NCBI RefSeq assembly: GCF_003385845.1
Contig: NZ_QRDJ01000007.1
Location: 62,001 to 126,000 of the forward strand
Direction: 5' to 3'
DNA from: Kushneria indalinina DSM 14324
GTDB lineage: Bacteria > Pseudomonadota > Gammaproteobacteria > Pseudomonadales > Halomonadaceae
DNA: 64,000 bases
Part shown: positions 1 to 64,000 of the stretch, one piece after another
Layout of the letters: every line of letters starts with the position of its first letter
How positions within the stretch are numbered: position 1 is the stretch's first letter
The notes under the pieces: generated by a model
Told to the model about the DNA's origin: nothing
Databases searched by the model: none
The model's input: only the letters and a program-made list of their open reading frames with translations
Program-made: the position numbers and the translations under genes

Positions 1-394
1 TGCCGCGCGTCATGCTGCCCACGCCCACGACGCCGGCAAAAACCACGCTTTGACCGGCATCGATCTCGCCGCGCAGCGTGGGGGTGGCCGACAGCTCCCA
101 CCAGCTCGGATGCTTGCCGGTCGGCGTCGCGCCATCGATCCCGCTGGATGAGCCAAAATTGACGTTACGGGTCGTGGCACCGTAGCCGTAAAAGGTCAGT
201 CCACCGCTGAGACGAATACCGTTGTCGCGATCGTTATAAAGTTCGTGCCGGGCCGTGGGCTGCTGAATACCGGGGTCGATATAGTCCAGGTCAGTGACCG
301 CCTCGGCCCGGGCCGAGGCAGTCCCCATGACCGTACCCAACAGGGCCAGCGTAAGCGCACACCTGCGTGGCGGCATGTATCCTTGAAAGTTCAT
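1..394 (-). CDS. Outer-membrane beta-barrel (porin-like) protein, N-terminal part only
   Basis: An open frame runs on the minus strand from an ATG at 394 to the left edge without a stop, so only about 131 N-terminal residues are visible. Residues 1-30 look like a signal peptide: basic start, hydrophobic core LTLALLGTVMG, then small residues ASARA. The mature part alternates polar and aromatic or hydrophobic residues (GGLTFYGYGATTRNVNFG, then LRGEIDAGQSVVFAGVVG), as in outer-membrane barrels that start with short beta strands. I infer a porin or channel but cannot name the family from this fragment. It is transcribed away from the MATE gene, with about 300 bp between them. Confidence 0.6.
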   Translation of the reverse strand, partial: MNFQGYMPPRRCALTLALLGTVMGTASARAEAVTDLDYIDPGIQQPTARHELYNDRDNGIRLSGGLTFYGYGATTRNVNFGSSSGIDGATPTGKHPSWWELSATPTLRGEIDAGQSVVFAGVVGVGSMTRG

Positions 395-689
395 GGCGTT
401 TCCCGAATGTCGATCCCTTGAGAGGTCGGTGGTGATCCTGCACCGCCCTGCCGAATCGAGCTTGTTATGATGAGAGGCTCGCATGCAGGCATCTGCAGGC
501 GCATGGCGCCTGTTTGCCCCCCTGCGGCAGTCACGGGATTTTGAAACCCTGTTCTGAAACAGGGGTTACCTTAGGCAAATATCCCCATGCTTTAAAGGGT
601 CAATGCCATTTTTCCTGATACCTGACAGTTTACTGACGCCACGACGTCATTGTGGCAAGCTCCAGGGGCACAAACCGGCTGGTATTCTC

Positions 690-2051
690 ATGTCCCCTGC
701 TCGATCTCTCACCTTTCCACGGCGCCTGCACGACGTCTGGCAACTCTCATGGCCCATCATCATCTCCAATGCCAGCGTGCCGCTGCTGGGGCTGGTGGAT
801 ACGGCGGTGATCGGCCATTTGCCTCACGCGCGCTACCTGGCCGCCGTGACCCTGGGCAGCACGCTGTTCAGCTTTCTGTTCTGGGGATTTGGCTTTCTGC
901 GCATGGGTACCACCGGCCTGACCTCGCAGGCCGCCGGGCGCGGCGAGGATCAGACCATGCGCAATCTGCTCGGGCAGTCCCTGCTCATTGGTGTGATCAT
1001 CGGGCTTGCCCTGATCGCACTGTCGGCGCCGCTGATCAACTTTGGCCTCTGGCTTTTGCAGCCTGACAGCGAGGCGACCGCGCGGCTGGCCGCCGATTAC
1101 GCCCATGTTCGTATCTTCTCCGCCCCCGCGGTGTTGATGAATTACGCCATCATCGGCTGGTTTCTGGGGCGTCAGAATGCCCGCGTCACCCTGCTTTTGA
1201 TGCTGATCACCAACAGCGTCAACATCGTGCTGGATATTGTGCTGGTGGTGGGTCTCGACATGAACGTCAAGGGCGTGGCCACCGCCTCGCTGATCGGTGA
1301 TTACACGGCGCTGGCCTTCGGACTGTGGCTGGTACGACGGGAACTGAAAACCCTGAGTGGTCGGTTCGACAGCACACCGCTCAAGCGTCTCAAGGCCTAC
1401 GGTGAGCTCTTTCGCGTCAATCGTCACCTGTTCGTACGCACTCTGTGTCTGCTGTTTGCGATGGCCTTTTTTACCTCCCAGGGCGCGCAGCTGGGCGATC
1501 AGACACTGGCTGCCAATGCCATCCTGATGCAGCTGGTCATGATGGTGTCCTACGGCCTGGACGGGTTTGCCAACGCCGCCGAAGCCCTGACCGGCAAGGC
1601 GGCCGGCAGACGCGACTGGCACGAATTTGCGCTGTCGGTGCGCGCCTGTGCGGTGTTCTCACTGTTCACGGCGGTCGTGGCAGCGCTGGCCTTCAGCGCT
1701 GGCGGCCCCTGGCTGATCGCGCGTCTGACCGATATCGAGGCCATTCGTCAGCTGGCCGGGCACTACCTGCCATGGCTGGTCGTCATGCCGCTGATTGCCG
1801 TGTGGAGCTATCTGCTCGATGGCGTATTCATTGGCACCACGGACACCCGGGCCATGCGCGACACCATCATTTTGGCCCTGCTGGTCTACCTGCCCGTCTG
1901 GTGGCTGACCCAGCCACTGGGCAATCACGGGCTGTGGCTGGCCTTTACCACATTCACTCTGGTGCGCTCGCTGGGGCTGGGTCTGATGTATCTGATCAGA
2001 CGCAGGAGGCAGTGGGCGGACCCGACAAGCCACGGCCGTTCCAACGAATAA
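690..2051 (+). CDS. dinF: MATE family efflux transporter, DinF-like
   Basis: This is a 12-helix inner-membrane antiporter of the MATE superfamily, DinF branch, expected to export cationic or organic compounds using Na+ or H+. The N-terminal part has the family pattern WPIIISNASVPLLGLVDTAV, followed by regularly spaced hydrophobic segments over about 450 residues, the usual DinF length. The ATG at 690 gives a protein starting just before the first helix. An upstream in-frame ATG at 603 would add 29 unhelpful residues, so 690 is preferred, though neither start has a clear Shine-Dalgarno. The 295 bp upstream (395-689) hold no gene and presumably divergent promoters. The usual neighbour lexA is not present. 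The substrate cannot be told from sequence. Confidence 0.85.
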   Translation: MSPARSLTFPRRLHDVWQLSWPIIISNASVPLLGLVDTAVIGHLPHARYLAAVTLGSTLFSFLFWGFGFLRMGTTGLTSQAAGRGEDQTMRNLLGQSLLIGVIIGLALIALSAPLINFGLWLLQPDSEATARLAADYAHVRIFSAPAVLMNYAIIGWFLGRQNARVTLLLMLITNSVNIVLDIVLVVGLDMNVKGVATASLIGDYTALAFGLWLVRRELKTLSGRFDSTPLKRLKAYGELFRVNRHLFVRTLCLLFAMAFFTSQGAQLGDQTLAANAILMQLVMMVSYGLDGFANAAEALTGKAAGRRDWHEFALSVRACAVFSLFTAVVAALAFSAGGPWLIARLTDIEAIRQLAGHYLPWLVVMPLIAVWSYLLDGVFIGTTDTRAMRDTIILALLVYLPVWWLTQPLGNHGLWLAFTTFTLVRSLGLGLMYLIRRRRQWADPTSHGRSNE

Positions 2052-2140
2052 ACCCCAGGAAAGCGCGATTTTCGTGAATTAGCGCCTGATGTCCTTTGGC
2101 CTAATATGCAGCCTTGCGCCTCTTAACGCTGGACGGTGGA

Positions 2141-5053
2141 ATGGCAACGCTCAAGACAGCCCTTAAACATCTGCTGGTCGGCCCGCTGGGCAGCCTCTTC
2201 TGGGCGCTGCTGGGACTCATGATCCTGCTGACCATATTGCCGGGCGAGCAGGTCTTCGGCCTGATGCAGAGTTATCTGGGATTTCATTCCCTGGTGGAGC
2301 TGACCTGCGTCATCGTGGCCGTACTGGCCACGCTTGCCATTTTCAACAGCTATCGAACGCTCTCCACCCAGTATCTGTGCGTCGGCGCCCTGCTGGGCCT
2401 GTCGGCCGTGATGGACAGCCTGCATCTGTTCTCCATGCCCGGCATGGCGGATTTTTTCTCGCCCAACACGCTGAACAAGGCGATCTACTTCTGGCTGCTG
2501 GGACGTCTGAGTGCCATCAGCGCCCTGCTGCTGCTGTCGCTTTCCCATCTATCGGATCAGCCCGCCCGGTTTTCGCGCCTGATATTGATGCTGTTTCTTG
2601 CCGCAGGCGCTCTGGCACTGGTGGCCATCTTCGGTTATCCGCAGCATCTGCCGGAGCTTTATATCCCCGAAAAGGGTCTGACGTCGCTCAAGATCGCACT
2701 CGAATGGGGGCTGGCCGGCATAAGCGTGCTTGCCGGTATCATCCTGCTGCGCTCTTCGCGTCTGCGTCAGCAGCGCGACCGCGAGATGCTCACGGTCGCG
2801 GCCTGGGTCACGGCGCTGGCCGAGATCTGCTTTACGCTCTACGGCTCGGCCAACGATGAGTTCAACGTGCTGGGCCATATCTACAAGGCCATCTCCTACC
2901 TGCTGATCTTTCACGCACTCTTTTTAAGCCATCTGCGCTACCCCTGGCAGGCCCTGAACGATGCCAGAGCCCGTCTGGCCAGCCAGGAGCAGCGCTGGAA
3001 TCTCGCGCTGGCAGGCTCCAGCACGGGCGTCTGGGACATGGATATCGGTGCCGATCGCGTCTTTACCTCGTCTCATCTTCATCAGATGCTGGGCTATCGC
3101 AATGGCGAATTGCCGCGCGCGGCCAGTGCCTGGCGCGAACGTCTTGTCCATCCGGATGACCGTGACCGCGTGCTTGATACCTTTGAAGCCCATATGACGG
3201 GCAAAAGCCAGGGCTGGCACTGCGAGTACCGAATGCTGGATGCACGAGGGCGATGGCGCTGGGTACAGTCCAACGGTCAGATAATTGCCTCTGAAGATGA
3301 AGAGGGCGCCATACGTGTGGTAGGCACCACCATCGACATTCAGACGCGTCGGGAGCAGGAACAGTATCTGGCAGAAACCCGAAAGCGTTTGCAGACCCTG
3401 TTTGATACTGCCCCCATTGGCATGCTGGTCATCGACACCCAGGGCGTGGTGCATCAGCACAACCGCATGCTGGATCAGCTGCTGGCGCCACACGAGATCG
3501 TTATCGGTGAGGAAAGCATCTGGCAGTGGGTAAGCGCCGAGGATCACGACCACGTCCTGCACCACTGGCAACAATGGCAGCAACAGGACGCCACGCAGCG
3601 GCGCGAAAGCACCTGGCACCGGGAGCTTCGCATGACGCTATATGGCCATGGACGCAGCAAACATCAGCCACTCTGGACAGAATGGGTGGTCGCGGCGCTG
3701 CCGGAGGAGCATCTTTACCTGCTGCTGATCGAGGATATCAGCGCCCGCAAGCAGGCCACCGAACTGCTGATCGAAAACGCGAGCCTTTATCGCAGCACCT
3801 TTGAAAGCGGCAATGCCATCAAGCTGCTCGTGGATCCTGAAAACGGTGTCATCGTCGATGCCAACATGGCCGCCAGTGACTACTACGGGTATTCGCTGGA
3901 CACGCTCAAGACGCTGACCATGCAGAACATCTCGCTGACCCCTCAGGCCATCCGCCGCGAGCGCGCCCAACAGACACTGGTACAGCACGAAGGGCATTTC
4001 GAGACGCGCCATCGCATGGGCAATGGCGCCACACGCGATGTCGAAGTGTTTGTGGCCCCCGTGGTGATCGGCGGCAGAACGCTGATCTACGAGATGGTCC
4101 ATGACATCACGGCGCGCAAGGAGGCCGAGCAGGGGCTGGTGCTGCTCAATCAGCGTCTGTCCCGCGACGGGTTGTATCGTCAGCATCTCAATGAGCTGAG
4201 TACGCATTTGTTCGAGCTCAACGACATCACCGGGGTCGTGCCGCTGCTGGAGGCGTATCTGCCCCGCTGCTTTCCCGATACCAGTGGCGAGCTGGCCCTG
4301 CGCATCGAGGAGCTGGATCAGGCCCACTGCATCACCTGGGGCAGCGCGCTGGCCGCGCAGCCGGCCTTTGAATATCGCCAGCGTCTGACCACGACCACCG
4401 GTGCCCTGGGGCGCATGACCCTGCAGGCGGCCCCGCTGGATGACGAGGACCGCCATCGTCTCGAGCGCATGACCGATGAAACCGCCCGCATTCTGACGCT
4501 GACGCTGATCAACCTGCGCCTGCGCAGCCAGCTGACCGATCACGCCTATCGTGATGCGCTGACCGGGCTGTATAACCGGCGCTATCTCAACGAAACGCTG
4601 CCCCGATTGCTTGAAAATGCCGGCGATAAGTCACCGGTCTCGCTGGCCCTGCTGGATCTGGATCATTTCAAGCGACTCAACGACACCTGGGGGCACGACG
4701 CTGGTGACCAGGTGCTGGTGGCGCTGGGCGAGATTCTGACCCAGCGACTGCGCGCCACGGACATCTCGTGTCGCTACGGCGGCGAGGAGTTCATCGTGGT
4801 CCTGCCGGGGGCCAACGCCGGCATTGCCATGATGCGTCTCAACGAAGTCCTTGAGCAGTTCGGTCAGTGGTCCATGACGGTTGGCGATGACCGGATCGAG
4901 CATCTCACGTTCTCGGCCGGATTGATCGAAGCGCCACGCCAGGGCTGTGACATGAGCACCCTGATCGAACTGGCCGATCAGGCCCTTTACAGCGCCAAGC
5001 ATGCCGGCCGCGGGCGCGTGCACCAGGCCGATCAGGCCCTGCCGCTGACCTGA
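2141..5053 (+). CDS. Membrane-bound PAS-GGDEF diguanylate cyclase
   Basis: This protein of about 970 residues has a multi-helix N-terminal membrane sensor region (about residues 10-270, resembling MASE3-type sensors). Three PAS-like modules follow (about 280-400, 405-540, 555-670; the first has the PAS_3-type ending GTTIDIQTRREQE), then a linker and a C-terminal GGDEF domain. The active-site loop reads RYGGEEF, a functional variant. RATD sits five residues before it, so the allosteric c-di-GMP inhibition site (RxxD) is kept. It should make c-di-GMP from two GTP in response to a membrane or cytoplasmic cue. The ATG at 2141 is preferred over a TTG at 2114. It stands alone, and the signal sensed is unknown. 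Confidence 0.9.
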   Translation: MATLKTALKHLLVGPLGSLFWALLGLMILLTILPGEQVFGLMQSYLGFHSLVELTCVIVAVLATLAIFNSYRTLSTQYLCVGALLGLSAVMDSLHLFSMPGMADFFSPNTLNKAIYFWLLGRLSAISALLLLSLSHLSDQPARFSRLILMLFLAAGALALVAIFGYPQHLPELYIPEKGLTSLKIALEWGLAGISVLAGIILLRSSRLRQQRDREMLTVAAWVTALAEICFTLYGSANDEFNVLGHIYKAISYLLIFHALFLSHLRYPWQALNDARARLASQEQRWNLALAGSSTGVWDMDIGADRVFTSSHLHQMLGYRNGELPRAASAWRERLVHPDDRDRVLDTFEAHMTGKSQGWHCEYRMLDARGRWRWVQSNGQIIASEDEEGAIRVVGTTIDIQTRREQEQYLAETRKRLQTLFDTAPIGMLVIDTQGVVHQHNRMLDQLLAPHEIVIGEESIWQWVSAEDHDHVLHHWQQWQQQDATQRRESTWHRELRMTLYGHGRSKHQPLWTEWVVAALPEEHLYLLLIEDISARKQATELLIENASLYRSTFESGNAIKLLVDPENGVIVDANMAASDYYGYSLDTLKTLTMQNISLTPQAIRRERAQQTLVQHEGHFETRHRMGNGATRDVEVFVAPVVIGGRTLIYEMVHDITARKEAEQGLVLLNQRLSRDGLYRQHLNELSTHLFELNDITGVVPLLEAYLPRCFPDTSGELALRIEELDQAHCITWGSALAAQPAFEYRQRLTTTTGALGRMTLQAAPLDDEDRHRLERMTDETARILTLTLINLRLRSQLTDHAYRDALTGLYNRRYLNETLPRLLENAGDKSPVSLALLDLDHFKRLNDTWGHDAGDQVLVALGEILTQRLRATDISCRYGGEEFIVVLPGANAGIAMMRLNEVLEQFGQWSMTVGDDRIEHLTFSAGLIEAPRQGCDMSTLIELADQALYSAKHAGRGRVHQADQALPLT

Positions 5054-5213
5054 TGACGGCAAGAGTTTCTCGACAGCTCATTGCGGCGCACCTCTCTTTG
5101 GTCGTAGAAAGCGCCGCGACAGGCTGACCCGGGATCCGTAACCGTCCGGACTGACAGGTAGAAAAGCCTGCGCTGATATAACGATGCCACGTTGGTCGCA
5201 TTGCCCATCCTGA

Positions 5214-5247
5214 TCGATTCAATCATTTTTTCTCTCGTTTCAATCAT
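5214..5247. promoter_or_regulatory. Paired operator-like repeats upstream of kdgT
   Basis: Two direct copies of TCGNTTCAATCAT lie at 5214-5226 (TCGATTCAATCAT) and 5235-5247 (TCGTTTCAATCAT), starting exactly 21 bp apart, about two helical turns. Three more copies occur before the kinase-dehydrogenase fusion gene (10866-11017). CG(T)TTC-containing repeats are typical of DeoR-family operators, and a DeoR gene ends this island. The 5054-5296 gap otherwise holds no gene. Confidence 0.55.
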
Positions 5248-5296
5248 CACGTCTGCGCTTTGCAGATATTTGTCATGATCAGCGGGAGACATGCCC

Positions 5297-6424
5297 ATGC
5301 GTTTGCTTGCCACGGTACAAAAGGTTCCAGGCGGTCTGATGGTGGTGCCGCTGATTCTTGGCGCAACGCTCAATACCATCGACCAGCTCCATCTGCCCTG
5401 GATTACGGCGGTTCTGCAGTGGCTGGGCGCCGGCCAGACCGACAGCGGCAATTATGAATTCTTGCGTATCGGCGGTTTTTCCCAGGAGCTGTTCAAGGAC
5501 GGCGCCCTGGTGTTGATCGCACTGTTTCTGTTCTGCTCGGGCAGCCAGATGAATCTGCGCGTCGGTGGCAAGGCGCTCAAGAAGGGGCTGCTGCTGGTCA
5601 GTGCCAAGTATCTGACCGGTCTTGCCGTGGGTCTGGCGCTGGGCTTCATGTTTGATCCCATCAACGGCCTGTTGGGCCTGTCGACCGTGGCCATCATCGC
5701 CGCCATGACCAACGGCAACGGCGGTATGTATGCCGCACTCACCAGCCAGTACGGCAACCGCTCCGACACCGGCGCCGTAGCGATTCTCTCGCTCAACGAT
5801 GGCCCCTTCTTCACGCTCATGTCGCTGGGGCTTTTAGGCTCGCAGTTCCCCATGATCGCCTTTATTGCCGTGCTGCTGCCCATTGCGCTGGGCATGCTGC
5901 TGGGCAATCTGGATGAAGACGTTCGAACCTTTCTCAAACCCGGCGAAATCCTGCCGGTGCCGTTTTTCGCCTTCGCTCTTGGCGCCAACATGAATCTGGC
6001 GGTGTTCTTCAACCCGCAGGTCGTGGGCGCGGGCCTCTTGCTGGGCGTGATGACCACGGTGCTGACCGGTGCCGCCGGCATTTTGATTTTCAGGGCCTGT
6101 CGTGAACGCAGCGTGATCGCCCCGGTGGCCGAAGCCACCACGGCCGGCAATGCGGCGGGCACCCCGGCGGCCATCGCCGCAGCCGCCGCCGTAGCAGCCA
6201 GCTCCGGGATGATGAGTGCTGCAGAGGCCCAGAGCTACCAGGACCTGGTCAACGTGGCAACCTCACAGATCTCGATTGCCACCCTGACCACGGCCATTCT
6301 CGGCCCGGCGGCCGTGATCATCATCGACCGCTGGCAGCGCCGACGCGGTATCGATGGCACGCTGGAAGACGAGCCGGCACGGACAGCCGACAGGGTGGAT
6401 GCCTCTTCCGAACCCGGCGCGTAA
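5297..6424 (+). CDS. kdgT: 2-keto-3-deoxygluconate permease family transporter
   Basis: This is a KdgT-family inner-membrane symporter for sugar acids. The N-terminus MRLLATVQKVPGGLMVVPLILGA lines up residue for residue with the start of E. coli KdgT (KIPGG followed by a hydrophobic helix). For that reason, and because of the GGGAG at 5283-5287, the ATG at 5297 is preferred to the ATG at 5291. Conserved pieces include MTNGNGGMYAAL and LSLNDGPFFTL. At 375 residues it is longer than the enteric protein (about 327), with an Ala-rich stretch near residues 285-310 and a polar tail. It heads the lar operon, so I infer that it imports the acid sugar this island degrades, which need not be KDG. Confidence 0.87.
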   Translation: MRLLATVQKVPGGLMVVPLILGATLNTIDQLHLPWITAVLQWLGAGQTDSGNYEFLRIGGFSQELFKDGALVLIALFLFCSGSQMNLRVGGKALKKGLLLVSAKYLTGLAVGLALGFMFDPINGLLGLSTVAIIAAMTNGNGGMYAALTSQYGNRSDTGAVAILSLNDGPFFTLMSLGLLGSQFPMIAFIAVLLPIALGMLLGNLDEDVRTFLKPGEILPVPFFAFALGANMNLAVFFNPQVVGAGLLLGVMTTVLTGAAGILIFRACRERSVIAPVAEATTAGNAAGTPAAIAAAAAVAASSGMMSAAEAQSYQDLVNVATSQISIATLTTAILGPAAVIIIDRWQRRRGIDGTLEDEPARTADRVDASSEPGA

Positions 6425-6503
6425 GCTACGCTGACAACCCTTATGCCATGACATCCGTTATAGCCTGTGCCGGCCCCGTGCCGGCATGACGTCGGGAGCG
6501 CAC

Positions 6504-7793
6504 ATGAAGACCTCACTGTTGTATGGCCGGGGCGAGCTGGCACTCGAAGTGCCGGATGACGCCTTTATCGTGACACCGCCGGCACAGCCGGCCCTTGAGT
6601 CACCGCAGCAGGCCGTTCGAGACGCCCTCGACGCCCCCATCGACACGTCGCCACTCAGGGATATGGTGCAGGCCACCGACCGGGTGGCGATCGTGATCAG
6701 CGACATCACCCGCCCTACCCCCAATCACGTGCTGGTGCCCCTTCTGATCGAGACGCTCGGCCACGTGCCGCACGAGCAGTTCGTCATCATCAACGGCACC
6801 GGCACCCACCGTGACCAGACCGAAGAAGAACTGCGCACCATGCTGGGCGACTGGGTGGTAGATCACATCGAGATCATCAACAACCACTGCGACAACTACG
6901 ATGAGCTGGTCAACGTTGGCGACAACAGCTTCGGCTGCCCGTCATGGCTCAACAAGCGCTATGTCGAGGCCGATTTTCGCATCGTTACCGGCTTTATCGA
7001 GCCGCACTTCTTTGCCGGCTTTTCCGGCGGTCCCAAGGGCATCATGCCCGGCATTGCCGGGCTTGAGACCATTCTGACCTTTCATAACGCCCGCATGATC
7101 GGCGACCCCCGCTCGACCTGGGGCAACATGGCAGACAATCCGCTGCAGGCCATGACGCGCGAGATTAACGCGCTGTGCCCGCCGCACTTCATGCTCAACG
7201 TCACGCTCAATCGCGACAAGGCGATCACGAAGGTCTTTGCCGGCGACATGACGCAGGCGCACCGCCGGGGCTGCGACCATGAGCTCAAGCACGCCATGGT
7301 GCGCTGCGACGAGCGCTTTGACGTGGTGATTACGGGCAATTCCGGCTATCCGCTGGACCAGAATCTCTATCAGGCCGTCAAGGGCATGAGCGCGGCGCAC
7401 AAGATCGTTCGCGAAGGCGGCACCATTCTCATGGCCGCCGAGTGCTCGGATGGTCTGCCCGACCACGGCCGCTTTGCCGAAATTCTCGGCATGGCCGACT
7501 CGCCGCAAAAGCTTTTGGAGATGATCGAAAATCCGGAATTCAGCATGCTCGATCAGTGGCAGGTTCAGAAACAGGCCGTCATCCAGTGCTGGGCGGATGT
7601 CATGCTCTACTCCACGCTCAGCGATGACCAGGCGCAGCTGGCCATGATGACGCCGGTCCATGATCTTGAGGAGACGCTTGCGACCCTCAAGGCGCGTTAT
7701 GGCGAGAACATGCGCGTGGCCGTCATGCCGCTGGGGCCGCTGACAGTGCCCTACGTGGATGACAATGCCACCGTGGAAGACGACAACGCCTGA
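6504..7793 (+). CDS. larA: LarA-family nickel-pincer 2-hydroxyacid racemase/epimerase
   Basis: This 429-residue protein belongs to the lactate racemase superfamily, which inverts C2 of 2-hydroxyacids by hydride transfer to the nickel-pincer nucleotide (NPN). All key positions of Lactobacillus LarA are kept with an offset of 5-6: R70 (DITRP), H102 (GTHRDQ), H168 (EPHFFAG), K178 (GGPKGIMPG, the Lys that carries NPN), H194 (FHNARMIG, nickel ligand), K293 and W352. It should therefore be active. Known LarA homologues act on lactate, malate, phenyllactate, 2-hydroxyglutarate or D-gluconate. With KdgT before it and a tetronate kinase-dehydrogenase after it, a sugar-acid epimerase is more likely than a lactate racemase. 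The start at 6504 has GGGAG five bases upstream; an ATG at 6486 is less likely. Confidence 0.92.
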
Positions 7794-7809
7794 ACGTCAG
7801 GAGAGTAAC

Positions 7810-8721
7810 ATGAGCGATCAGCTGATTGCCCGCCAAATGGTCAACGCCGCCCCCCGATCCGGTCCCGAGCTTGAGCACGCGGTCAGCGACGGCCGGGCGC
7901 TGGATCAAAAGCTTGAAACGCTGCGCACGATGCTGCGCGACATGGGGGATGTGGTGGTGGCCTTCTCGGGCGGGGTGGACAGCACCTTTTTGCTGGCCGT
8001 GGCGCTGGACACCCTGGGCACGGACCGGGTACTGGCGGTGACGGCAGACTCCGAGTCCTACCCCTTCGAGGAGCTCGACGCCGCGCGAACGCTCGCCGAG
8101 CAGCTGGGCGCGCCGCACCGGGTAATCGAGACCTCCGAGATCGCCATCCCCGGCTACGCCGACAACGATGCCCGGCGCTGCTACTACTGCAAGACGGGCC
8201 TTTTTACCCATCTGGCGCCCGTCATGGTCGAGGCCGGCTTTCACAACATCGTCTTCGGTCTGATTGCCGATGATGACGGCGAGCACCGCCCGGGCACCGT
8301 GGCCGCCCGTGAGCACGGCGTACGTGGCCCGCTGCATGAAGCCGATCTCTACAAGGCCGAAATTCGCGAACTCTCCCAGGCGATGGGGCTTCCGACCTGG
8401 AACAAGCCCTCGCTGGCGTGCCTCTCCTCCCGGGTGGCCTACGGCGAGCGCATTACGCTTGAAAAGCTTGAGCGCATTGCCGAAGCCGAGCGACGCATAC
8501 GCCGCATTGGTGTGACGCAGCTGCGCGTGCGCCACCACGGCGAACTGGCACGAATCGAGGTCACACCCGAGGACATGCCGCTGCTGCTGGAACATCACGA
8601 CTGGGTGGTCGAGACGCTGACCGAGCTGGGCTATGCCTGGGTGACGCTGGATCTGGCCGGCTACCGCAGCGGCAGCATGAACCGGCTGCTGCGTCATGAG
8701 GAGGACACACTGCATGTCTGA
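7810..8721 (+). CDS. larE: LarE, ATP-dependent sacrificial sulfur transferase for NPN synthesis
   Basis: LarE inserts sulfur into pyridinium-3,5-biscarboxylate mononucleotide, the second step of nickel-pincer cofactor synthesis. It has the PP-loop SGGVDST (residues 53-59), the family motif [11 protein letters not shown] (C124, C127) and PSLACLSSR (C204). C204 lies in the stretch where family members carry the sulfur-donating or cluster-binding cysteine; this assignment is from memory of the family and is not certain. Its length of 303 residues is slightly above the usual ~275 because of an extra N-terminal segment of about 30 residues. The start at 7810 has AGGAGA upstream, 16 bp after larA. 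Its end overlaps larB by 8 bp, so translation is probably coupled. Confidence 0.92.
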
Positions 8722-9447
8722 CCGGCCCCCCGAGCTCATTTCCGATCTGGGGTTTGCCCGCGTCGATCATGACCGCGAAGCCCGCAACGGCGTGCCGGAA
8801 GTGGTCTTTGGCGAAGGCAAGCGCGCCGAGCAGATCAGTGCGATCGTGGCCCGCCTGCTCGCGCGCCATCAGCGCGCGTTGGTGACCCGCGTCGATGAGG
8901 CGCGCGCCGAAGCCGTCCTGCGCGATCATCCTGACGGCCACTACGACCCTGTCAGCCGCCTGCTCCACTGGGGCCGGGCACCGCAGACGCTGCCCGGCAG
9001 TGCGGCGGTGGTCTGCGCCGGCACCTCGGATCTGCCGGTCGCCGAAGAAGCCGCGCAGACGCTGGAATGGCTGGGCGTTCACGCCCCGCGGCTGAGTGAT
9101 GTGGGCGTGGCCGGCATCGACCGGCTGCTGGCGCATCGTCAGGCGCTGACCCGCGCCGATGTCCTGATCGTGGTGGCCGGTATGGAGGGCGCCCTGCCCA
9201 GCGTCGTGACCGGCCTGGTCAACAGCCCCGTCATCGCGGTGCCGACCTCGGTGGGCTATGGCGCCAGCCTGCAGGGCGTGACGGCTCTTTTGGGCATGCT
9301 CTCGGCCTGCGCCACCGGCATGAGCGTGGTCAATATCGACAACGGCTTTGGCGCCGCCTGGCAGGCGGCCGGCATTCTGCGCCTGGCCGCGCGCGGCGTA
9401 CAGGACACGCCCCTTCACTTTGCCTCGCCACAGGACACGTCCGGATC

Positions 9448-9451
<4 letters not shown>
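8714..9451 (+). CDS. larB: LarB, nicotinate adenine dinucleotide carboxylase/hydrolase for NPN synthesis
   Basis: LarB carboxylates NaAD at C5 of the ring and cleaves it, the first step of NPN synthesis. The C-terminal half (about residues 95-230) is the PurE/AIR-carboxylase-like domain with [25 protein letters not shown] and [16 protein letters not shown], then PTSVGYGAS. The length of 245 residues is normal. The ATG at 8714 lies inside the end of larE (8 bp overlap), and the stop overlaps the larC start by ATGA. The order larA-larE-larB-larC thus forms one tightly coupled block, different from the larABC1C2-E order of Lactobacillus. Confidence 0.92.
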
Positions 9452-10773
<1,322 letters not shown>

Positions 10774-10865
10774 GCCCTGTCGTGCCACACCCTGAGCCAT
10801 AAGGGTGACAACGACTCCCGGCGGGCGGCGACGATGCCTGCCCCGCCGGGCGGTGATCGTTATCG

Positions 10866-11017
10866 TCGTTTCGATCACGCCCGCCAACCGGCCGCCTCCG
10901 AAAAATTATTCTTTTATTTTCATCAGCATGAGTAAAATGTAGACCTTTTGAAAACGATAGAACGCTTGCCCTTTTTTATCGCTTCGATCATTTTACCTCT
11001 TAAAATTATCGAAACGA
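10866..11017. promoter_or_regulatory. Three operator-like repeats before the kinase-dehydrogenase fusion
   Basis: The motif TCGNTTCRATMAY occurs at 10866-10878 (TCGTTTCGATCAC), 10979-10991 (TCGCTTCGATCAT) and, inverted, at 11005-11017 (read on the minus strand as TCGTTTCGATAAT). The last two face each other across the AT-rich stretch just upstream of the start at 11041. A looser relative (GAAAACGATAG) is at 10949-10959. The same motif precedes kdgT, so one regulator, probably the DeoR protein at 14362-15141, likely controls both units. The 10774-11040 gap contains no other gene. Confidence 0.55.
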
Positions 11018-11040
11018 TCAAAAGGCCTGAGGTTACTGCC

Positions 11041-13347
11041 ATGCCCCGCTCTGCCGATGCCTCAAACCGCCCCCGTCACCGCACCAGGCTGTTGATCCTG
11101 GCCGATGACCTGACCGGCACCGCCGACTCGGCGGTGACCTGCAGCAGTGCGGGGCTGACCACGCAGGTTCTTTTAAACGCCACCGCCGAGGCCCCGGCCG
11201 ACGTCATCGCCATCGATACCGACTCCCGGGGCTGTGCGCCGGCGCAGGCCGCACGGCGCAGTCGCGACTGTCTCGAGCACTGGCAGGGTCGACATGCGTC
11301 TCTCTACAAGAAGATGGACTCGACCCTGCGCGGCAACGTGGCCGCCGAGCTTGCCGCACTGATCCCGCTGGCCGGCATGGCCATCGTGGCACCGGCCTTT
11401 CCGGCCACCGGTCGCACGACGCGTCAGGGTCGCCAGTATCTCGATGACTGTCCGGTCGAGGCCTGCGAGGTATGGACCAACGAGGGGATGACCGGCCGTG
11501 CCGACCTGGTCGCCATGCTGAAACAGACCGGCCTTGAGACCGCGCTTTTGACGCTTGATGACCTGCACCAGCCGCCTGAGGCCGTTACGCAGCGTCTGGC
11601 GAGCTGGCAGCGCGAGGGCGTTCAGGCCGTGGTCTGCGATGCGCTGACCGGGGACGATCTTGCCCGCATCGCGCGCGCCTCGGTGCCGCTTTCCAGCGTT
11701 TTCTGGGCAGGCTCGGCAGGGCTTGGCGAGGCGCTGCCTGAAGCCCTCGGGCTGCTGCCCGCCACGACAGCCACCGGCTCGCCGGCGACAGTTCATCCGA
11801 CCGGGCCGACACTGATCGTGGTCGGCAGCATGAGCGGCGTCTCTCACCGTCAGGCCGATGCCCTTCAGACGCTGGCCGGAGCGTCGCTGGAAGTTGTATC
11901 GCTGGAAGCTGCCCTGCTGCGGGCCACTGTTTCAGGCAATGAGCATGACGCCCTTCAGCGGCGTATCGAACAGGCGCTGCGCTCAGGTCGAGACGTGCTG
12001 GTGCGCCTGGTGCAGGGCGAGGATCGCAACACGCAGGAAGCATCGCAGCTCAGCGACCGCCTCGGCGAGCTGCTCTCGCCCCTGCTGCCTCACGCCTCCC
12101 GTCTGATCGCCACGGGAGGTGCCACGGCTCGCGCCATCCTGACCGCCGCCGACATTGTCGAGCTCACACTTCTGGATGCCCCGGATATCGGCATGGCACG
12201 CATGACAGGCCCTGGCCCGACGTCGCTCGAGGTCATCACCAAGGCCGGCGGATTCGGCGACCCGGACGCGCTGGCCCGCCTGTGGCGCGCCGGACGCTCC
12301 CGGCAGACGGCCACCACTCTACCAGGAACCCCACACATGACAGACCGCCCCGTTATCGGCATTACCATGGGCGACGCCGCGGGCGTTGGCCCTGAAATCA
12401 TCGTCAGAAGTCTGGCCCACGACTCGGTGCACCAGCAGTGTCGGGCACTGGTCATCGGTGACGCCGGCCGCCTTCGCGACGCTGCCACGCGTCTGGGCAG
12501 CCCGGTGACGATTGCCGCCATCGAAGAGCCGAATCAGGCCCGCTTCGAGCCCGGCGTTATCGACTGCATTGATCTGGCCCTGATCCCCGAAGATCTGCCC
12601 TACGGCGAGGTCTCGCCCGTGGCCGGTGACGCGGCCTATCAATATATCGCCCGCACGGTGACACTGACCCAGCAGGGCCAGCTCGATGCCATCTGTACGG
12701 CACCGCTCAACAAGGCGGCCCTGCATGCCGGGGGGCATATTTTCCCCGGACACACCGAGCTGCTGGCCCATTTGACCGGCACCGAAGAGGTGTCGATGAT
12801 GCTGGTGACGCCGAAAATGAAGGTGATCCACGTCACCACTCATTTAGGGATTATCGATGCCATCGCCCGTATCGAGCCGGGGCTGGTCCAGCGCACCATC
12901 GAACGTGCTCACGAGACGCTGGCCCGCGCCGGTATCGACAACCCGCGCATCGCGGTGTGCGGCATCAATCCGCATGCCGGCGAGAACGGGCTATTTGGCT
13001 ATGGTGAGGAGGAAGAGAAGATCATGCCCGCCATCGAGGTGCTGCGCGCGCGCGGCTGGAATGTGGAAGGCCCGCTGCCGGCGGATACGCTCTTTTTCCG
13101 CGCCGGACGCGGTGACTTCGACTGCGTGGTCGCCATGTATCATGATCAGGGGCACGGCCCGGTCAAGGTGATGGGGCTGGAGGCCGGCGTCAACGTCACG
13201 GTTGGCCTGCCGGTCGTGCGCACTTCGGTGGACCACGGCACGGCGTTTGATATTGCAGGCCGCGGCATCGCCGATGAACGCAGCATGCTTGAAGCGCTGC
13301 GCCAGGCGGTAGAGCTTGCCAGCCGCCACGATGCCGGGGCAGCCTGA
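11041..13347 (+). CDS. Fused four-carbon acid-sugar kinase (DUF1537) and PdxA2-type 4-phosphate dehydrogenase
   Basis: This 768-residue chain joins two enzymes. Residues about 15-425 are a DUF1537 kinase (RLLILADDLTGTADSAV; KKMDSTLRGNV; C-terminal TGGATARAIL). Residues 433-768 are a PdxA-family dehydrogenase (ITMGDAAGVGPEI, FPGHTELLAHLT, GINPHAGENGLFGYGEEEE, YHDQGHGPVKVMG with its metal histidines). YHDQGH rather than YHDQGL is typical of PdxA2, not vitamin B6 PdxA. In D-threonate breakdown the kinase makes D-threonate 4-phosphate and PdxA2 oxidises and decarboxylates it to DHAP plus CO2; here both steps would sit on one chain. The start at 11041 has GAGG upstream; an ATG at 10948 would be inside the operator region. 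An ATG at 12337 preceded by AGGAA could give free PdxA2. Confidence 0.88.
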   Translation: MPRSADASNRPRHRTRLLILADDLTGTADSAVTCSSAGLTTQVLLNATAEAPADVIAIDTDSRGCAPAQAARRSRDCLEHWQGRHASLYKKMDSTLRGNVAAELAALIPLAGMAIVAPAFPATGRTTRQGRQYLDDCPVEACEVWTNEGMTGRADLVAMLKQTGLETALLTLDDLHQPPEAVTQRLASWQREGVQAVVCDALTGDDLARIARASVPLSSVFWAGSAGLGEALPEALGLLPATTATGSPATVHPTGPTLIVVGSMSGVSHRQADALQTLAGASLEVVSLEAALLRATVSGNEHDALQRRIEQALRSGRDVLVRLVQGEDRNTQEASQLSDRLGELLSPLLPHASRLIATGGATARAILTAADIVELTLLDAPDIGMARMTGPGPTSLEVITKAGGFGDPDALARLWRAGRSRQTATTLPGTPHMTDRPVIGITMGDAAGVGPEIIVRSLAHDSVHQQCRALVIGDAGRLRDAATRLGSPVTIAAIEEPNQARFEPGVIDCIDLALIPEDLPYGEVSPVAGDAAYQYIARTVTLTQQGQLDAICTAPLNKAALHAGGHIFPGHTELLAHLTGTEEVSMMLVTPKMKVIHVTTHLGIIDAIARIEPGLVQRTIERAHETLARAGIDNPRIAVCGINPHAGENGLFGYGEEEEKIMPAIEVLRARGWNVEGPLPADTLFFRAGRGDFDCVVAMYHDQGHGPVKVMGLEAGVNVTVGLPVVRTSVDHGTAFDIAGRGIADERSMLEALRQAVELASRHDAGAA

Positions 13348-13393
13348 ATCACGGGCCCGGCAACAGAGACTCATCCACTTTGGGGAGATAGAC

Positions 13394-14320
13394 ATGGCGA
13401 TCATCGGTTTTGCAGGACTCGGATTCATGGGTGCCGGTATGGCCGGCAATATTCTCAAGGCAGGCTACCCACTCAGGGTGCTGGCGCATCGTAACCGCCA
13501 GCCCATCGATGATCTCGTCGCCAAAGGTGCCGAGGAGGCCGACAACGCGGCGGCGCTGGGCGCCGAGTGCGACATCATCTTTCTCTGCGTGACCGGGGCG
13601 CCGCAGGTTCAGGCGCTGATCGAGGGGGATGAAGGGATTCGCGCCGGCGCCCGGAGCGCGGGCCGTCAGGGCCTGGTCATCGTCGACTGCTCGACCTCCG
13701 AGCCGACAGTGACCCGCGAGCTTGCCGCCTCGCTGAGCGAGGATGGCATCACGCTGATGGATGCCCCGCTGGGCGGCACGCCCACCCAGGCCGACGCCGG
13801 AGAACTCCAGGCCATTGTCGGCGGCGACGAGTCGACTCTCGAGGCCATACGTCCGGTGCTGGAGAGCTGGACCGCCAGAATTTTGCACGTCGGCCCGGTC
13901 GGTGCCGGGCACACCATGAAGCTGCTCAACAACTTCCTGTCCATGGGTTATGGCGCCATCTTCACCGAAGCATTGACCATCGGTGCCAAAGCCGGCATCA
14001 CGCCGGAGACGTTTGATAGCGTCATTCGCGGCTCGCGCATGGATTGCGGCTTCTATCGCACCTTCTTCCAGTACGTGCTGGAGCGTGACCGCGACGCCCA
14101 TCGATTTACCCTGACCAACGCCCACAAGGATACCCGTTACCTGGCCTCACTTGCCGAGGCGATGAACGTGAACGCCGGCGTCGCCAGGGCCGTTCGGGAT
14201 CTTTATGCCAGTGCAGAAGCCCAGGGGGATGGCGAAAAATTCGTGCCGGAGCTTTCCGATATCTTTGCCGCCCGCCATCAGACCTCCCTGAGCCAGACGC
14301 CGAACACGGCCGGGAACTGA
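13394..14320 (+). CDS. NAD-binding hydroxyacid dehydrogenase, LtnD/3-hydroxyisobutyrate dehydrogenase family
   Basis: This 308-residue beta-hydroxyacid dehydrogenase has the Rossmann motif GFAGLGFMGAGMAGN at the N-terminus. The substrate-binding stretch is DAPLGGTPTQADAGEL (usual DAPVSGG, so the Ser is replaced). The catalytic-lysine motif is GAGHTMKLLNNF. L-threonate 2-dehydrogenase (LtnD) and tartronate semialdehyde reductase belong here. Its place after the DUF1537-PdxA2 fusion makes an acid-sugar dehydrogenase likely. It could oxidise C2 of a tetronate, giving a second entry into the kinase, but the substrate is not proven. GGGGAG at 13382-13387 supports the ATG at 13394. It is 46 bp after the fusion gene. 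Confidence 0.82.
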   Translation: MAIIGFAGLGFMGAGMAGNILKAGYPLRVLAHRNRQPIDDLVAKGAEEADNAAALGAECDIIFLCVTGAPQVQALIEGDEGIRAGARSAGRQGLVIVDCSTSEPTVTRELAASLSEDGITLMDAPLGGTPTQADAGELQAIVGGDESTLEAIRPVLESWTARILHVGPVGAGHTMKLLNNFLSMGYGAIFTEALTIGAKAGITPETFDSVIRGSRMDCGFYRTFFQYVLERDRDAHRFTLTNAHKDTRYLASLAEAMNVNAGVARAVRDLYASAEAQGDGEKFVPELSDIFAARHQTSLSQTPNTAGN

Positions 14321-14361
14321 TAGAGTCATGTCGTGATGTCTGTTTGCTTCAAGGAGTCAGG

Positions 14362-15141
14362 ATGAAGGTTGCCCGCCGTCGCGAGGCCATGCTGAAAGCG
14401 GTGCTCTCCGGCATGACCGAGGTAGAGACCCTGTGTGCCCATTTTGGCGTCTCGGAAGCGACCGTGCGGCGCGACCTGGGGGCGCTGGCCGAACAGGGCC
14501 TGATCGTGCGGACCTATGGCGGCGCCGCCCACATTGGCGCCCGCGAGCCGGAGCTGACACTGTCACAGCGCCAGTCGCACCAGGAAGGCGTCAAGGCACA
14601 GCTGGCGGCGCTGGCACTCGAGCAGATCAGGGATCACGACACGCTGCTGCTGGATGGCGGTACCACCACCGCCGCACTGGCTGCAGTGCTGCACCAGCGT
14701 CAGGGGCTGCATGTCATTACCAACAATCTGGCCGCGCTATCGGCGCTCGAGCGGCTTCCCGAAGGCCGGGTGACCGTGCTGGGAGGTGATGTGCGCATGT
14801 CCAGCATGACCACCATGGGCCCTGCTGCCCAGGCCATGCTGGCGCGACTGTCGGTCGATCGGGTTTTCGTGAGCGCTGATGGGGTCACCGCCGATCTGGG
14901 TCTGTGCGAGGCCAGCCCCGAACAGGCCTGGCTCAAGGAGCTGATGATTGGTCGCAGTGCCAGGTGCTATGTCATGGCCGATCATACCAAGCTGGGGCGA
15001 ACCAGCCAGCAGCACTGGACGCCCTTGCCGGCGGCATGGACGCTCATCACTGATGCCATTGATGAGCAGGTTCTGGCCCCGTTTCGCCAGTACAACGTTC
15101 GTGTACTGTCCCTTGCCGCATCATCCAACACACTGGCGTAG
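14362..15141 (+). CDS. DeoR-family transcriptional regulator
   Basis: The N-terminal winged helix-turn-helix reads EVETLCAHFGVSEATVRRDL, followed by the family hallmark YGGA. The C-terminal DeoR effector domain includes LLDGGTTTAALA and VITNNLAALSAL. These regulators usually repress sugar or acid-sugar catabolism and respond to a phosphorylated intermediate. AAGGAG at 14351-14356 fixes the start at 14362. It is co-oriented with the dehydrogenase 41 bp upstream and is probably in its operon. It is the best candidate to bind the CGTTTC repeats at 5214-5247 and 10866-11017. Confidence 0.9.
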   Translation: MKVARRREAMLKAVLSGMTEVETLCAHFGVSEATVRRDLGALAEQGLIVRTYGGAAHIGAREPELTLSQRQSHQEGVKAQLAALALEQIRDHDTLLLDGGTTTAALAAVLHQRQGLHVITNNLAALSALERLPEGRVTVLGGDVRMSSMTTMGPAAQAMLARLSVDRVFVSADGVTADLGLCEASPEQAWLKELMIGRSARCYVMADHTKLGRTSQQHWTPLPAAWTLITDAIDEQVLAPFRQYNVRVLSLAASSNTLA

Positions 15142-15199
15142 CACTCTGCGTTCATCCTCTGCGCCATTTTGTCGATATACAGGTTGCCAGCATACAAAA

Positions 15200-15221
15200 G
15201 GCCCCGCCATATGGCGGGGCC
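15200..15221. terminator. Bidirectional terminator between deoR-type gene and PRC-barrel-like gene
   Basis: A perfect 22-bp palindrome (arms GGCCCCGCCAT and ATGGCGGGGCC) lies between two convergent genes, with AAAA on one side and CTTTC on the other. Confidence 0.7.
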
Positions 15222-15227
15222 CTGCTT

Positions 15228-15509
15228 TCAACGCTCGGGGGTAAAGCTCGGCGGGTCGCTGGCAGGAAAACTTTCCTCCATCTCTTCATCCACATCACTG
15301 ATGTCGCTATCGATGGTCGGATCAGCATTCAGAATTTCCGCCTTCTGATCCACGGTCAGTCCGTTACTGTCGTGCACCATATCGACAGGTACCCAGATGT
15401 GCTTGCCGTACTCATCTGCCAGCTTGAGATGGTCGCCCTCTTCGGCCTTGACCCTGCCCAGCAGATTGCCCCGGGTATCGTGTACGTCACGTCCTTGCTC
15501 GATCGTCAT
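15228..15509 (-). CDS. Small PRC-barrel-like (DUF2171-type) protein
   Basis: This is a 93-residue acidic protein. Its N-terminal part (TIEQGRDVHDTRGNLLGRV, then VPVDMVHDSNGLTV) resembles the short beta-barrel DUF2171/PRC-barrel fold found in small stress-related proteins. The C-terminus is very acidic and ends in EESFPASDPPSFTPER, a tail seen in other small bacterial proteins. The start at 15509 is chosen because GGAG lies 8 bases upstream; a longer frame from 15596 has no support. Its role is unknown. The gene is convergent with the deoR-type gene across the palindromic terminator. Confidence 0.65.
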   Translation of the reverse strand: MTIEQGRDVHDTRGNLLGRVKAEEGDHLKLADEYGKHIWVPVDMVHDSNGLTVDQKAEILNADPTIDSDISDVDEEMEESFPASDPPSFTPER

Positions 15510-15778
15510 GGATGCGTCTCCTGCATCTGAAACATGAATGGCGATTGCCTTCAGTGTCCTCTTTAGCCTGGCATTGATGGGGGTTACGGTAGGCACAATA
15601 TTGTTGATTTATATTTATAAATGCGTTCAAGCCACGCTATTGCGCTACCGTGCGTGCACACTCCCTTGCGTGGCGTTACATCTGAAATACAGCCTTCATG
15701 TCCTCGGTTAAATATCAAGCGCCTTCGAAGGCGTATCCTGCCGGGTCATACCCCATGGCGTGCTTCAGGAGGAAACAC

Positions 15779-16300
15779 ATGGCCAACCAAAAGGACAGCA
15801 TGATCCAGGCGCTGATCGATTATATGGAGCAGCATGAGCAGGTCATGACCACGGCAGAATCCTGCACGGCGGGCCTGATCCTATCAGAGCTGGCAAGCGT
15901 CCCCGGGTCGGGGCATCTCATTGATAGCGGACTGGTGGTCTACTCCCCCGAGGCCAAGCAGCGCTATCTGCATATCGATGAAGAGATCTTTGAAAAATAC
16001 TCGATGACCAGCGAAGTCCTGTCATGTGAGATGGCCAAGGGGGCGCTCAACAATACGCAGGCTACCATTGCCGTGGCCAATACGGGCATCGCCGGTCCCG
16101 CACCGTCCGATGATGGCACGCCCATCGGCACCGTCTGCTTTGCCTGGGCCTTTCGCACCGAAGCAGGCGACCACCTGTTCTGTGAAACCCGGCAGTTTGA
16201 CGGCGATCGCAATGAAGTGCGTCTTGCCGCGGCACGCCATGCGCTTTCGCGCGTCAGTCATTATCATGAGCAGTGTTTGAACAACGCGGCTGACGCGTGA
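15779..16300 (+). CDS. pncC: Nicotinamide-nucleotide amidase (CinA C-terminal domain family)
   Basis: This 173-residue protein is a stand-alone CinA C-terminal domain, the PncC enzyme that deamidates NMN to nicotinate mononucleotide in NAD recycling. The motifs TAESCTAGLILSELASVPGSG and VANTGIAGPAP contain the active-site Ser and loop. The length matches E. coli PncC/YgaD. AGGAGG six bases before the ATG at 15779 fixes the start. NadE lies 78 bp downstream on the same strand, so two NAD-salvage steps are neighbours. A CGCCTTCGAAGGCG palindrome lies upstream at 15720-15733. Confidence 0.88.
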   Translation: MANQKDSMIQALIDYMEQHEQVMTTAESCTAGLILSELASVPGSGHLIDSGLVVYSPEAKQRYLHIDEEIFEKYSMTSEVLSCEMAKGALNNTQATIAVANTGIAGPAPSDDGTPIGTVCFAWAFRTEAGDHLFCETRQFDGDRNEVRLAAARHALSRVSHYHEQCLNNAADA

Positions 16301-16378
16301 CCGGAATTTTATCGATCCCGATTTCTGGCTACGCTGTCAGTAGTACCACATTCACTGCACGCAGGATGATGATCGCCC

Positions 16379-17191
16379 ATGACCACCCAGCAGCAGATTA
16401 TTGACGCCCTCGATATCGAACAGAACTTCGATGCTCAACAGGAAGTGGAACGTCGCATCGACTTCCTGGCGAGATACCTTGAAGACACCGGCACCCAGGC
16501 CCTGGTCCTGGGGATCAGCGGCGGCGTGGACTCCACCACGGCCGGACGCCTGTGCCAGCTTGCCGTGGAGCGCGTCCGCGAGCGCGGCGGCAACGCCACC
16601 TTTTATGCCATGCGTCTGCCCTACGGTGAGCAGCATGATGAAGACGACGCCCAGACCGCCATCAACTACATCAGGGCCGACAAGCAGCTTGATGTGAACA
16701 TCAAGCCCTCGGCGGATGGCATGCTCGAAGGCCTTGAGCAGGGTAGCCTTGAGTTCAACGATGAGAATCAGCGCGATTTCGTTCACGGCAACATCAAGGC
16801 ACGCGCCCGCATGATCGCGCAGTATGCCGTGGCCGGCCGACACAACGGTCTGGTAGTGGGTACCGACCACGGCGCCGAAGCGGTCATGGGCTTTTTCACC
16901 AAGCACGGTGATGGCGCCTGCGATATCACGCCGCTGGCCGGCCTTCACAAGCGCCGGGTACGCGCCCTGCTCAGCGTGCTTGACGGGCCTGAAGCGCTGG
17001 TCAACAAGGTGCCGACCGCGGATCTGGAGTCCCTCTCCCCGGGGCGCACCGACGAGGACGCCCTGGGCGTCAGCTACGATCAGATCGATGACTTTCTTGA
17101 AGGCAAGAAGATCGATGATGACGCGGCGCAGCGCATCATCAGCACCTATGAGCGCACGGCGCATAAGCGCGAACTGCCACGAGGGCCGTAA
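16379..17191 (+). CDS. nadE: Ammonia-dependent NAD+ synthetase
   Basis: NadE converts nicotinic acid adenine dinucleotide, ATP and ammonia to NAD+. The PP-loop is LGISGGVDSTTAGRL (about residues 43-57). GTDHGAEAVMGFFTKHGDG and the substrate stretch KVPTADLESLSPGRTDE are typical. The length of 270 residues fits the short, glutaminase-free type (E. coli 275). It follows pncC on the same strand. Confidence 0.95.
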   Translation: MTTQQQIIDALDIEQNFDAQQEVERRIDFLARYLEDTGTQALVLGISGGVDSTTAGRLCQLAVERVRERGGNATFYAMRLPYGEQHDEDDAQTAINYIRADKQLDVNIKPSADGMLEGLEQGSLEFNDENQRDFVHGNIKARARMIAQYAVAGRHNGLVVGTDHGAEAVMGFFTKHGDGACDITPLAGLHKRRVRALLSVLDGPEALVNKVPTADLESLSPGRTDEDALGVSYDQIDDFLEGKKIDDDAAQRIISTYERTAHKRELPRGP

Positions 17192-17297
17192 GCCTTACTG
17201 ATCCTGAAATCCCGATGCTGATCACCTGTTTGAGCGCCCGCGACTTGACGCGGAGCGCTCAAGCATCTGAGATAGCCTCTCACGCAAGGAGGCACAC

Positions 17298-18398
17298 ATG
17301 CATCAAGAGGACTCCCCTTCAGACGATCGCAACCAGCGCGATCGCTACCCGCCGGCCAACAGCTGGGCCGATCAGCCCCGCGGCGATGCCCCCGAGGAGG
17401 ACAAGCCTCACCACCGGCGCAACGTCCCGCGCTGGCGCGAGCAGTTCTATCTTGTCTGGGATCTGATCATCATGGTGCTGGTCTCGGCCAGTCTGCTTTT
17501 GATCCTCTTTGACACGCTGTATCTGACCGGCCCCTTTCGCGCCATGCTCTCGGCCATTTCGCCGTCTCTCGAGCAGGGCGGTGCCTGGCTGAACGCCAAC
17601 TTCGAGACCATCGATCTCTGGTTTGTCGGCATTTTCATTCTGGATGTGCTGGGCGGCTGGGCCTTTGCTATCTGGGACAAGCGCTATCACCGCTGGTTTT
17701 TCTACCCGTTCGTGCACTGGTATGACGTGCTCGGCTGCATCCCGGTCGGCGGTCTGCGCATGCTGCGTGTCCTGCGTATTATCGGGCTCTTGATTCGCCT
17801 GCAGCGTACGCGCCTGATCGATATTCGCACCTGGGGCATCTACCGGTTTTTCTACAAATACTACGAGATCGTGCTTGAGGAGCTCTCCGATCGCGTCATC
17901 GTGCGGATGCTGACCGATGTGCAGGAAGGCTTTCTGTCCAAGGGCAATCTATCCCAGCGCGTGACCGACGAGGTCCTGCTGCCCCGCAAGCAGCAACTCA
18001 TCGATGACGTCTCGCTTCGTGTGCAGCGTGTGCTGGGCGAAAGCTATGCCGAGCACCGCAACGATCTCAACACTTGGGTCAGCGGTCTGATTCACCGCGC
18101 CGTGACAGAAAACCCCACTATTCGCAGCCTTCAGCGGCTGCCGATGGGCGCGCAGGTGGTCGAGGCCATGGATGAGGCAATGGCCGACGTGGCCAGTCGA
18201 CTGATCCGGGAAGCGGTCATCGGCATCCGGTCGCCGGACTTCCGGTCACTGGTCGAGGAGCTGGCCAACCGCACCATCGATCGCAGCGCGCCTAAAAGCA
18301 CCAGCGACTATCAGGCGCTCGAGCAGGTGCTGGTCGAGGTGCTGGACGTGCTCAAGGATGAAGTGAAGGTGCAGCGCTGGAAGGAGCGCTACTACTAG
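17298..18398 (+). CDS. Membrane protein with an S4-like arginine helix, function unknown
   Basis: A polar N-terminus (residues 1-50) is followed by hydrophobic segments near 53-75, 103-125 and 135-150. Next comes an S4-like stretch with Arg at 154, 157, 160, 167, 170 and 172 (GGLRMLRVLRIIGLLIRLQRTR). The layout resembles the voltage-sensor module of ion channels, but no pore helix or selectivity filter follows. Instead there is a helical soluble region of about 190 residues. GGAGG five bases upstream supports the ATG at 17298. Homologues are often labelled ion transporter or, wrongly, SecA. I assign no function. Confidence 0.75.
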   Translation: MHQEDSPSDDRNQRDRYPPANSWADQPRGDAPEEDKPHHRRNVPRWREQFYLVWDLIIMVLVSASLLLILFDTLYLTGPFRAMLSAISPSLEQGGAWLNANFETIDLWFVGIFILDVLGGWAFAIWDKRYHRWFFYPFVHWYDVLGCIPVGGLRMLRVLRIIGLLIRLQRTRLIDIRTWGIYRFFYKYYEIVLEELSDRVIVRMLTDVQEGFLSKGNLSQRVTDEVLLPRKQQLIDDVSLRVQRVLGESYAEHRNDLNTWVSGLIHRAVTENPTIRSLQRLPMGAQVVEAMDEAMADVASRLIREAVIGIRSPDFRSLVEELANRTIDRSAPKSTSDYQALEQVLVEVLDVLKDEVKVQRWKERYY

Positions 18399-18445
18399 CG
18401 TGAGAGACGGCTGCGACGGCTGGCGAGAAAACGACTGCGACGGCG

Positions 18446-19789
18446 CTACGTCGCCGTCGTTGCCTCGCGGCGGCGCCAGTACAAAAGCGGAATCCCGAGC
18501 GCCACGATCGTGACGCCGATCACACCGCCCGCCCCGGCGTTGATCAGGCTGGCATATACCAGTCCCGCACAGACCAGACAAAACAGGATGGGCGTGAGCG
18601 GATAGAACGGTACGCGAAACGCCCGCGCCCCGTCGCCCCCTTCCCGCTGGCGCAGTATCAAAAGCGATATGCCCACCAGCAGCAGAAAGCCCCAGAACAC
18701 CGGCGCCGTGTAATCCACCATGGCCTCGAAGCCGTCGCGATGCAGATCGCCCAGCGCCACCAGCACCAGCGACAGAATGCCCTGCACCACCAGCGCATTG
18801 GCCGGATTGTCACCGCGCTGGCTCCACATCCCCAGCCGTCTCAGCGGCGGCAGATCGCGCCCCAGCGCATAGTAGACGCGCGCCCCGGTAAACAGCGTCG
18901 CATTGAGCGTGGAGAGCGTGGCGGCAATGACGATCACCGTCATGGCCAGCGCCCCGGCATCGCCCAGGATGACCTGCATCATGTGTGATGCCACGGCGTC
19001 ACTGCCTCGCAGACCCTCAAGGCCCAGCACGCCCAGATAGCTCAGATTGATCAGGGCATACAAAATGATCAGCAGTACGGACCCCATGACCAGCACGCGG
19101 GCCATATCACGCCGTGGGTAGCGCATGTCGGCCGACAGATAGGCCGCCTCGTTCCAGCCGCCGTAGGTGATCAGGACAAACACCATGGCCATGCCCAGCG
19201 CGGAGAAGCCATCGCCCATCGGGGCACTGCTGCGCTGGGACAGGGTGTGGCCTTCCATGCTGCCAAGGCCCAGCACGATCACCCCCAGCATCAGTGCGAC
19301 GGTCGTCAGGGTGAAAAGCCGCTGAGTCAGGCGCCCCTGGTGGGTACCGGCCACGTTGATCAGTGTAAAGACCATAATGGCAAGACCGGCATAGATTGCC
19401 GGGCCGTGCTCACCCAGCGAGAAGAGCGTGCTGGCGTAATCGCCAAACACAAATGCCACGGCGGCAATGCCGCCGGTCTGGATCACCGTGCCGCGCGCCC
19501 AGCCAAATAAAATGGCCACTCGCTGACCCAGCGCGCGGGAAAGAAAGTGATACTCGCCGCCGGCATCAGGATAGCGCGAGGCCAGCTCTGCGTAGCACAG
19601 CGCCCCCATTAGCATCACGACCCCGCCGGCCAGCCATACCCCCAGAAAGGCCCAGCTGCTGTCAACGTGACCGGCGACCAGCGGCGGCGTGCGAAAGATG
19701 CCCACGCCGATCACCACGCCCATCATGATGGCAACAGCGTCGGGCACGCCCAGATAGCGACGCACGCCGGTCGCGGCGCTTGCGCTCAT
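18446..19789 (-). CDS. APC-family amino acid permease
   Basis: This 447-residue protein has 12 predicted helices, close to the LAT/SteT branch of the APC superfamily. The first helix carries MMGVVIGVGIFRTPP, the unwound substrate-binding GxGIF motif. LCYAELASRYPDAGGEY is the conserved loop after helix 2. It should carry an amino acid, possibly by exchange. It starts 6 bp after the stop of the exported methyltransferase on the same strand, so the two are probably co-transcribed, though their link is unclear. Confidence 0.88.
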   Translation of the reverse strand: MSASAATGVRRYLGVPDAVAIMMGVVIGVGIFRTPPLVAGHVDSSWAFLGVWLAGGVVMLMGALCYAELASRYPDAGGEYHFLSRALGQRVAILFGWARGTVIQTGGIAAVAFVFGDYASTLFSLGEHGPAIYAGLAIMVFTLINVAGTHQGRLTQRLFTLTTVALMLGVIVLGLGSMEGHTLSQRSSAPMGDGFSALGMAMVFVLITYGGWNEAAYLSADMRYPRRDMARVLVMGSVLLIILYALINLSYLGVLGLEGLRGSDAVASHMMQVILGDAGALAMTVIVIAATLSTLNATLFTGARVYYALGRDLPPLRRLGMWSQRGDNPANALVVQGILSLVLVALGDLHRDGFEAMVDYTAPVFWGFLLLVGISLLILRQREGGDGARAFRVPFYPLTPILFCLVCAGLVYASLINAGAGGVIGVTIVALGIPLLYWRRREATTAT

Positions 19790-19795
19790 GGAGAA

Positions 19796-20686
19796 TCAGG
19801 ATTCACGGCTGGCCTGCCAGTCCGTATCCATTGGCTCTCCCGGACCTTCCAGCGCCTCGATCGGCTCGACGGCCTCGATGCGATCCTGCGTGACGCGCCC
19901 GTAAAAGCGCTGATGGTGCTCGCCGTCGGCCAGAGTAAAGGCGATCCGGTCACCCAGCAGTCGCGCATTGCCCACGGTCACTGCCTGCTCATCGCGCTGC
20001 GCGGTGCCGCGAACTTCCTGATAGCGCTGCGACAGCGTCAGGGTGATGGAGGTGTCGCCCTGCATCATCTGCCACTCACCTTCGACTCGCGCCGGCACGT
20101 GCCAGAGATAGACGGTGCGTCCATCAATGGTGCGCTGCTCATCGCTGTGCCAGTCCCCCATGTCAAAGGCATGCGACACCACCCGTGTACCCGGCGCCAT
20201 ATCGGCCAGGATTTTGGGGCGCAGCTGCTGATTGATGGTCGGCAGCAGATACAGGGTCAAAACGTCGGCATCGGCGATGGGTGTGTCGAAGAGATCTTCT
20301 TGGCGAAACTCGACCCGGTCGGTCACGCCTTCACGCTCGGCATTGTCGTTGGCCTCTCCAATGCGCTCGGGGTCGATATCCACCCCCAGCACCTCGGCGC
20401 CCAGCTTTGCAGCCGCAATGGCGATGCGCCCGTCACCGGAGCCCAGATCGATCACGCGGTCGCCCTCGCTGACCTCGCCCATCTCCATCATGCCCGCCAC
20501 CACCGGTTGCGGCGTGGGGACATAGGGCACATCAAGCTCGATGCTGGCCGCCGTTTCGACATTGTCGGCCGCCTGCTGCTGCGCCTGGGCTACCGTGGCC
20601 AGACCCAGGGTGGTCATCAGCAGTCCGGTGCCAACCACGGCATGTACGGCATGCTTTTTATACTTGTTGAAAGGCTTGAAGGACAT
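19796..20686 (-). CDS. Class I SAM-dependent methyltransferase with a signal peptide
   Basis: The N-terminus has a clear export signal: basic MSFKPFNKYKKH, hydrophobic VVGTGLLMTTLGLA and a cleavage site near VAQAQQ. Residues about 65-200 form a Rossmann methyltransferase with motif I VIDLGSGDGRIAIAA, the acidic VLGVDIDPERI, and LYLLPTINQQLRPKI after it. The last 100 residues form a beta-rich domain. The fold needs SAM, which is not known to be available in the periplasm, so localisation and activity are puzzling. It leads the permease gene by 6 bp. Confidence 0.8.
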   Translation of the reverse strand: MSFKPFNKYKKHAVHAVVGTGLLMTTLGLATVAQAQQQAADNVETAASIELDVPYVPTPQPVVAGMMEMGEVSEGDRVIDLGSGDGRIAIAAAKLGAEVLGVDIDPERIGEANDNAEREGVTDRVEFRQEDLFDTPIADADVLTLYLLPTINQQLRPKILADMAPGTRVVSHAFDMGDWHSDEQRTIDGRTVYLWHVPARVEGEWQMMQGDTSITLTLSQRYQEVRGTAQRDEQAVTVGNARLLGDRIAFTLADGEHHQRFYGRVTQDRIEAVEPIEALEGPGEPMDTDWQASRES

Positions 20687-20838
20687 GACTCACAGACTCC
20701 TTGGCATTTTTATCAGAAGGGACGTTCGTAATGCTCATTCAGCGTGCGTTGAAAACCGCTACCCCGCCACTGGCTTCAATAAGGTTTCAGCAAGACCCGG
20801 CACCCCTCGCAGAGCCGGCATCCGAGGTGTGACATTAT

Positions 20839-21402
20839 CTAGCGGGAGAGGTGATCCGGGCGGGTTGCCATTTTCTGCAGGGTGTTGTCGCGCCGGATCA
20901 GGCCGTGCCATACCACGGCCAGCAGCACATGGCCGGTAATCAGCCCCCCCAGCGTCCAGGCCATCCAGACATGCCACTGAGCGGTGAGCTCTGCCAGCCC
21001 CGACATTTCGCGACCGCCACTCATGAGCTGGGCTCCGAAGACCTGCAACGGCTTGCCGGAAGCCCAGTTCATGGTCAGGCCCAGCAGCGGCACAAGAATC
21101 ATCAGCAGATACAACACAAGCTGGCCGAAGGCGACCAGCATCTCGGCACCCCGATCATGGGGTGGGCGGTTGGAAAGATTGCAAAGCCCCCAGGTCGAGC
21201 GCAGCGCCACCAGCAGCATCAAAACAAACCCGATGCTCTTGTGGCTGCCCACCATGAAGGAGACCCAGGGGGCGCGACCGACCAGATTGGCCGCGATCAT
21301 GCCGGAGAACTGCCACAGAAGCAGTGCCGCCATCAGCCAGTGAAAAAGACGGCTGATCCGCCCATAATATTCACGAGTATCTCGCCAGGCGATGGAAGGC
21401 AC
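20839..21402 (-). CDS. Cytochrome b561 family membrane di-heme protein
   Basis: This 187-residue four-helix protein is of the bacterial cytochrome b561 type, which moves electrons between quinol and periplasmic acceptors. Likely heme histidines are in ISRLFHWLMAALL, VGSHKSIGFVLM, TAQWHVWMAW and ITGHVLLAVVWHGLIR. The GTG at 21402 with AAGGAG six bases upstream is the best start; a GTG at 21435 is less likely. It stands alone, divergent from the efflux operon. Confidence 0.87.
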   Translation of the reverse strand: MPSIAWRDTREYYGRISRLFHWLMAALLLWQFSGMIAANLVGRAPWVSFMVGSHKSIGFVLMLLVALRSTWGLCNLSNRPPHDRGAEMLVAFGQLVLYLLMILVPLLGLTMNWASGKPLQVFGAQLMSGGREMSGLAELTAQWHVWMAWTLGGLITGHVLLAVVWHGLIRRDNTLQKMATRPDHLSR

Positions 21403-21563
21403 GAAAGGCTCCTTGGAACGTGGGCCACGCGACACGCGCGACAGTCAGGCCTACATTAGTGCAGCGGGCTTGTCTGGTGCTGAAATATGCCCTTGAAAGC
21501 ATTCACCCTTCAGTGCCGTTAATGTGTATTACCATATCGCCTGCCTGCCATTTCATCGGAAAC

Positions 21564-23093
21564 ATGATGCACCAGCTTTCAGCCCTCTCCCCGCGATGTC
21601 CTGCCGCTCTCCTGCTGTGTCTGATGCTGGTCTGCACACTGCTCAGCGCCTGTGGCGCACCGGCCATGGCGCCGGCCGAACTGACCCTGCGCGAACACGC
21701 CCCGCTGGCAGGGCTTGAGCCCGATCAGGACACGCCCGGACACTGGCCGGATGCCCGGTGGTGGCACGATTTTAACGATCCCCAGCTCAACGCCCTAATC
21801 GAGCGCGCCATGGCCGGGGCACCGTCGCTGGACAGCGCCCGTGCCCGCTTTGACACCGCCTCCCGCCAGCTCGAGGGCCGCCAGGCAGACACCCGCGCGC
21901 AGCTTGAAGGCAGCGCCCGGGTCAATCAGAGCGTTAGCCATACCGACCTTGAGTACCCGGCGCTCGGCCTGCCCGGATTCGAGACCGGCAGCGCCGGAGA
22001 CAGTCAGCGCAGCAACGCAGGCCTGGCCACGCTCTCGTTTGGCTGGGATGTCGACTGGTGGGGCAAAAAACGCGCTGCCATCGAGGCTGCCGTCGACCAG
22101 CGCCACGCCGCACGGCTGGAGCAGGCCGCCGCCGCCAGCGCCATGCAGGTGGGCATCACGCGCGCGTACATGGACTGGCAGCTGCGTCAGGCCCAGCTGT
22201 CATCGCTTGATGCCCTGCTGACCTCGACGCGCGACAGCCTGCGGATTACCGCCCTGCGCGTTGAACGCGAGATCGAAAACCCCGCACGACTGGATCAGGT
22301 CCACGAACAGCTCTCCCTGCTTGAGCAGCAGCGCGCCCAATTGAACGGCGCCGCCCGCCTGGATCAGGTGCAGCTGGCGGCCCTGATGGGCGTCTCCCCG
22401 GATCAGCTTGATGACCTGACGCCACGGCCGCTGCCGCAGCTGGAAACGGCCCTGCCACGCGATGCCGGGCTCGAACTGATCGCCCGCCGTCCGGACATCA
22501 TGGCCAGCCGCTGGCAGGTCGAGGCCGGCATGCGCGGTATCGATCAGGCGCGTGCGGATTACTACCCCAATGTCAGCCTGTCGGCGCTGGCAGGGTTTCT
22601 GCGCGTGCACCCGCTGGGCAGCGGTCGCAACGAAGATGTCGCGGTGGCCTCGTTCGGCCCGGCGGTCACGCTGCCCATTTTCGAAGGCGGCCGGCTCGAT
22701 GCGCGCTATAACGCCAGCCGCGCACAGCTTGAAAGTGCCATTGCCGACTACAACCAGCGCGTCGTGGACGCCGCCCAGGACGTGGCGCGCCAGACCGTCA
22801 CCATGGATCAAATCGAGGCGCAGCGTGCCGCACAGACGCAGGCGCTCCAAAGCTTTCAGCATCGCCTCGAGCTTGCACGCCAGCGCGACGCGCGTGGGGT
22901 CGAGGACCCGCGCGCCCTGATCGAGGCGCAGCAGGGGCTGGTCCGGGAGCAAATGAACCGCCTGGCGCTCGATGGCGAGCTGCTCGATACCCGAATACAG
23001 CTGATTCATGCTCTGGGCGGCGGTTATCATGGCCGCGTACCCGAGCGTGATGCGCGCTATCTAACAAGTGGAAGTACAACCGATGGCCACTGA
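21564..23093 (+). CDS. NodT/OprM-type outer-membrane efflux lipoprotein
   Basis: This is the outer-membrane channel of a tripartite pump. A lipoprotein signal ends in the lipobox LLSAC (Cys about residue 29 from the ATG at 21564). The mature part holds the two outer-membrane efflux repeats: ARWWHDFNDPQLNALIERA, then ELIARRPDIMASRWQVEAGMRG and YYPNVSLSALAGF. The length of 509 residues is normal. It overlaps the adaptor gene by 11 bp and heads a three-gene operon with all pump parts. Confidence 0.92.
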   Translation: MMHQLSALSPRCPAALLLCLMLVCTLLSACGAPAMAPAELTLREHAPLAGLEPDQDTPGHWPDARWWHDFNDPQLNALIERAMAGAPSLDSARARFDTASRQLEGRQADTRAQLEGSARVNQSVSHTDLEYPALGLPGFETGSAGDSQRSNAGLATLSFGWDVDWWGKKRAAIEAAVDQRHAARLEQAAAASAMQVGITRAYMDWQLRQAQLSSLDALLTSTRDSLRITALRVEREIENPARLDQVHEQLSLLEQQRAQLNGAARLDQVQLAALMGVSPDQLDDLTPRPLPQLETALPRDAGLELIARRPDIMASRWQVEAGMRGIDQARADYYPNVSLSALAGFLRVHPLGSGRNEDVAVASFGPAVTLPIFEGGRLDARYNASRAQLESAIADYNQRVVDAAQDVARQTVTMDQIEAQRAAQTQALQSFQHRLELARQRDARGVEDPRALIEAQQGLVREQMNRLALDGELLDTRIQLIHALGGGYHGRVPERDARYLTSGSTTDGH

Positions 23094-24324
23094 GACCGAT
23101 CACACGGCCGACGCCGGTCAACCGCCCGCTGAAGGCGACTATCCCGAGGCGCCGGTGTCGCGCAAAAAGCGCAACATCATTTTGCTTGTCATCGCGCTGG
23201 TGTTCGCGCTGGCCGGCATTGGCTGGTATCTGCTGGACACGCTGGTGCTCAGCACCCGGGTCATTACCGATGACGCCTATGTGCAGGGTGATCAGGTCAA
23301 TGTCTCCGCACAGATCAACGCCACGGTGACTGCCATCAATGTCGAGGACACCGAACCGGTCAAGCGCGGGCAGGTGCTGATCACACTCGATGACAGCGAT
23401 ACCCGCAATGCTCTTGACCAGGCTGCCGGACAGCTGGCACAGGCCGTGCGCCGGTATCGCCAGCAGCGCGCACAGGCCGTCCAGCTCGATGCCGCCACGG
23501 TCACGGCGCGTGCGCAGTTCGAACGCGCCCGCGACGAGTATCAACGCCGCAAGCCGCTGCTGGCGCAGCGCGCCGCCTCAAAGGAAGAGGTCGACAGCGC
23601 CCGGCGGCAGTTCAATGCCGCCCAGGCACAGCTCGAACAGGCCCAGGCCCAGGCACGTGCGGCCCACGCCCTGATCGACGGCAACGATGTGTGGCACGAC
23701 CCGGGCGTTTTGCAGGCGCGCGCCGCCTACCGCAACGCCTGGCTGGCCCAGCAAAGAACGCAGGTGATCGCCCCGGTCGACGGCTTCGTGGCCAGCCGAC
23801 AGGTGCAGCTGGGCCAGAGCGTGCAGGCCGGTCAGCCGCTTTTGACGGTTGTACCGCTCCATGATCTGTGGGTGGAGGCCAACTTCAAGGAGACCCAGCT
23901 GGGGCGGGTGCGCATCGGCCAGGCGGCGACCGTCACCACCGATTTCTATGGCTCGGACGTGGTCTATCACGGTCACGTGGCCGGGCTTTCGGCGGGCACC
24001 GGGGCGGCGTTCTCGCTGCTGCCGGCCCAGAATGCCACCGGCAACTGGATCAAGGTGGTACAGCGCGTGCCGGTGCGCATCACCCTCGATGACGACACGC
24101 TTGAATCTCATCCACTGCGGATGGGGCTTTCCACCTATACCCGCATCGAGCTGAATGATAACGCCGATGGCCCCATGCTGGCCGAGGCGCCCCGGGTGCG
24201 ACCGCCGCAGCACACCGAGGTGTTTGAGGCGCGCCAGCAGCAGGCCGATGCCGCCGCCATGGCCATCATTCGCGACAACGCCGGCGAGCTGCTCACCGAC
24301 GCTGCCGACAGCGCCACCCCATGA
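23083..24324 (+). CDS. emrA: HlyD/EmrA-type periplasmic adaptor of a multidrug pump
   Basis: This 413-residue membrane-fusion protein has a cytoplasmic start, one anchor helix (IILLVIALVFALAGIGWYLL), a split lipoyl domain (TDDAYVQGDQVNVSAQI and VIAPVDGFVASRQVQLGQ), a coiled-coil hairpin and beta-barrel segments (LWVEANFKETQLGRVRIG). These are EmrA features. The ATG at 23083 is preferred over a GTG at 23068. The stop overlaps the next start as ATGA. Confidence 0.9.
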   Translation: MATETDHTADAGQPPAEGDYPEAPVSRKKRNIILLVIALVFALAGIGWYLLDTLVLSTRVITDDAYVQGDQVNVSAQINATVTAINVEDTEPVKRGQVLITLDDSDTRNALDQAAGQLAQAVRRYRQQRAQAVQLDAATVTARAQFERARDEYQRRKPLLAQRAASKEEVDSARRQFNAAQAQLEQAQAQARAAHALIDGNDVWHDPGVLQARAAYRNAWLAQQRTQVIAPVDGFVASRQVQLGQSVQAGQPLLTVVPLHDLWVEANFKETQLGRVRIGQAATVTTDFYGSDVVYHGHVAGLSAGTGAAFSLLPAQNATGNWIKVVQRVPVRITLDDDTLESHPLRMGLSTYTRIELNDNADGPMLAEAPRVRPPQHTEVFEARQQQADAAAMAIIRDNAGELLTDAADSATP

Positions 24325-25877
24325 GTGAAGCGGCGACCACCTCCCCCCAGCAGGAGGCGCTGCCGCCGATGCGCGGCATTCGCCTGGTGCTGCTGACGCT
24401 GGCGATGGGGCTTGCCACCTTCATGGAGGTGCTGGACATCTCCATCGTCAACGTCTCGGTACATACCATTGCCGGTGACATGGGAGTGAGTACCAGCGAG
24501 GGCACCTGGGCGATCAGCGCCTATGCCCTTTCCAGTGCCATTGCCCAGCCCCTGACCGGCTGGCTGGCGCGCCGCTTTGGCGAGGTGCGCCTGTTCTGCA
24601 CCTCCATATCACTGTTTATCGTCTTCTCGGCGCTGTGCGGGCTGGCCAACAGCATGCTCATGCTGGTGATCTTTCGCCTGCTGCAGGGGGCGGTCTCCGG
24701 CCCGCTGGTGCCGCTGACCCAGACCATTCTCCTGAAGAACTATCCTGCCGAGAAACGCAGCATGGCGATTGGTCTGTGGGCCATGACGGTGGTGGTCGCG
24801 CCCATCTGCGGGCCGATTCTGGGCGGCTGGCTGACCGACAACTACTCCTGGCCGTGGATTTTTTACATCAACATCCCGGTCGGCATTCTGTCGCTGGTGT
24901 TAAGCCTGTGGCTGCTGCGCGGGCGCGAATCAAAAACCACCCGGGTGCCGGTGGACGTCATCGGGCTGGGGCTTTTGATCATTGGCGTGGGCGCGCTGCA
25001 GTTCATGCTCGACAACGGCAATGACCACGACTGGTTCGCCTCGCCGATGATCGTGACGCTGGGGATCGTGGCGCTGGTCGGCATTACCTTTCTGGTGGCC
25101 TGGGTGCTGATGCACCGCCGCCCGGTGGTCAACCTGCGCCTGTTCGGCCAGCGCAACTTCGCCATCGGTACGCTGTGTCTGTCACTGGGCATGTTCGCCT
25201 TTTTCGGCAATACCGTGATCACCCCCAACTGGGTGCAGCAGGTGATGGGCTACAACGCCACCTGGGCCGGGCTTGCCGTGGCACCCATCGGTATTTTGGC
25301 GCTGTTTGCCTCCCCGCTGGTCGGACGCTTTCAAGGCCATTTTGACCTGCGCGTGCTGGTCACCGTGGGCTTTGGCATCTTTGCCTTCTGCTCGTTCTGG
25401 GCGGCAGGCTTCAACAGCCAGATTGCCTACAGTGAGCTGGCCATGCCCCGCTTCGTGATGGGTGCCGGCGTGGCGTTTTTCTTTGTGCCCATCAATCAGA
25501 TCATCTTTGCCGGGCTCAGAGACGATCAGATCGCCGATGCCTCGGGCCTTTCCAACTTCTGCCGAACGCTGGCCACCAGTATCTCCACGGCGGTGTCGGT
25601 GACGCTTTATGACCATCGCAGCATCTATCATCACGCGCGCCTGACCGAATCGGTGGTGCCCGGCAGCCCGGCCACCGAGCACTATCTGGATCAGCTGGGC
25701 ACCCTGGGACTGCAGGATCAGCGCGCCTGGATGATGATCAACGAGGTCGTCAACGCTCAGGCCGCCACCATGGCGTTCAACGATGTTATCTGGCTGTTCG
25801 GGATCATCTTTATCGTCGCCATCGGCCTGATCTGGCTGGCGCGCCCGCCCTTCCCCGCCGGCGGCCCGATGCACTGA
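24321..25877 (+). CDS. emrB: DHA2-family (EmrB-type) drug:H+ antiporter
   Basis: This 518-residue, 14-helix major facilitator is the inner-membrane pump of the tripartite system. It has the family motifs LATFMEVLDISIVNVSVHTI (D1) and WLARRFGEVRLF (motif A), and WAMTVVVAPICGPILGGWLTD (motif C, antiporter signature). With the adaptor and the NodT channel encoded just upstream, it forms a self-contained EmrAB-TolC-like exporter. The substrate is unknown. No adjacent regulator is visible. Confidence 0.93.
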   Translation: MSEAATTSPQQEALPPMRGIRLVLLTLAMGLATFMEVLDISIVNVSVHTIAGDMGVSTSEGTWAISAYALSSAIAQPLTGWLARRFGEVRLFCTSISLFIVFSALCGLANSMLMLVIFRLLQGAVSGPLVPLTQTILLKNYPAEKRSMAIGLWAMTVVVAPICGPILGGWLTDNYSWPWIFYINIPVGILSLVLSLWLLRGRESKTTRVPVDVIGLGLLIIGVGALQFMLDNGNDHDWFASPMIVTLGIVALVGITFLVAWVLMHRRPVVNLRLFGQRNFAIGTLCLSLGMFAFFGNTVITPNWVQQVMGYNATWAGLAVAPIGILALFASPLVGRFQGHFDLRVLVTVGFGIFAFCSFWAAGFNSQIAYSELAMPRFVMGAGVAFFFVPINQIIFAGLRDDQIADASGLSNFCRTLATSISTAVSVTLYDHRSIYHHARLTESVVPGSPATEHYLDQLGTLGLQDQRAWMMINEVVNAQAATMAFNDVIWLFGIIFIVAIGLIWLARPPFPAGGPMH

Positions 25878-26087
25878 ACTTATCGAGGGTTTGCCTGATT
25901 CCTATTAAGCACAAGTTAAGTTCGTGTACCAGGCTCACAACAATCGATTATCTCCGGCGCTGACGCTATCCGGCCCCCTTCCATCCAGCCGGGGCAGCGC
26001 ATTCGATGAGTGTTGTCATCATTGCGGACTGTCACGGTAGCGTCAGCGCTGCCTGTCATCTTTCAACCGTATTGGCACGGAGGCCAC

Positions 26088-28451
26088 ATGGTGAAAAAAC
26101 ACACTGCGCATCAGGGTAACAGCGACGTTTACGGCACACAGGACATAGGCTCTCCCGGCGGCGGCTGGCTGGCCCTCAAGGCGGTCGAGCAGCACATGCT
26201 GCGCCAGGAAGTGCCCTTTATCGGCAACCGGTTGATGCTGTCGATGAACAAGCACAATGGCTTCAAGTGCCCCAGCTGCGCCTGGCCGGACCCGGTCAAG
26301 CCGGCGATGGCCGAATTCTGCGAAAACGGCGCCAAGGCGGTGGCCTGGGAGGCGACCCGCAAGCGCGTCCGCCCGGAATTTTTCGAGCGCTACACCGTCA
26401 CCGAGCTCTCGGACTGGAGCGATCACGAGCTGGAAAGCCAGGGCCGCCTGACAAACCCGATGCGCTACAACGCCGAAACGGACAAGTACGAGGCGGTCAG
26501 CTGGGAAGCCGCCTTTGAAGAGATCGGCGCAGAGCTCAAGGCACAGGAGGATCGCTGGCGGGTACAGCTGTACACCTCGGGCCATGCACCCAACGAATCG
26601 GCCTTCATGTATCAGCTCTTCGGGCGCATGTATGGCATCAACAACTTCCCCGACTGCTCCAACATGTGTCACGAGACCACCACGGTCTCGCTGCCCGACA
26701 GCCTGGGCGTGGGCAAGGCCACCACCACGCTGGACGATTTTGATCATACCGATGCGGTGTTCATCTTTGGCCAGAACACCGGCACCAACAGCCCGCGCAT
26801 GATGGGCAACCTGCATGAACTGGTCGGCCGCGGCGGGGCCGTGGTGACCTTCAATCCGCTGCGCGAGAAGGCGCTGGTGCGCTTTGCCAATCCGCAAAGC
26901 CCGATGGACATGCTCAAGCCTTCCGGCACCACCATCAGCTCGCAGTATCACCAGGTGCGTATTGGCGGCGATATCGCGGCCATCCAGGGCATGTGCAAGG
27001 TCGTGATCGAAGCCGACGATCGGGCACAGGCGAACGGCGACAGGCGCGTGCTGGATCATGAGTTCATCGAGGCCCATACCCACGGTCTCGAGGCCTTTGC
27101 CGATCACTGCCGCGCGCTGGACTGGGACCTCATCGAACGCCATTCGGGGCTGACCCGGGCGGCGATCGAGCAGGCCGCCGAGGTCTACATGAGCGCCGAG
27201 CGCGTGATCTGCTGCTGGGGCATGGGCATCACCCAGCAGGCGCATGGCGGCGACGGCGTGCAGCAGATCATCAATCTGCTGCTTTTGCGCGGCAACATCG
27301 GCCGACGCGGCGCGGGTGCCTGCCCGGTGCGGGGTCACTCCAACGTGCAGGGCGACCGCACCGTCGGCATCTATCAAAAGCCGACCGAAGCGTTTCTAAG
27401 CCAGCTCGACGAAGTCTTTGATATCGAGTCACCCCGCCAGCACGGTGACGACGTGGCGGCCTGCTGTGAATCGATTCTGGCCGGTGGGGTAGACACCTTC
27501 ATTGGCCTTGGCGGCAACTTCTTCCGCGCCATTCCCGATATCGACCGGGTCGCCGAGAAGACGCTCAATACGCTGAAGATGACCGTGCAGATTTCGACCA
27601 AGCTCAACCGCAGCCATCTGATCCACGGCAAGAAGGCCTTTATCCTGCCGTGCCTGGCGCGTACCGAGAAAGACATTCAGGCCGGCGTTTTGCAGACCGT
27701 GACCCTTGAAGACGGGATGAGCAACGTCAATGGCTCGACCGGCCAGCTCGAACCGGCCTCGCCCCACCTCAAATCCGAGGTGGCGATCATTGCCGGCATC
27801 GCCCGCGCTACCCTGCCACCGCATACCAAAGTGGACTGGGAGTGGCTCAGCGAGGACTACACGCGCATTCGTGATCGCATCGAGGCGGTCTTTCCGGACA
27901 TGTTCAAGAATTACAACGCTCGCGTGGGTGAACCTGGCGGCTTCCATCTCTACAACGCCGCCCGCGAGCGGGTCTGGAAGACCGACAGCGGCCGCGCCAA
28001 CTTCCTCTTCCCGGAGGACACGCTGGACTCGAGCATGACCTCTCCGGAGGCCGACTACCTTCAGCTGATCACGACCCGCGGCCACGATCAATTCAATACC
28101 ACGGTGTACTCGCTCGACGATCGCTACCGCGATGTCTACGGCACACGCATGGTGGTGATGATGAATCCGGCCGATATCAAGCGGCTCGGCCTTGAAGAGG
28201 GCAACATGATCGAGTTTCGCGCCGTGGCAGAAGATGGCATCGAGCGGCGGGCCTCGGGCTTTCGGGTCATGCCCTATGACGTGCCCGAAGGCTGCGCGGC
28301 GGCCTACTATCCCGAAACCAACGGGCTGATACCGATTGCCAATCGTGACGAGCGCAGCCATACGATTGCGGCCAAATCGGTGCCGGTGACCATTCATCTG
28401 ATGGATACCGAGCAGGTACAACGTCAGACCGGCATGCTTGCCACCGCCTGA
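26088..28451 (+). CDS. FdhF/YdeP-family molybdopterin oxidoreductase (first copy)
   Basis: This 787-residue protein is a relative of formate dehydrogenase H and E. coli YdeP. It has three N-terminal cysteines (C61, C64, C78 in FKCPSCAWPDP and AEFCENG) instead of the usual four for a [4Fe-4S] cluster. The probable molybdenum ligand C194 (DCSNMCHE) stands where FdhF has selenocysteine. Bis-MGD binding patches include ACPVRGHSNVQGDRT and the C-terminal TTRGHDQFNTTVYS. The substrate of this family is not settled; YdeP is linked to acid resistance. GGAGG before the ATG at 26088 fixes the start. It stands alone, and a paralogue lies at 43675-45963. Confidence 0.88.
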   Translation: MVKKHTAHQGNSDVYGTQDIGSPGGGWLALKAVEQHMLRQEVPFIGNRLMLSMNKHNGFKCPSCAWPDPVKPAMAEFCENGAKAVAWEATRKRVRPEFFERYTVTELSDWSDHELESQGRLTNPMRYNAETDKYEAVSWEAAFEEIGAELKAQEDRWRVQLYTSGHAPNESAFMYQLFGRMYGINNFPDCSNMCHETTTVSLPDSLGVGKATTTLDDFDHTDAVFIFGQNTGTNSPRMMGNLHELVGRGGAVVTFNPLREKALVRFANPQSPMDMLKPSGTTISSQYHQVRIGGDIAAIQGMCKVVIEADDRAQANGDRRVLDHEFIEAHTHGLEAFADHCRALDWDLIERHSGLTRAAIEQAAEVYMSAERVICCWGMGITQQAHGGDGVQQIINLLLLRGNIGRRGAGACPVRGHSNVQGDRTVGIYQKPTEAFLSQLDEVFDIESPRQHGDDVAACCESILAGGVDTFIGLGGNFFRAIPDIDRVAEKTLNTLKMTVQISTKLNRSHLIHGKKAFILPCLARTEKDIQAGVLQTVTLEDGMSNVNGSTGQLEPASPHLKSEVAIIAGIARATLPPHTKVDWEWLSEDYTRIRDRIEAVFPDMFKNYNARVGEPGGFHLYNAARERVWKTDSGRANFLFPEDTLDSSMTSPEADYLQLITTRGHDQFNTTVYSLDDRYRDVYGTRMVVMMNPADIKRLGLEEGNMIEFRAVAEDGIERRASGFRVMPYDVPEGCAAAYYPETNGLIPIANRDERSHTIAAKSVPVTIHLMDTEQVQRQTGMLATA

Positions 28452-28477
28452 CCGGGGTAGTATCGATCCGTGACCTG

Positions 28478-28509
28478 CAGGGCCCTGCCACCATGGTGGC
28501 AGGGCCCTG
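28478..28509. terminator. Palindromic terminator after the first YdeP-type gene
   Basis: A perfect 32-bp palindrome (arms CAGGGCCCTGCCACC and GGTGGCAGGGCCCTG around AT) lies 26 bp after the stop. The following T-run is weak (TTACGTTAC), so termination strength is uncertain. Confidence 0.65.
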
Positions 28510-28606
28510 TTACGTTACATTGCCAAAGGCTTAAGGATGGTCCCGAAGCCTTGTGCCACACTGTCTGCATCCTCCTTATTTGCCAACAGATCACGGAGAC
28601 GATGCC

Positions 28607-29242
28607 ATGATGACCGTCTACGGCGACTACCGCTCAGGCAACTGCTACAAGGTCAGGCTTACCCTGGCACTGCTGGAGATCAGTCATCGCTGGTTCGATG
28701 TCGATTTCCTGACCGGCGAAACCCGCAGCGACGACTTTGCCACCCGCAATCCTGCCCGCCGTGTTCCCCTGCTGGAACGCCACGACGGGCGCACGCTGGT
28801 GGAATCCAACGCCATTCTCTATTACCTGGCAAGCAACAGTGCGCTGGTGCCCGACGATGATTTCGATCGTGCCCGCATGCTGCAGTGGATGTTTTTCGAG
28901 CAGCATCGTCATGAGCCCTCCCTGTCGGTCGCCCGCCTGATTCACTGGTATCAGGGCGACCCGAGTGAACGCCTTGAAGAGCTGATGACGCGTCAGGAAA
29001 GCGCCCGTCAGGCGCTGGATATCATGGAACAGACGCTGAGCCTGCAGCCCTTTCTGGCCGGCGATACGTTGACGCTGGCCGATATTGCCCTGTTTGCCCA
29101 CACCCACATCGCCGATCAGGCCGGTCTTTTGCTGCTGGACTGGCCCCATGTGGTGGAGTGGTGCGGACGCATCGAGGAGATCTCCGGCTTTGTCTCGATG
29201 CAGCACGTTCCTGATGACAATACGCGCGCGTCGATAACGTAG
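28607..29242 (+). CDS. Glutathione S-transferase family protein
   Basis: This 211-residue protein has a thioredoxin-like N-terminal domain (VYGDYRSGNCYKVRLTLALL, cis-Pro region ARRVPLLE, then the glutathione-gamma-Glu motif VESNAILYYLA) and an all-helical C-terminal domain (FLAGDTLTLADIALFAHTHIA). It is soluble and cytoplasmic. Its role may be detoxification or isomerisation; no neighbour gives a clue. Two adjacent ATGs (28607 and 28610) are possible starts after GGAG. Confidence 0.88.
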   Translation: MMTVYGDYRSGNCYKVRLTLALLEISHRWFDVDFLTGETRSDDFATRNPARRVPLLERHDGRTLVESNAILYYLASNSALVPDDDFDRARMLQWMFFEQHRHEPSLSVARLIHWYQGDPSERLEELMTRQESARQALDIMEQTLSLQPFLAGDTLTLADIALFAHTHIADQAGLLLLDWPHVVEWCGRIEEISGFVSMQHVPDDNTRASIT

Positions 29243-29403
29243 GGCGACCGGGTGGACAGCGTTTCAGGGGCCCGCGCTCAAGTCATGTGGATACCGGGCG
29301 ATAAGGTTAGAGCACTACAGGCAGGCACTGATTGAGGCAACAGGTGTCATGGCCTGTCAAAGCCACGGTGTGGACGCTATTTCAATGAAGCCCAAGACAT
29401 CAT

Positions 29404-30636
29404 ATGAGCGAAACCTCCGACGACAGCGCTGGCGTCCTGTTTGCCCGACAGCCCATCTATGATCGAAAGCTGGCGCTGGCCGGCTACGAGCTTTTGTTTC
29501 GCCCCTATGGCGGCGGCCCGATCGTGGCCGCCGATTTCGATGGCAATCGCGCTACCAGCCAGGTGCTGATCAATGCCTTTACGGCGGCCGATATCCGTGA
29601 GGTATGCGACAACCAGCCTGCCTACGTCAACTTCACTGCCGACAGTCTGATCCGGGACATCCCCTTTGATTCCCGCGCCCTGATCATCGAGATTCTGGAA
29701 GACGTTACCGACACCCCGGAGGTCATCGAGGCGTTGGTCCGCCTGCGTGAAGAGGGCCATGTCATGGCGCTTGATGACTACACTCTGACGGACGCCAGTC
29801 ACCCGCTGCTGCCCTTTGTCGATGTCGTCAAGCTCGACTATCCCTTCTATACCGCCGAGACACTTGCAGACACTATTCAGAGCCTGCTGGCGCGATATCC
29901 CGACCTTCAGCTGCTGGCCGAAAAGATCGAGACGCAGGAAGACTACCGTATCGCCATGGACGCAGGCTGCACGCTGTTTCAGGGCTATTTTCTGGCCCGT
30001 CCGGAGCCCGTCTATGGCCGGGTCATGCCGATCAATCGCCTCAATATCCTGAGGCTTCTGGCCGAACTCAACGCCGCCGATATCTCCATGCGTGACATGG
30101 CCGAGATCGTCCAGCGCGACCCCTTCTTGAGCGTGCGTCTATTGCGCATGGCCAACGCAGCCTTTGCCCAGCAAAGCCGCCCGGTCACGTCCCTGCACGG
30201 CGCTGTCATGGCGCTGGGACTGTCGCGTATTCGAAGCCTGGCAAGTCTTCTGGTGCTGTCGCGCTTTGATGACAAGCCGCACGCCCTGCAGCAGCTGGCC
30301 ATGATGCTGGGGCACTTCTGCCATCAGCTGGCCAGTCAGCTCCCCGGTCAGACCAGCGAGATGGGCTTTACCGTGGGCCTGTTCTCGTGTCTTGACAGCT
30401 TCATGGATCAGCCGCTGGAAGAGATCCTGGCGCAGATCCCCGTGCATCCCGAGATCGAGGCCGCCCTGATGCGACGCACCGGCCCGCTGGGTCTGATCCT
30501 GCAAACGGCCATCGACTATCAAAGGGCCCAGTGGGAGAGGATCGACTGGCCTCATCTGGCAGAGCTGGGGCTGTCACCCGATCAGGTCGCCGGGGCCTAT
30601 CAGCAAGCGCTGATGCGTGCCAATCGGGACAAGTGA
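29404..30636 (+). CDS. EAL-HDOD (YuxH-type) signalling protein
   Basis: This 410-residue protein has an EAL domain (about 10-205) followed by an HDOD domain (about 215-400, DPFLSVRLLRMANAAFAQQ). The EAL triad reads ELL (YELLFRP). The other metal and catalytic positions look kept: N in YVNFTADSL, E in IIEILED, DD in ALDDY, K in VKLDYP, E in AEKIE and Q in FQGYFLARP. It may therefore bind or hydrolyse c-di-GMP, but many YuxH-type proteins act as binders only. It is monocistronic, between the glutathione S-transferase and acyltransferase genes. Confidence 0.88.
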   Translation: MSETSDDSAGVLFARQPIYDRKLALAGYELLFRPYGGGPIVAADFDGNRATSQVLINAFTAADIREVCDNQPAYVNFTADSLIRDIPFDSRALIIEILEDVTDTPEVIEALVRLREEGHVMALDDYTLTDASHPLLPFVDVVKLDYPFYTAETLADTIQSLLARYPDLQLLAEKIETQEDYRIAMDAGCTLFQGYFLARPEPVYGRVMPINRLNILRLLAELNAADISMRDMAEIVQRDPFLSVRLLRMANAAFAQQSRPVTSLHGAVMALGLSRIRSLASLLVLSRFDDKPHALQQLAMMLGHFCHQLASQLPGQTSEMGFTVGLFSCLDSFMDQPLEEILAQIPVHPEIEAALMRRTGPLGLILQTAIDYQRAQWERIDWPHLAELGLSPDQVAGAYQQALMRANRDK

Positions 30637-30765
30637 CGCCTCCCGAACCGAACCGCTTTTCGAAATATTTCAGCCCGGTGAATCCTGTCGCCGACGCGGT
30701 GTCCTACACTTGCCCTCCTGATTCAGGCAGGGACGCACTGCCCACGGCACGACAGGGAACGTTGT

Positions 30766-31782
30766 ATGCTGGTCTCCGTACAGGCGCTTCGCGCATTTGC
30801 CGCCTGGCTTGTGGTCTTTCACCACTTCATGCAGGTCTTTTTCGGCTTCGACACCGACAATCCGGCCGGCCACCTGCTCTCCACCCGGGGGCAGATGGGG
30901 GTGGATCTCTTTTTTGTCATCAGCGGCTTTGTGATCTACATCACCACTGCCGACCGCTCGATGAAAACCCTGCGCTTTCTCTGGCAGCGCGCGGCACGCA
31001 TCGTGCCGGTCTACTGGTTTTATACGGCCGTCACCGCCGCCATTCTCTTTTTTGCCAGTGACCTGATGCCGGATTACGGGCTGGATCTGCCCTCGCTGAT
31101 CATGGGACTTTTGTTCATTCCCAACGAAAACCCGGCAGGCTTTGGCGACTATCCCATACTGCCGGTGGGCTGGACGCTCAATTTCGAGATGATGTTCTAT
31201 CTGGTCTTTGCCCTCTCCTTTCTGCTGCCGCCGCGCGCCAGAATGTGGATCGTGATCATGATGATCGCGCTGCTCAATCTACTGCTGCCACGTCTGGACA
31301 TGATCAGCAGCTTCTACACCGACCCCATTATTTACGAATTCCTGCTGGGCCTGGGCGTGGGCATGCTGTATCACCACGGCAAGCTGTCACCGGCGACCAC
31401 ACGCACGCCCTGGGCCATTCTGGCGCTGGGCTGCATGGCACTCATGCTCTGCTTTACCGATCAATCGGCCTGGCGACTGGCCGTGTGGGGGCTGCCGGCT
31501 GCGCTGTTGGTCATTGCCATGATTCGGCTGGAACCCATCTTTACGCGCTGCCATGCTCTGCGCCAAATGGGCGATCAGTCCTATTCGGTCTATCTGGTCC
31601 ATGTCATCGTGCTGTGGCTGGCCCATGCATTTTTACACGAGCACTGGGGCCTGCCCGTCTGGCTGACGCTGGCCATCAGCCTGGTCATCATTGCGACGCT
31701 TTCGTGGGCGAGCTTCGAGCTGCTGGAGAAACAGCTCTCCCGCCGACTCAAGCCGCCGCGCCGAGCGTCGCAGGCTGCATGA
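30766..31782 (+). CDS. Acyltransferase 3 family (OafA/YrhL-type) membrane protein
   Basis: This 338-residue integral membrane protein has about 10 helices. Family marks are VQALRAFAAWLVVFHHF near the N-terminus (HH catalytic/His motif), GVDLFFVISGFVIY, and a late GDQSYSVYLVH. These enzymes O-acetylate or acylate surface sugars such as exopolysaccharide or O-antigen. No polysaccharide genes are adjacent, so the acceptor is unknown. The ATG at 30766 follows AGGGAA. Confidence 0.88.
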   Translation: MLVSVQALRAFAAWLVVFHHFMQVFFGFDTDNPAGHLLSTRGQMGVDLFFVISGFVIYITTADRSMKTLRFLWQRAARIVPVYWFYTAVTAAILFFASDLMPDYGLDLPSLIMGLLFIPNENPAGFGDYPILPVGWTLNFEMMFYLVFALSFLLPPRARMWIVIMMIALLNLLLPRLDMISSFYTDPIIYEFLLGLGVGMLYHHGKLSPATTRTPWAILALGCMALMLCFTDQSAWRLAVWGLPAALLVIAMIRLEPIFTRCHALRQMGDQSYSVYLVHVIVLWLAHAFLHEHWGLPVWLTLAISLVIIATLSWASFELLEKQLSRRLKPPRRASQAA

Positions 31783-31799
31783 AGCAACGTCCCCGGCAC

Positions 31800-33197
31800 T
31801 CAGGATGCGGAACGTTCCGTTTCAGCCCTCGAAGGGACCTGATCACGTATTGCGTGGTCTGGCAGCAGCAGATTCAAAACGATGGCCACCAGACCACCGG
31901 CGCTGATCGACGACCCAAGCAGCAGACGCACCATTTCTGGCAGCTGATCGAATATCTCGGGACTGCTTGCCACCCCGAGACCAACACCGAAGGCAACCGC
32001 CATAATGGTCAGGCTACGCCGGTTCAGGGTAACGCGAGCCAGAATACGGATGCCGGCGGCGGCCACGCTGCCGAACATCATCAAAAGCGCCCCACCCAGC
32101 ACCGGCTGGGGAATCTGCGACAGCACTGCCCCCAGCGTCGGGAAAAGCCCCAGAATCACCAGAATCACGCCCACATACTGCCCCACGTGACGACTCGCGA
32201 CTCCACTGAGCTGAATCACTCCATTATTCTGGGAAAAGGTGGTGTTGGGGAAGGTATTGAACACCGCTGCCAGCATCGAATTGACCCCGTCTCCCAGCAC
32301 GCCACCGCTGATGCGTTCGAGATAGCGCGGCCCTTCAATCGGCTGGCGCGAGATCAGACAGTTGGCCGTCAGGTCCCCGACCGACTCGATCGCGGTAATC
32401 AGATAGATCATGGCAATCGGCAAAAACACCGACCACTCGAAATCGAAACCATAGCGAAATGGAATGGGCAGACTGATAAGTGGCTGCTCTTCAAGCGAGG
32501 TAAAACCGGCCACACCGGTCAGCCATGCCACCAGCGTACCAATGGCCAGCGCAACGGCGATGGCCGAAAGCCGCAGCCAGGCATTACGCGCGTGACCGAG
32601 AATCACGATGATCAAAAGAGTCAGTGCGCCGATACCCAGATAGCCGGGGTCGCCGAAATTATCGACGCCGTCGCCGCCGCCCAGACTTGTCATACCGACC
32701 GGGATCAGACTCATGCCGATGATCGTGATGACGATACCGGTAACCAGCGGTGTAAATATCCGGCGCAGTTGATGTAGAAACCGGCTCAGGAAAATCTCGA
32801 CGAACGCGCCAAAAAAGCAGAGGCCGAAAATCATGGCGAGCATGTCATCCGGGCTGCCGCCACGCGATTGCACCATCAGACCGGCCGCCGTAATCGCACC
32901 GAGAAAGGAGAAACTGGTGCCCTGAACACAGATCATGCCGGCCCCGATGCCCCACGGCCTTCGGGCCTGCAGGAAAGTGCCCACCCCCGATACCATCAGA
33001 CCCATGCTGAGCAGATAGGGCAGTTGCCGATCAAGCCCGAGAATGCCTGCGATCACCAGCGTCGGGGTGACGATGGCAATAAAGCATGCCAGTACATGTT
33101 GAACGGCCGCCAGCAGTGCCGGCCCCGGCGCGGGGCGATCATCGAGTGCATGAATAAGATCATCCCGGGAATCTGGCGGTGGATTGGATTGCGACAT
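31800..33197 (-). CDS. NCS2-family xanthine/uracil/urate permease
   Basis: This 465-residue, 14-helix nucleobase:cation symporter 2 protein carries the family signature SQNNGVIQLSGVASRHVG and IYLITAIESVGDLTAN. The QNNGVI...GVASR form is typical of xanthine/urate carriers, which suits the urate and xanthine genes beside it. The start at 33197 is preferred to the longer frame from 33311 because AAGGTG lies at a suitable distance. A RutR-like operator (33265-33280) sits about 70 bp upstream, so it is probably controlled by the regulator at 34687-35367. Confidence 0.88.
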   Translation of the reverse strand: MSQSNPPPDSRDDLIHALDDRPAPGPALLAAVQHVLACFIAIVTPTLVIAGILGLDRQLPYLLSMGLMVSGVGTFLQARRPWGIGAGMICVQGTSFSFLGAITAAGLMVQSRGGSPDDMLAMIFGLCFFGAFVEIFLSRFLHQLRRIFTPLVTGIVITIIGMSLIPVGMTSLGGGDGVDNFGDPGYLGIGALTLLIIVILGHARNAWLRLSAIAVALAIGTLVAWLTGVAGFTSLEEQPLISLPIPFRYGFDFEWSVFLPIAMIYLITAIESVGDLTANCLISRQPIEGPRYLERISGGVLGDGVNSMLAAVFNTFPNTTFSQNNGVIQLSGVASRHVGQYVGVILVILGLFPTLGAVLSQIPQPVLGGALLMMFGSVAAAGIRILARVTLNRRSLTIMAVAFGVGLGVASSPEIFDQLPEMVRLLLGSSISAGGLVAIVLNLLLPDHAIRDQVPSRAETERSAS

Positions 33198-33512
33198 GGT
33201 CGGATCACCTTGAAAGCGAAGACATGAGCTGCCATGCAAGAGTCCGGCCAAATGGCCACGACACCTGACCGATTGGTCAGCTATCGAAACAGGCGTCACG
33301 ACAGCCATCACGTCTATACGGCCTTATCACGCCTTTGATGCGCCTTTGAGGTGCGCTATTGCACCATGACAATGCGCTCATGCCCTCGAAAGGCACGCCT
33401 GCCGTTTTGTCCGTAAGGGCCGTTTCCAAAGTGACTCACCCACGTTAGTCTGAAAACGTCACCGGGGGCGAAGCGTCCCGATTACCTTCCAACAATAACA
33501 GCGGGTAATACC
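33198..33512. other. 315-bp intergenic region with divergent promoters
   Basis: It holds no convincing gene. It separates the permease (minus) from hpxO (plus), and contains the RutR-like site at 33265-33280 and a small hairpin at 33381-33404 (TGCCCTCGAAAGGCA) that resembles one at 50060-50084. Confidence 0.6.
33265..33280. promoter_or_regulatory. RutR-like operator upstream of the purine permease
   Basis: CTGACCGATTGGTCAG matches the E. coli RutR core TGACCANNTGGTCA with one mismatch and shares its outer C/G with the site at 35471-35486. It lies 68 bp before the permease start. Confidence 0.6.
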
Positions 33513-34685
33513 ATGAATATCGTGATTATCGGGGCCGGCATGGGCGGTCTGACCGCCGCACTGGCCCTGCAGCAGCAAGGCCACCAGGTCAGCGTGCATG
33601 ACCGGGTCCGCGAACTGCGACCGGCAGGCGCGGCACTGTCGATCTGGTCCAACGGAGCAAAGATCCTGCACGAGCTGGGGCTCGGGCGCAGCATCGAACA
33701 GGCCAGCGGCAACATGGAAGCGATGCGTTATTTCAATCATGACGGTGCACTGCTGACCGGGTTCAGTCTGGCGCCGCTTTATGGCGCCGTCGGCCAGCCG
33801 GCCTGTCCGATTGCCCGCAGCGAGCTACAGCGTCAGCTGCTGGCCGCCGTGGGCCACGACAACGTTCATCTCGGTGAGCACTGCGTTGATTTTCAAACGG
33901 ACGCTAATGGCGTGACGGTCAGTTTCGAAAATGGGCAGACGCGTCGCGCCGATCTGCTGATCGTGGCCGATGGCACCCACTCAAGGCTTCGCGATCGCGT
34001 GGCAGGGAAAACGATCGAGCGGCGCTACTGCGGCTATGTGAACTGGAATGTTCGGGTGCCGGCACAGGATGATCTCGCCCCGCTGGACCACTGGGATCAA
34101 TACATCGGCCGCCACCAACGCGTCTCGCTGATGCCGATGGGCCGCGGCGGCAACGGCGAGCATCAGCCCGAGTTCTACTGCTTTTTTGATGTGCCCCTGC
34201 CGCTGGAGGCGCTTGATGACAGCGGCGATTACAGGGCCGAGCTGCGACATCACTTCTCTGGCTGGGCGCCTGAGGTCATGCGGTTGATCGAGCGGTTTGA
34301 TCCGGCGCTGATGGCGCGGGTGCCGATTCATGATATTGATCCGCTCGATTCACTGGTCGCAGAACGCGTGGCCCTGCTGGGAGATGCCGCTCACGCCATG
34401 GCACCCGACCTCGGCCAGGGGGGCTGTCAGGCCATGGAGGACGCCTGGGTACTGGCAAAGGCCCTGAGTGAATACAGCGATCTTTCCGGCGCTTTGAACG
34501 CCTATGATCAGGCCCGCGTCGACCGCGTCAGCGATATCATACTACGCGCGCGCAAGCGTGCCGACATGACCCATGGCCAGGACCCTGCCGCGACCGATCA
34601 GTGGTATCAGGAACTCGCTCGGGAAGATGGTCGCCATATCATGGCAGGCATGCAAAAGACCATCGAGGGGGGACCACTGGCCTGA
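33513..34685 (+). CDS. hpxO: FAD-dependent urate hydroxylase (HpxO type)
   Basis: This 390-residue class A flavin monooxygenase has NIVIIGAGMGGLTAALAL at the N-terminus, the DG motif LLIVADGTHSRLR and the FAD ribityl motif LLGDAAHAMAPDLGQGGCQAMEDA. Length and sequence style match Klebsiella HpxO, which turns urate into 5-hydroxyisourate with NADH and O2, replacing cofactor-free uricase. The neighbourhood supports this strongly: XdhABC makes urate, and UraH and UraD take 5-hydroxyisourate to allantoin. It is convergent with the TetR gene, the stops being one base apart. A different aromatic hydroxylase is possible but less likely. Confidence 0.87.
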   Translation: MNIVIIGAGMGGLTAALALQQQGHQVSVHDRVRELRPAGAALSIWSNGAKILHELGLGRSIEQASGNMEAMRYFNHDGALLTGFSLAPLYGAVGQPACPIARSELQRQLLAAVGHDNVHLGEHCVDFQTDANGVTVSFENGQTRRADLLIVADGTHSRLRDRVAGKTIERRYCGYVNWNVRVPAQDDLAPLDHWDQYIGRHQRVSLMPMGRGGNGEHQPEFYCFFDVPLPLEALDDSGDYRAELRHHFSGWAPEVMRLIERFDPALMARVPIHDIDPLDSLVAERVALLGDAAHAMAPDLGQGGCQAMEDAWVLAKALSEYSDLSGALNAYDQARVDRVSDIILRARKRADMTHGQDPAATDQWYQELAREDGRHIMAGMQKTIEGGPLA

Positions 34686-34686
34686 C

Positions 34687-35367
34687 TCACAGGGTGTCAG
34701 TCGTGTGCTCGCTTTCGGTCAGACCACAGCCGGCGAGCACCATGTGGCAGAGGAAGTCACCGATACGCCGCTCATCGTCGTCATCCAGCGCGTCGCGCCC
34801 GGTCAGTGCCAGTACCTGTGCCTCATAGTCGGCGTAGTGCTGGGTGGTCGACCAGATCAGAAAGATCAGCGCATGCGGATCAACGCGGGCATCCACCTGC
34901 CCGCGCTCGATCCAGCGCGTGAGGATGGCCGCCCGTGCATTTACCCAGTCACGCACCGGGCCTCGCAGATAAACCTGCAGCATCGGCGCCCCCTGCAGCA
35001 CCTCAGCGGCAAACAGGCGCGACGCCTGCGGATGGCGTCGCACCAGCGCCAGCTTGGCCCGGATAAAGGATGTCAACACCTGCGCCGGGTCATCGTCAAC
35101 GTTGATCTCTTCGAGCAGCTGGTTCCAGCGCATCATGGTGCGTTCCAGTAGCGCCACGTAGAGCCCGCGCTTGCTCTTGAAGTAATACAGCAGATTGGCC
35201 CGGGGCAGCCCGGCCTCCTGCGCAATGGTGCTCAGGCTGCCGCCCCGATAGCCGTGGGCGGCAAATACCCCCTCGGCCGCATCCAGGATGCGGCTCTGGT
35301 TGCGTGTACGAATGGCCCCTGCCCCGGATGTTCCGGACGTCATGTTGTCCTGTTGTCTGCTGACCAT
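34687..35367 (-). CDS. RutR-like TetR-family regulator
   Basis: The N-terminal helix-turn-helix (ILDAAEGVFAAHGYRGGSLSTIAQEAGLP followed by NLLYYFKSKRGLYVALL) and the C-terminal domain (FLIWSTTQHYADYEAQV) resemble E. coli RutR, which controls pyrimidine and purine use. Several in-frame starts exist; 35367 is chosen because AAGGG lies six bases upstream (226 residues, close to RutR's 212). It diverges from xdhA across an operator-like palindrome and probably represses xdhABC and the permease. The effector is unknown; a purine or urate is plausible given the target genes. Confidence 0.85.
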   Translation of the reverse strand: MVSRQQDNMTSGTSGAGAIRTRNQSRILDAAEGVFAAHGYRGGSLSTIAQEAGLPRANLLYYFKSKRGLYVALLERTMMRWNQLLEEINVDDDPAQVLTSFIRAKLALVRRHPQASRLFAAEVLQGAPMLQVYLRGPVRDWVNARAAILTRWIERGQVDARVDPHALIFLIWSTTQHYADYEAQVLALTGRDALDDDDERRIGDFLCHMVLAGCGLTESEHTTDTL

Positions 35368-35466
35368 TCCCATCCCTTGTGCTCGAACCGATGCTCGTGG
35401 CGCTTTCATGTGACAGCGCGATAGTGCCTGACTCCCGGCCGGTGGTCGAATCGACAATCGAGCGCA

Positions 35467-35490
35467 TTTCCTGAACAGTTGGTCAGGAAA
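35467..35490. promoter_or_regulatory. RutR-like operator between the TetR gene and xdhA
   Basis: A 24-bp inverted repeat reads TTTCCTGAACA-GT-TGGTCAGGAAA with one mismatch between 11-base arms. The core TGAACAGTTGGTCA is one mismatch from the RutR consensus and nearly the same as the site at 33265-33280. It lies 41 bp before the xdhA start. Confidence 0.68.
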
Positions 35491-35530
35491 TTGCATGGTA
35501 ATGACCAGCGGATACCATGGAGAATCCACG

Positions 35531-36958
35531 ATGCTTACCCTGACGTTCAACGGACACCCCCGACAGCTGGACAATATACCGGCGCAGACCACCGCCCTGG
35601 CCCTGCTGCGCGACCGCTTCGCTACCTGCGGCACCAAGGAGGGGTGCGCCTCCGGTGACTGCGGCGCCTGCACCATCGCCATCGGTACGCGCGATGATGC
35701 AGGCCATTTGCACTATCACGGTGCCAACGCCTGCATTTTGCCGGCCCACCAGCTGCAGGGATGTCATGTGGTGACGGTGGAAGGTCTCGCCCATGGTGAC
35801 GGTCTTCATCCGGTCCAGCAGGCCATGGTCGACCACCATGGCAGCCAGTGCGGCTTCTGTACCCCCGGCATCGTCATGTCGCTGTTCTGTCTGGATCATG
35901 AGCGCCGTCATCACGGGCTTGATAGCCCACCCGATGATGACACCATCGATGCCGCACTGGGCGGCAACCTCTGTCGCTGCACCGGTTATCGCGCCATTCG
36001 AGACGCGGCCCGGGCCATGCATGCCCTGCCCTCTCCGGTCAGTGACGACACGGTCGATATCGCCCCCGCCGCCCGGTCCACAACGGATGGTTTTTATCGC
36101 CCTGAAAGCCGCCGTGAACTGATCACGCTTTTATCGCAGCATCCGCAGGCGCGACTGATTGCCGGCGGTACCGATCTGATGCTCGAGCACACGCTGGCCC
36201 TCAAACCGCTGCCCGAACTGATCGATCTTTCCAGCGTCGCCGAGCTGAAGCACATCAAGGAAGAGAAAAGCGGCTGGTGGATCGGCGCCGGCGTCACCTA
36301 TCACCAGCTAACGTCGCTGCTGGCCGAACATTACCCGGCCTTTCACACCCTGCTGGAGCGCCTCGGATCGCAGCAGATTCGCCATCGGGCGACCCTGGCC
36401 GGCAACCTCGCCAACGCATCCCCCATCGGTGACACGCCACCGATCCTGCTTGCGCTGGGCGCTCGACTGCGAATCAACGGCATCCGGGGCGCCCGTGAAG
36501 TCTTCATCGATGATTTTTTTACCGGCTATCGACGCACGGTGCTGACCGAGGGCGAGTATCTGGACGCCATCTATCTGCCTCGTTTGCGTAATGGCGAGCA
36601 GCTGCTGGCCTGGAAGCTTAGCAAGCGTCGTGATGACGACATCTCTGCCGTGATGCTGGCCCTGCGGACCGTGATCGGCGAGGACGGACGACTCCATGAG
36701 GTCCGGGTGGCGTGTGGTGGTATGGCGGAAACCTCGCAGCGGGCACGTCATGTCGAGGCGGCACTGGAGGGACAGGTTCTGGATGATGAGGTTTTAAACG
36801 ATGCCTGCAACGCGCTGGCCGAGGATTTTTCACCGATCGACGATGTCCGCGCCAGTCGCGACTACCGTCTGGCGGGCGCCGCCGGGCTGCTGGCACGGGC
36901 CTGCCACCGGCTCACGAGCCGTCACGACGCGATCCCCATGACGCTGGAGGAGGTCTGA
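35531..36958 (+). CDS. xdhA: Xanthine dehydrogenase small subunit (FeS/FAD)
   Basis: This 475-residue subunit carries two [2Fe-2S] clusters and FAD. The plant-type ferredoxin part is CGTKEGCASGDCGACT, the second cluster is CGFCTPGIVMS and GGNLCRCTGYRAI, and the FAD domain begins with RLIAGGTDLMLE. It passes electrons from the molybdenum subunit to NAD+. The ATG at 35531 follows GGAGA. It is separated by 2 bp from xdhB and forms the xdhABC operon. Confidence 0.95.
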   Translation: MLTLTFNGHPRQLDNIPAQTTALALLRDRFATCGTKEGCASGDCGACTIAIGTRDDAGHLHYHGANACILPAHQLQGCHVVTVEGLAHGDGLHPVQQAMVDHHGSQCGFCTPGIVMSLFCLDHERRHHGLDSPPDDDTIDAALGGNLCRCTGYRAIRDAARAMHALPSPVSDDTVDIAPAARSTTDGFYRPESRRELITLLSQHPQARLIAGGTDLMLEHTLALKPLPELIDLSSVAELKHIKEEKSGWWIGAGVTYHQLTSLLAEHYPAFHTLLERLGSQQIRHRATLAGNLANASPIGDTPPILLALGARLRINGIRGAREVFIDDFFTGYRRTVLTEGEYLDAIYLPRLRNGEQLLAWKLSKRRDDDISAVMLALRTVIGEDGRLHEVRVACGGMAETSQRARHVEAALEGQVLDDEVLNDACNALAEDFSPIDDVRASRDYRLAGAAGLLARACHRLTSRHDAIPMTLEEV

Positions 36959-36960
36959 TC

Positions 36961-39399
36961 ATGCGCAAGCTGATTCAATTTGGCAGTCTACCGAGTGCGA
37001 CGGCGACCGCAGCAGTGCCGGGGCATGATAGCGCCATCGGCCATGTTACCGGTCAGGCCGCCTACATCGATGACCTGCCAGGGCCGAAGGGCATGCATCA
37101 TCTGGCCGTGGGGCTTTCGCCACATTCCAGCGCCAGGGTGTTGCACATGGATCTGAGCGAGGTGCGCCGCCAGCCCGGGGTCATTGATGTGATCACCGCC
37201 GCCGACATCCCGGGGCACAATGAGGTCGGCGCCGTCTACCCGGGCGACCCGCTGCTGGCCGAAAAGGAAGTGCGCTACGCCGGCCAGATGGTCTTTGCCG
37301 TGGTGGCCGACACGCTCTATAACGCCCGCTGCGCCGTGGCCCACGCCCGCATCGACTATCACCTGCAAACACCGGCGCTGGACCCGGCTGCCTCGATCCG
37401 GGCCGGCCTGACCGTGCTGCCCGAACACATCCATGAGCGGCCACTGCCGGCGCCGGCACTTGATCGCGGCGCCGCCATGAGCGATGACACCCAGACCAGC
37501 GGCAACGTGGACAAGGCCCTGCAAAGGGCCCCCCACGTACTCGAAGGCGAGCAGTTCATCGGCGGGCAGGAGCATTTTTATCTCGAAGGCCAGATTGCCC
37601 AGGCCGAAGCCCTGGACGACAACGGGCTGCGGGTACTGACGTCCAGCCAGCACCCCAGCGAAGTCCAGAAGCTGGTCGCCGAGGTACTGGCGATGCCGCT
37701 GCATGCCATCGTCGCCGAGGTGCGCCGCATGGGCGGCGGGTTTGGTGGCAAGGAAAGCCAGGCCGCCGCGCTGGGCGCCATGGCGGCCCTGGCCGTCCAT
37801 CGCAACGGCTGTGCGGTACGCTTTCGCCTGCCGCGCGCCGATGACATGCAGGCCACCGGCAAGCGACACCCGTTTCACAACCGTTACCGGGTCGGCTTTG
37901 ACGACACCGGACGCCTGACCGGGGCCGATATTACCCTGATCGGCAACTGCGGCCACTCGCCGGATCTCTCCGAGGGGGTGGTGGACCGCGCCATGTTTCA
38001 CGCCGACAACGCCTACTATCTGGGCGATGCGCGCGTGACCGGCCATCGGGCCATGACCCATACCGCCTCCAACACCGCCTTTCGCGGCTTTGGTGGCCCG
38101 CAGGGCATGATGCCGATCGAGGGCGCCATGGATGACATCGCCCGCACTCTGGGGCTCGACCCACTGGACGTGCGAAAGCGCAATCTCTATGACGAGGCGC
38201 ACTGTGAAACCCACTACGGTCAGCACATCGACCAACCGCTGATCGGCGAGCTGATCGAGACGCTTGAAGCTTCCAGTGACTATCGTACAAGGCGACGCGA
38301 GATCACCGCCTTCAATGCCAAAAGCCCCGTGATCCGCAAGGGGCTGGCCCTGACGCCGGTCAAGTTTGGCATCTCCTTTACTGCCAGACACCTCAATCAG
38401 GCCGGCGCCCTGTTGATGATCTACACCGACGGCAGCGTGTTGATCAATCACGGTGGCACCGAGATGGGCCAGGGACTGCATACCAAGGTGTGCCAGGTCG
38501 TGGCAAAAGAGCTGGGCATTGCTCATCACCGAGTGCGCATCAGCGCCACACGCACCGACAAGGTGCCCAACACCTCACCCACGGCGGCCTCATCAGGGGC
38601 CGACCTCAACGCCATGGCCGCCCGCAACGCTGCCATTACCCTGCGCGAGCGCCTGGTCGACTTCGCCGCCGGATGGCGCGGCCTGCCGCGCGAGCAGTTA
38701 ACGCTTGAAGCCGACGGACTCAGTGCCGGGGAAACGCGCATCGAATGGTCAGAGCTGATCCAGCAGGCCTATCTGGGGCGGGTATCGCTTTCAGCCACCG
38801 GCCACTACGCCACACCCGAGATTTACTACGACCGAAAAACCGGGCGCGGGCGACCCTTTTTTTACTACGCCTGGGGCGCAGCGGTCAGCGAAGTCCATAT
38901 GGATACCCTCACCGGTGAGTACCGGGTAGCACGGGTTGATATCCTTCACGACGTGGGGGACTCGCTCAATCCGGCCATCGACCGCGGCCAGATCGAGGGC
39001 GGTTTTGTCCAGGGCATGGGGTGGCTGACCACCGAAGAGCTCAGGTGGGACGCCGAGGGCCATCTACTTACCACCGGGCCTGCCACTTACAAGATTCCCG
39101 CCTGCGGCGACGCACCGCGCGACTTCCGGGTCGCCCTGCTGGAGGGTCATCCCAATTCGCAGGCAACGATCTATCGCTCCAAGGCAGTCGGTGAGCCACC
39201 GCTGATGCTGGCCATTTCGGTGTGGTCGGCACTGCGTGACGCCATCGCAAGCCTGGCAGATGACCATACCAGCCCGCGGCTGGACACGCCGGCCACGCCC
39301 GAGCGGGTGCTGATGGCCTGTCGGGCGATACGCGAGGCGCACGCTCACGACGCCCCCTCCACGCGAAAGGAGATGACCCATGCCCTGTCTGAAAAGTGA
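36961..39399 (+). CDS. xdhB: Xanthine dehydrogenase molybdopterin-binding subunit
   Basis: This 812-residue large subunit hydroxylates hypoxanthine to xanthine and then to urate. Key motifs include GGGFGGKESQAA, TAFRGFGGPQGM, TEMGQGLHTKV and, near the C-terminus, the catalytic-glutamate motif KAVGEPPLMLA. The length is that of bacterial XdhB. It overlaps xdhC by 20 bp. Confidence 0.95.
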   Translation: MRKLIQFGSLPSATATAAVPGHDSAIGHVTGQAAYIDDLPGPKGMHHLAVGLSPHSSARVLHMDLSEVRRQPGVIDVITAADIPGHNEVGAVYPGDPLLAEKEVRYAGQMVFAVVADTLYNARCAVAHARIDYHLQTPALDPAASIRAGLTVLPEHIHERPLPAPALDRGAAMSDDTQTSGNVDKALQRAPHVLEGEQFIGGQEHFYLEGQIAQAEALDDNGLRVLTSSQHPSEVQKLVAEVLAMPLHAIVAEVRRMGGGFGGKESQAAALGAMAALAVHRNGCAVRFRLPRADDMQATGKRHPFHNRYRVGFDDTGRLTGADITLIGNCGHSPDLSEGVVDRAMFHADNAYYLGDARVTGHRAMTHTASNTAFRGFGGPQGMMPIEGAMDDIARTLGLDPLDVRKRNLYDEAHCETHYGQHIDQPLIGELIETLEASSDYRTRRREITAFNAKSPVIRKGLALTPVKFGISFTARHLNQAGALLMIYTDGSVLINHGGTEMGQGLHTKVCQVVAKELGIAHHRVRISATRTDKVPNTSPTAASSGADLNAMAARNAAITLRERLVDFAAGWRGLPREQLTLEADGLSAGETRIEWSELIQQAYLGRVSLSATGHYATPEIYYDRKTGRGRPFFYYAWGAAVSEVHMDTLTGEYRVARVDILHDVGDSLNPAIDRGQIEGGFVQGMGWLTTEELRWDAEGHLLTTGPATYKIPACGDAPRDFRVALLEGHPNSQATIYRSKAVGEPPLMLAISVWSALRDAIASLADDHTSPRLDTPATPERVLMACRAIREAHAHDAPSTRKEMTHALSEK

Positions 39400-40264
39400 G
39401 TTCGGTTATCCGGGGCTGCGCTGGTACGAGGCGCTGGCCGACTGCCAGCGCCGCGGCGTATCACACGCCTGTGCCCAGATCGTGACCAGTGCCGGCTCAA
39501 CCCCTCGCGAACCGGGTAGCCAGCTGGTGGTGACCGACGCGCAGAGCTTTGACACCCTGGGCGGTGGGCGTTTTGAGCAGGAAGTGATCGAGACCGCGCG
39601 GCAGGCACTGGCGTGCGGTGAATCGGGCTGTCGACTGGAGAGTTTCTCGCTGGGCACCCGTTCGGGCCAGTGCTGCGGCGGCCATGTGGAGGTGCTGTTG
39701 ACACTCTACCCGGCGCCCGGCATGCAGATCGCTCTCTTTGGCGCCGGCCATGTGGCGCAGGCGCTGGAGCCGTTGCTGGGCGGGCTGGGCTGGCGCGTCG
39801 ACTGGTTTGATACACGCCCGACGACATCGCTGGAGATCACGACACATGCCCCGACCACGCACTGCCATTTCGGACTGAGCGTTGACGAACAGATAACCCG
39901 GCTGCCCACGGGAGGCCACTGTCTGATCATGACCCACGATCACGCGCTTGATGAAACCCTGCTGGCCGCCATGATGGCGCGGGAGGATCAGGCCTCACTG
40001 GGTCTGATCGGCTCGCAGAGCAAGCGGGCACGCTTTGCCCGCCGTCTGCGCGACCGGGGATTGGCCGAGCACTGTATCGACGCCCTGCGCTGTCCGCTGG
40101 GCAACAGCGGTGGCGACAAGCGGCCGCAGGCCATTGCCATCGCTATTGTCGCCGAGCTGCTGACGCTGGATCAGACGTCGCCGCCCCCTGTACTGCGGGG
40201 GTTGCCACGGGAGGCGCTGAGCCGCCTTGAAGCGGCTGCCGCGGCCCGGCGGGAAACCGGATGA
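39380..40264 (+). CDS. xdhC: XdhC, molybdenum cofactor insertion protein for xanthine dehydrogenase
   Basis: This 294-residue XdhC/CoxI protein has the N-terminal domain with SAGSTPREPGSQLVV and SGQCCGGHVEVLL, and a C-terminal Rossmann domain with IALFGAGHVAQAL. It binds sulfurated molybdenum cofactor and delivers it to XdhB. AAAGGAG precedes the ATG at 39380, inside the end of xdhB. Confidence 0.93.
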   Translation: MPCLKSEFGYPGLRWYEALADCQRRGVSHACAQIVTSAGSTPREPGSQLVVTDAQSFDTLGGGRFEQEVIETARQALACGESGCRLESFSLGTRSGQCCGGHVEVLLTLYPAPGMQIALFGAGHVAQALEPLLGGLGWRVDWFDTRPTTSLEITTHAPTTHCHFGLSVDEQITRLPTGGHCLIMTHDHALDETLLAAMMAREDQASLGLIGSQSKRARFARRLRDRGLAEHCIDALRCPLGNSGGDKRPQAIAIAIVAELLTLDQTSPPPVLRGLPREALSRLEAAAAARRETG

Positions 40265-40278
40265 GGCTGCCCAGCGTG

Positions 40279-40614
40279 CTAGCTGCCGCGATAGACGTTA
40301 TAACCCCAGGGCGTGATCAGCAGCGGCACGTGGTAACACTGCCCATTGGCCAGGGTAACGCTGACCGGCACCCGGTCCAGAAACGGCGAGTCCACGCCGC
40401 GGGCCAGAAAATAGTCGCGCACGTGAAAATGCAGGGTGTACTGCCCGCCCTCACCGCTCTCCAGCAGGGGCGCATCAAGGCGGCCATCCTGATTGGTGAC
40501 CCCATGCGCGCACGGGGTCGTGGCGTCGTGGGCGAACAGGTCGACGTGAAGCCCGGCGGCCGGCAGACCGCCGTGCTGATCAAGAACGTGGGTACTCAGA
40601 GTCGTCATTGCCAT
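40279..40614 (-). CDS. uraH: 5-hydroxyisourate hydrolase (transthyretin-like)
   Basis: This 111-residue HIUase hydrolyses 5-hydroxyisourate to OHCU. It has both diagnostic ends: STHVLDQHGGLPA at the start and HVPLLITPWGYNVYRGS at the end (the YRGS tail is invariant). His and Arg active-site residues are in these motifs. There is no signal peptide, so it is cytoplasmic, next to HpxO in the pathway. It is convergent with xdhC and divergent from uraD. A second in-frame ATG at 40608 is possible. Confidence 0.95.
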   Translation of the reverse strand: MAMTTLSTHVLDQHGGLPAAGLHVDLFAHDATTPCAHGVTNQDGRLDAPLLESGEGGQYTLHFHVRDYFLARGVDSPFLDRVPVSVTLANGQCYHVPLLITPWGYNVYRGS

Positions 40615-40685
40615 TACCGGGTTGGGGAAAACAAACTGTCTGTCCCTCGAGACTGCCAGGATTCATCACCAAAGGAAAGTCCAAT

Positions 40686-41192
40686 ATGTCCGTTACGCTG
40701 GAAACCCTTAACCATCTGCCTGAAGACAGATTCGTCGCGCATCTGGAAGGGCTCTATGAACACTCCCCCTGGATCGTACGCGCCATTGCCGCGCAGCGTC
40801 CCTTTGTCAGCAATGATACCCTGATCGATGCCGCCCAGGCCCATATCCGGCAGGCGTCTTCTCGACAACAGTTTGATCTGATCTGCGCCCACCCGGAACT
40901 GGGCAGTCGCCAGCTCGCCCGCCTGACGCCGGCGTCGCAGGCCGAGCAGCGCGGCGCCGGGCTCGCCGAGGACAAGGCACGCCTTGAACGGCTGCGCTCG
41001 CTCAACGAGGCCTATCGTCAGCGTCACGGCTTCCCGTTTGTGCTGGCCGTCGCCGGATTGCGCCCCGAGACCATCCTGTCCACGCTCGAGGCGCGCCTGC
41101 CGCGCGACAGCGATACCGAAATCGTTGAGAGCCTGACCCAGATCGGCCATATCGCACGCCAGCGTCTGGCCAACATGCTCGACACCGATTAA
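40686..41192 (+). CDS. uraD: OHCU decarboxylase
   Basis: This 168-residue all-helical enzyme decarboxylates OHCU stereospecifically to (S)-allantoin. The catalytic histidine is in CAHPELGSR. NEAYRQRHGFPFVLAV and the acidic residues before it match the family. AGGAAA precedes the ATG at 40686. With XdhABC, HpxO and UraH it completes the route to allantoin. Allantoinase and allantoicase genes are not in this window. Its stop overlaps the convergent lipoprotein gene by 4 bp. Confidence 0.94.
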   Translation: MSVTLETLNHLPEDRFVAHLEGLYEHSPWIVRAIAAQRPFVSNDTLIDAAQAHIRQASSRQQFDLICAHPELGSRQLARLTPASQAEQRGAGLAEDKARLERLRSLNEAYRQRHGFPFVLAVAGLRPETILSTLEARLPRDSDTEIVESLTQIGHIARQRLANMLDTD

Positions 41193-41557
41193 CCACAGTC
41201 AAACGACTGAATCACGCCCTGTTCGTTGACGTGAATGTTGAGGCGATCCTCGTGGTAATCCATGGTGCGGATGGTGTCAGTTGCCAGCACGCGAAACTGC
41301 TGAGCCCCGCTCTGGTCCACGATCTGCTGGCGCATGTCCTGATCCAGCAGGCTATCCGTCAGCGCGTCAAGACGGTTGGCGCCACAGGCCTTTTTCGCCT
41401 CATCCGAGCCGACGCCGTCATTGGCGGCATGTTGTGTGGCGGCGTCAGTATCCGTTGACGCTGAAGCGGTCTCGTCACCGCCTCCACCAAACCAGGCACA
41501 GCCGCCCAGTCCCAGCAAAACCGTTGTCGCAAGCGCGGTGAGCAGCGAGTGTTTCAT
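41189..41557 (-). CDS. Lipoprotein of the I78 peptidase-inhibitor type
   Basis: This 122-residue protein has a lipoprotein signal (LLGLGGC, Cys 20), a low-complexity Gly/Asp/Thr linker and a small C-terminal domain ending DRLNIHVNEQGVIQSFDCG. The end and the two outer cysteines (KKACG and DCG) match the inhibitor I78 family of small periplasmic serine-protease inhibitors. The domain call is by motif only. It starts within the amidase stop (ATGA overlap), so the two are translated together. Confidence 0.72.
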   Translation of the reverse strand: MKHSLLTALATTVLLGLGGCAWFGGGGDETASASTDTDAATQHAANDGVGSDEAKKACGANRLDALTDSLLDQDMRQQIVDQSGAQQFRVLATDTIRTMDYHEDRLNIHVNEQGVIQSFDCG

Positions 41558-43254
41558 GGCGATCTCCGATCAAAAGTGGCAGCGTTCTGCCCGGGCAGGG
41601 TCAGCGGCGCCATGGCAGGCAGCGCCAGCGTTTCATCATCGGCGATGTCCTGCATGAAGGCCAGTCCCAGGCGATAGAGCGCCGCCTCCTGGCGTTCGCC
41701 GCCCAGCAGCGAGACGTTGATCGGCACACCGGCCTTGGTCATGCCCATCGGCAGCGTCAGTTCGGGAAACCCGGTGGCGGAGGCAATGTAGCCCAGCGCA
41801 AACGGCTCGCCGGCCGTGCACTCGTAATCCTCGCGCTCGCTGCTCTCCAACGGCGGCGCCGGACAGGCCTCGGTGGGAAAGACCAGCGCATCGAGTTCGT
41901 TGTCTGCCATGAATTGCGTCAGATGCTCGCGAAGCTCGGGAATACGCCGTGAAATGACCTCCAGGTACTCCGGAGAGCCTTCCAGACGCTTGTCCAGTCG
42001 ATACTGCATGCCCCGAATTCGCCGCGGTGTGACCGGCGGATCATCGCCCGCATACTGGTTGAGCGACTCGCAGCGCTCGAGGATCTCCTTGAGGGTATGG
42101 GGCTGACCCTCGTCAAACTGGCGCAGATAGCGCTCCAGCTGGGGCTGAAACTCCGCCTCATGGACCGGTCCTACGGCGCCGGGCCAGAGATCGAGATAGT
42201 GCGACGCCAGCGTGGTTTTGACCGGCGTGGCGCCCAGCGCTTCAAGACGCTGCAGCGCCTGGCCAAAGTGGGCCTCGATCTGCTGATTGCCTGCCTCGCG
42301 ATGTTCGATCACGCCCACGCGCAGCCCTTCAAACGGGGTGGATGACGCCGGCGCCGGGAGGGACTCAAGGCCTTCCAGCGGCGCGCGGTCGTTGAACCAG
42401 GTGGCTTCGTCCGCGTCGTCACGACCGGTCATGGCGGCCAGCACCCAGGCGTTGCCCTGCACGGTGCGTGTCATGGGGGCCGGCGTGTCAAAGGACATCG
42501 CCAGGGGAATAATGCCGTCACGGCTGACCCGGCCCAGCGTCGGGCGCATCGCCACAAGCCCTGTGGCATGGGCCGGTCCGCGCACGGAGCCCTCGGTATC
42601 GGTGCCGATGGCAAAGGGGGCAAATCCGGCTGCCACGGCGGCTGCCGAACCGCTGCTCGAGCCCAGAACACTGCGATCGAGCCGCCACGGATTGCGGGTA
42701 ATGCCGCCGCGAGAGCTGTAGCCGGTATCCCCGTAGCTGGCGGCAAATTCGGTCATGTTGGTCTTGCCCAGCAGGATGGCCCCGGCCTGCTCCAGCTGCT
42801 GGACCACGTGGGCGCTGTCTTCGGGATAGGCGTGCGAAAGCACCATGGAGCCCCCCGAGGTGGGCAGCCCCATGACGTCGATGTTGTCCTTGACCACAAA
42901 GGGAATGCCGTAGAGCGGCCCGTGACCGCTCTCGTCGCGGCGACGGTCAAGCTCGCGGGCCCGGGCGATGGCGCCGGGCGCCAGATCCAGCATGGCGTTG
43001 ATGGCGGGTCCCCGGTCATCCAGCGCGCCGATACGGGCCAGATAAAAGCGGGTCAGCTGCTCGGAAGTCACCTCACCGCGATCAAGCATGTCGCGCAGTT
43101 GGGGAAGGTTTTTTTGTTCAAGATGCAGTGACCGATCCCTGTTTGGAGGAACCGGCCGCTCGTCGGCACTGGACGATGACGCCAGAATCAGCCCCATCAG
43201 CATACCGGATACCGCACCCCCCCAGAGACGCCGGCCGAACCCGAGCCGAGACAT
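41554..43254 (-). CDS. Exported amidase-signature hydrolase
   Basis: This 566-residue member of the amidase signature family has the Ser-cisSer-Lys triad: Lys in FVVKDNIDVMG and the two serines in LGSSSGSAAAVAAG and GTDTEGSVRGPA. An N-terminal signal peptide (GAVSGMLMGLILASSSSA) suggests it works in the periplasm, unlike cytoplasmic GatA. The substrate is unknown: amides, peptides or acyl-amino acids are possible. The I78-type lipoprotein is translationally coupled downstream. Confidence 0.88.
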   Translation of the reverse strand: MSRLGFGRRLWGGAVSGMLMGLILASSSSADERPVPPNRDRSLHLEQKNLPQLRDMLDRGEVTSEQLTRFYLARIGALDDRGPAINAMLDLAPGAIARARELDRRRDESGHGPLYGIPFVVKDNIDVMGLPTSGGSMVLSHAYPEDSAHVVQQLEQAGAILLGKTNMTEFAASYGDTGYSSRGGITRNPWRLDRSVLGSSSGSAAAVAAGFAPFAIGTDTEGSVRGPAHATGLVAMRPTLGRVSRDGIIPLAMSFDTPAPMTRTVQGNAWVLAAMTGRDDADEATWFNDRAPLEGLESLPAPASSTPFEGLRVGVIEHREAGNQQIEAHFGQALQRLEALGATPVKTTLASHYLDLWPGAVGPVHEAEFQPQLERYLRQFDEGQPHTLKEILERCESLNQYAGDDPPVTPRRIRGMQYRLDKRLEGSPEYLEVISRRIPELREHLTQFMADNELDALVFPTEACPAPPLESSEREDYECTAGEPFALGYIASATGFPELTLPMGMTKAGVPINVSLLGGERQEAALYRLGLAFMQDIADDETLALPAMAPLTLPGQNAATFDRRSP

Positions 43255-43372
43255 CGCATGCTCCCCACACGCTGGATATGTCCTGCATCGTGCCTTTCTG
43301 GTGCTGGCAGAATCAAGGCGGGGAGATCAAGCGGGATCGGCCAGGCCTTGAATTGCACATGTCAGCAAAGAC

Positions 43373-43674
43373 TCAGGGACGGGGAGCGGCGTTCTCATGG
43401 ATCAGTGCGAGCCAGAGACCGGGGCCGGCTCCGCGGCGCGAAGCGGTCTCGACCAGACCCTGCGCCTCGAGAGAAGACGCCGCACGCCGCACCAGCGCAT
43501 GCGACATATCCAGCTCGCGGGAGAGCCGGCCACTGTCCTGGTGCCCTTTCCCGACGGCCTCGCCGGCCTCCAGACGCTCGAGCAGCAGCGCCTCCAGGCC
43601 ATCAAGGTCCGGGTGGCGCTGCAGCCAGCGCTCAAGGCGCGACAGCTGCTCAGGGGTCAGTTGCTCGAGATCCA

Positions 43675-43675
<1 letters not shown>
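43373..43675 (-). CDS. Small winged-helix protein coupled to a molybdoenzyme gene
   Basis: This 100-residue protein has an N-terminal helical part (LTPEQLSRLERWLQRHPDLDGLEALLLERLEAGEA, too long to be only a linker) and a MarR/wHTH-like region SRELDMSHALVRRAASSLEAQGLVE. Its ATG shares one base with the stop of the FdhF-type gene (TGATG), so translation is coupled. It may regulate the operon or help mature the enzyme. No function is known to me. Confidence 0.72.
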
Positions 43676-45963
<2,288 letters not shown>

Positions 45964-46047
45964 GGAAAACTCTTTATGTCAGACGGTTTGAGCAGACAGG
46001 TCACACAAGACATCGATACAGGCCGCCCAGGGCGGGCAGACGCGGCA

Positions 46048-46791
46048 TCAGCCGCTGCTGAGCAGGGTCAGACGCCGGCCTCGATGACAGCAGATCAGAT
46101 TCAGCGCGCACAGGCGGGCGATATCGACCGCCAGCGTTGAGGGATGAGACAGCGTGGCCAGCGTCGGAATGCCGGCGCGTACCGCCTTTTGCACCAGCTC
46201 CAGGCTGCAGCGGCTCGACAGCAGCACCATCGACAGGGGGCGGTCCTCGACCAGCGAGGCACCGATCAGCTTGTCGAGTGCGTTGTGCCGGCCGATATCG
46301 ACCCCGGTGCCAAGCCGCTGACCGTCACCGTCAAAGCCCAGCGCCATGTGAAGCCCGGGCTGGCCTTCACTCGAGAGCTGCTCGAGCGCCCTTTCAAGCT
46401 GTGCCGGCGGCGGCGGGGTACTGGCGGGCAGACGCTGCAGCCCTTCCATCATCTGCGCTTCCTCGGCACTGCCACAGCGCCCGCAGCTTGACGAGGCCGA
46501 GGTCACGCGGCGGCGTTCGCCGGCCAGGCGTTCAATGTGCGCCGCCACGTTCAGACGCACCCGCACGCCATGGCGCAATCGATCGGTGGTGATCTCGCTG
46601 ACCTGAGAGGCGCGGGTGATCATGCCTTCGCTGAAGGCAAAGCCGATGGCCCAGTGCTCCAGCGCCTCGGGCGTGGCCAGCACGGAGGCATAGGCGGTCT
46701 CGTTGAAGGACAGCGTGATCGGCAGCTCCGGCGGCCCGTTGAGCTGCTCGCCGGGGGTTTTGGTAGCGTCCTCGTACTCGGAAAGCGACAT
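46048..46791 (-). CDS. fdhD: FdhD sulfurtransferase
   Basis: FdhD moves sulfur from IscS to the bis-MGD cofactor before insertion into formate-dehydrogenase-type enzymes. It has the reactive pair C103/C106 in SSCGRCGSAE (usual SCGVCG), the nucleotide motif GTGVDIGRHNALDKLIG and VLLSSRCSLELVQKA. The start at 46791 follows AGGAG; a longer frame from 46872 is less likely. Its partner is surely the molybdoenzyme encoded next, and perhaps also the distant paralogue. It is 228 bp downstream of the LysR gene on the same strand. Confidence 0.93.
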   Translation of the reverse strand: MSLSEYEDATKTPGEQLNGPPELPITLSFNETAYASVLATPEALEHWAIGFAFSEGMITRASQVSEITTDRLRHGVRVRLNVAAHIERLAGERRRVTSASSSCGRCGSAEEAQMMEGLQRLPASTPPPPAQLERALEQLSSEGQPGLHMALGFDGDGQRLGTGVDIGRHNALDKLIGASLVEDRPLSMVLLSSRCSLELVQKAVRAGIPTLATLSHPSTLAVDIARLCALNLICCHRGRRLTLLSSG

Positions 46792-47020
46792 GGCAATACG
46801 ACTCCTCTGGCAGACGATCATGACAATGAATGCGATGCCCGCAACGGGACATCGTCCTGCATGGCGCTGCACGGGATGGCGAGTGGGGGTAGTTTAACGC
46901 CGCGCTCGCGGCGCGCTCCAATGGAGCCGCGACATGAATTGATCGATGGCGTCTATCAAATCCGTCAACGTCATCAAGTTCTTGAGCATCATCAATCGAC
47001 GATGAATTTGCAGGAGGCGC

Positions 47021-47890
47021 TCAGGGCTCGCGCAGCCACTCCAGAAGCGCCCGAAGCCGGCGCGAGGGCGGCGCCCCGGCGCGCCACAAAAGCCCCACCG
47101 GCGGGTCCTCCTCGGTGGCCGGCAGCAGGCGGTGTATCAGCCCCGGCGGGTATCCGGCGGCGGGTTTGTGCTGCTCCACGATGCCGACACCGGCGCCCTG
47201 CTCGACCAGCCGCTCAAGCGATGCCATGGATTCGGTCTCCAGCACCGGCGCAAGCGTCACGCCCTCGCGGCGGGCATGAATGTCCACCCGATGGCGCTGC
47301 TGCATGTCCGGTGTCAGAAGACACAGTGGAAAGGCACCAATATCGGCCCAGACGGGTCTGTCCGGCAGCGTAAAGCGGTCCTCGCGCGCCAGCAGCGCAT
47401 AGCGCTCGATATAGAGCCGCCGCGCCACGAAGGGCTCGGCGGCCGGGACATCGAGATAGCCCACCGCCACGTCGATATCGCCCTCCATCAGCGACTGCAT
47501 CAGCGGCAGGGTTGCCCGCTCCATCAGCCGCAGCGACAGGGCCGGGTACTGCTCGCGCAGCGGCACGATCCAGCGGCTGACGGCGCCGAGCGCCGAGGGA
47601 ATCAGACCCAGGCGCAACGAGCCGCTGGGCGGGCTTTTGGGGTCGAGTTCGGCGTTGAGCTCATCGAGCGAGGCGAGAATGCGCCGGGCGTGGCTCAGCA
47701 CGTGCTCGCCTTCGGGAGTAAACCCCTCAAAGCGGTGGCCGCGAATGATCAGCGCACAGCCCAGCTCCTCTTCCAGCTGCTTGAGCCGCGCCGAAAGCGT
47801 GGGCTGGGTGACGTTGCAGGCGGTGGCGGCGCGGCCGAAATGGCGCTCGCGGGCCAGCGCCACCAGAAAGCCGAGCTGTCGATGATCCAT
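47021..47890 (-). CDS. LysR-family transcriptional regulator
   Basis: This 289-residue protein has an N-terminal HTH (RQLGFLVALARERHFGRAATACNVTQPTLSARLKQLEEELG region) and a periplasmic-binding-like effector domain (LRLGLIPSALGAVSRWIVPLREQYPALSL). It lies 6 bp after the HAD phosphatase gene and upstream of fdhD on the same strand. It may control fdhD-fdhF, but LysR regulators are usually divergent from their targets, so this is a guess. The AT-richer stretch 46940-47005 (repeated ATCAA/GTCAA words) could hold a promoter. Confidence 0.9.
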   Translation of the reverse strand: MDHRQLGFLVALARERHFGRAATACNVTQPTLSARLKQLEEELGCALIIRGHRFEGFTPEGEHVLSHARRILASLDELNAELDPKSPPSGSLRLGLIPSALGAVSRWIVPLREQYPALSLRLMERATLPLMQSLMEGDIDVAVGYLDVPAAEPFVARRLYIERYALLAREDRFTLPDRPVWADIGAFPLCLLTPDMQQRHRVDIHARREGVTLAPVLETESMASLERLVEQGAGVGIVEQHKPAAGYPPGLIHRLLPATEEDPPVGLLWRAGAPPSRRLRALLEWLREP

Positions 47891-47896
47891 GCCGGG

Positions 47897-48574
47897 TCAG
47901 CGCGGCGCGCGACGCGCATCGATCCAGTCACGCGCCTGCACCAGGCTCTCCAGCCGAGCCGTGGCACGACTGACATCCTGACCGCGCGAATAGGCGTTGG
48001 GAATGGCAATCACGTCAATACCGGCGGCGCACGCAGCGTCCACGCCGTGGCGGGTGTCTTCAATCGCCACGGCTTCAGCGGCCTCGATGCCGCACAGGCC
48101 CAGCGCCTTCAGATAGCAGTCCGGATGGGGCTTGGAGTGCGTGACGTCGTTGCGGGTCACGACGTGGTCAAAAAACCCGGCGAGATCGTAATGCTCGATG
48201 GTCGGGGCGATCTCCTCGCGGCCGCTGCCGGTCACCAGCGCCGTGGCCAGGCCACGGGCCCGACACCACTCGAGGATCTCGAGGGCGTGCTCCATCAGCG
48301 CGATCGGCGTTTCGGTGAAGCTTGCCACGGTACGCTCGACCTTGAGATCGACCAGCGCCTGCGGCGAGATCTCAAGTCCCCGGGTACGAATCAGCCGTTC
48401 GACCTCCTGGGTGACCGGGGTGCCCGAGCTTTCCCGCTTGTACTCTTCATCATCGATATGGGCGCCCATCTCACCGAGAATCTCGTTCCATACCCGGTGG
48501 TGGGCGCTCTCGGAATCGGCCAGCGTGCCGTCAAAATCAAACAATACGACGCGATACTTCCCGGATGACTGCAT
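47897..48574 (-). CDS. HAD-superfamily phosphatase (CbbY/beta-phosphoglucomutase-like)
   Basis: This 225-residue haloacid dehalogenase-type hydrolase has motif I LFDFDGTLADSES, motif II ALVTGSGREE, motif III SKPHPDCYL and motif IV AIEDTRHGVDAA. The helical cap after motif I places it in subfamily I, like beta-phosphoglucomutase and sugar-phosphate phosphatases. Motif I has the second Asp, so phosphatase or mutase activity is expected. AGGAAG before the ATG at 48574 fixes the start. It probably shares a transcript with the LysR gene. Confidence 0.9.
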   Translation of the reverse strand: MQSSGKYRVVLFDFDGTLADSESAHHRVWNEILGEMGAHIDDEEYKRESSGTPVTQEVERLIRTRGLEISPQALVDLKVERTVASFTETPIALMEHALEILEWCRARGLATALVTGSGREEIAPTIEHYDLAGFFDHVVTRNDVTHSKPHPDCYLKALGLCGIEAAEAVAIEDTRHGVDAACAAGIDVIAIPNAYSRGQDVSRATARLESLVQARDWIDARRAPR

Positions 48575-48660
48575 GCAGGCGCTTCCTGTGAGGTGGCAAT
48601 GACTGACCATGGTCCAGCAACACGCGCACTTGAGCAACTGCACACCCCCGGTTTCATTGC

Positions 48661-48679
48661 TAGAATAATTCTCATTCAC
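48661..48679. promoter_or_regulatory. Fur box upstream of the FhuF-type gene
   Basis: TAGAATAATTCTCATTCAC resembles the Fur consensus GATAATGATAATCATTATC (GAATAATTCTCATTC core). It sits about 50 bp before the start at 48730, consistent with iron-repressed expression of the reductase. Confidence 0.68.
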
Positions 48680-48729
48680 ACATGAATGCCGGACTCACCT
48701 AAAGTCGGCACCCCCGGAGGGAAACCGTC

Positions 48730-49479
48730 ATGTTTGACGCCCTGTTCAATGAGCGACTGGCGCGCTTTGGCGCTGCCCTGACCTGTCGAGGGGCGGGCGT
48801 GGAAGGGGTCATGCCCGTGCGCCGGCTGCTGGAGCAGGACGTGCTTGAAGGGGTACTGACGCGCTTTAGCGACCATCACGGCCCCTGTGAGCGCCGCGCG
48901 GTCGCCACACAGTGGTCAAAGCACTACCTTAGCCAGCTGATCATCCCCGTTACGGTGGTCGAGCTCTGCCGGGATGTTCACCTGCCCACCAGCCTTGATG
49001 ACATGGGCGTGGTGCTTGCCGAGGACGGCACGCCCGAACGATTCGTGCTGCCGCATGAAGGGACCATCAGTCTGGACAACGGCTGCGCGCGCTTTTGTCC
49101 GCTGATCGCACGCCATCTCACGCCGCTGATCGACACCCTGGCGCGCAAGGTGCACTTCTCCCCTCGCGTGCTGTGGAGCAATGCCGCGGTCTATTTCGAA
49201 TTTGCCGTTAACGAGCTGGAACGCCAGGGGCTGGCGAGCGACTTCGAGATTCAGGGGGCCCGGGCCATGATGGCGCAGCGCCAGCTGCCGGACCGCCAGC
49301 GCAACCCGTTCTACCGCCCGGTGGACTATATCGACGTGGTCGACGACAGCGGCGCGGCCGAGCCGTGGCGCTGTCGTCGCATGTGCTGCCTGCGGTATCT
49401 CGATGATTCGCTCGGGCTGTGCGGCAACTGTCCGCGACTGAAAACCACCCGAGCGGATGAGCAGCCGGCTCAGGCCTGA
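48730..49479 (+). CDS. fhuF: FhuF-family ferric siderophore reductase
   Basis: This 249-residue [2Fe-2S] protein of the FhuF family releases iron from ferric hydroxamate-type siderophores in the cytoplasm. The C-terminal cluster motif is RRMCCLRYLDDSLGLCGNC (CC-x10-C-x2-C), diagnostic of the family. The GGAGGG before the ATG and the Fur box upstream support expression under iron limitation. It sits next to the iucABCD-type operon, whose product would be its substrate. Its 3' end overlaps the convergent membrane-protein gene by 10 bp. Confidence 0.88.
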   Translation: MFDALFNERLARFGAALTCRGAGVEGVMPVRRLLEQDVLEGVLTRFSDHHGPCERRAVATQWSKHYLSQLIIPVTVVELCRDVHLPTSLDDMGVVLAEDGTPERFVLPHEGTISLDNGCARFCPLIARHLTPLIDTLARKVHFSPRVLWSNAAVYFEFAVNELERQGLASDFEIQGARAMMAQRQLPDRQRNPFYRPVDYIDVVDDSGAAEPWRCRRMCCLRYLDDSLGLCGNCPRLKTTRADEQPAQA

Positions 49480-49952
49480 GCGTTGTCCTGCTCGGCAGTG
49501 TCCTTGGTGGGTTCGCGACGAGCGATGCTGGCCTCACGGCGCGTGCGCAGCTCGTCTTCATACATCTGCTCCATGACGTGCAGCATGCCGCCGAGAATCC
49601 ACCAGACCCCGAAGATGGCCAGCAAAAAGGCCACAGCCGCCACAAAGGGGTTCTGGAAGAGGGCATACAGCGCCGCCGCTGCCAGACAGAAAACGTAGCC
49701 ACCCACGGCGCGACGCAGTGATTTATCCAGCCGCTGCCAGAACGTGTTCTGGCTATAGCCCACGCCCCGACGCCAGAGAATATCGGTCAGCACGTGAAAG
49801 GTGACCGCGGCCGACACCAGCAAGAGCGCGAAGCTCACGATCTGGAAGATGCCGAAGGCAGGACTGGTAATCACGGCAAAAAGCCACAGAATCGGCAGTG
49901 ACACCACTGCCCACATCACGATTGCCCGCTTGCGTAACGCCTGATTGTTCAT
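49470..49952 (-). CDS. Small integral membrane protein, unknown function
   Basis: This protein of about 160 residues has four hydrophobic segments (AIVMWAVVSLPILWLFAVI, QIVSFALLLVSAAVTFHVL, YVFCLAAAALYALF and VAAVAFLLAIFGVWWILGG) and a charged C-terminal tail. I do not recognise a family. Starts at 49952 or 49961 are both possible; the longer frame to 50198 would overlap the hydroxylase gene and is rejected. It lies 181 bp after the siderophore operon on the same strand and overlaps fhuF at its 3' end. A link to siderophore traffic is only positional. Confidence 0.7.
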   Translation of the reverse strand: MNNQALRKRAIVMWAVVSLPILWLFAVITSPAFGIFQIVSFALLLVSAAVTFHVLTDILWRRGVGYSQNTFWQRLDKSLRRAVGGYVFCLAAAALYALFQNPFVAAVAFLLAIFGVWWILGGMLHVMEQMYEDELRTRREASIARREPTKDTAEQDNAQA

Positions 49953-50133
49953 GGTCCTCATGTCCTGTCTGGTCGGTGGCGCAGTGCCCGGCACTGCCTT
50001 GTCCGAAGGTCGTCGATGGTTGTGACATCGGCGCCGATGGGTTGGTTCATTGCTGTGCGTGCCCTTCGAAAGGCACCCCTGACGAACGAACAGGGCCACA
50101 GTGTGCCCTGAATGGCTCGCGCTCACCTTGCCG

Positions 50134-51423
50134 TTATGCTGATTGCGGCGACCAGTCGATCGGACCGGGGTCGTCTTCCAGATCAAAGTGCGCTTCACCG
50201 CTGAGGTGGTTGAGAATCACCGCCGAACGCCAGGCCATCAGCGACAGCTGCGGCTCGGCGATACCGTAGCGGGTGCGTCCGGCATTGACGGCATAGATGC
50301 GACTGTCGCCGCCGCCCTGCCAGTCGAGCAGAAAATGATTCCCCATGGTCGGCTCGCCGCGCGCATCACGCCCGATCCGATCGGCCAGCGGGGCCATGCA
50401 CTCGGGCAGACTTGATTCAAAGCCGGTGGCAAAAATGACCACATCGGCGTCAAAGTGCTCAAGCACGCCGGTGGTGCCGTGTCGGGCCTCCAGCACGAAG
50501 GCCCCCCCCGCCCGCGTCATGTCCACCGCCTCACGGTGGGGCAATAGATGCGCCCAGCGCGGCTCGTGCATCACATCAAAGCGGTGATAGAGCGTCTGAT
50601 AGATCTCGGTCAGCGCCGCGGGCGTGATGCCGTCGCTGGCGTATTTCTGCGCACTGACCTCGCGCCGGCGCACGTCATCATCCAGCTCGGCAAACTGCGT
50701 GGTATAGCCGGGCGTGAAGTACTCGTTGGTGAAGGCGGTCTCGTCCAGCGGCTGGAAGTTGCGCCGACGCGACAGCCAGTGCAGCGATTTCGGCGGCCCC
50801 CAGTGGCCGCGCAGGGCGTTGATGAAGATATCCGCTCCGCTCTGGCCGCCGCCGACAATCACCACGCGCTGGTGAGTGAAATCGCGCGCGCGCCAGGCAA
50901 TCGATTCGGCGTGCAGGCAGTGCTCGCTCTGATGATCGCGGGCAAAGGCCGGCAGCCAGGGCGCCTTGCCGCCGCCCAGACACAGATGCCGCGCCCGGAA
51001 GGTGCGGGTATCGGTCTGAAGCCGGAAGTGCTCACCGTCATGATCGATCTCGCGCACGCTGTGATTGAGCCAGACGTTATCAAGCCCCTCGGCGGCCCAG
51101 CGCAGGTAGTCGGAAAACTCTGCGCGCGAGACCGTGGAGAGCTCGGCGTTCAAAAAGCGATAAAAGCGCCGATGCTGGACCAGATAATTGAGAAACGACC
51201 AGCGGCTGGTCGGGTCGACCGCCGTGACCAGATCCTTGAGAAAACCGGTCTGCAGATGCGTATCCGGCAGCATCATGCCCTCATGCCAGGCGTAGCGCGC
51301 CTGACGGTCGAAAAAGCGCAGGGAGAGCGCCGGCAGATGGTCGGCGCCAAGTGCAGCAATGCTTAAATTGAACGGACCGGCGCCGATGCCGGCCAGATCC
51401 AGAAGCTCGGGGGTATCAGCCAT
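50134..51423 (-). CDS. iucD: IucD/PvdA-family amine N-hydroxylase (probably L-lysine N6-monooxygenase)
   Basis: This 429-residue flavin N-hydroxylase makes the N-hydroxy-amine of a hydroxamate siderophore, using FAD, NADPH and O2. It has the FAD motif DLAGIGAGPFNLSIAAL, the family stretch WHEGMMLPDTHLQTGFLKDLV, the NADPH motif VVIVGGGQSGADIF and VIFATGFESSLP near the end. Gene order (A-B-C-D) points to lysine, as in aerobactin, but ornithine or a diamine cannot be excluded by eye. The ATG at 51423 is preferred over a TTG at 51432. It is 21 bp after iucC. Confidence 0.88.
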   Translation of the reverse strand: MADTPELLDLAGIGAGPFNLSIAALGADHLPALSLRFFDRQARYAWHEGMMLPDTHLQTGFLKDLVTAVDPTSRWSFLNYLVQHRRFYRFLNAELSTVSRAEFSDYLRWAAEGLDNVWLNHSVREIDHDGEHFRLQTDTRTFRARHLCLGGGKAPWLPAFARDHQSEHCLHAESIAWRARDFTHQRVVIVGGGQSGADIFINALRGHWGPPKSLHWLSRRRNFQPLDETAFTNEYFTPGYTTQFAELDDDVRRREVSAQKYASDGITPAALTEIYQTLYHRFDVMHEPRWAHLLPHREAVDMTRAGGAFVLEARHGTTGVLEHFDADVVIFATGFESSLPECMAPLADRIGRDARGEPTMGNHFLLDWQGGGDSRIYAVNAGRTRYGIAEPQLSLMAWRSAVILNHLSGEAHFDLEDDPGPIDWSPQSA

Positions 51424-51444
51424 GTTGGGCAATATCTCGGGTGA

Positions 51445-53391
51445 TTACGCTCCCTGACGTGACAGCGCCGCCTCACCATGGCGGCGCAGCGGGTCATCGT
51501 CACTCAGGCAGTGATAGAGCGGGTTGTCGATCAAGTGATCCATGTCCGGCAGCATGCGTGCCGCCGAACGGTCATTGGCATGCAGAAACTTTGAGCGGTT
51601 AAGCCCCAGGCGCAGGATGCGCGGCTTGAACAGGCTGAACATGTCAAAGCGGGACTGCAGTGTTTCGTGGCGCGCCATATAATCTCCCAGCGCTTTCGCA
51701 CAGAGCTGATAAAAGCGCGTTTCGCTCACACCTGCCTGCTCGGCCAGCGGCGCCACGAAGCGCAAGAGCGTCACGAAATGGCCGGTCTGAAGATCGTGAA
51801 TCAGCTTTTCCGGCCCCAGACGCACGGTCACATCGACCAGTTCACGGGGCAGGTCACGGGCCTCGGGAAAGTCCTCGTCCACCAGGCGCAGATCGCCCTG
51901 AAAGTCCTTGAGCGCCAGCCGATGCGGCACGCCATCGCGCAGAATCAGGGTCAGGTTCTGCCCGTGGGCGATGATGATGACCCCGAACCGGCAGATCAGA
52001 TGATACATCGGGATCAGCGTGGCCTCGAACATGCGGGAAAGCCACTGCTCGGCCTCCATGCCGGCGGCCTCGATATAGGCGGCAAGCCAGGCCCGGCCGC
52101 GGGCGTCGCACTGCATCAGCTCCGACATCAAAAGGGCATGCTCGCCCTCTCCCACCCTTGGGGCCAGCCCTTCGCGCCAGATCACGCCACAAAGTTCGCG
52201 AAAGCGATACGGCGCCTCATCCAGCCGGCCGTACTGGTGGTGCTCGACCACGGCAGACGCCGGCTCGGCCAGCACCTCGAGCCCGGCGCGGCGAAACTCT
52301 TCGTCATCTCCCGCGCGCGCCTGCAGCCAGTGGGAAGCGGCCGGGCCTGCCAGCATGTACTGCCCCGGGATGCCGCGATAGCTCGAGGTGTTCATGATGG
52401 TGATCGGCAGTTTCAGATCATAACGCCCCGGGCGGCTGGCGTTGGTCAGCGTGCGCAGCGACTGCTGGGCCACAAAGTGATCGCCAAAGGCGCCCAGCCA
52501 GGCCATGTCGCCGCGGCCGATATCACCCACATGCAGCATGGAGAGCATGCGCGCCCACTGCCACGGGTGAACCGGCATCAGCGCAAACGCCTCGGCCCGC
52601 TCGCCCAGCACCGCACACTTGCCATCACGCGCCGCCAGCAGGGCACGCTTGTCACCCTCTTCCAGCACGCTGTCGAGCAGCACCGCCTCATCAATGGCCA
52701 TGCGGCTGCTTTTGAGCCGCTCGCGGCGCACCATCAGCCACTCGACCTGAAACGGGTGGGCATACTCCGGGGCGTAGCGCATCAGCGACTCAACGCCCCA
52801 GCCGCGTCGTCCCTTGTTGAACAGGAATTTGGGGTGGCCATCGAGCACGGCCTGACGCTGGGGCTCGGCAAGCCGAATCGCCGCGTCGGCGCCCAGGCGC
52901 TGATGCACCTCGATGAGATAGCAGTCACCGCGCAGGGTGTTGTAAAGATCCTCGAGATGCTCGGCCAGCTGGGCATCGTTCATGCCCATACCCGGGGCGA
53001 GCGCCAGCAGAAACTCGGCCGCCTCCGGCACCTCGCCCGCGCCTGTCGGCCCGCACAGGCTCTCGGGGTCGATCAGCAGCTGCCCCCACAGATTGGTCCG
53101 GCCCTGAAAATGCCAGCGCCCGCAGGCGTGACTCCCCGTCGAGGTGCTGCGTTCATCAGAGCCGACCGCGTCGATATCAAGCCGCCAGCCCTTGTTATCG
53201 CGCTCGGTTTTTCCATCGTCCTCGGGCAGCAGCACCTGCTCGTACGCCAGTTCGCTGATCATTTTGGCGATCAGCGCCCGATTGGCGCGCGCCCAGTGCC
53301 GGCGGATCGCCTCGTCAGGGTCGATGGCGGCAAGCTGCGTCGGCAGTATCGATGCCGCCGGTGTCGACCGGGAAGGTTCAGACAACATCAC
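51445..53391 (-). CDS. iucC: NRPS-independent siderophore synthetase, IucC-like
   Basis: This 648-residue IucA/IucC-family ligase joins citrate (or its monoamide) to a hydroxamate amine through an acyl-adenylate. It shows DGHPKFLFNKGRRGWG (the GHP...K nucleotide/citrate motif), IMNTSSYRGIPG, HHQYGRLDEAPY, AHGQNLTLILRDG and ALKDFQGDLRL, and the C-terminal FerC-like part with KSKFLHAN-type wording (NRSKFLHANDR). It should perform the second condensation. Its ATG overlaps the acetyltransferase stop by 4 bp. Confidence 0.9.
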   Translation of the reverse strand: MMLSEPSRSTPAASILPTQLAAIDPDEAIRRHWARANRALIAKMISELAYEQVLLPEDDGKTERDNKGWRLDIDAVGSDERSTSTGSHACGRWHFQGRTNLWGQLLIDPESLCGPTGAGEVPEAAEFLLALAPGMGMNDAQLAEHLEDLYNTLRGDCYLIEVHQRLGADAAIRLAEPQRQAVLDGHPKFLFNKGRRGWGVESLMRYAPEYAHPFQVEWLMVRRERLKSSRMAIDEAVLLDSVLEEGDKRALLAARDGKCAVLGERAEAFALMPVHPWQWARMLSMLHVGDIGRGDMAWLGAFGDHFVAQQSLRTLTNASRPGRYDLKLPITIMNTSSYRGIPGQYMLAGPAASHWLQARAGDDEEFRRAGLEVLAEPASAVVEHHQYGRLDEAPYRFRELCGVIWREGLAPRVGEGEHALLMSELMQCDARGRAWLAAYIEAAGMEAEQWLSRMFEATLIPMYHLICRFGVIIIAHGQNLTLILRDGVPHRLALKDFQGDLRLVDEDFPEARDLPRELVDVTVRLGPEKLIHDLQTGHFVTLLRFVAPLAEQAGVSETRFYQLCAKALGDYMARHETLQSRFDMFSLFKPRILRLGLNRSKFLHANDRSAARMLPDMDHLIDNPLYHCLSDDDPLRRHGEAALSRQGA

Positions 53392-54269
53392 ATGACCCTG
53401 CCAAAGAAGTGATGACGCCAGCCCATGACCAGCATGGCGCGCTTGTCGGGCAGATCAAATTCCCGCTGGCTGAAAAGACCCAGCCGCTCGAGATGGCGGA
53501 AGATGCGCTCGTTGCCGGCATCGGGTTCCAGCACGATGCGCTCGGTGCGCGGCTCGCTCAGATACGCGTAGTGCTGCAGTGCGGTCAGCCAGCCATCCAC
53601 GAAGTGCGCGCCGCGAAAGTGCTCCTCACCGACCAGCACGTGCAGGCCGCGGTCAAAGGCCTGCCAGGGGTAATACTCACCCAGCACGTCTTCGGGTGCC
53701 CAGTAGAGCTCGAAGTAACCAAACGCCTCGCCGTCCAGCTCGGCAATCAATGACAGGCGGTGAGGCTCGGCCAGCCGCTGGTCCAGCCAGTCGCTGAATT
53801 CGTCACGCGGCTTGTTCTGCTGCCAGAAACGCGCCACCCGCTCGCGCTGCATCCATTGATGCACACGATCGAGATCGTGCTCGTGGTCACAGGCCCGCAG
53901 GGTCAGGCGCTGCCCCAGCCGCGGGTCGATGCGTTCATACACCACGTCCCGCGGCTTGACTGGACGCCACGGCCGGCCCAGCTCGATCTCGAAGGGCTGG
54001 GCGGCGTAGTCGGACTTAAGCCAATGCCACGGCCGCTGATAGAAGCTTTCACGCAGAACCCGCGCAGCACCCATGGCCTGGCACAGCGGATACCAGTGCG
54101 GGTCGGCGCGCCAAGCGTCATCAAGTATCAGCAGGCGACACGCCGGATGGCTCGCGAAATGGTGATCGATGGCTTCCAGAAGTGTTCGCGCCGGTGAAGG
54201 GGCCAGCGTCTCGCTGGCCGACAGATCGTCACGGCTGGACATGGTGGTTTCTCGCGATATCAAAGTCAT
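53388..54269 (-). CDS. iucB: Siderophore N-acyltransferase, IucB/AlcB-like (GNAT)
   Basis: This 293-residue GNAT-fold enzyme is expected to acetylate the N-hydroxy-amine to give the hydroxamate. The C-terminal domain has LRACDHEHDLDRVHQWMQRERVARFWQQ, then GYFELYWAPEDVLGEYY and RGLHVLVGEEHFRGAHF, all typical of the IucB/MbtK/RhbD group. The acyl donor could be acetyl-CoA or another short acyl-CoA. An in-frame ATG at 54242 with GAGAA upstream is an alternative start. It lies 3 bp after iucA and overlaps iucC. Confidence 0.88.
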   Translation of the reverse strand: MTLISRETTMSSRDDLSASETLAPSPARTLLEAIDHHFASHPACRLLILDDAWRADPHWYPLCQAMGAARVLRESFYQRPWHWLKSDYAAQPFEIELGRPWRPVKPRDVVYERIDPRLGQRLTLRACDHEHDLDRVHQWMQRERVARFWQQNKPRDEFSDWLDQRLAEPHRLSLIAELDGEAFGYFELYWAPEDVLGEYYPWQAFDRGLHVLVGEEHFRGAHFVDGWLTALQHYAYLSEPRTERIVLEPDAGNERIFRHLERLGLFSQREFDLPDKRAMLVMGWRHHFFGRVM

Positions 54270-54272
54270 GGT

Positions 54273-56048
54273 TCAGGGTGTGGGTGTCTCGATCAGCGGA
54301 TTGGACATGTCCAGATAGATCTTCGCCGGATCATCCAGCGTGGATTCGTTGATGCCGGCCAGATAACAGAAGAAGTTGCTCTTGACCTCAAGCGTTGTCG
54401 ACGTCAGCAGGTGATCGAGCAGCGTGGTATCGCCGTCACGGCAGCGGCGGCGCAGCGCCGTCAGGTGATCGCGCAGATGCGTGAGCAGTACACGCTCGTC
54501 GACCAGCCCCGCCTCGGCCAGCGCCGCCGTGACCGCCAGTGTCGAATTGACGAGCACATAGTAGGGGAAATAGCGCTTGAGCATCGCCGTGCTGATGCGA
54601 TGGTCCTGACTGACGAGCTCTTCGGGGTGGCGGGCCAGAAAATGATCCGTGACGCCGCTGCCCTGGCAGTCGCGATAGTCCACGCCCGTCGGGCGCTCGT
54701 TTTCCAGGCGCACCACGATATTCTGCTGATGGGCCAGCAGCACGATGCCCTCCTCGACCACCAGCCGAATCAGCGGTGAGAGCACCCGTTCGCAGAAGGC
54801 GTCAAACCACACAAGCGCCGCCTCGCGCTCGCTGATACCGTCAAGCGCGGCCAGGCGCCTGACACCGTTGGCCAGCAGCGTCTGTCCGGCCTCTCCCAGC
54901 GGCTGGGTGAGCGTGGCAAGCACCACGCTGGAAGCATTCGGGCCTGCAATGCGATTTTCCCGCAACAGCGCCAGGCTCCCCTCGTCGATATCACCGTCAT
55001 CGGTTTTCCAGCCCAGCCAGGCCGGCTCCTGCATCAGGTGAAAGTGCTCGCGAATGGTCTCGCTGACCTTCGGCCACCAGCGATCCAGACGCAGCCCGCG
55101 CATCACCTCATCGCCGTGCAGTACCCGCAGCGAGTTGGTCAGCCGCGCCGACAGCGAGCCCTTGACCATCCAATCCGCCTGGGGGCAATAAAGCGAGCGA
55201 TGTGAAGAGGTCGGGTGCCAGCGCCGCGCGTCACCACCGTCATCACGCTCCTCGCCCAGCACGATCAGCTCTCCGGCCTCGATCAGCTCCGCGATATCCT
55301 CACGCTGCTGCAGAAAGCGGGCCTGCCAGGGGTGCATGGGCAATGCGCTGAAGCCCACCGGCAGCCGGGTCGCCAGCGTCTCGGGCAGCAGGTCGTACAT
55401 CAGGGCGGCCGCGGCGGTTTCGCGGCTGGAATGGCCCACCGCGCGCGCCGACGACACGCCCCACCAGACCAGTGAAAGGCTCGCCCGATGCTCGGGGGTA
55501 TACTCCCGCGCCTGCTCGGCATCAAAAGGGGCCTGCGACTTGGGCGCCGGATGAAAGTCGTGGCCGACCAGCAACCCCTGCTCGGCGTCGAGAAACCCGA
55601 GCGGCCCTTCAATGAGATGTGCCAGGTCATCGCGCCCGGCAAGCGCCTGCGCGATGGTGTTGCGACTGCCCATCACGCTATTGAAAAACGTCTCGCGCCG
55701 CGTGGCGTCCAGCGTGCCCACCAGCGGATGATCGCTCAGCCAGGGGCTTTCCAGCAGCGCTTCAACCGCCTGCTCAAGGGAGATGATCTGAAGGTCGTCC
55801 GGCGTTGCCAGCGTCAGGGGCAGCCTGACCCGGCAGCGCCCCGACAGGCTTCGATGCTCAAGACAGACGCGTAAACAGATGTCGCGGGCACGCGTGAGGG
55901 GGATCACGGCGATCTCGTCACTGCTCTGTTGTTCCAGCCACCAGTGCGTGGTTTCACGCAGCAGCGCGTTGAAAAAGCTGGTCGCCGCCAGCCGATCGGC
56001 CCATTCGCTGCTGTCGGCGGGCCTCAAATGGCGAGGGAAGTCCTGCAT
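54273..56048 (-). CDS. iucA: NRPS-independent siderophore synthetase, IucA-like
   Basis: This 591-residue IucA/IucC-family ligase is the first gene of the operon. Motifs are VGHDFHPAPKSQ (the GHP-HP-K signature), LPMHPWQARFLQQ, SHRSLYCPQADWMVKGSLSARLTN (split motif region), LLAHQQNIVVRLENERPTG and YRDCQGSG. It likely couples the first hydroxamate to citrate. The ATG at 56048 is chosen because AGGAGTG lies five bases upstream; the longer frame to 56195 would run through the Fur box. The length is close to E. coli IucA. Confidence 0.9.
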   Translation of the reverse strand: MQDFPRHLRPADSSEWADRLAATSFFNALLRETTHWWLEQQSSDEIAVIPLTRARDICLRVCLEHRSLSGRCRVRLPLTLATPDDLQIISLEQAVEALLESPWLSDHPLVGTLDATRRETFFNSVMGSRNTIAQALAGRDDLAHLIEGPLGFLDAEQGLLVGHDFHPAPKSQAPFDAEQAREYTPEHRASLSLVWWGVSSARAVGHSSRETAAAALMYDLLPETLATRLPVGFSALPMHPWQARFLQQREDIAELIEAGELIVLGEERDDGGDARRWHPTSSHRSLYCPQADWMVKGSLSARLTNSLRVLHGDEVMRGLRLDRWWPKVSETIREHFHLMQEPAWLGWKTDDGDIDEGSLALLRENRIAGPNASSVVLATLTQPLGEAGQTLLANGVRRLAALDGISEREAALVWFDAFCERVLSPLIRLVVEEGIVLLAHQQNIVVRLENERPTGVDYRDCQGSGVTDHFLARHPEELVSQDHRISTAMLKRYFPYYVLVNSTLAVTAALAEAGLVDERVLLTHLRDHLTALRRRCRDGDTTLLDHLLTSTTLEVKSNFFCYLAGINESTLDDPAKIYLDMSNPLIETPTP

Positions 56049-56174
56049 TGGGCACTCCTGTGATGGGTCGCATTGACCAGCGTGTTCTGACGTGGGGGCA
56101 AGCATAGCCGATCGTGCCGGCGCCTGCGCCGGGCCTGTGAAGCCACCCGGGAAGGTCCTCCTGTCAGCACAAAT

Positions 56175-56199
56175 GATTTTGATAATGCTTCTCATTTGG
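56175..56199. promoter_or_regulatory. Fur box in the divergent siderophore promoter
   Basis: GATAATGCTTCTCATTT (56181-56197) closely follows the Fur consensus, preceded by TGATTTT that extends the 7-1-7 pattern leftwards. It lies between iucA (minus, start 56048) and entC (plus, start 56281) and can control both operons at once. Confidence 0.8.
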
Positions 56200-56280
56200 G
56201 CTAGAGTGGCGCTCTGTTACTGCACCGCATGACCTCTTCCGGTGCCCGTCCACTGACAACGCGACTTGTCAGGAGTCAAC

Positions 56281-57519
56281 GTGAATCAGCCTTTCCCTTC
56301 CCGGTTACCGCTTGCCCAGGCCCCCTGGGGACTGCTTGATGGCCTCAAACCGAATGATGCCTTTTTCTCTTCACCGGCCACGACCCTGCTCGGCCGCGGC
56401 ATGGCCCATCAACGCCAGACGCCGGATGCCCGGCCGCAGACGCTGGATGACACGGCCCGGGAGCTGTTCGATACGGCCCGACGCCAGGGGCATCCTGATC
56501 CCGTCATCATGGGGTTGATCCCGTTTGATCACGCTGACAGCGCACGCCTTTTCATCCCCTCGGAGCTGCTGCGCGCCGCGCCCGATACGTCCGGGCAGCG
56601 CCCGACCGGCGCACCGCTGGAGACCCGGGCCCGCTCGATCACACCCGAGCCGGCCCCCGAGCACTACTGCCACGCCGTGGACCGTGCCCTAACTCTTTTC
56701 GATACCACCGCGCTCAATAAGGTGGTACTGGCCCGGTCGCTGCGCGTGCAGACCCAGGGCCCGGTGGACGCGCTGGCCCTGTTAAAGCGCCTTTTGAGCA
56801 TCAACCCGCAGGGCTATAACTTTGCTCTGCCGACCGGCAACAGCGAAAGCCTAGTGGGCGCCAGCCCCGAGCTTCTGATTCGCCGCGTGGGCAATAGCGT
56901 GATTGCCAACCCGCTGGCCGGCTCCATCCCGCGTCACGGTGACGCAGGGGAAGATCAGCGTCGCGCCGACGGGCTTCGCGTCTCCGACAAGGACCTGCGC
57001 GAGCATGCGCTGGTAGTGGATGCGATCGTTGCTGCCCTGCGCCCGCTGTGCCGCACGCTGGATATCCCGGAAGGCCCCGAGGTGATTGCCACCGATCGCA
57101 TGTGGCATCTCTCGACCACCCTTGAAGGCGAACTGGCCGACCCGAGCCTGACCTCGCTTGGCGTGGCCGCCGCGCTGCACCCCACACCTGCCGTCTGCGG
57201 CGCGCCCTGGCAGGATGCCCATCAGGCGATCAAATCACTGGAAGGTTTCGAGCGCGGCTATTTCACCGGGCTGGTCGGCTGGTGTGATGAAGCCGGCGAC
57301 GGCGAGTGGGCCATTGCCATCCGCTGCGCCGAGCTGGCCCCCGAGCATGTGCGCGTGTTTGCCGGCGCCGGCGTCGTGCCGGGCTCCAGCCCGCAGGGCG
57401 AGCTGGAAGAAACAGCGGCCAAGATGCGGACCATGCTGGATGCCATGGGCCTTGATTACGAAGACGATGCGCTACCTGTCTCAGACAGCAGCTGCGGCTC
57501 AACGAATACGACTGCCTGA
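56281..57519 (+). CDS. entC: Isochorismate synthase
   Basis: This 412-residue chorismate-using enzyme opens the 2,3-dihydroxybenzoate (DHB) pathway. It has [24 protein letters not shown], the core [34 protein letters not shown] and the C-terminal [20 protein letters not shown]. These match EntC/DhbC rather than salicylate synthases or anthranilate synthase. The start is a GTG at 56281 with GGAG six bases upstream; a TTG at 56266 is less likely. It is the first gene of a five-gene catechol operon under the shared Fur box, with entE starting 2 bp after its stop. Confidence 0.93.
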
Positions 57520-57521
57520 TC

Positions 57522-59228
57522 ATGACGAACCCGACACCTGCGCCTACCCGGCGCGCCACGCTTGACGAGATTATTGCCCGCTGCCCGGATTACCCGGTTG
57601 AGCGCCAGCGTCTGTACCGCGACAAGGGCTGCTGGATCAACGAAACCTTCGGCGCCATGCTGCGCCGCCTGGCCGGCGAGCACGGCTCGCGTGAAGCGCT
57701 GGCCGATGGCGGCCTGCGCCTGAGCTACGCCGAGCTTGATCAGCGCGTGGACGCCTTCGCCCGCGGCCTTTCGCGCTCGGGCATCGAGCGCGGTGACCGC
57801 GTGGTCATTCAGCTGCCCAACCGCCATGAGTTCGTGGTGGCCTGCTTTGCCCTCTTTCGCCTCGGTGCACTGCCGATATTCGCCCTGCCGGCGCATCGCC
57901 GTTTCGAGGTCGAGCATTTCTGTCGCGCGGCCACGGCACGCGCGCTCTTGATCTGCGATCGCGACGGCGGCTTTGATTATCGCGCCATGGCCCGTGAGGT
58001 CCGCGAGACGGTGCCGACGCTTGAGCAGGTCATCGTCTGTGGCGAGGCCGAGGAATTTACCGCCTTTAACAGCCTTTATGAGCATGAAGGCGAGCCGGTC
58101 GAGGACGTGCCCAGCGCCCACGATCTGGCCTTTTTCCAGCTCTCCGGCGGCACCACCGGCGTGCCCAAGCTGATTCCGCGGCGTCATGACGACTATCACT
58201 ACAGCCTGCGCGAGAGCAATCGCGCCTGCGCCGTGACGTCCGAGACGGTCTACCTGATCGCGCTGCCGATTGCGCATAATTTCCCCATGAGCTCGCCGGG
58301 CTTTCTCGGCGTGCTGCTCGGCGGTGGCCGGCTGGTGATTGCGCCCCGCCCCAGTCCGGACGAATGCTTTGCTCTGATCGCGCGCGAGCGCGTCACCATG
58401 ACCTCGCTGGTGCCGCCGCTGGCGATGCTGTGGCTCGACAGCGCCGCCCACGCACAGGCCGATCTGTCGAGTCTCGACATCCTGCAGGTGGGCGGGGCGA
58501 AGCTGGTCAGCGAGGCGGCCCGCCGCGTGGCACCCGCGCTGGGCTGTCGGCTGCAGCAGGTCTTTGGCATGGCCGAAGGGCTGGTCAACTACACCGGCCT
58601 TGATGACCCCATCGAGCTGATCAACACCACCCAGGGCCATCCGATGTCACCGTTTGATGAAGTGCTGGTGGTCGATGACGACGATCAGCCGGTGCCGCCG
58701 GGCGGCGTGGGCCATCTGATCACCCGCGGGCCCTATACCATCCCGGGCTATTTTGTGGCCCCCGCCGGCGGCGATGAGCCTGAAGGTGCCCACAACCAGC
58801 GCGCCTTCACGCGTGAGGGCTTTTATCGCACCGGTGATCGCGTCCAGATGACACCGGATGGCTATTTGATTGTCGAAGGGCGTGACAAGGATCAGATCAA
58901 CCGCGGCGGCGAGAAGGTGGCGGCCGAGGAGGTCGAAAACCAGCTGCTGGCGCATGACAACGTTCATGACGTGGCGGTCGTGGCCATGCCCGACCCCTAT
59001 CTGGGTGAGCGGGTCTGCGCCTTTGTCGTACCGCGCGGCGAAACGCCAAAGCCGCTGGTACTGGCCCGGTTTCTGCGCGATCGGGGCCTTGCCAACTACA
59101 AGGTGCCCGAGCGCTTTGAATTTCTCGAGGCCTTCCCCCAGACCGGGGTGGGCAAGATCAGCAAGAAGGCGCTGCGCCAGACGCTCAAGGAACACTGGTT
59201 TGCCGCCGATGCACCCGCGGGTCACTGA
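57522..59228 (+). CDS. entE: 2,3-Dihydroxybenzoate-AMP ligase
   Basis: This 568-residue stand-alone adenylation enzyme activates DHB with ATP and loads it on the aryl carrier protein. It has the P-loop [16 protein letters not shown], the aryl-acid pocket region [25 protein letters not shown], the hinge YRTGDRVQ and [22 protein letters not shown], and the C-terminal catalytic Lys in [10 protein letters not shown]. The close match to EntE/DhbE/VibE motifs (HNFPM...) favours DHB over salicylate. Confidence 0.94.
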
Positions 59229-59267
59229 CGGCTGCCGGCAGCGCTGAAGGATTACAGGAGAAGTATC

Positions 59268-60164
59268 ATGGCCATTCCCGCCATCGCGAGCTATTCACTA
59301 CCCACGACCGATGAGCTGCCCGACAACCGGGTCAGCTGGCAGGTCGACCCCGCACGCGCCGTGCTGTTGATCCACGACATGCAGCGCTATTTCCTGGCGA
59401 AATATGACGTGAGCGCAGCACCCATCCCCGAGGTGATCTCACATCTGGCTGCGCTGATCGCGGCCGCTCGCGCCGCGGGCGTCCCGGTGGTGTATACCGC
59501 GCAGCCGACCGATCAGCCCGATGATGATCGCGCCCTGCTCAATGACTTCTGGGGTCCGGGCCTGCCGGCCCACCCCGAGCAGTATCCGGTGGTGGACGAA
59601 CTGGCCCCTCAGGACGGCGATGTGGTGTTGACCAAGTGGCGCTACAGCGCCTTTCAGCGCAGCGACCTGCGCGAGCGCATGCACGAATGGGGTCGCGATC
59701 AGCTGGTCATCGGCGGGGTATATGCCCACATCGGCTGCATGGCCACGGCGCTGGAAGGCTTCATGCAGGACGTACAGTGCTTCATGCTCACCGATGGCGT
59801 GGCCGATTTCTCGCGCGCCCGTCATGACATGGCCCTTGAATACGTCGCCGGACGCTGCGGCGTGGTGACCACCAGCGCCCGCGCCCTTGAGGCGCTCGAG
59901 TCCGCACAGGGCGATCAGCACAGCGCCGGCGCCATGACGCAGGCCGCGCTGACCGATCGGGTAGCCGCCCTTGCCGGCGTCAGCGCCGAAGAGATCCCGG
60001 CGGATGACAACCTGCTCTTCTACGGACTGGACTCGATGCGCATGATGACGTTTGTCGAGGAGCTGCGCCGGGAAGGCTTTGATGTCAGCTTCATGGATCT
60101 GGTCGAAGCACCCACCATCATTGACTGGGTCGCACTGCTCAACCGTCAGGGAGTCAGCGCATGA
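59268..60164 (+). CDS. entB: Isochorismatase with C-terminal aryl carrier domain
   Basis: This 298-residue two-domain EntB type protein has an isochorismatase (residues 1-210) with LLIHDMQRYF, LTKWRYSAFQRSDL and GGVYAHIGCMATA, which hydrolyses isochorismate to 2,3-dihydro-DHB. The aryl carrier domain (about 225-298) has the phosphopantetheine Ser 256 in FYGLDSMRMM. The intact carrier shows that DHB is meant to be transferred as a thioester to an amine, not simply released. The needed PPTase and condensing enzyme are not in the window. AGGAG precedes the ATG. Its stop overlaps the next start (ATGA). Confidence 0.95.
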   Translation: MAIPAIASYSLPTTDELPDNRVSWQVDPARAVLLIHDMQRYFLAKYDVSAAPIPEVISHLAALIAAARAAGVPVVYTAQPTDQPDDDRALLNDFWGPGLPAHPEQYPVVDELAPQDGDVVLTKWRYSAFQRSDLRERMHEWGRDQLVIGGVYAHIGCMATALEGFMQDVQCFMLTDGVADFSRARHDMALEYVAGRCGVVTTSARALEALESAQGDQHSAGAMTQAALTDRVAALAGVSAEEIPADDNLLFYGLDSMRMMTFVEELRREGFDVSFMDLVEAPTIIDWVALLNRQGVSA

Positions 60165-61030
60165 GTGTCGCCGAAATGACCACCGGCCAGGCAGCTCAGA
60201 CTGCCCCGCCGCCGAAAGGCAAGAAACGCCCGCCGATGCTTCTGGAAGTGGTGCGCCGCGAGGTGATCACCGAGCACATGATCCGTATCGTGCTCGGCGG
60301 TGAGGCGCTGGAAGGCTTTCCTGCCCGCCGTGGCGGCGGTCACATCAAGGTCTTTCTACCGCTGGAACATCAGAGTGCACCGGTGTTGCCGCAGCTGACC
60401 GAGGCCGGCGTGGTCTGGCCCGCCGCGGAAGAGAAGCCGATTACCCGCACCTACAGCGTGCGCCATTTCGATACCGAGCGGCGCGAGCTGAGCGTGGATT
60501 TCGTGGCCCACGGCGATGAAGGCCCAGCCTCGCGCTGGGCGCTGGCCGCCCGTCCCGGCGACATGATCGGCATCAGCGGCCCCGGTGGCCCCGATCCGCT
60601 GCTGCCGCCGGCCGACTGGTCGCTGATCTCCGGCGACATGACGGCCCTGCCGGCCATCAGCGCCCTGCTCGAGGCGATGGATGAGCAGGCCCGCGGCGTG
60701 GTGCTGATCGAGGTGGATCACGAGGCCGAGCGCCAGACGCTGCGCCATCCGCCGGGCATGGACGTGCACTGGCTCTATCGCGGCGACATGCCGTCGTGTC
60801 TGTCGACCCTGCAGGTCGATGCGGTGCGCGCCATGGACTTTCCCGACACCGGCAGCGTCTCCGCCTGGGTCGGCGGTGAAAACTCGGCGGTGCTCTCCCT
60901 GCGTGAGCACCTGATGGGCATTCGCGGTCTTACCAAGCGTCAGCTCTACGCGGTGCCCTACTGGCGCCACTGCTGGAACGAAGAGCGCTACCACCAGGAG
61001 CGTCATCGCATCATGGATGAACTCAAATGA
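60161..61030 (+). CDS. viuB: Siderophore-interacting protein (ViuB/FAD-binding 9 family)
   Basis: This 289-residue cytoplasmic flavin reductase is thought to free iron from ferric siderophores with NAD(P)H. It shows the FAD-binding motif TRTYSVRHFD, DFVAHGDEGPASRWA, GISGPGG, the domain core LISGDMTALPAISALLEAM and the C-terminal AYVGGE-like SAWVGGENSAV followed by YWRHCWNEERYHQER. Family members often handle catecholate complexes, complementing the FhuF-type reductase for hydroxamates. It is inserted between entB and entA with ATGA overlaps on both sides. Confidence 0.92.
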   Translation: MSVAEMTTGQAAQTAPPPKGKKRPPMLLEVVRREVITEHMIRIVLGGEALEGFPARRGGGHIKVFLPLEHQSAPVLPQLTEAGVVWPAAEEKPITRTYSVRHFDTERRELSVDFVAHGDEGPASRWALAARPGDMIGISGPGGPDPLLPPADWSLISGDMTALPAISALLEAMDEQARGVVLIEVDHEAERQTLRHPPGMDVHWLYRGDMPSCLSTLQVDAVRAMDFPDTGSVSAWVGGENSAVLSLREHLMGIRGLTKRQLYAVPYWRHCWNEERYHQERHRIMDELK

Positions 61031-61815
61031 GCGGTGAGTTTGAAGGCGAACGGATCGTAATTACCGGCGCCGCCCGCGGGATTGGCGCCACGCTGGCGCA
61101 TGATCTTCTCGGGGAAGGCGCCAGCGTGGCCCTGCTCGACAGCCTCGGCGAGGCGCTTGCCGACACGGCCGCCCGGCTGGGCCGTGAATTCGGCGCCGAG
61201 CGGGTCAGCGCACACGTGGTCGATGTCAGTGACTCAGACGTAGTAGAGGCTGCCATTGCCGAGATCGAGGCTCGAGCCCCCATCACGCGTCTGGCGCACG
61301 TGGCCGGCGTACTGCAGATGGGGCGCATTACGGAGCTGACCGACGCGCAGTGGCTGCACGCCATGAACGTGAATACCACCGGCGTGTTCAACGTCACCCG
61401 CGCCGTGGCGCGACGGATGGCCGAGCGTGACAACGGTGCCATCGTGGTGGTGGGCTCCAACGCCGCGGATACCCCGCGCCAGGCGATGGGCGCCTACTGC
61501 GCCTCCAAGGCGGCCACCCATCAGCTGGTGCGCTGTCTGGGGCTGGAAATGGCTGAGCACAACGTGCGCTGCAACATCGTATCCCCCGGCTCCACCGACA
61601 CCGACATGCAGCGCGGCATGTGGGTCGATGACAGCGGCCGCGACAACGTGATTCGCGGCTCGCTGGAGGGCTGGAAGCTGGGCATTCCGCTTAAGCGCAT
61701 TGCCGAACCCGAAGACGTCAGCGAGGCGATTCGCTTTCTGCTCAGTGATCGCGCGCGCCACATCACCATGCACGACATGCGCATCGACGGTGGGGCCACG
61801 CTGGGCATTCGCTGA
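61027..61815 (+). CDS. entA: 2,3-Dihydro-2,3-dihydroxybenzoate dehydrogenase
   Basis: This 262-residue short-chain dehydrogenase oxidises 2,3-dihydro-DHB to 2,3-DHB with NAD+. It has the nucleotide motif ITGAARGIGATLA, the catalytic Ser in VVVGSNAA and YxxxK in AYCASKAA, plus NIVSPGSTDTDMQ and WKLGIPLKRIAEPEDV, which are typical of EntA/DhbA. It is the last gene of the catechol operon, followed by a strong terminator. Confidence 0.94.
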   Translation: MSGEFEGERIVITGAARGIGATLAHDLLGEGASVALLDSLGEALADTAARLGREFGAERVSAHVVDVSDSDVVEAAIAEIEARAPITRLAHVAGVLQMGRITELTDAQWLHAMNVNTTGVFNVTRAVARRMAERDNGAIVVVGSNAADTPRQAMGAYCASKAATHQLVRCLGLEMAEHNVRCNIVSPGSTDTDMQRGMWVDDSGRDNVIRGSLEGWKLGIPLKRIAEPEDVSEAIRFLLSDRARHITMHDMRIDGGATLGIR

Positions 61816-61841
61816 GACGTTGGAGGCCTTTCAGAAGCATC

Positions 61842-61870
61842 AAAAAACCCGGCCATGTGCCGGGTTTTTT
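61842..61870. terminator. Strong bidirectional rho-independent terminator
   Basis: The stem AAAAAACCCGGC / GCCGGGTTTTTT with a 5-base loop (CATGT) lies between the convergent entA and receptor genes, with A- and T-runs suited to both directions. Confidence 0.93.
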
Positions 61871-61932
61871 AGTGCTTCAAAGGTGTTTTTCCATCCTGAA
61901 ACGCGGCGCCGGCATGACCGGCGCCGGATCAA

Positions 61933-64000
61933 TCAGAAGTCGTAGCGCAGCGAGGCCACCACGTTTGAGGGCGCGCCGTACATGTTGAAGGTACCTGTGC
62001 TACCCACACGCTCGTAGTACTTCTTGTCGAGGATGTTGTTGAAGTTGAGCTGACCCGACAGGCTCGGGGTAAAGTCGTAACCAACCATGGCATCGACCAC
62101 GGCATAACCCGGCGCTTCAACGCCCTGACTGGAGTGGAAACCGTCCATCGCCGTCACACCGCCGCCAATCCGGAAACCATCCAGCGCCCCGCCTTCAAAG
62201 CCGTACTGGGTCCAGAGATTGACCATGTTGTGCGGCATCAGCAGGAAAGTGGCTTCTTCATCGCCGTCTTTCACTTCGGTGTCCAGATAAGTGTACCCGG
62301 CGATCACATCCCACTGGTCGGTAATGCTGCCAGTCAGCTCAAGCTCTGCCCCCTGGATTCGACGCTTGCCGGTATCAGCGCTGTAGTTTTGTCCGGTAAC
62401 GCCGGCCGCGTAGTTTTCATCGTACAGGCGAAAGGCACTCATGCGAGCATTGAGGTCACCGTTGAAATAGCTGCCCTTGATGCCTACTTCATACTGCGTG
62501 CCCTCGCGCGCCTTGAGTAGATCGTTATTGGCATCTGTCTGCGTTTGTGGCTTGAACACCTCGGAGTAGCTGGCATACAGCGAGTGATGACGATCCAGAT
62601 CGTAAACCAGACCACCATAAGGCGTTAACTTGCTGTCATCGCTGCGACTACTGACCGCATCGTTGTTGCCATGATCAGTGACGCGAGCCTGATAGGAACT
62701 CAGCCGGGCACCACCAATCAGGGCCAGATCCTGAATCGGCCGGAAGGTCAGCTTGGAATAAAGGCCGTATTCTTCAAGCGTTTCACGCTGATCGGAAATT
62801 CGGGCACCAGCTCGACCGGGAGCAAGAAAATCGATCTCAGTAATGTTTCTGATTCCATCGAATGACGTCGGTCCATCGCCAAGACCGTCATCGAAATAAG
62901 TATTGTCGGGACCTCCTCTTGCAGCCACCGAGCTACGAAGCGTATCGGTTTCATAGCGCTTGTAATCCGTACCTACAACGAATTCGCTGACATTGCCCAG
63001 TGCATCAAAGGGCTGGCTGTAGCTGGCATCCATTGATAACGACTGCTGATCGACATCGCCGCCTGTGCCTCTGGCATCAAAGCCTCCATTTGCGTCAACG
63101 CCGGTACCGCCAAATACATAGTTATAATTGGCCTGTCGGGTGGAATAACGCGCAGCAAATCGGCCGTAGCCTCCATTATCGAACTGGTGGGTCAGATCAG
63201 CAATGTAGTCATTGCTTTGCATTTCAAAGCTGTTCCAGTCCGCTCCGGCAAAGGTGGAACGCTTGATGTCCAGCAGGTTTCCGTCGGCACCGGTCGGAAG
63301 GCCATTATTGACGGTAATGTCCTTGTGCTGGCGAAGATATGCCAGCGACAACGTGGTGTCCTCGTCCAGGTCAAAATCCAGCGCGCCATAAAACGTCTGG
63401 TTGGTATTATCGTTGTGATCGACAAAACCGTTGGTGTCGCTGTTATCGATCACCAGGCGACCACGTACGCTGCCATCAGCGTTGATCGGCCCGGACAGAT
63501 CTGTTTCCACATAATTCTGGTCCCAGCTGCCGTAACGGCCGGTCACGTGGCCCTGAAAGTCGTAGGTCGGACGCTTACGCACCAGATTGACAATACCGCC
63601 CATCTCGCTGGTGCTGTTGAAGAGACCGGACGGTCCACGCATGATCTCGACCCGGTCAAAGGCAGACAGGTTGGGTACCGTGCCATTGATGCTGGCCATG
63701 GGTGCCGGAAGACCGTCAACGTTGTATTCGTCGTACTCGTAGCCACGGGCGTAAATCGAAGAGCGACCGTCATCGTTGGAGAGCACCCGCATCCCCGGAG
63801 TACGTTTGGCCATCTGATCGAGCGTGTCGAAATTCTGATCCTCGATCGCCTCGCGGGTTACCACGCTGATCGACTGAGGGATATCACGCAGGGCCGCCGG
63901 CGTCTTGGTGCCGACGGTGGCGGCATCCACGCCGTAGCCGCCGGTCTGCTCGGAGGGGAGCATGTCATAGAGCCGATTGCCTTCCACGGTAATGGTGTCA
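61933..64000 (-). CDS. TonB-dependent siderophore receptor (N-terminus beyond the window)
   Basis: The frame is open to the right edge, giving 689 residues that start inside DTITVEGNRLYD, the usual stretch just before the plug. A GTG at 63987 is therefore not the true start. The plug has ALRDIPQSISVVTREAI, ARGYEYDEYNVDG, VEIMRGPSGLFNS and GGIVNLVRKRP. The 22-strand barrel follows and ends in the export signal LRYDF. The style matches FpvA/FhuE/FoxA-type hydroxamate or mixed-ligand receptors more than FepA. Facing entA across a terminator, it probably imports the product of this locus. The true N-terminus and any regulatory domain lie outside. Confidence 0.9.
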   Translation of the reverse strand, partial: DTITVEGNRLYDMLPSEQTGGYGVDAATVGTKTPAALRDIPQSISVVTREAIEDQNFDTLDQMAKRTPGMRVLSNDDGRSSIYARGYEYDEYNVDGLPAPMASINGTVPNLSAFDRVEIMRGPSGLFNSTSEMGGIVNLVRKRPTYDFQGHVTGRYGSWDQNYVETDLSGPINADGSVRGRLVIDNSDTNGFVDHNDNTNQTFYGALDFDLDEDTTLSLAYLRQHKDITVNNGLPTGADGNLLDIKRSTFAGADWNSFEMQSNDYIADLTHQFDNGGYGRFAARYSTRQANYNYVFGGTGVDANGGFDARGTGGDVDQQSLSMDASYSQPFDALGNVSEFVVGTDYKRYETDTLRSSVAARGGPDNTYFDDGLGDGPTSFDGIRNITEIDFLAPGRAGARISDQRETLEEYGLYSKLTFRPIQDLALIGGARLSSYQARVTDHGNNDAVSSRSDDSKLTPYGGLVYDLDRHHSLYASYSEVFKPQTQTDANNDLLKAREGTQYEVGIKGSYFNGDLNARMSAFRLYDENYAAGVTGQNYSADTGKRRIQGAELELTGSITDQWDVIAGYTYLDTEVKDGDEEATFLLMPHNMVNLWTQYGFEGGALDGFRIGGGVTAMDGFHSSQGVEAPGYAVVDAMVGYDFTPSLSGQLNFNNILDKKYYERVGSTGTFNMYGAPSNVVASLRYDF

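What the first reader, a model, noticed from the sequence alone, without database searches (positions are those of the whole stretch)
5214..15141. Nickel-pincer LarA system built into a four-carbon acid-sugar pathway
One island holds a KdgT-type importer, LarA with a full NPN cofactor set (LarE, LarB, LarC), a DUF1537 kinase-PdxA2 fusion, a 3-hydroxyisobutyrate/LtnD-type dehydrogenase and a DeoR regulator. LarA keeps every catalytic position of lactate racemase, but no lactate gene is nearby. In known biology DUF1537 kinase plus PdxA2 degrades D-threonate to DHAP. D-erythronate is the C2 epimer of D-threonate, and C2 inversion is what LarA enzymes do. I propose a nickel-dependent tetronate 2-epimerase that lets one kinase-dehydrogenase serve both epimers (alternative: L-threonate/L-erythronate with the LtnD-like enzyme). 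I know of LarA homologues acting on gluconate, malate and others, but not on tetronates.
Basis: partly seen in the sequence, partly recalled or inferred. Interest (0 to 1): 0.8.

Follow-up and report, generated by a model that had tools for sequence, protein, structure and literature searches.

The report
Probable nickel glycerate racemase operon

Summary
An intact island at 5.2-15.1 kb encodes a KdgT-family permease, LarA, LarE, LarB, LarC, a DUF1537-kinase/PdxA fusion, a beta-hydroxyacid dehydrogenase and a DeoR regulator. The proposed substrate (tetronate) is less likely than glycerate. LarA has the lactate-racemase signature F-F-W-Q; LarAH43, with the same Q, is the published LarA best on glycerate among those whose table I read. 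The closest LarA relatives I found outside Halomonadaceae are in Bacilli: in 23 of 35 genomes larA lies within 2.5 kb, same strand, of a glycerate kinase gene; 1 of 35 has pdxA2 nearby. The window's KdgT groups with the LarA-linked KdgTs of those Bacilli. The published active-site residues are identical in both lineages. Relatives show the two units apart. Best reading: nickel-dependent uptake and racemisation of L-/D-glycerate, co-regulated with a four-carbon sugar-acid unit. A tetronate 2-epimerase, or an enzyme acting on both, is not excluded (about 0.2). No activity has been measured.

The parts
5211..5225 (.). operator-like palindrome TGATCGATTCAATCA upstream of kdgT
   Evidence: such a site upstream of kdgT in 13 of 13 Halomonadaceae loci
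5291..6424 (+). kdgT-family permease, probable glycerate (perhaps also tetronate) importer
   Evidence: PF03812 277 bits; 59-77% identical to KdgT next to larA in 14 of the 35 Bacilli loci (a further one, L063, 73%, is 4.5 kb off on the opposite strand; two others 36-38%; 18 none found); tree
6504..7793 (+). larA, nickel-pincer 2-hydroxyacid racemase, probable glycerate racemase (F175 F176 W358 Q359 in LarA1 numbering)
   Evidence: NF033504 532.7 bits over cut-off 460; residues; tree
7810..8721 (+). larE, sulfur transferase of NPN synthesis
   Evidence: TIGR00268 342.8/150
8714..9451 (+). larB, NaAD carboxylase/hydrolase of NPN synthesis
   Evidence: NF033503 284.9/175
9448..10773 (+). larC, nickel insertion protein, one ORF, with a long His-rich insert
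   Evidence: TIGR00299 199.7/90, NF052512 144.3/50; PF01969
10976..10990 (.). operator-like site TTATCGCTTCGATCA (one mismatch) upstream of the kinase-PdxA unit
11006..11020 (.). second operator-like site TTATCGAAACGATCA (one mismatch) upstream of the kinase-PdxA unit
11041..13347 (+). DUF1537 kinase fused in frame to a PdxA-family dehydrogenase (PdxA part from about 12337, where an internal ATG is kept)
   Evidence: PF07005, PF17042, PF04166; one open frame also in G002 and G007; below D-threonate-specific cut-offs
13394..14320 (+). beta-hydroxyacid dehydrogenase of a divergent subfamily (DAPLGGTP where family members have DAPVSGG; that family motif is recalled, and seen in L093)
   Evidence: PF03446/PF14833; best PDB sequence match tartronate semialdehyde reductase 1vpd; motif
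14362..15141 (+). DeoR-family regulator, probable owner of the operator
   Evidence: PF00455, PF08220

Best explanation
The island is a regulon for short sugar acids, made of two units under one DeoR repressor. Unit A (kdgT-larA-larE-larB-larC), closest to a gene set of Bacilli, imports glycerate through KdgT. LarBCE make the nickel-pincer cofactor, and LarA interconverts L- and D-glycerate by proton-coupled hydride transfer at C2. D-glycerate is then phosphorylated by the genome's own GlxK-type glycerate kinase (about 61 kb away) and enters glycolysis. Unit B (kinase-PdxA fusion plus dehydrogenase) phosphorylates a four-carbon sugar acid of the D-threonate type and oxidatively decarboxylates it towards dihydroxyacetone phosphate. 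Shown by computation: gene content, kinship of unit A, active-site identity, shared operator-like sites, separability of the units. Inferred: every substrate, the regulator-operator pairing, and the use of the distant glycerate kinase.
For: The closest LarA relatives I found outside Halomonadaceae (35 of 398 Bacilli genomes at E<=1e-90; 50-72% identical) have glxK on the same strand within 2.5 kb in 23 of 35, kdgT in 16, larE in 19, pdxA2 in 1; a CdaR-type regulator is in the stretch in 19 of 35. The LarA and KdgT trees both place Halomonadaceae among these Bacilli sequences; the nearest KdgT row is L070 (support 86/94), whose order cdaR< kdgT larA larE larB larC matches the window's. The 12 published catalytic and pocket residues are identical in all 13 Halomonadaceae LarAs and in the Bacilli LarAs except L088 (E at 359); L087 and L089 were incomplete. 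None of 18 lineage-specific substitutions lies within 2 residues of such a position. Other LarA branches are also tied to glycerate kinase: Rhodovastum kdgT-larA-larC-larE-larB-glycerate kinase, Rhizobium ruizarguesonis (kinase models hit below cut-off), G572 larA-glxK-larC-larE-larB. LarAH43, also with Q359, has 1.14e5 M-1 s-1 for glycerate, 8.3e4 for lactate, 1.7e2 and 8e1 for 4-deoxytetronates (PMC11770544). In S. acroporae (L004) unit A is whole beside a kinase that lacks its first 116 residues. A GlxK-type kinase is present in 13 of 13 Halomonadaceae genomes tested, own included.
Against: No glycerate kinase gene is in the island, and no operator site is in the stretch around the own glxK (L100). 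In all 13 Halomonadaceae loci or genomes with unit A, dtnK and pdxA2 matches are also present and the unit shares the operator, which would equally fit LarA feeding the kinase. 12 of the 35 Bacilli loci have no glxK in the stretch fetched. Q at position 359 does not decide by itself: LarA of Isosphaera pallida also has it (Q357) and works best on lactate and 2-hydroxybutyrate (PMC11851776), and LarAH43 favours glycerate over lactate only about 1.4-fold. KdgT kinship does not map cleanly to substrate: three LarA-linked KdgTs (L059, L080, L117) fall on the same side of the tree as the four dtnK-linked ones, and a KdgT can import D-threonate (PMC10079672). The Nramp-DapA pair is kept in only 2 of 13 loci with unit A but in both genomes with unit B and no larA, as if KdgT had replaced another importer of unit B.
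Confidence: 0.6

Rival explanations
1. One reading: LarA is a tetronate 2-epimerase (D-erythronate to D-threonate), so that one kinase-PdxA fusion serves both epimers, with KdgT importing tetronates.
For: Shared operator and constant co-occurrence with dtnK-pdxA2 in Halomonadaceae (13 of 13). An operon in a Bacilli genome with dtnK-pdxA2-glxK-larE-larA-nicO (L066). A KdgT can import D-threonate. Lactate-group LarAs epimerise 4-deoxytetronates slowly.
Against: Only 1 of 35 relatives has pdxA2 nearby, 23 have glycerate kinase. Same published pocket residues as the glxK-linked enzymes. F175/F176 make a smaller, less flexible pocket in LarA of L. plantarum (PMC11851776). Window KdgT is 37-39% identical to the two dtnK-linked KdgTs compared directly, 59-77% to LarA-linked Bacilli ones. 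Unit B exists without larA (G007, G027); the kinase is truncated beside an intact larA in L004.
Confidence: 0.18
2. LarA is a general short-chain 2-hydroxyacid racemase acting mainly on lactate.
For: NF033504 cut-off passed; signature F-F-W-Q is that of the lactate-racemase group; Isosphaera LarA with the same Q works best on lactate.
Against: Lactate permease and the main FMN-dehydrogenase match are on another contig; glxK or kdgT accompanies larA in 24 of 35 Bacilli relatives.
Confidence: 0.1
3. LarA and the dehydrogenase form one path: glycerate racemised, then oxidised at C3 to tartronate semialdehyde, apart from the kinase.
For: A 51-53% identical dehydrogenase lies between larA and larC in 5 of 6 Rhizobium/Phyllobacterium larA loci examined (the sixth, L055, lacks it); best PDB sequence match is tartronate semialdehyde reductase.
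Against: Substrate-binding motif differs from that family. The dehydrogenase stays with dtnK-pdxA2 where larA is absent (L096, L104), and no match lies in the stretches around either unit in G001 and G003.
Confidence: 0.07

Closest known systems
Lactate-group LarA enzymes (LarA1 of L. plantarum, LarAH43 of Enterocloster asparagiformis; PMC11770544)
   Same: same catalytic residues and pocket signature F-F-W-Q/E; LarAH43 has measured glycerate racemase activity
   Different: in the sections I read no kinase operon or physiological role was shown ('remains to be determined'); window LarA is about 36% identical to a L. plantarum LarA; LarAH43's sequence was not at hand
kdgT-dtnK-pdxA2-deoR D-threonate-type operons (Burkholderia, Caballeronia, Paraburkholderia; Re.KdgT, PMC10079672)
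   Same: same four gene families: KdgT, DUF1537 kinase, PdxA2, DeoR
   Different: no larA in those three loci; window KdgT is from another part of the KdgT tree; kinase fused to PdxA
glxK-kdgT-larA(-larE-larB-larC) gene sets of Bacilli (found here)
   Same: closely related LarA and KdgT; same gene order kdgT-larA-larE-larB-larC in L070 (which has no glxK beside it)
   Different: glycerate kinase and CdaR-type regulator instead of the kinase-PdxA fusion and DeoR
Otn pathway (LtnD-OtnK-OtnC-OtnI)
   Same: also for four-carbon sugar acids; also uses a DUF1537 kinase and a beta-hydroxyacid dehydrogenase
   Different: it is a separate cluster in this genome (L099)

Membership tests
LarA superfamily / nickel-dependent lactate racemase model NF033504 | score over curated cut-off and catalytic/NPN residues | tested here: met
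   532.7 against 460; R75, H108, H174, K184, H200 kept
LarA superfamily / nickel-dependent lactate racemase model NF033504 | racemises lactate | not testable with these tools
   no assay; lactate genes are elsewhere in the genome
Glycerate-linked LarA group (defined here by glxK neighbours) | LarA and KdgT group with LarA/KdgT of glxK-linked Bacilli loci | tested here: met
   the nearest single row, L070, has no glxK beside it
Glycerate-linked LarA group (defined here by glxK neighbours) | glycerate kinase gene in the same cluster | tested here: not met
   own glxK about 61 kb away, no operator site in its stretch
Gluconate 2-epimerase GntE | E, V, A, H at the four specificity positions | tested here: not met
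   F, F, W, Q found; signature from PMC11770544
D-threonate kinase (NF047819) | score over curated cut-off | tested here: not met
   178.8 against 450
D-threonate 4-phosphate dehydrogenase (NF002891) | score over curated cut-off | tested here: not met
   339.9 against 583; the general PdxA model TIGR00557 is passed, 370.9/290.35
L-threonate dehydrogenase LtnD (NF043037) | score over curated cut-off | tested here: not met
   134.2 against 350; the genome's other copy scores 453.4
D-threonate-type operon kdgT-dtnK-pdxA2-deoR | KdgT grouping with dtnK-linked KdgTs | tested here: not met
   37-39% identity to two of them; split 91/76 in the KdgT tree, where L101 has a very long branch
Tetronate 2-epimerase | C2 epimerisation of threonate/erythronate | not testable with these tools
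   needs assay
NPN cofactor synthesis set | LarB, LarC and LarE all present over cut-offs | tested here: met

The most novel reading that the evidence does not exclude
In Halomonadaceae a glycerate-racemase unit related to that of Bacilli was wired by a shared operator into a tetronate pathway and now works on both: one KdgT importer and one nickel epimerase invert C2 of any 2,3-dihydroxy acid with three or four carbons, so that L-glycerate and erythronate/threonate epimers are funnelled to two different kinases. It would be a nickel-pincer tetronate 2-epimerase; I saw none in print (4-deoxytetronates are known substrates, PMC11770544).
Probability: 0.2. Interest if true: 0.75.

Novelty: new variant of a known kind. 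Interest (0 to 1): 0.5.

Why it matters
The authors who measured glycerate racemisation by LarA enzymes wrote that its physiological significance remains to be determined in vivo (PMC11770544, Discussion). The operons found here (glycerate kinase, KdgT, LarA, NPN genes, in one case a nickel transporter) give that activity a likely role, L-glycerate use, and point to testable strains. My library searches found no paper holding the phrase 'glycerate racemase', and of 16 papers holding both 'LarA' and 'glycerate kinase' the 12 listed looked unrelated by title and start of abstract. The Halomonadaceae version also shows a nickel-cofactor unit joined to another sugar-acid unit's regulon.

Tried and rejected
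LtnD and the L-threonate route: rejected. GntE-type hexonate epimerase: rejected on the four signature residues. The fusion as the vitamin B6 enzyme: unlikely, since each of the five genomes of this genus tested has two other PdxA-family genes. A wider DeoR regulon: the pattern TKATYGNNNCRATCA has 12 places in the own genome, 3 of them in the island; of the other 9 I looked at 3 (L109, L112, L116), 6 were not examined. L109 and L112 lie inside long open frames, L116 at the edge of two overlapping short ones. The site in L109, L110 and L111 looked like a third target but lies within a roughly 620-codon frame in all three genomes. Structure prediction was not run: I compared the pocket residue by residue; nearness in space of the 18 differing positions was therefore not tested.

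Limits of the counts. The 35 Bacilli genomes are one per species and related, so 23 of 35 is not 23 independent events; by my own arithmetic (no call) chance would give about 0.1. LarA relatives were sampled in Gammaproteobacteria (369 genomes), Pseudomonadota (398), Bacilli (398), plasmids and one pattern-based scan of genome contigs; other phyla were not sampled. The first neighbour table failed to label larA in 4 loci (L057, L060, L061, L073) because of its open-frame picking; the tally replaces it. The LarA tree used 51 of 53 rows given (L087 and L089 dropped as too short) and left out L005, L007 and L008. The KdgT tree used 32 of 33 rows given (L064 dropped) and 8 of 13 Halomonadaceae loci; it warns of long branches (L101, L130, L080, L131). 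In one search the dehydrogenase query was off by one base; corrected from then on. G008, G012 and G035 appear by coordinates to be the genomes of L003, L007 and L004 and were not counted twice. The operator windows were chosen after I had seen the motif, with gene starts partly estimated; background 0.015 per window. Two upstream windows, L096 (Nramp) and L002 (dtnK, behind Nramp-dapA), hold no site; in L002 and L004 the site counted for the dtnK unit is upstream of Nramp. In the window and in L003 the dtnK-side sites have one mismatch.
Full report
What is there. The island at 5.2-15.1 kb holds eight intact genes on one strand: kdgT, larA, larE, larB, larC, then after a gap with two operator-like sites a DUF1537 kinase fused to a PdxA-family dehydrogenase, a beta-hydroxyacid dehydrogenase and deoR. 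LarA, LarB, LarC and LarE all pass NCBI's curated cut-offs. The D-threonate-specific models (kinase 178.8/450, dehydrogenase 339.9/583) and the L-threonate dehydrogenase model (134.2/350) are not passed. The window lies in a genome of 3.75 Mb. Its genus-mates include, by matching coordinates, the Kushneria sinocarnis record (L003 and G008); that it is Kushneria is my inference.

Active site. Mapped onto L. plantarum LarA, the window protein has R75, H108, H174, F175, F176, K184, H200, Y294, Q295, K298, W358 and Q359. PMC11770544 (I saw the abstract, the Results, the Discussion and passages) gives F, F, W, E/Q as the lactate-racemase signature and suggests that Q359 could explain the specificity of LarAH43 for glycerate. 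Its Table 2 gives LarAH43 1.14e5 M-1 s-1 for glycerate, 8.3e4 for lactate, and 1.7e2 and 8e1 for the two pairs of 4-deoxytetronate epimers. Threonate and erythronate themselves are not in that table. PMC11851776 (part 2 of 6 and passages) describes F175 and F176 as making a smaller, less flexible pocket. It also shows that Isosphaera LarA, with Q at the same position but L and M for the two phenylalanines, works best on lactate and 2-hydroxybutyrate, so Q359 alone does not name the substrate.

Relatives. Of 398 Bacilli genomes, 35 have a LarA match at E<=1e-90, 50-72% identical. I held the surroundings of all 35 and searched them with the window genes and with the glycerate kinase and CdaR-type regulator of S. 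gallinarum. glxK lies on the same strand within 2.5 kb of larA in 23 of 35; kdgT in 16 (17 anywhere in the stretch); larE 19; larB 14; larC 13 (14 anywhere); a CdaR-type gene anywhere in 19; a DUF1537 gene anywhere in 2; pdxA2 in 1. In 12 of 35 no glxK was found in the stretch. The one locus with pdxA2 (L066) reads: sigma-54 regulator, dtnK, pdxA2 (64% identical), glxK, larE, larA, nickel transporter. Thus a second lineage also joined the two units, there with the glycerate kinase present.

Kinship of unit A. The LarA tree places the 10 Halomonadaceae rows given in one clade (100/100) within a 22-row group of Bacilli and Halomonadaceae rows (100/99), 7 of which are glxK-linked. In the KdgT tree the 8 Halomonadaceae rows (100/98) and 14 LarA-linked Bacilli KdgTs form one group (100/99); the nearest row is L070 (86/94), whose gene order kdgT-larA-larE-larB-larC equals the window's but which has no glxK beside it. 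The four KdgTs from operons with dtnK and pdxA2 (L101, L119, L127, L128) fall on the other side of a 91/76 split; so do three other LarA-linked KdgTs (L059, L080, L117), and some of these branches are long. Two dtnK-linked KdgTs compared directly are 37-39% identical to the window's. This points to transfer of kdgT-larAEBC as a unit; the direction is inferred. None of the 18 substitutions that separate Halomonadaceae from glxK-linked LarA lies within two residues of a catalytic or pocket position.

Other branches. LarA of a distant branch (33-35% identical, F-M-W-Q) is also joined to glycerate kinase: Rhodovastum atsumiense regulator-kdgT-larA-larC-larE-larB-glycerate kinase and Rhizobium ruizarguesonis larA-larC-larE-larB-glycerate kinase (glycerate 2-kinase models matched below cut-off). 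G572 has larA-glxK-larC-larE-larB (35%, F-F-W-Q; glycerate kinase 497/168 bits). Against this, L054, L088, L093, L094 and L108, and the five Rhizobium/Phyllobacterium loci L120 and L122-L125, have no glxK match.

Separability. In two genus-mates whose LarA is 93% identical (G001, G003) kdgT-larAEBC-deoR stands alone and dtnK-pdxA2 lies about 240 and 255 kb away. G007 and G027 have no larA (G027 only a weak fragment match) but keep Nramp-like permease, DapA-like enzyme, dtnK, pdxA2, dehydrogenase and deoR; G027 also keeps a fragment of kdgT, probably a trace of a lost unit A. In S. acroporae (L004) the kinase lacks its first 116 residues while kdgT and larA are whole. So neither unit needs the other as a neighbour, but every one of the 13 Halomonadaceae loci or genomes with unit A also has dtnK and pdxA2 matches.

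Regulation. A palindrome TGATYGNNNCRATCA (up to one mismatch) lies within 320 bp upstream of kdgT in 13 of 13 loci, and upstream of the first gene of the dtnK unit (Nramp in L002 and L004) in 13 of 13, including the relocated units of G001 and G003. In the larA-less genomes it is present in L104 and absent in L096. In the window the degenerate form TKATYGNNNCRATCA occurs only at these promoters (4 strand-matches at 3 places; 0.10 expected). It is absent from the stretches around the own glxK (L100) and the otn cluster (L099).

Rest of the genome. A complete LtnD-OtnK-OtnC-OtnI pathway is elsewhere (L099, all over cut-offs). A GlxK-type glycerate kinase is about 61 kb from larA. The lactate permease and the main FMN-dehydrogenase match are on contig C4.

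The dehydrogenase. Its best PDB sequence match is tartronate semialdehyde reductase (1vpd), but the family's substrate-binding SGG is replaced by GGT/GGI here and ART/SRT in the nearest relatives. A 51-53% identical homologue sits between larA and larC in 5 of 6 Rhizobium/Phyllobacterium larA loci (L055 lacks it), while in the Sinorhizobium record opened it is next to sugar-transport genes. Its substrate is open.

Judgement. Glycerate is the best-supported substrate of LarA and KdgT (0.6). A tetronate role remains possible because of the regulon link (0.18 as sole substrate; 0.2 for the wider novel reading, which overlaps with it and with the main one). The finding is a new variant of a known kind. 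It is of moderate interest: the glycerate kinase-KdgT-LarA operons suggest a physiological setting for an activity that I have seen reported only in vitro.

Noticed in passing
L066 (G893:C1:2277000-2295000), 1727-10542: An operon in a Bacilli genome joins a PrpR-type sigma-54 regulator, dtnK, pdxA2, glycerate kinase, larE, larA and a NicO nickel transporter: both sugar-acid units in one operon, outside Halomonadaceae. Its pdxA2 is that genome's only PdxA-family match.
   Followed up: partly
L104 12028-12289 (G027): A fragment of kdgT (67-78% identical pieces) upstream of a Nramp-DapA-dtnK-pdxA2-dehydrogenase-deoR set without larA, suggesting loss of kdgT-larAEBC.
   Followed up: partly
L004 16815-17708: In Salinicola acroporae the DUF1537 kinase lacks its first 116 residues, directly behind dapA, while kdgT and larA are whole.
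   Followed up: partly
L096 10346-12708; L002 14506-16806; L004 14513-16790: An Nramp-family permease and a DapA-family enzyme precede dtnK-pdxA2 in relatives; kept in 2 of 13 loci with larA and in both without. Their substrate is unknown; an Nramp-like protein may carry an organic acid here.
   Followed up: partly
window 9660-9790: LarC has a long run of histidine and aspartate codons, possibly a nickel-holding insert.
   Followed up: no
window 12320-12340: The kinase-PdxA fusion keeps an internal ATG with an AGGA-like sequence before it, so PdxA might also be made alone; relatives have both fused and separate forms.
   Followed up: no
window 50134-63987: A probable siderophore region: lysine/ornithine monooxygenase, IucA/IucC-type synthetase, AMP-binding enzyme and a TonB-dependent receptor.
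   Followed up: no
L120, L122-L125 (Rhizobium, Phyllobacterium plasmids): A LarA branch with F-M-W-Q lies with the divergent beta-hydroxyacid dehydrogenase and, where annotated (L122, L123), a branched-chain-type ABC transporter; substrate unknown.
   Followed up: partly
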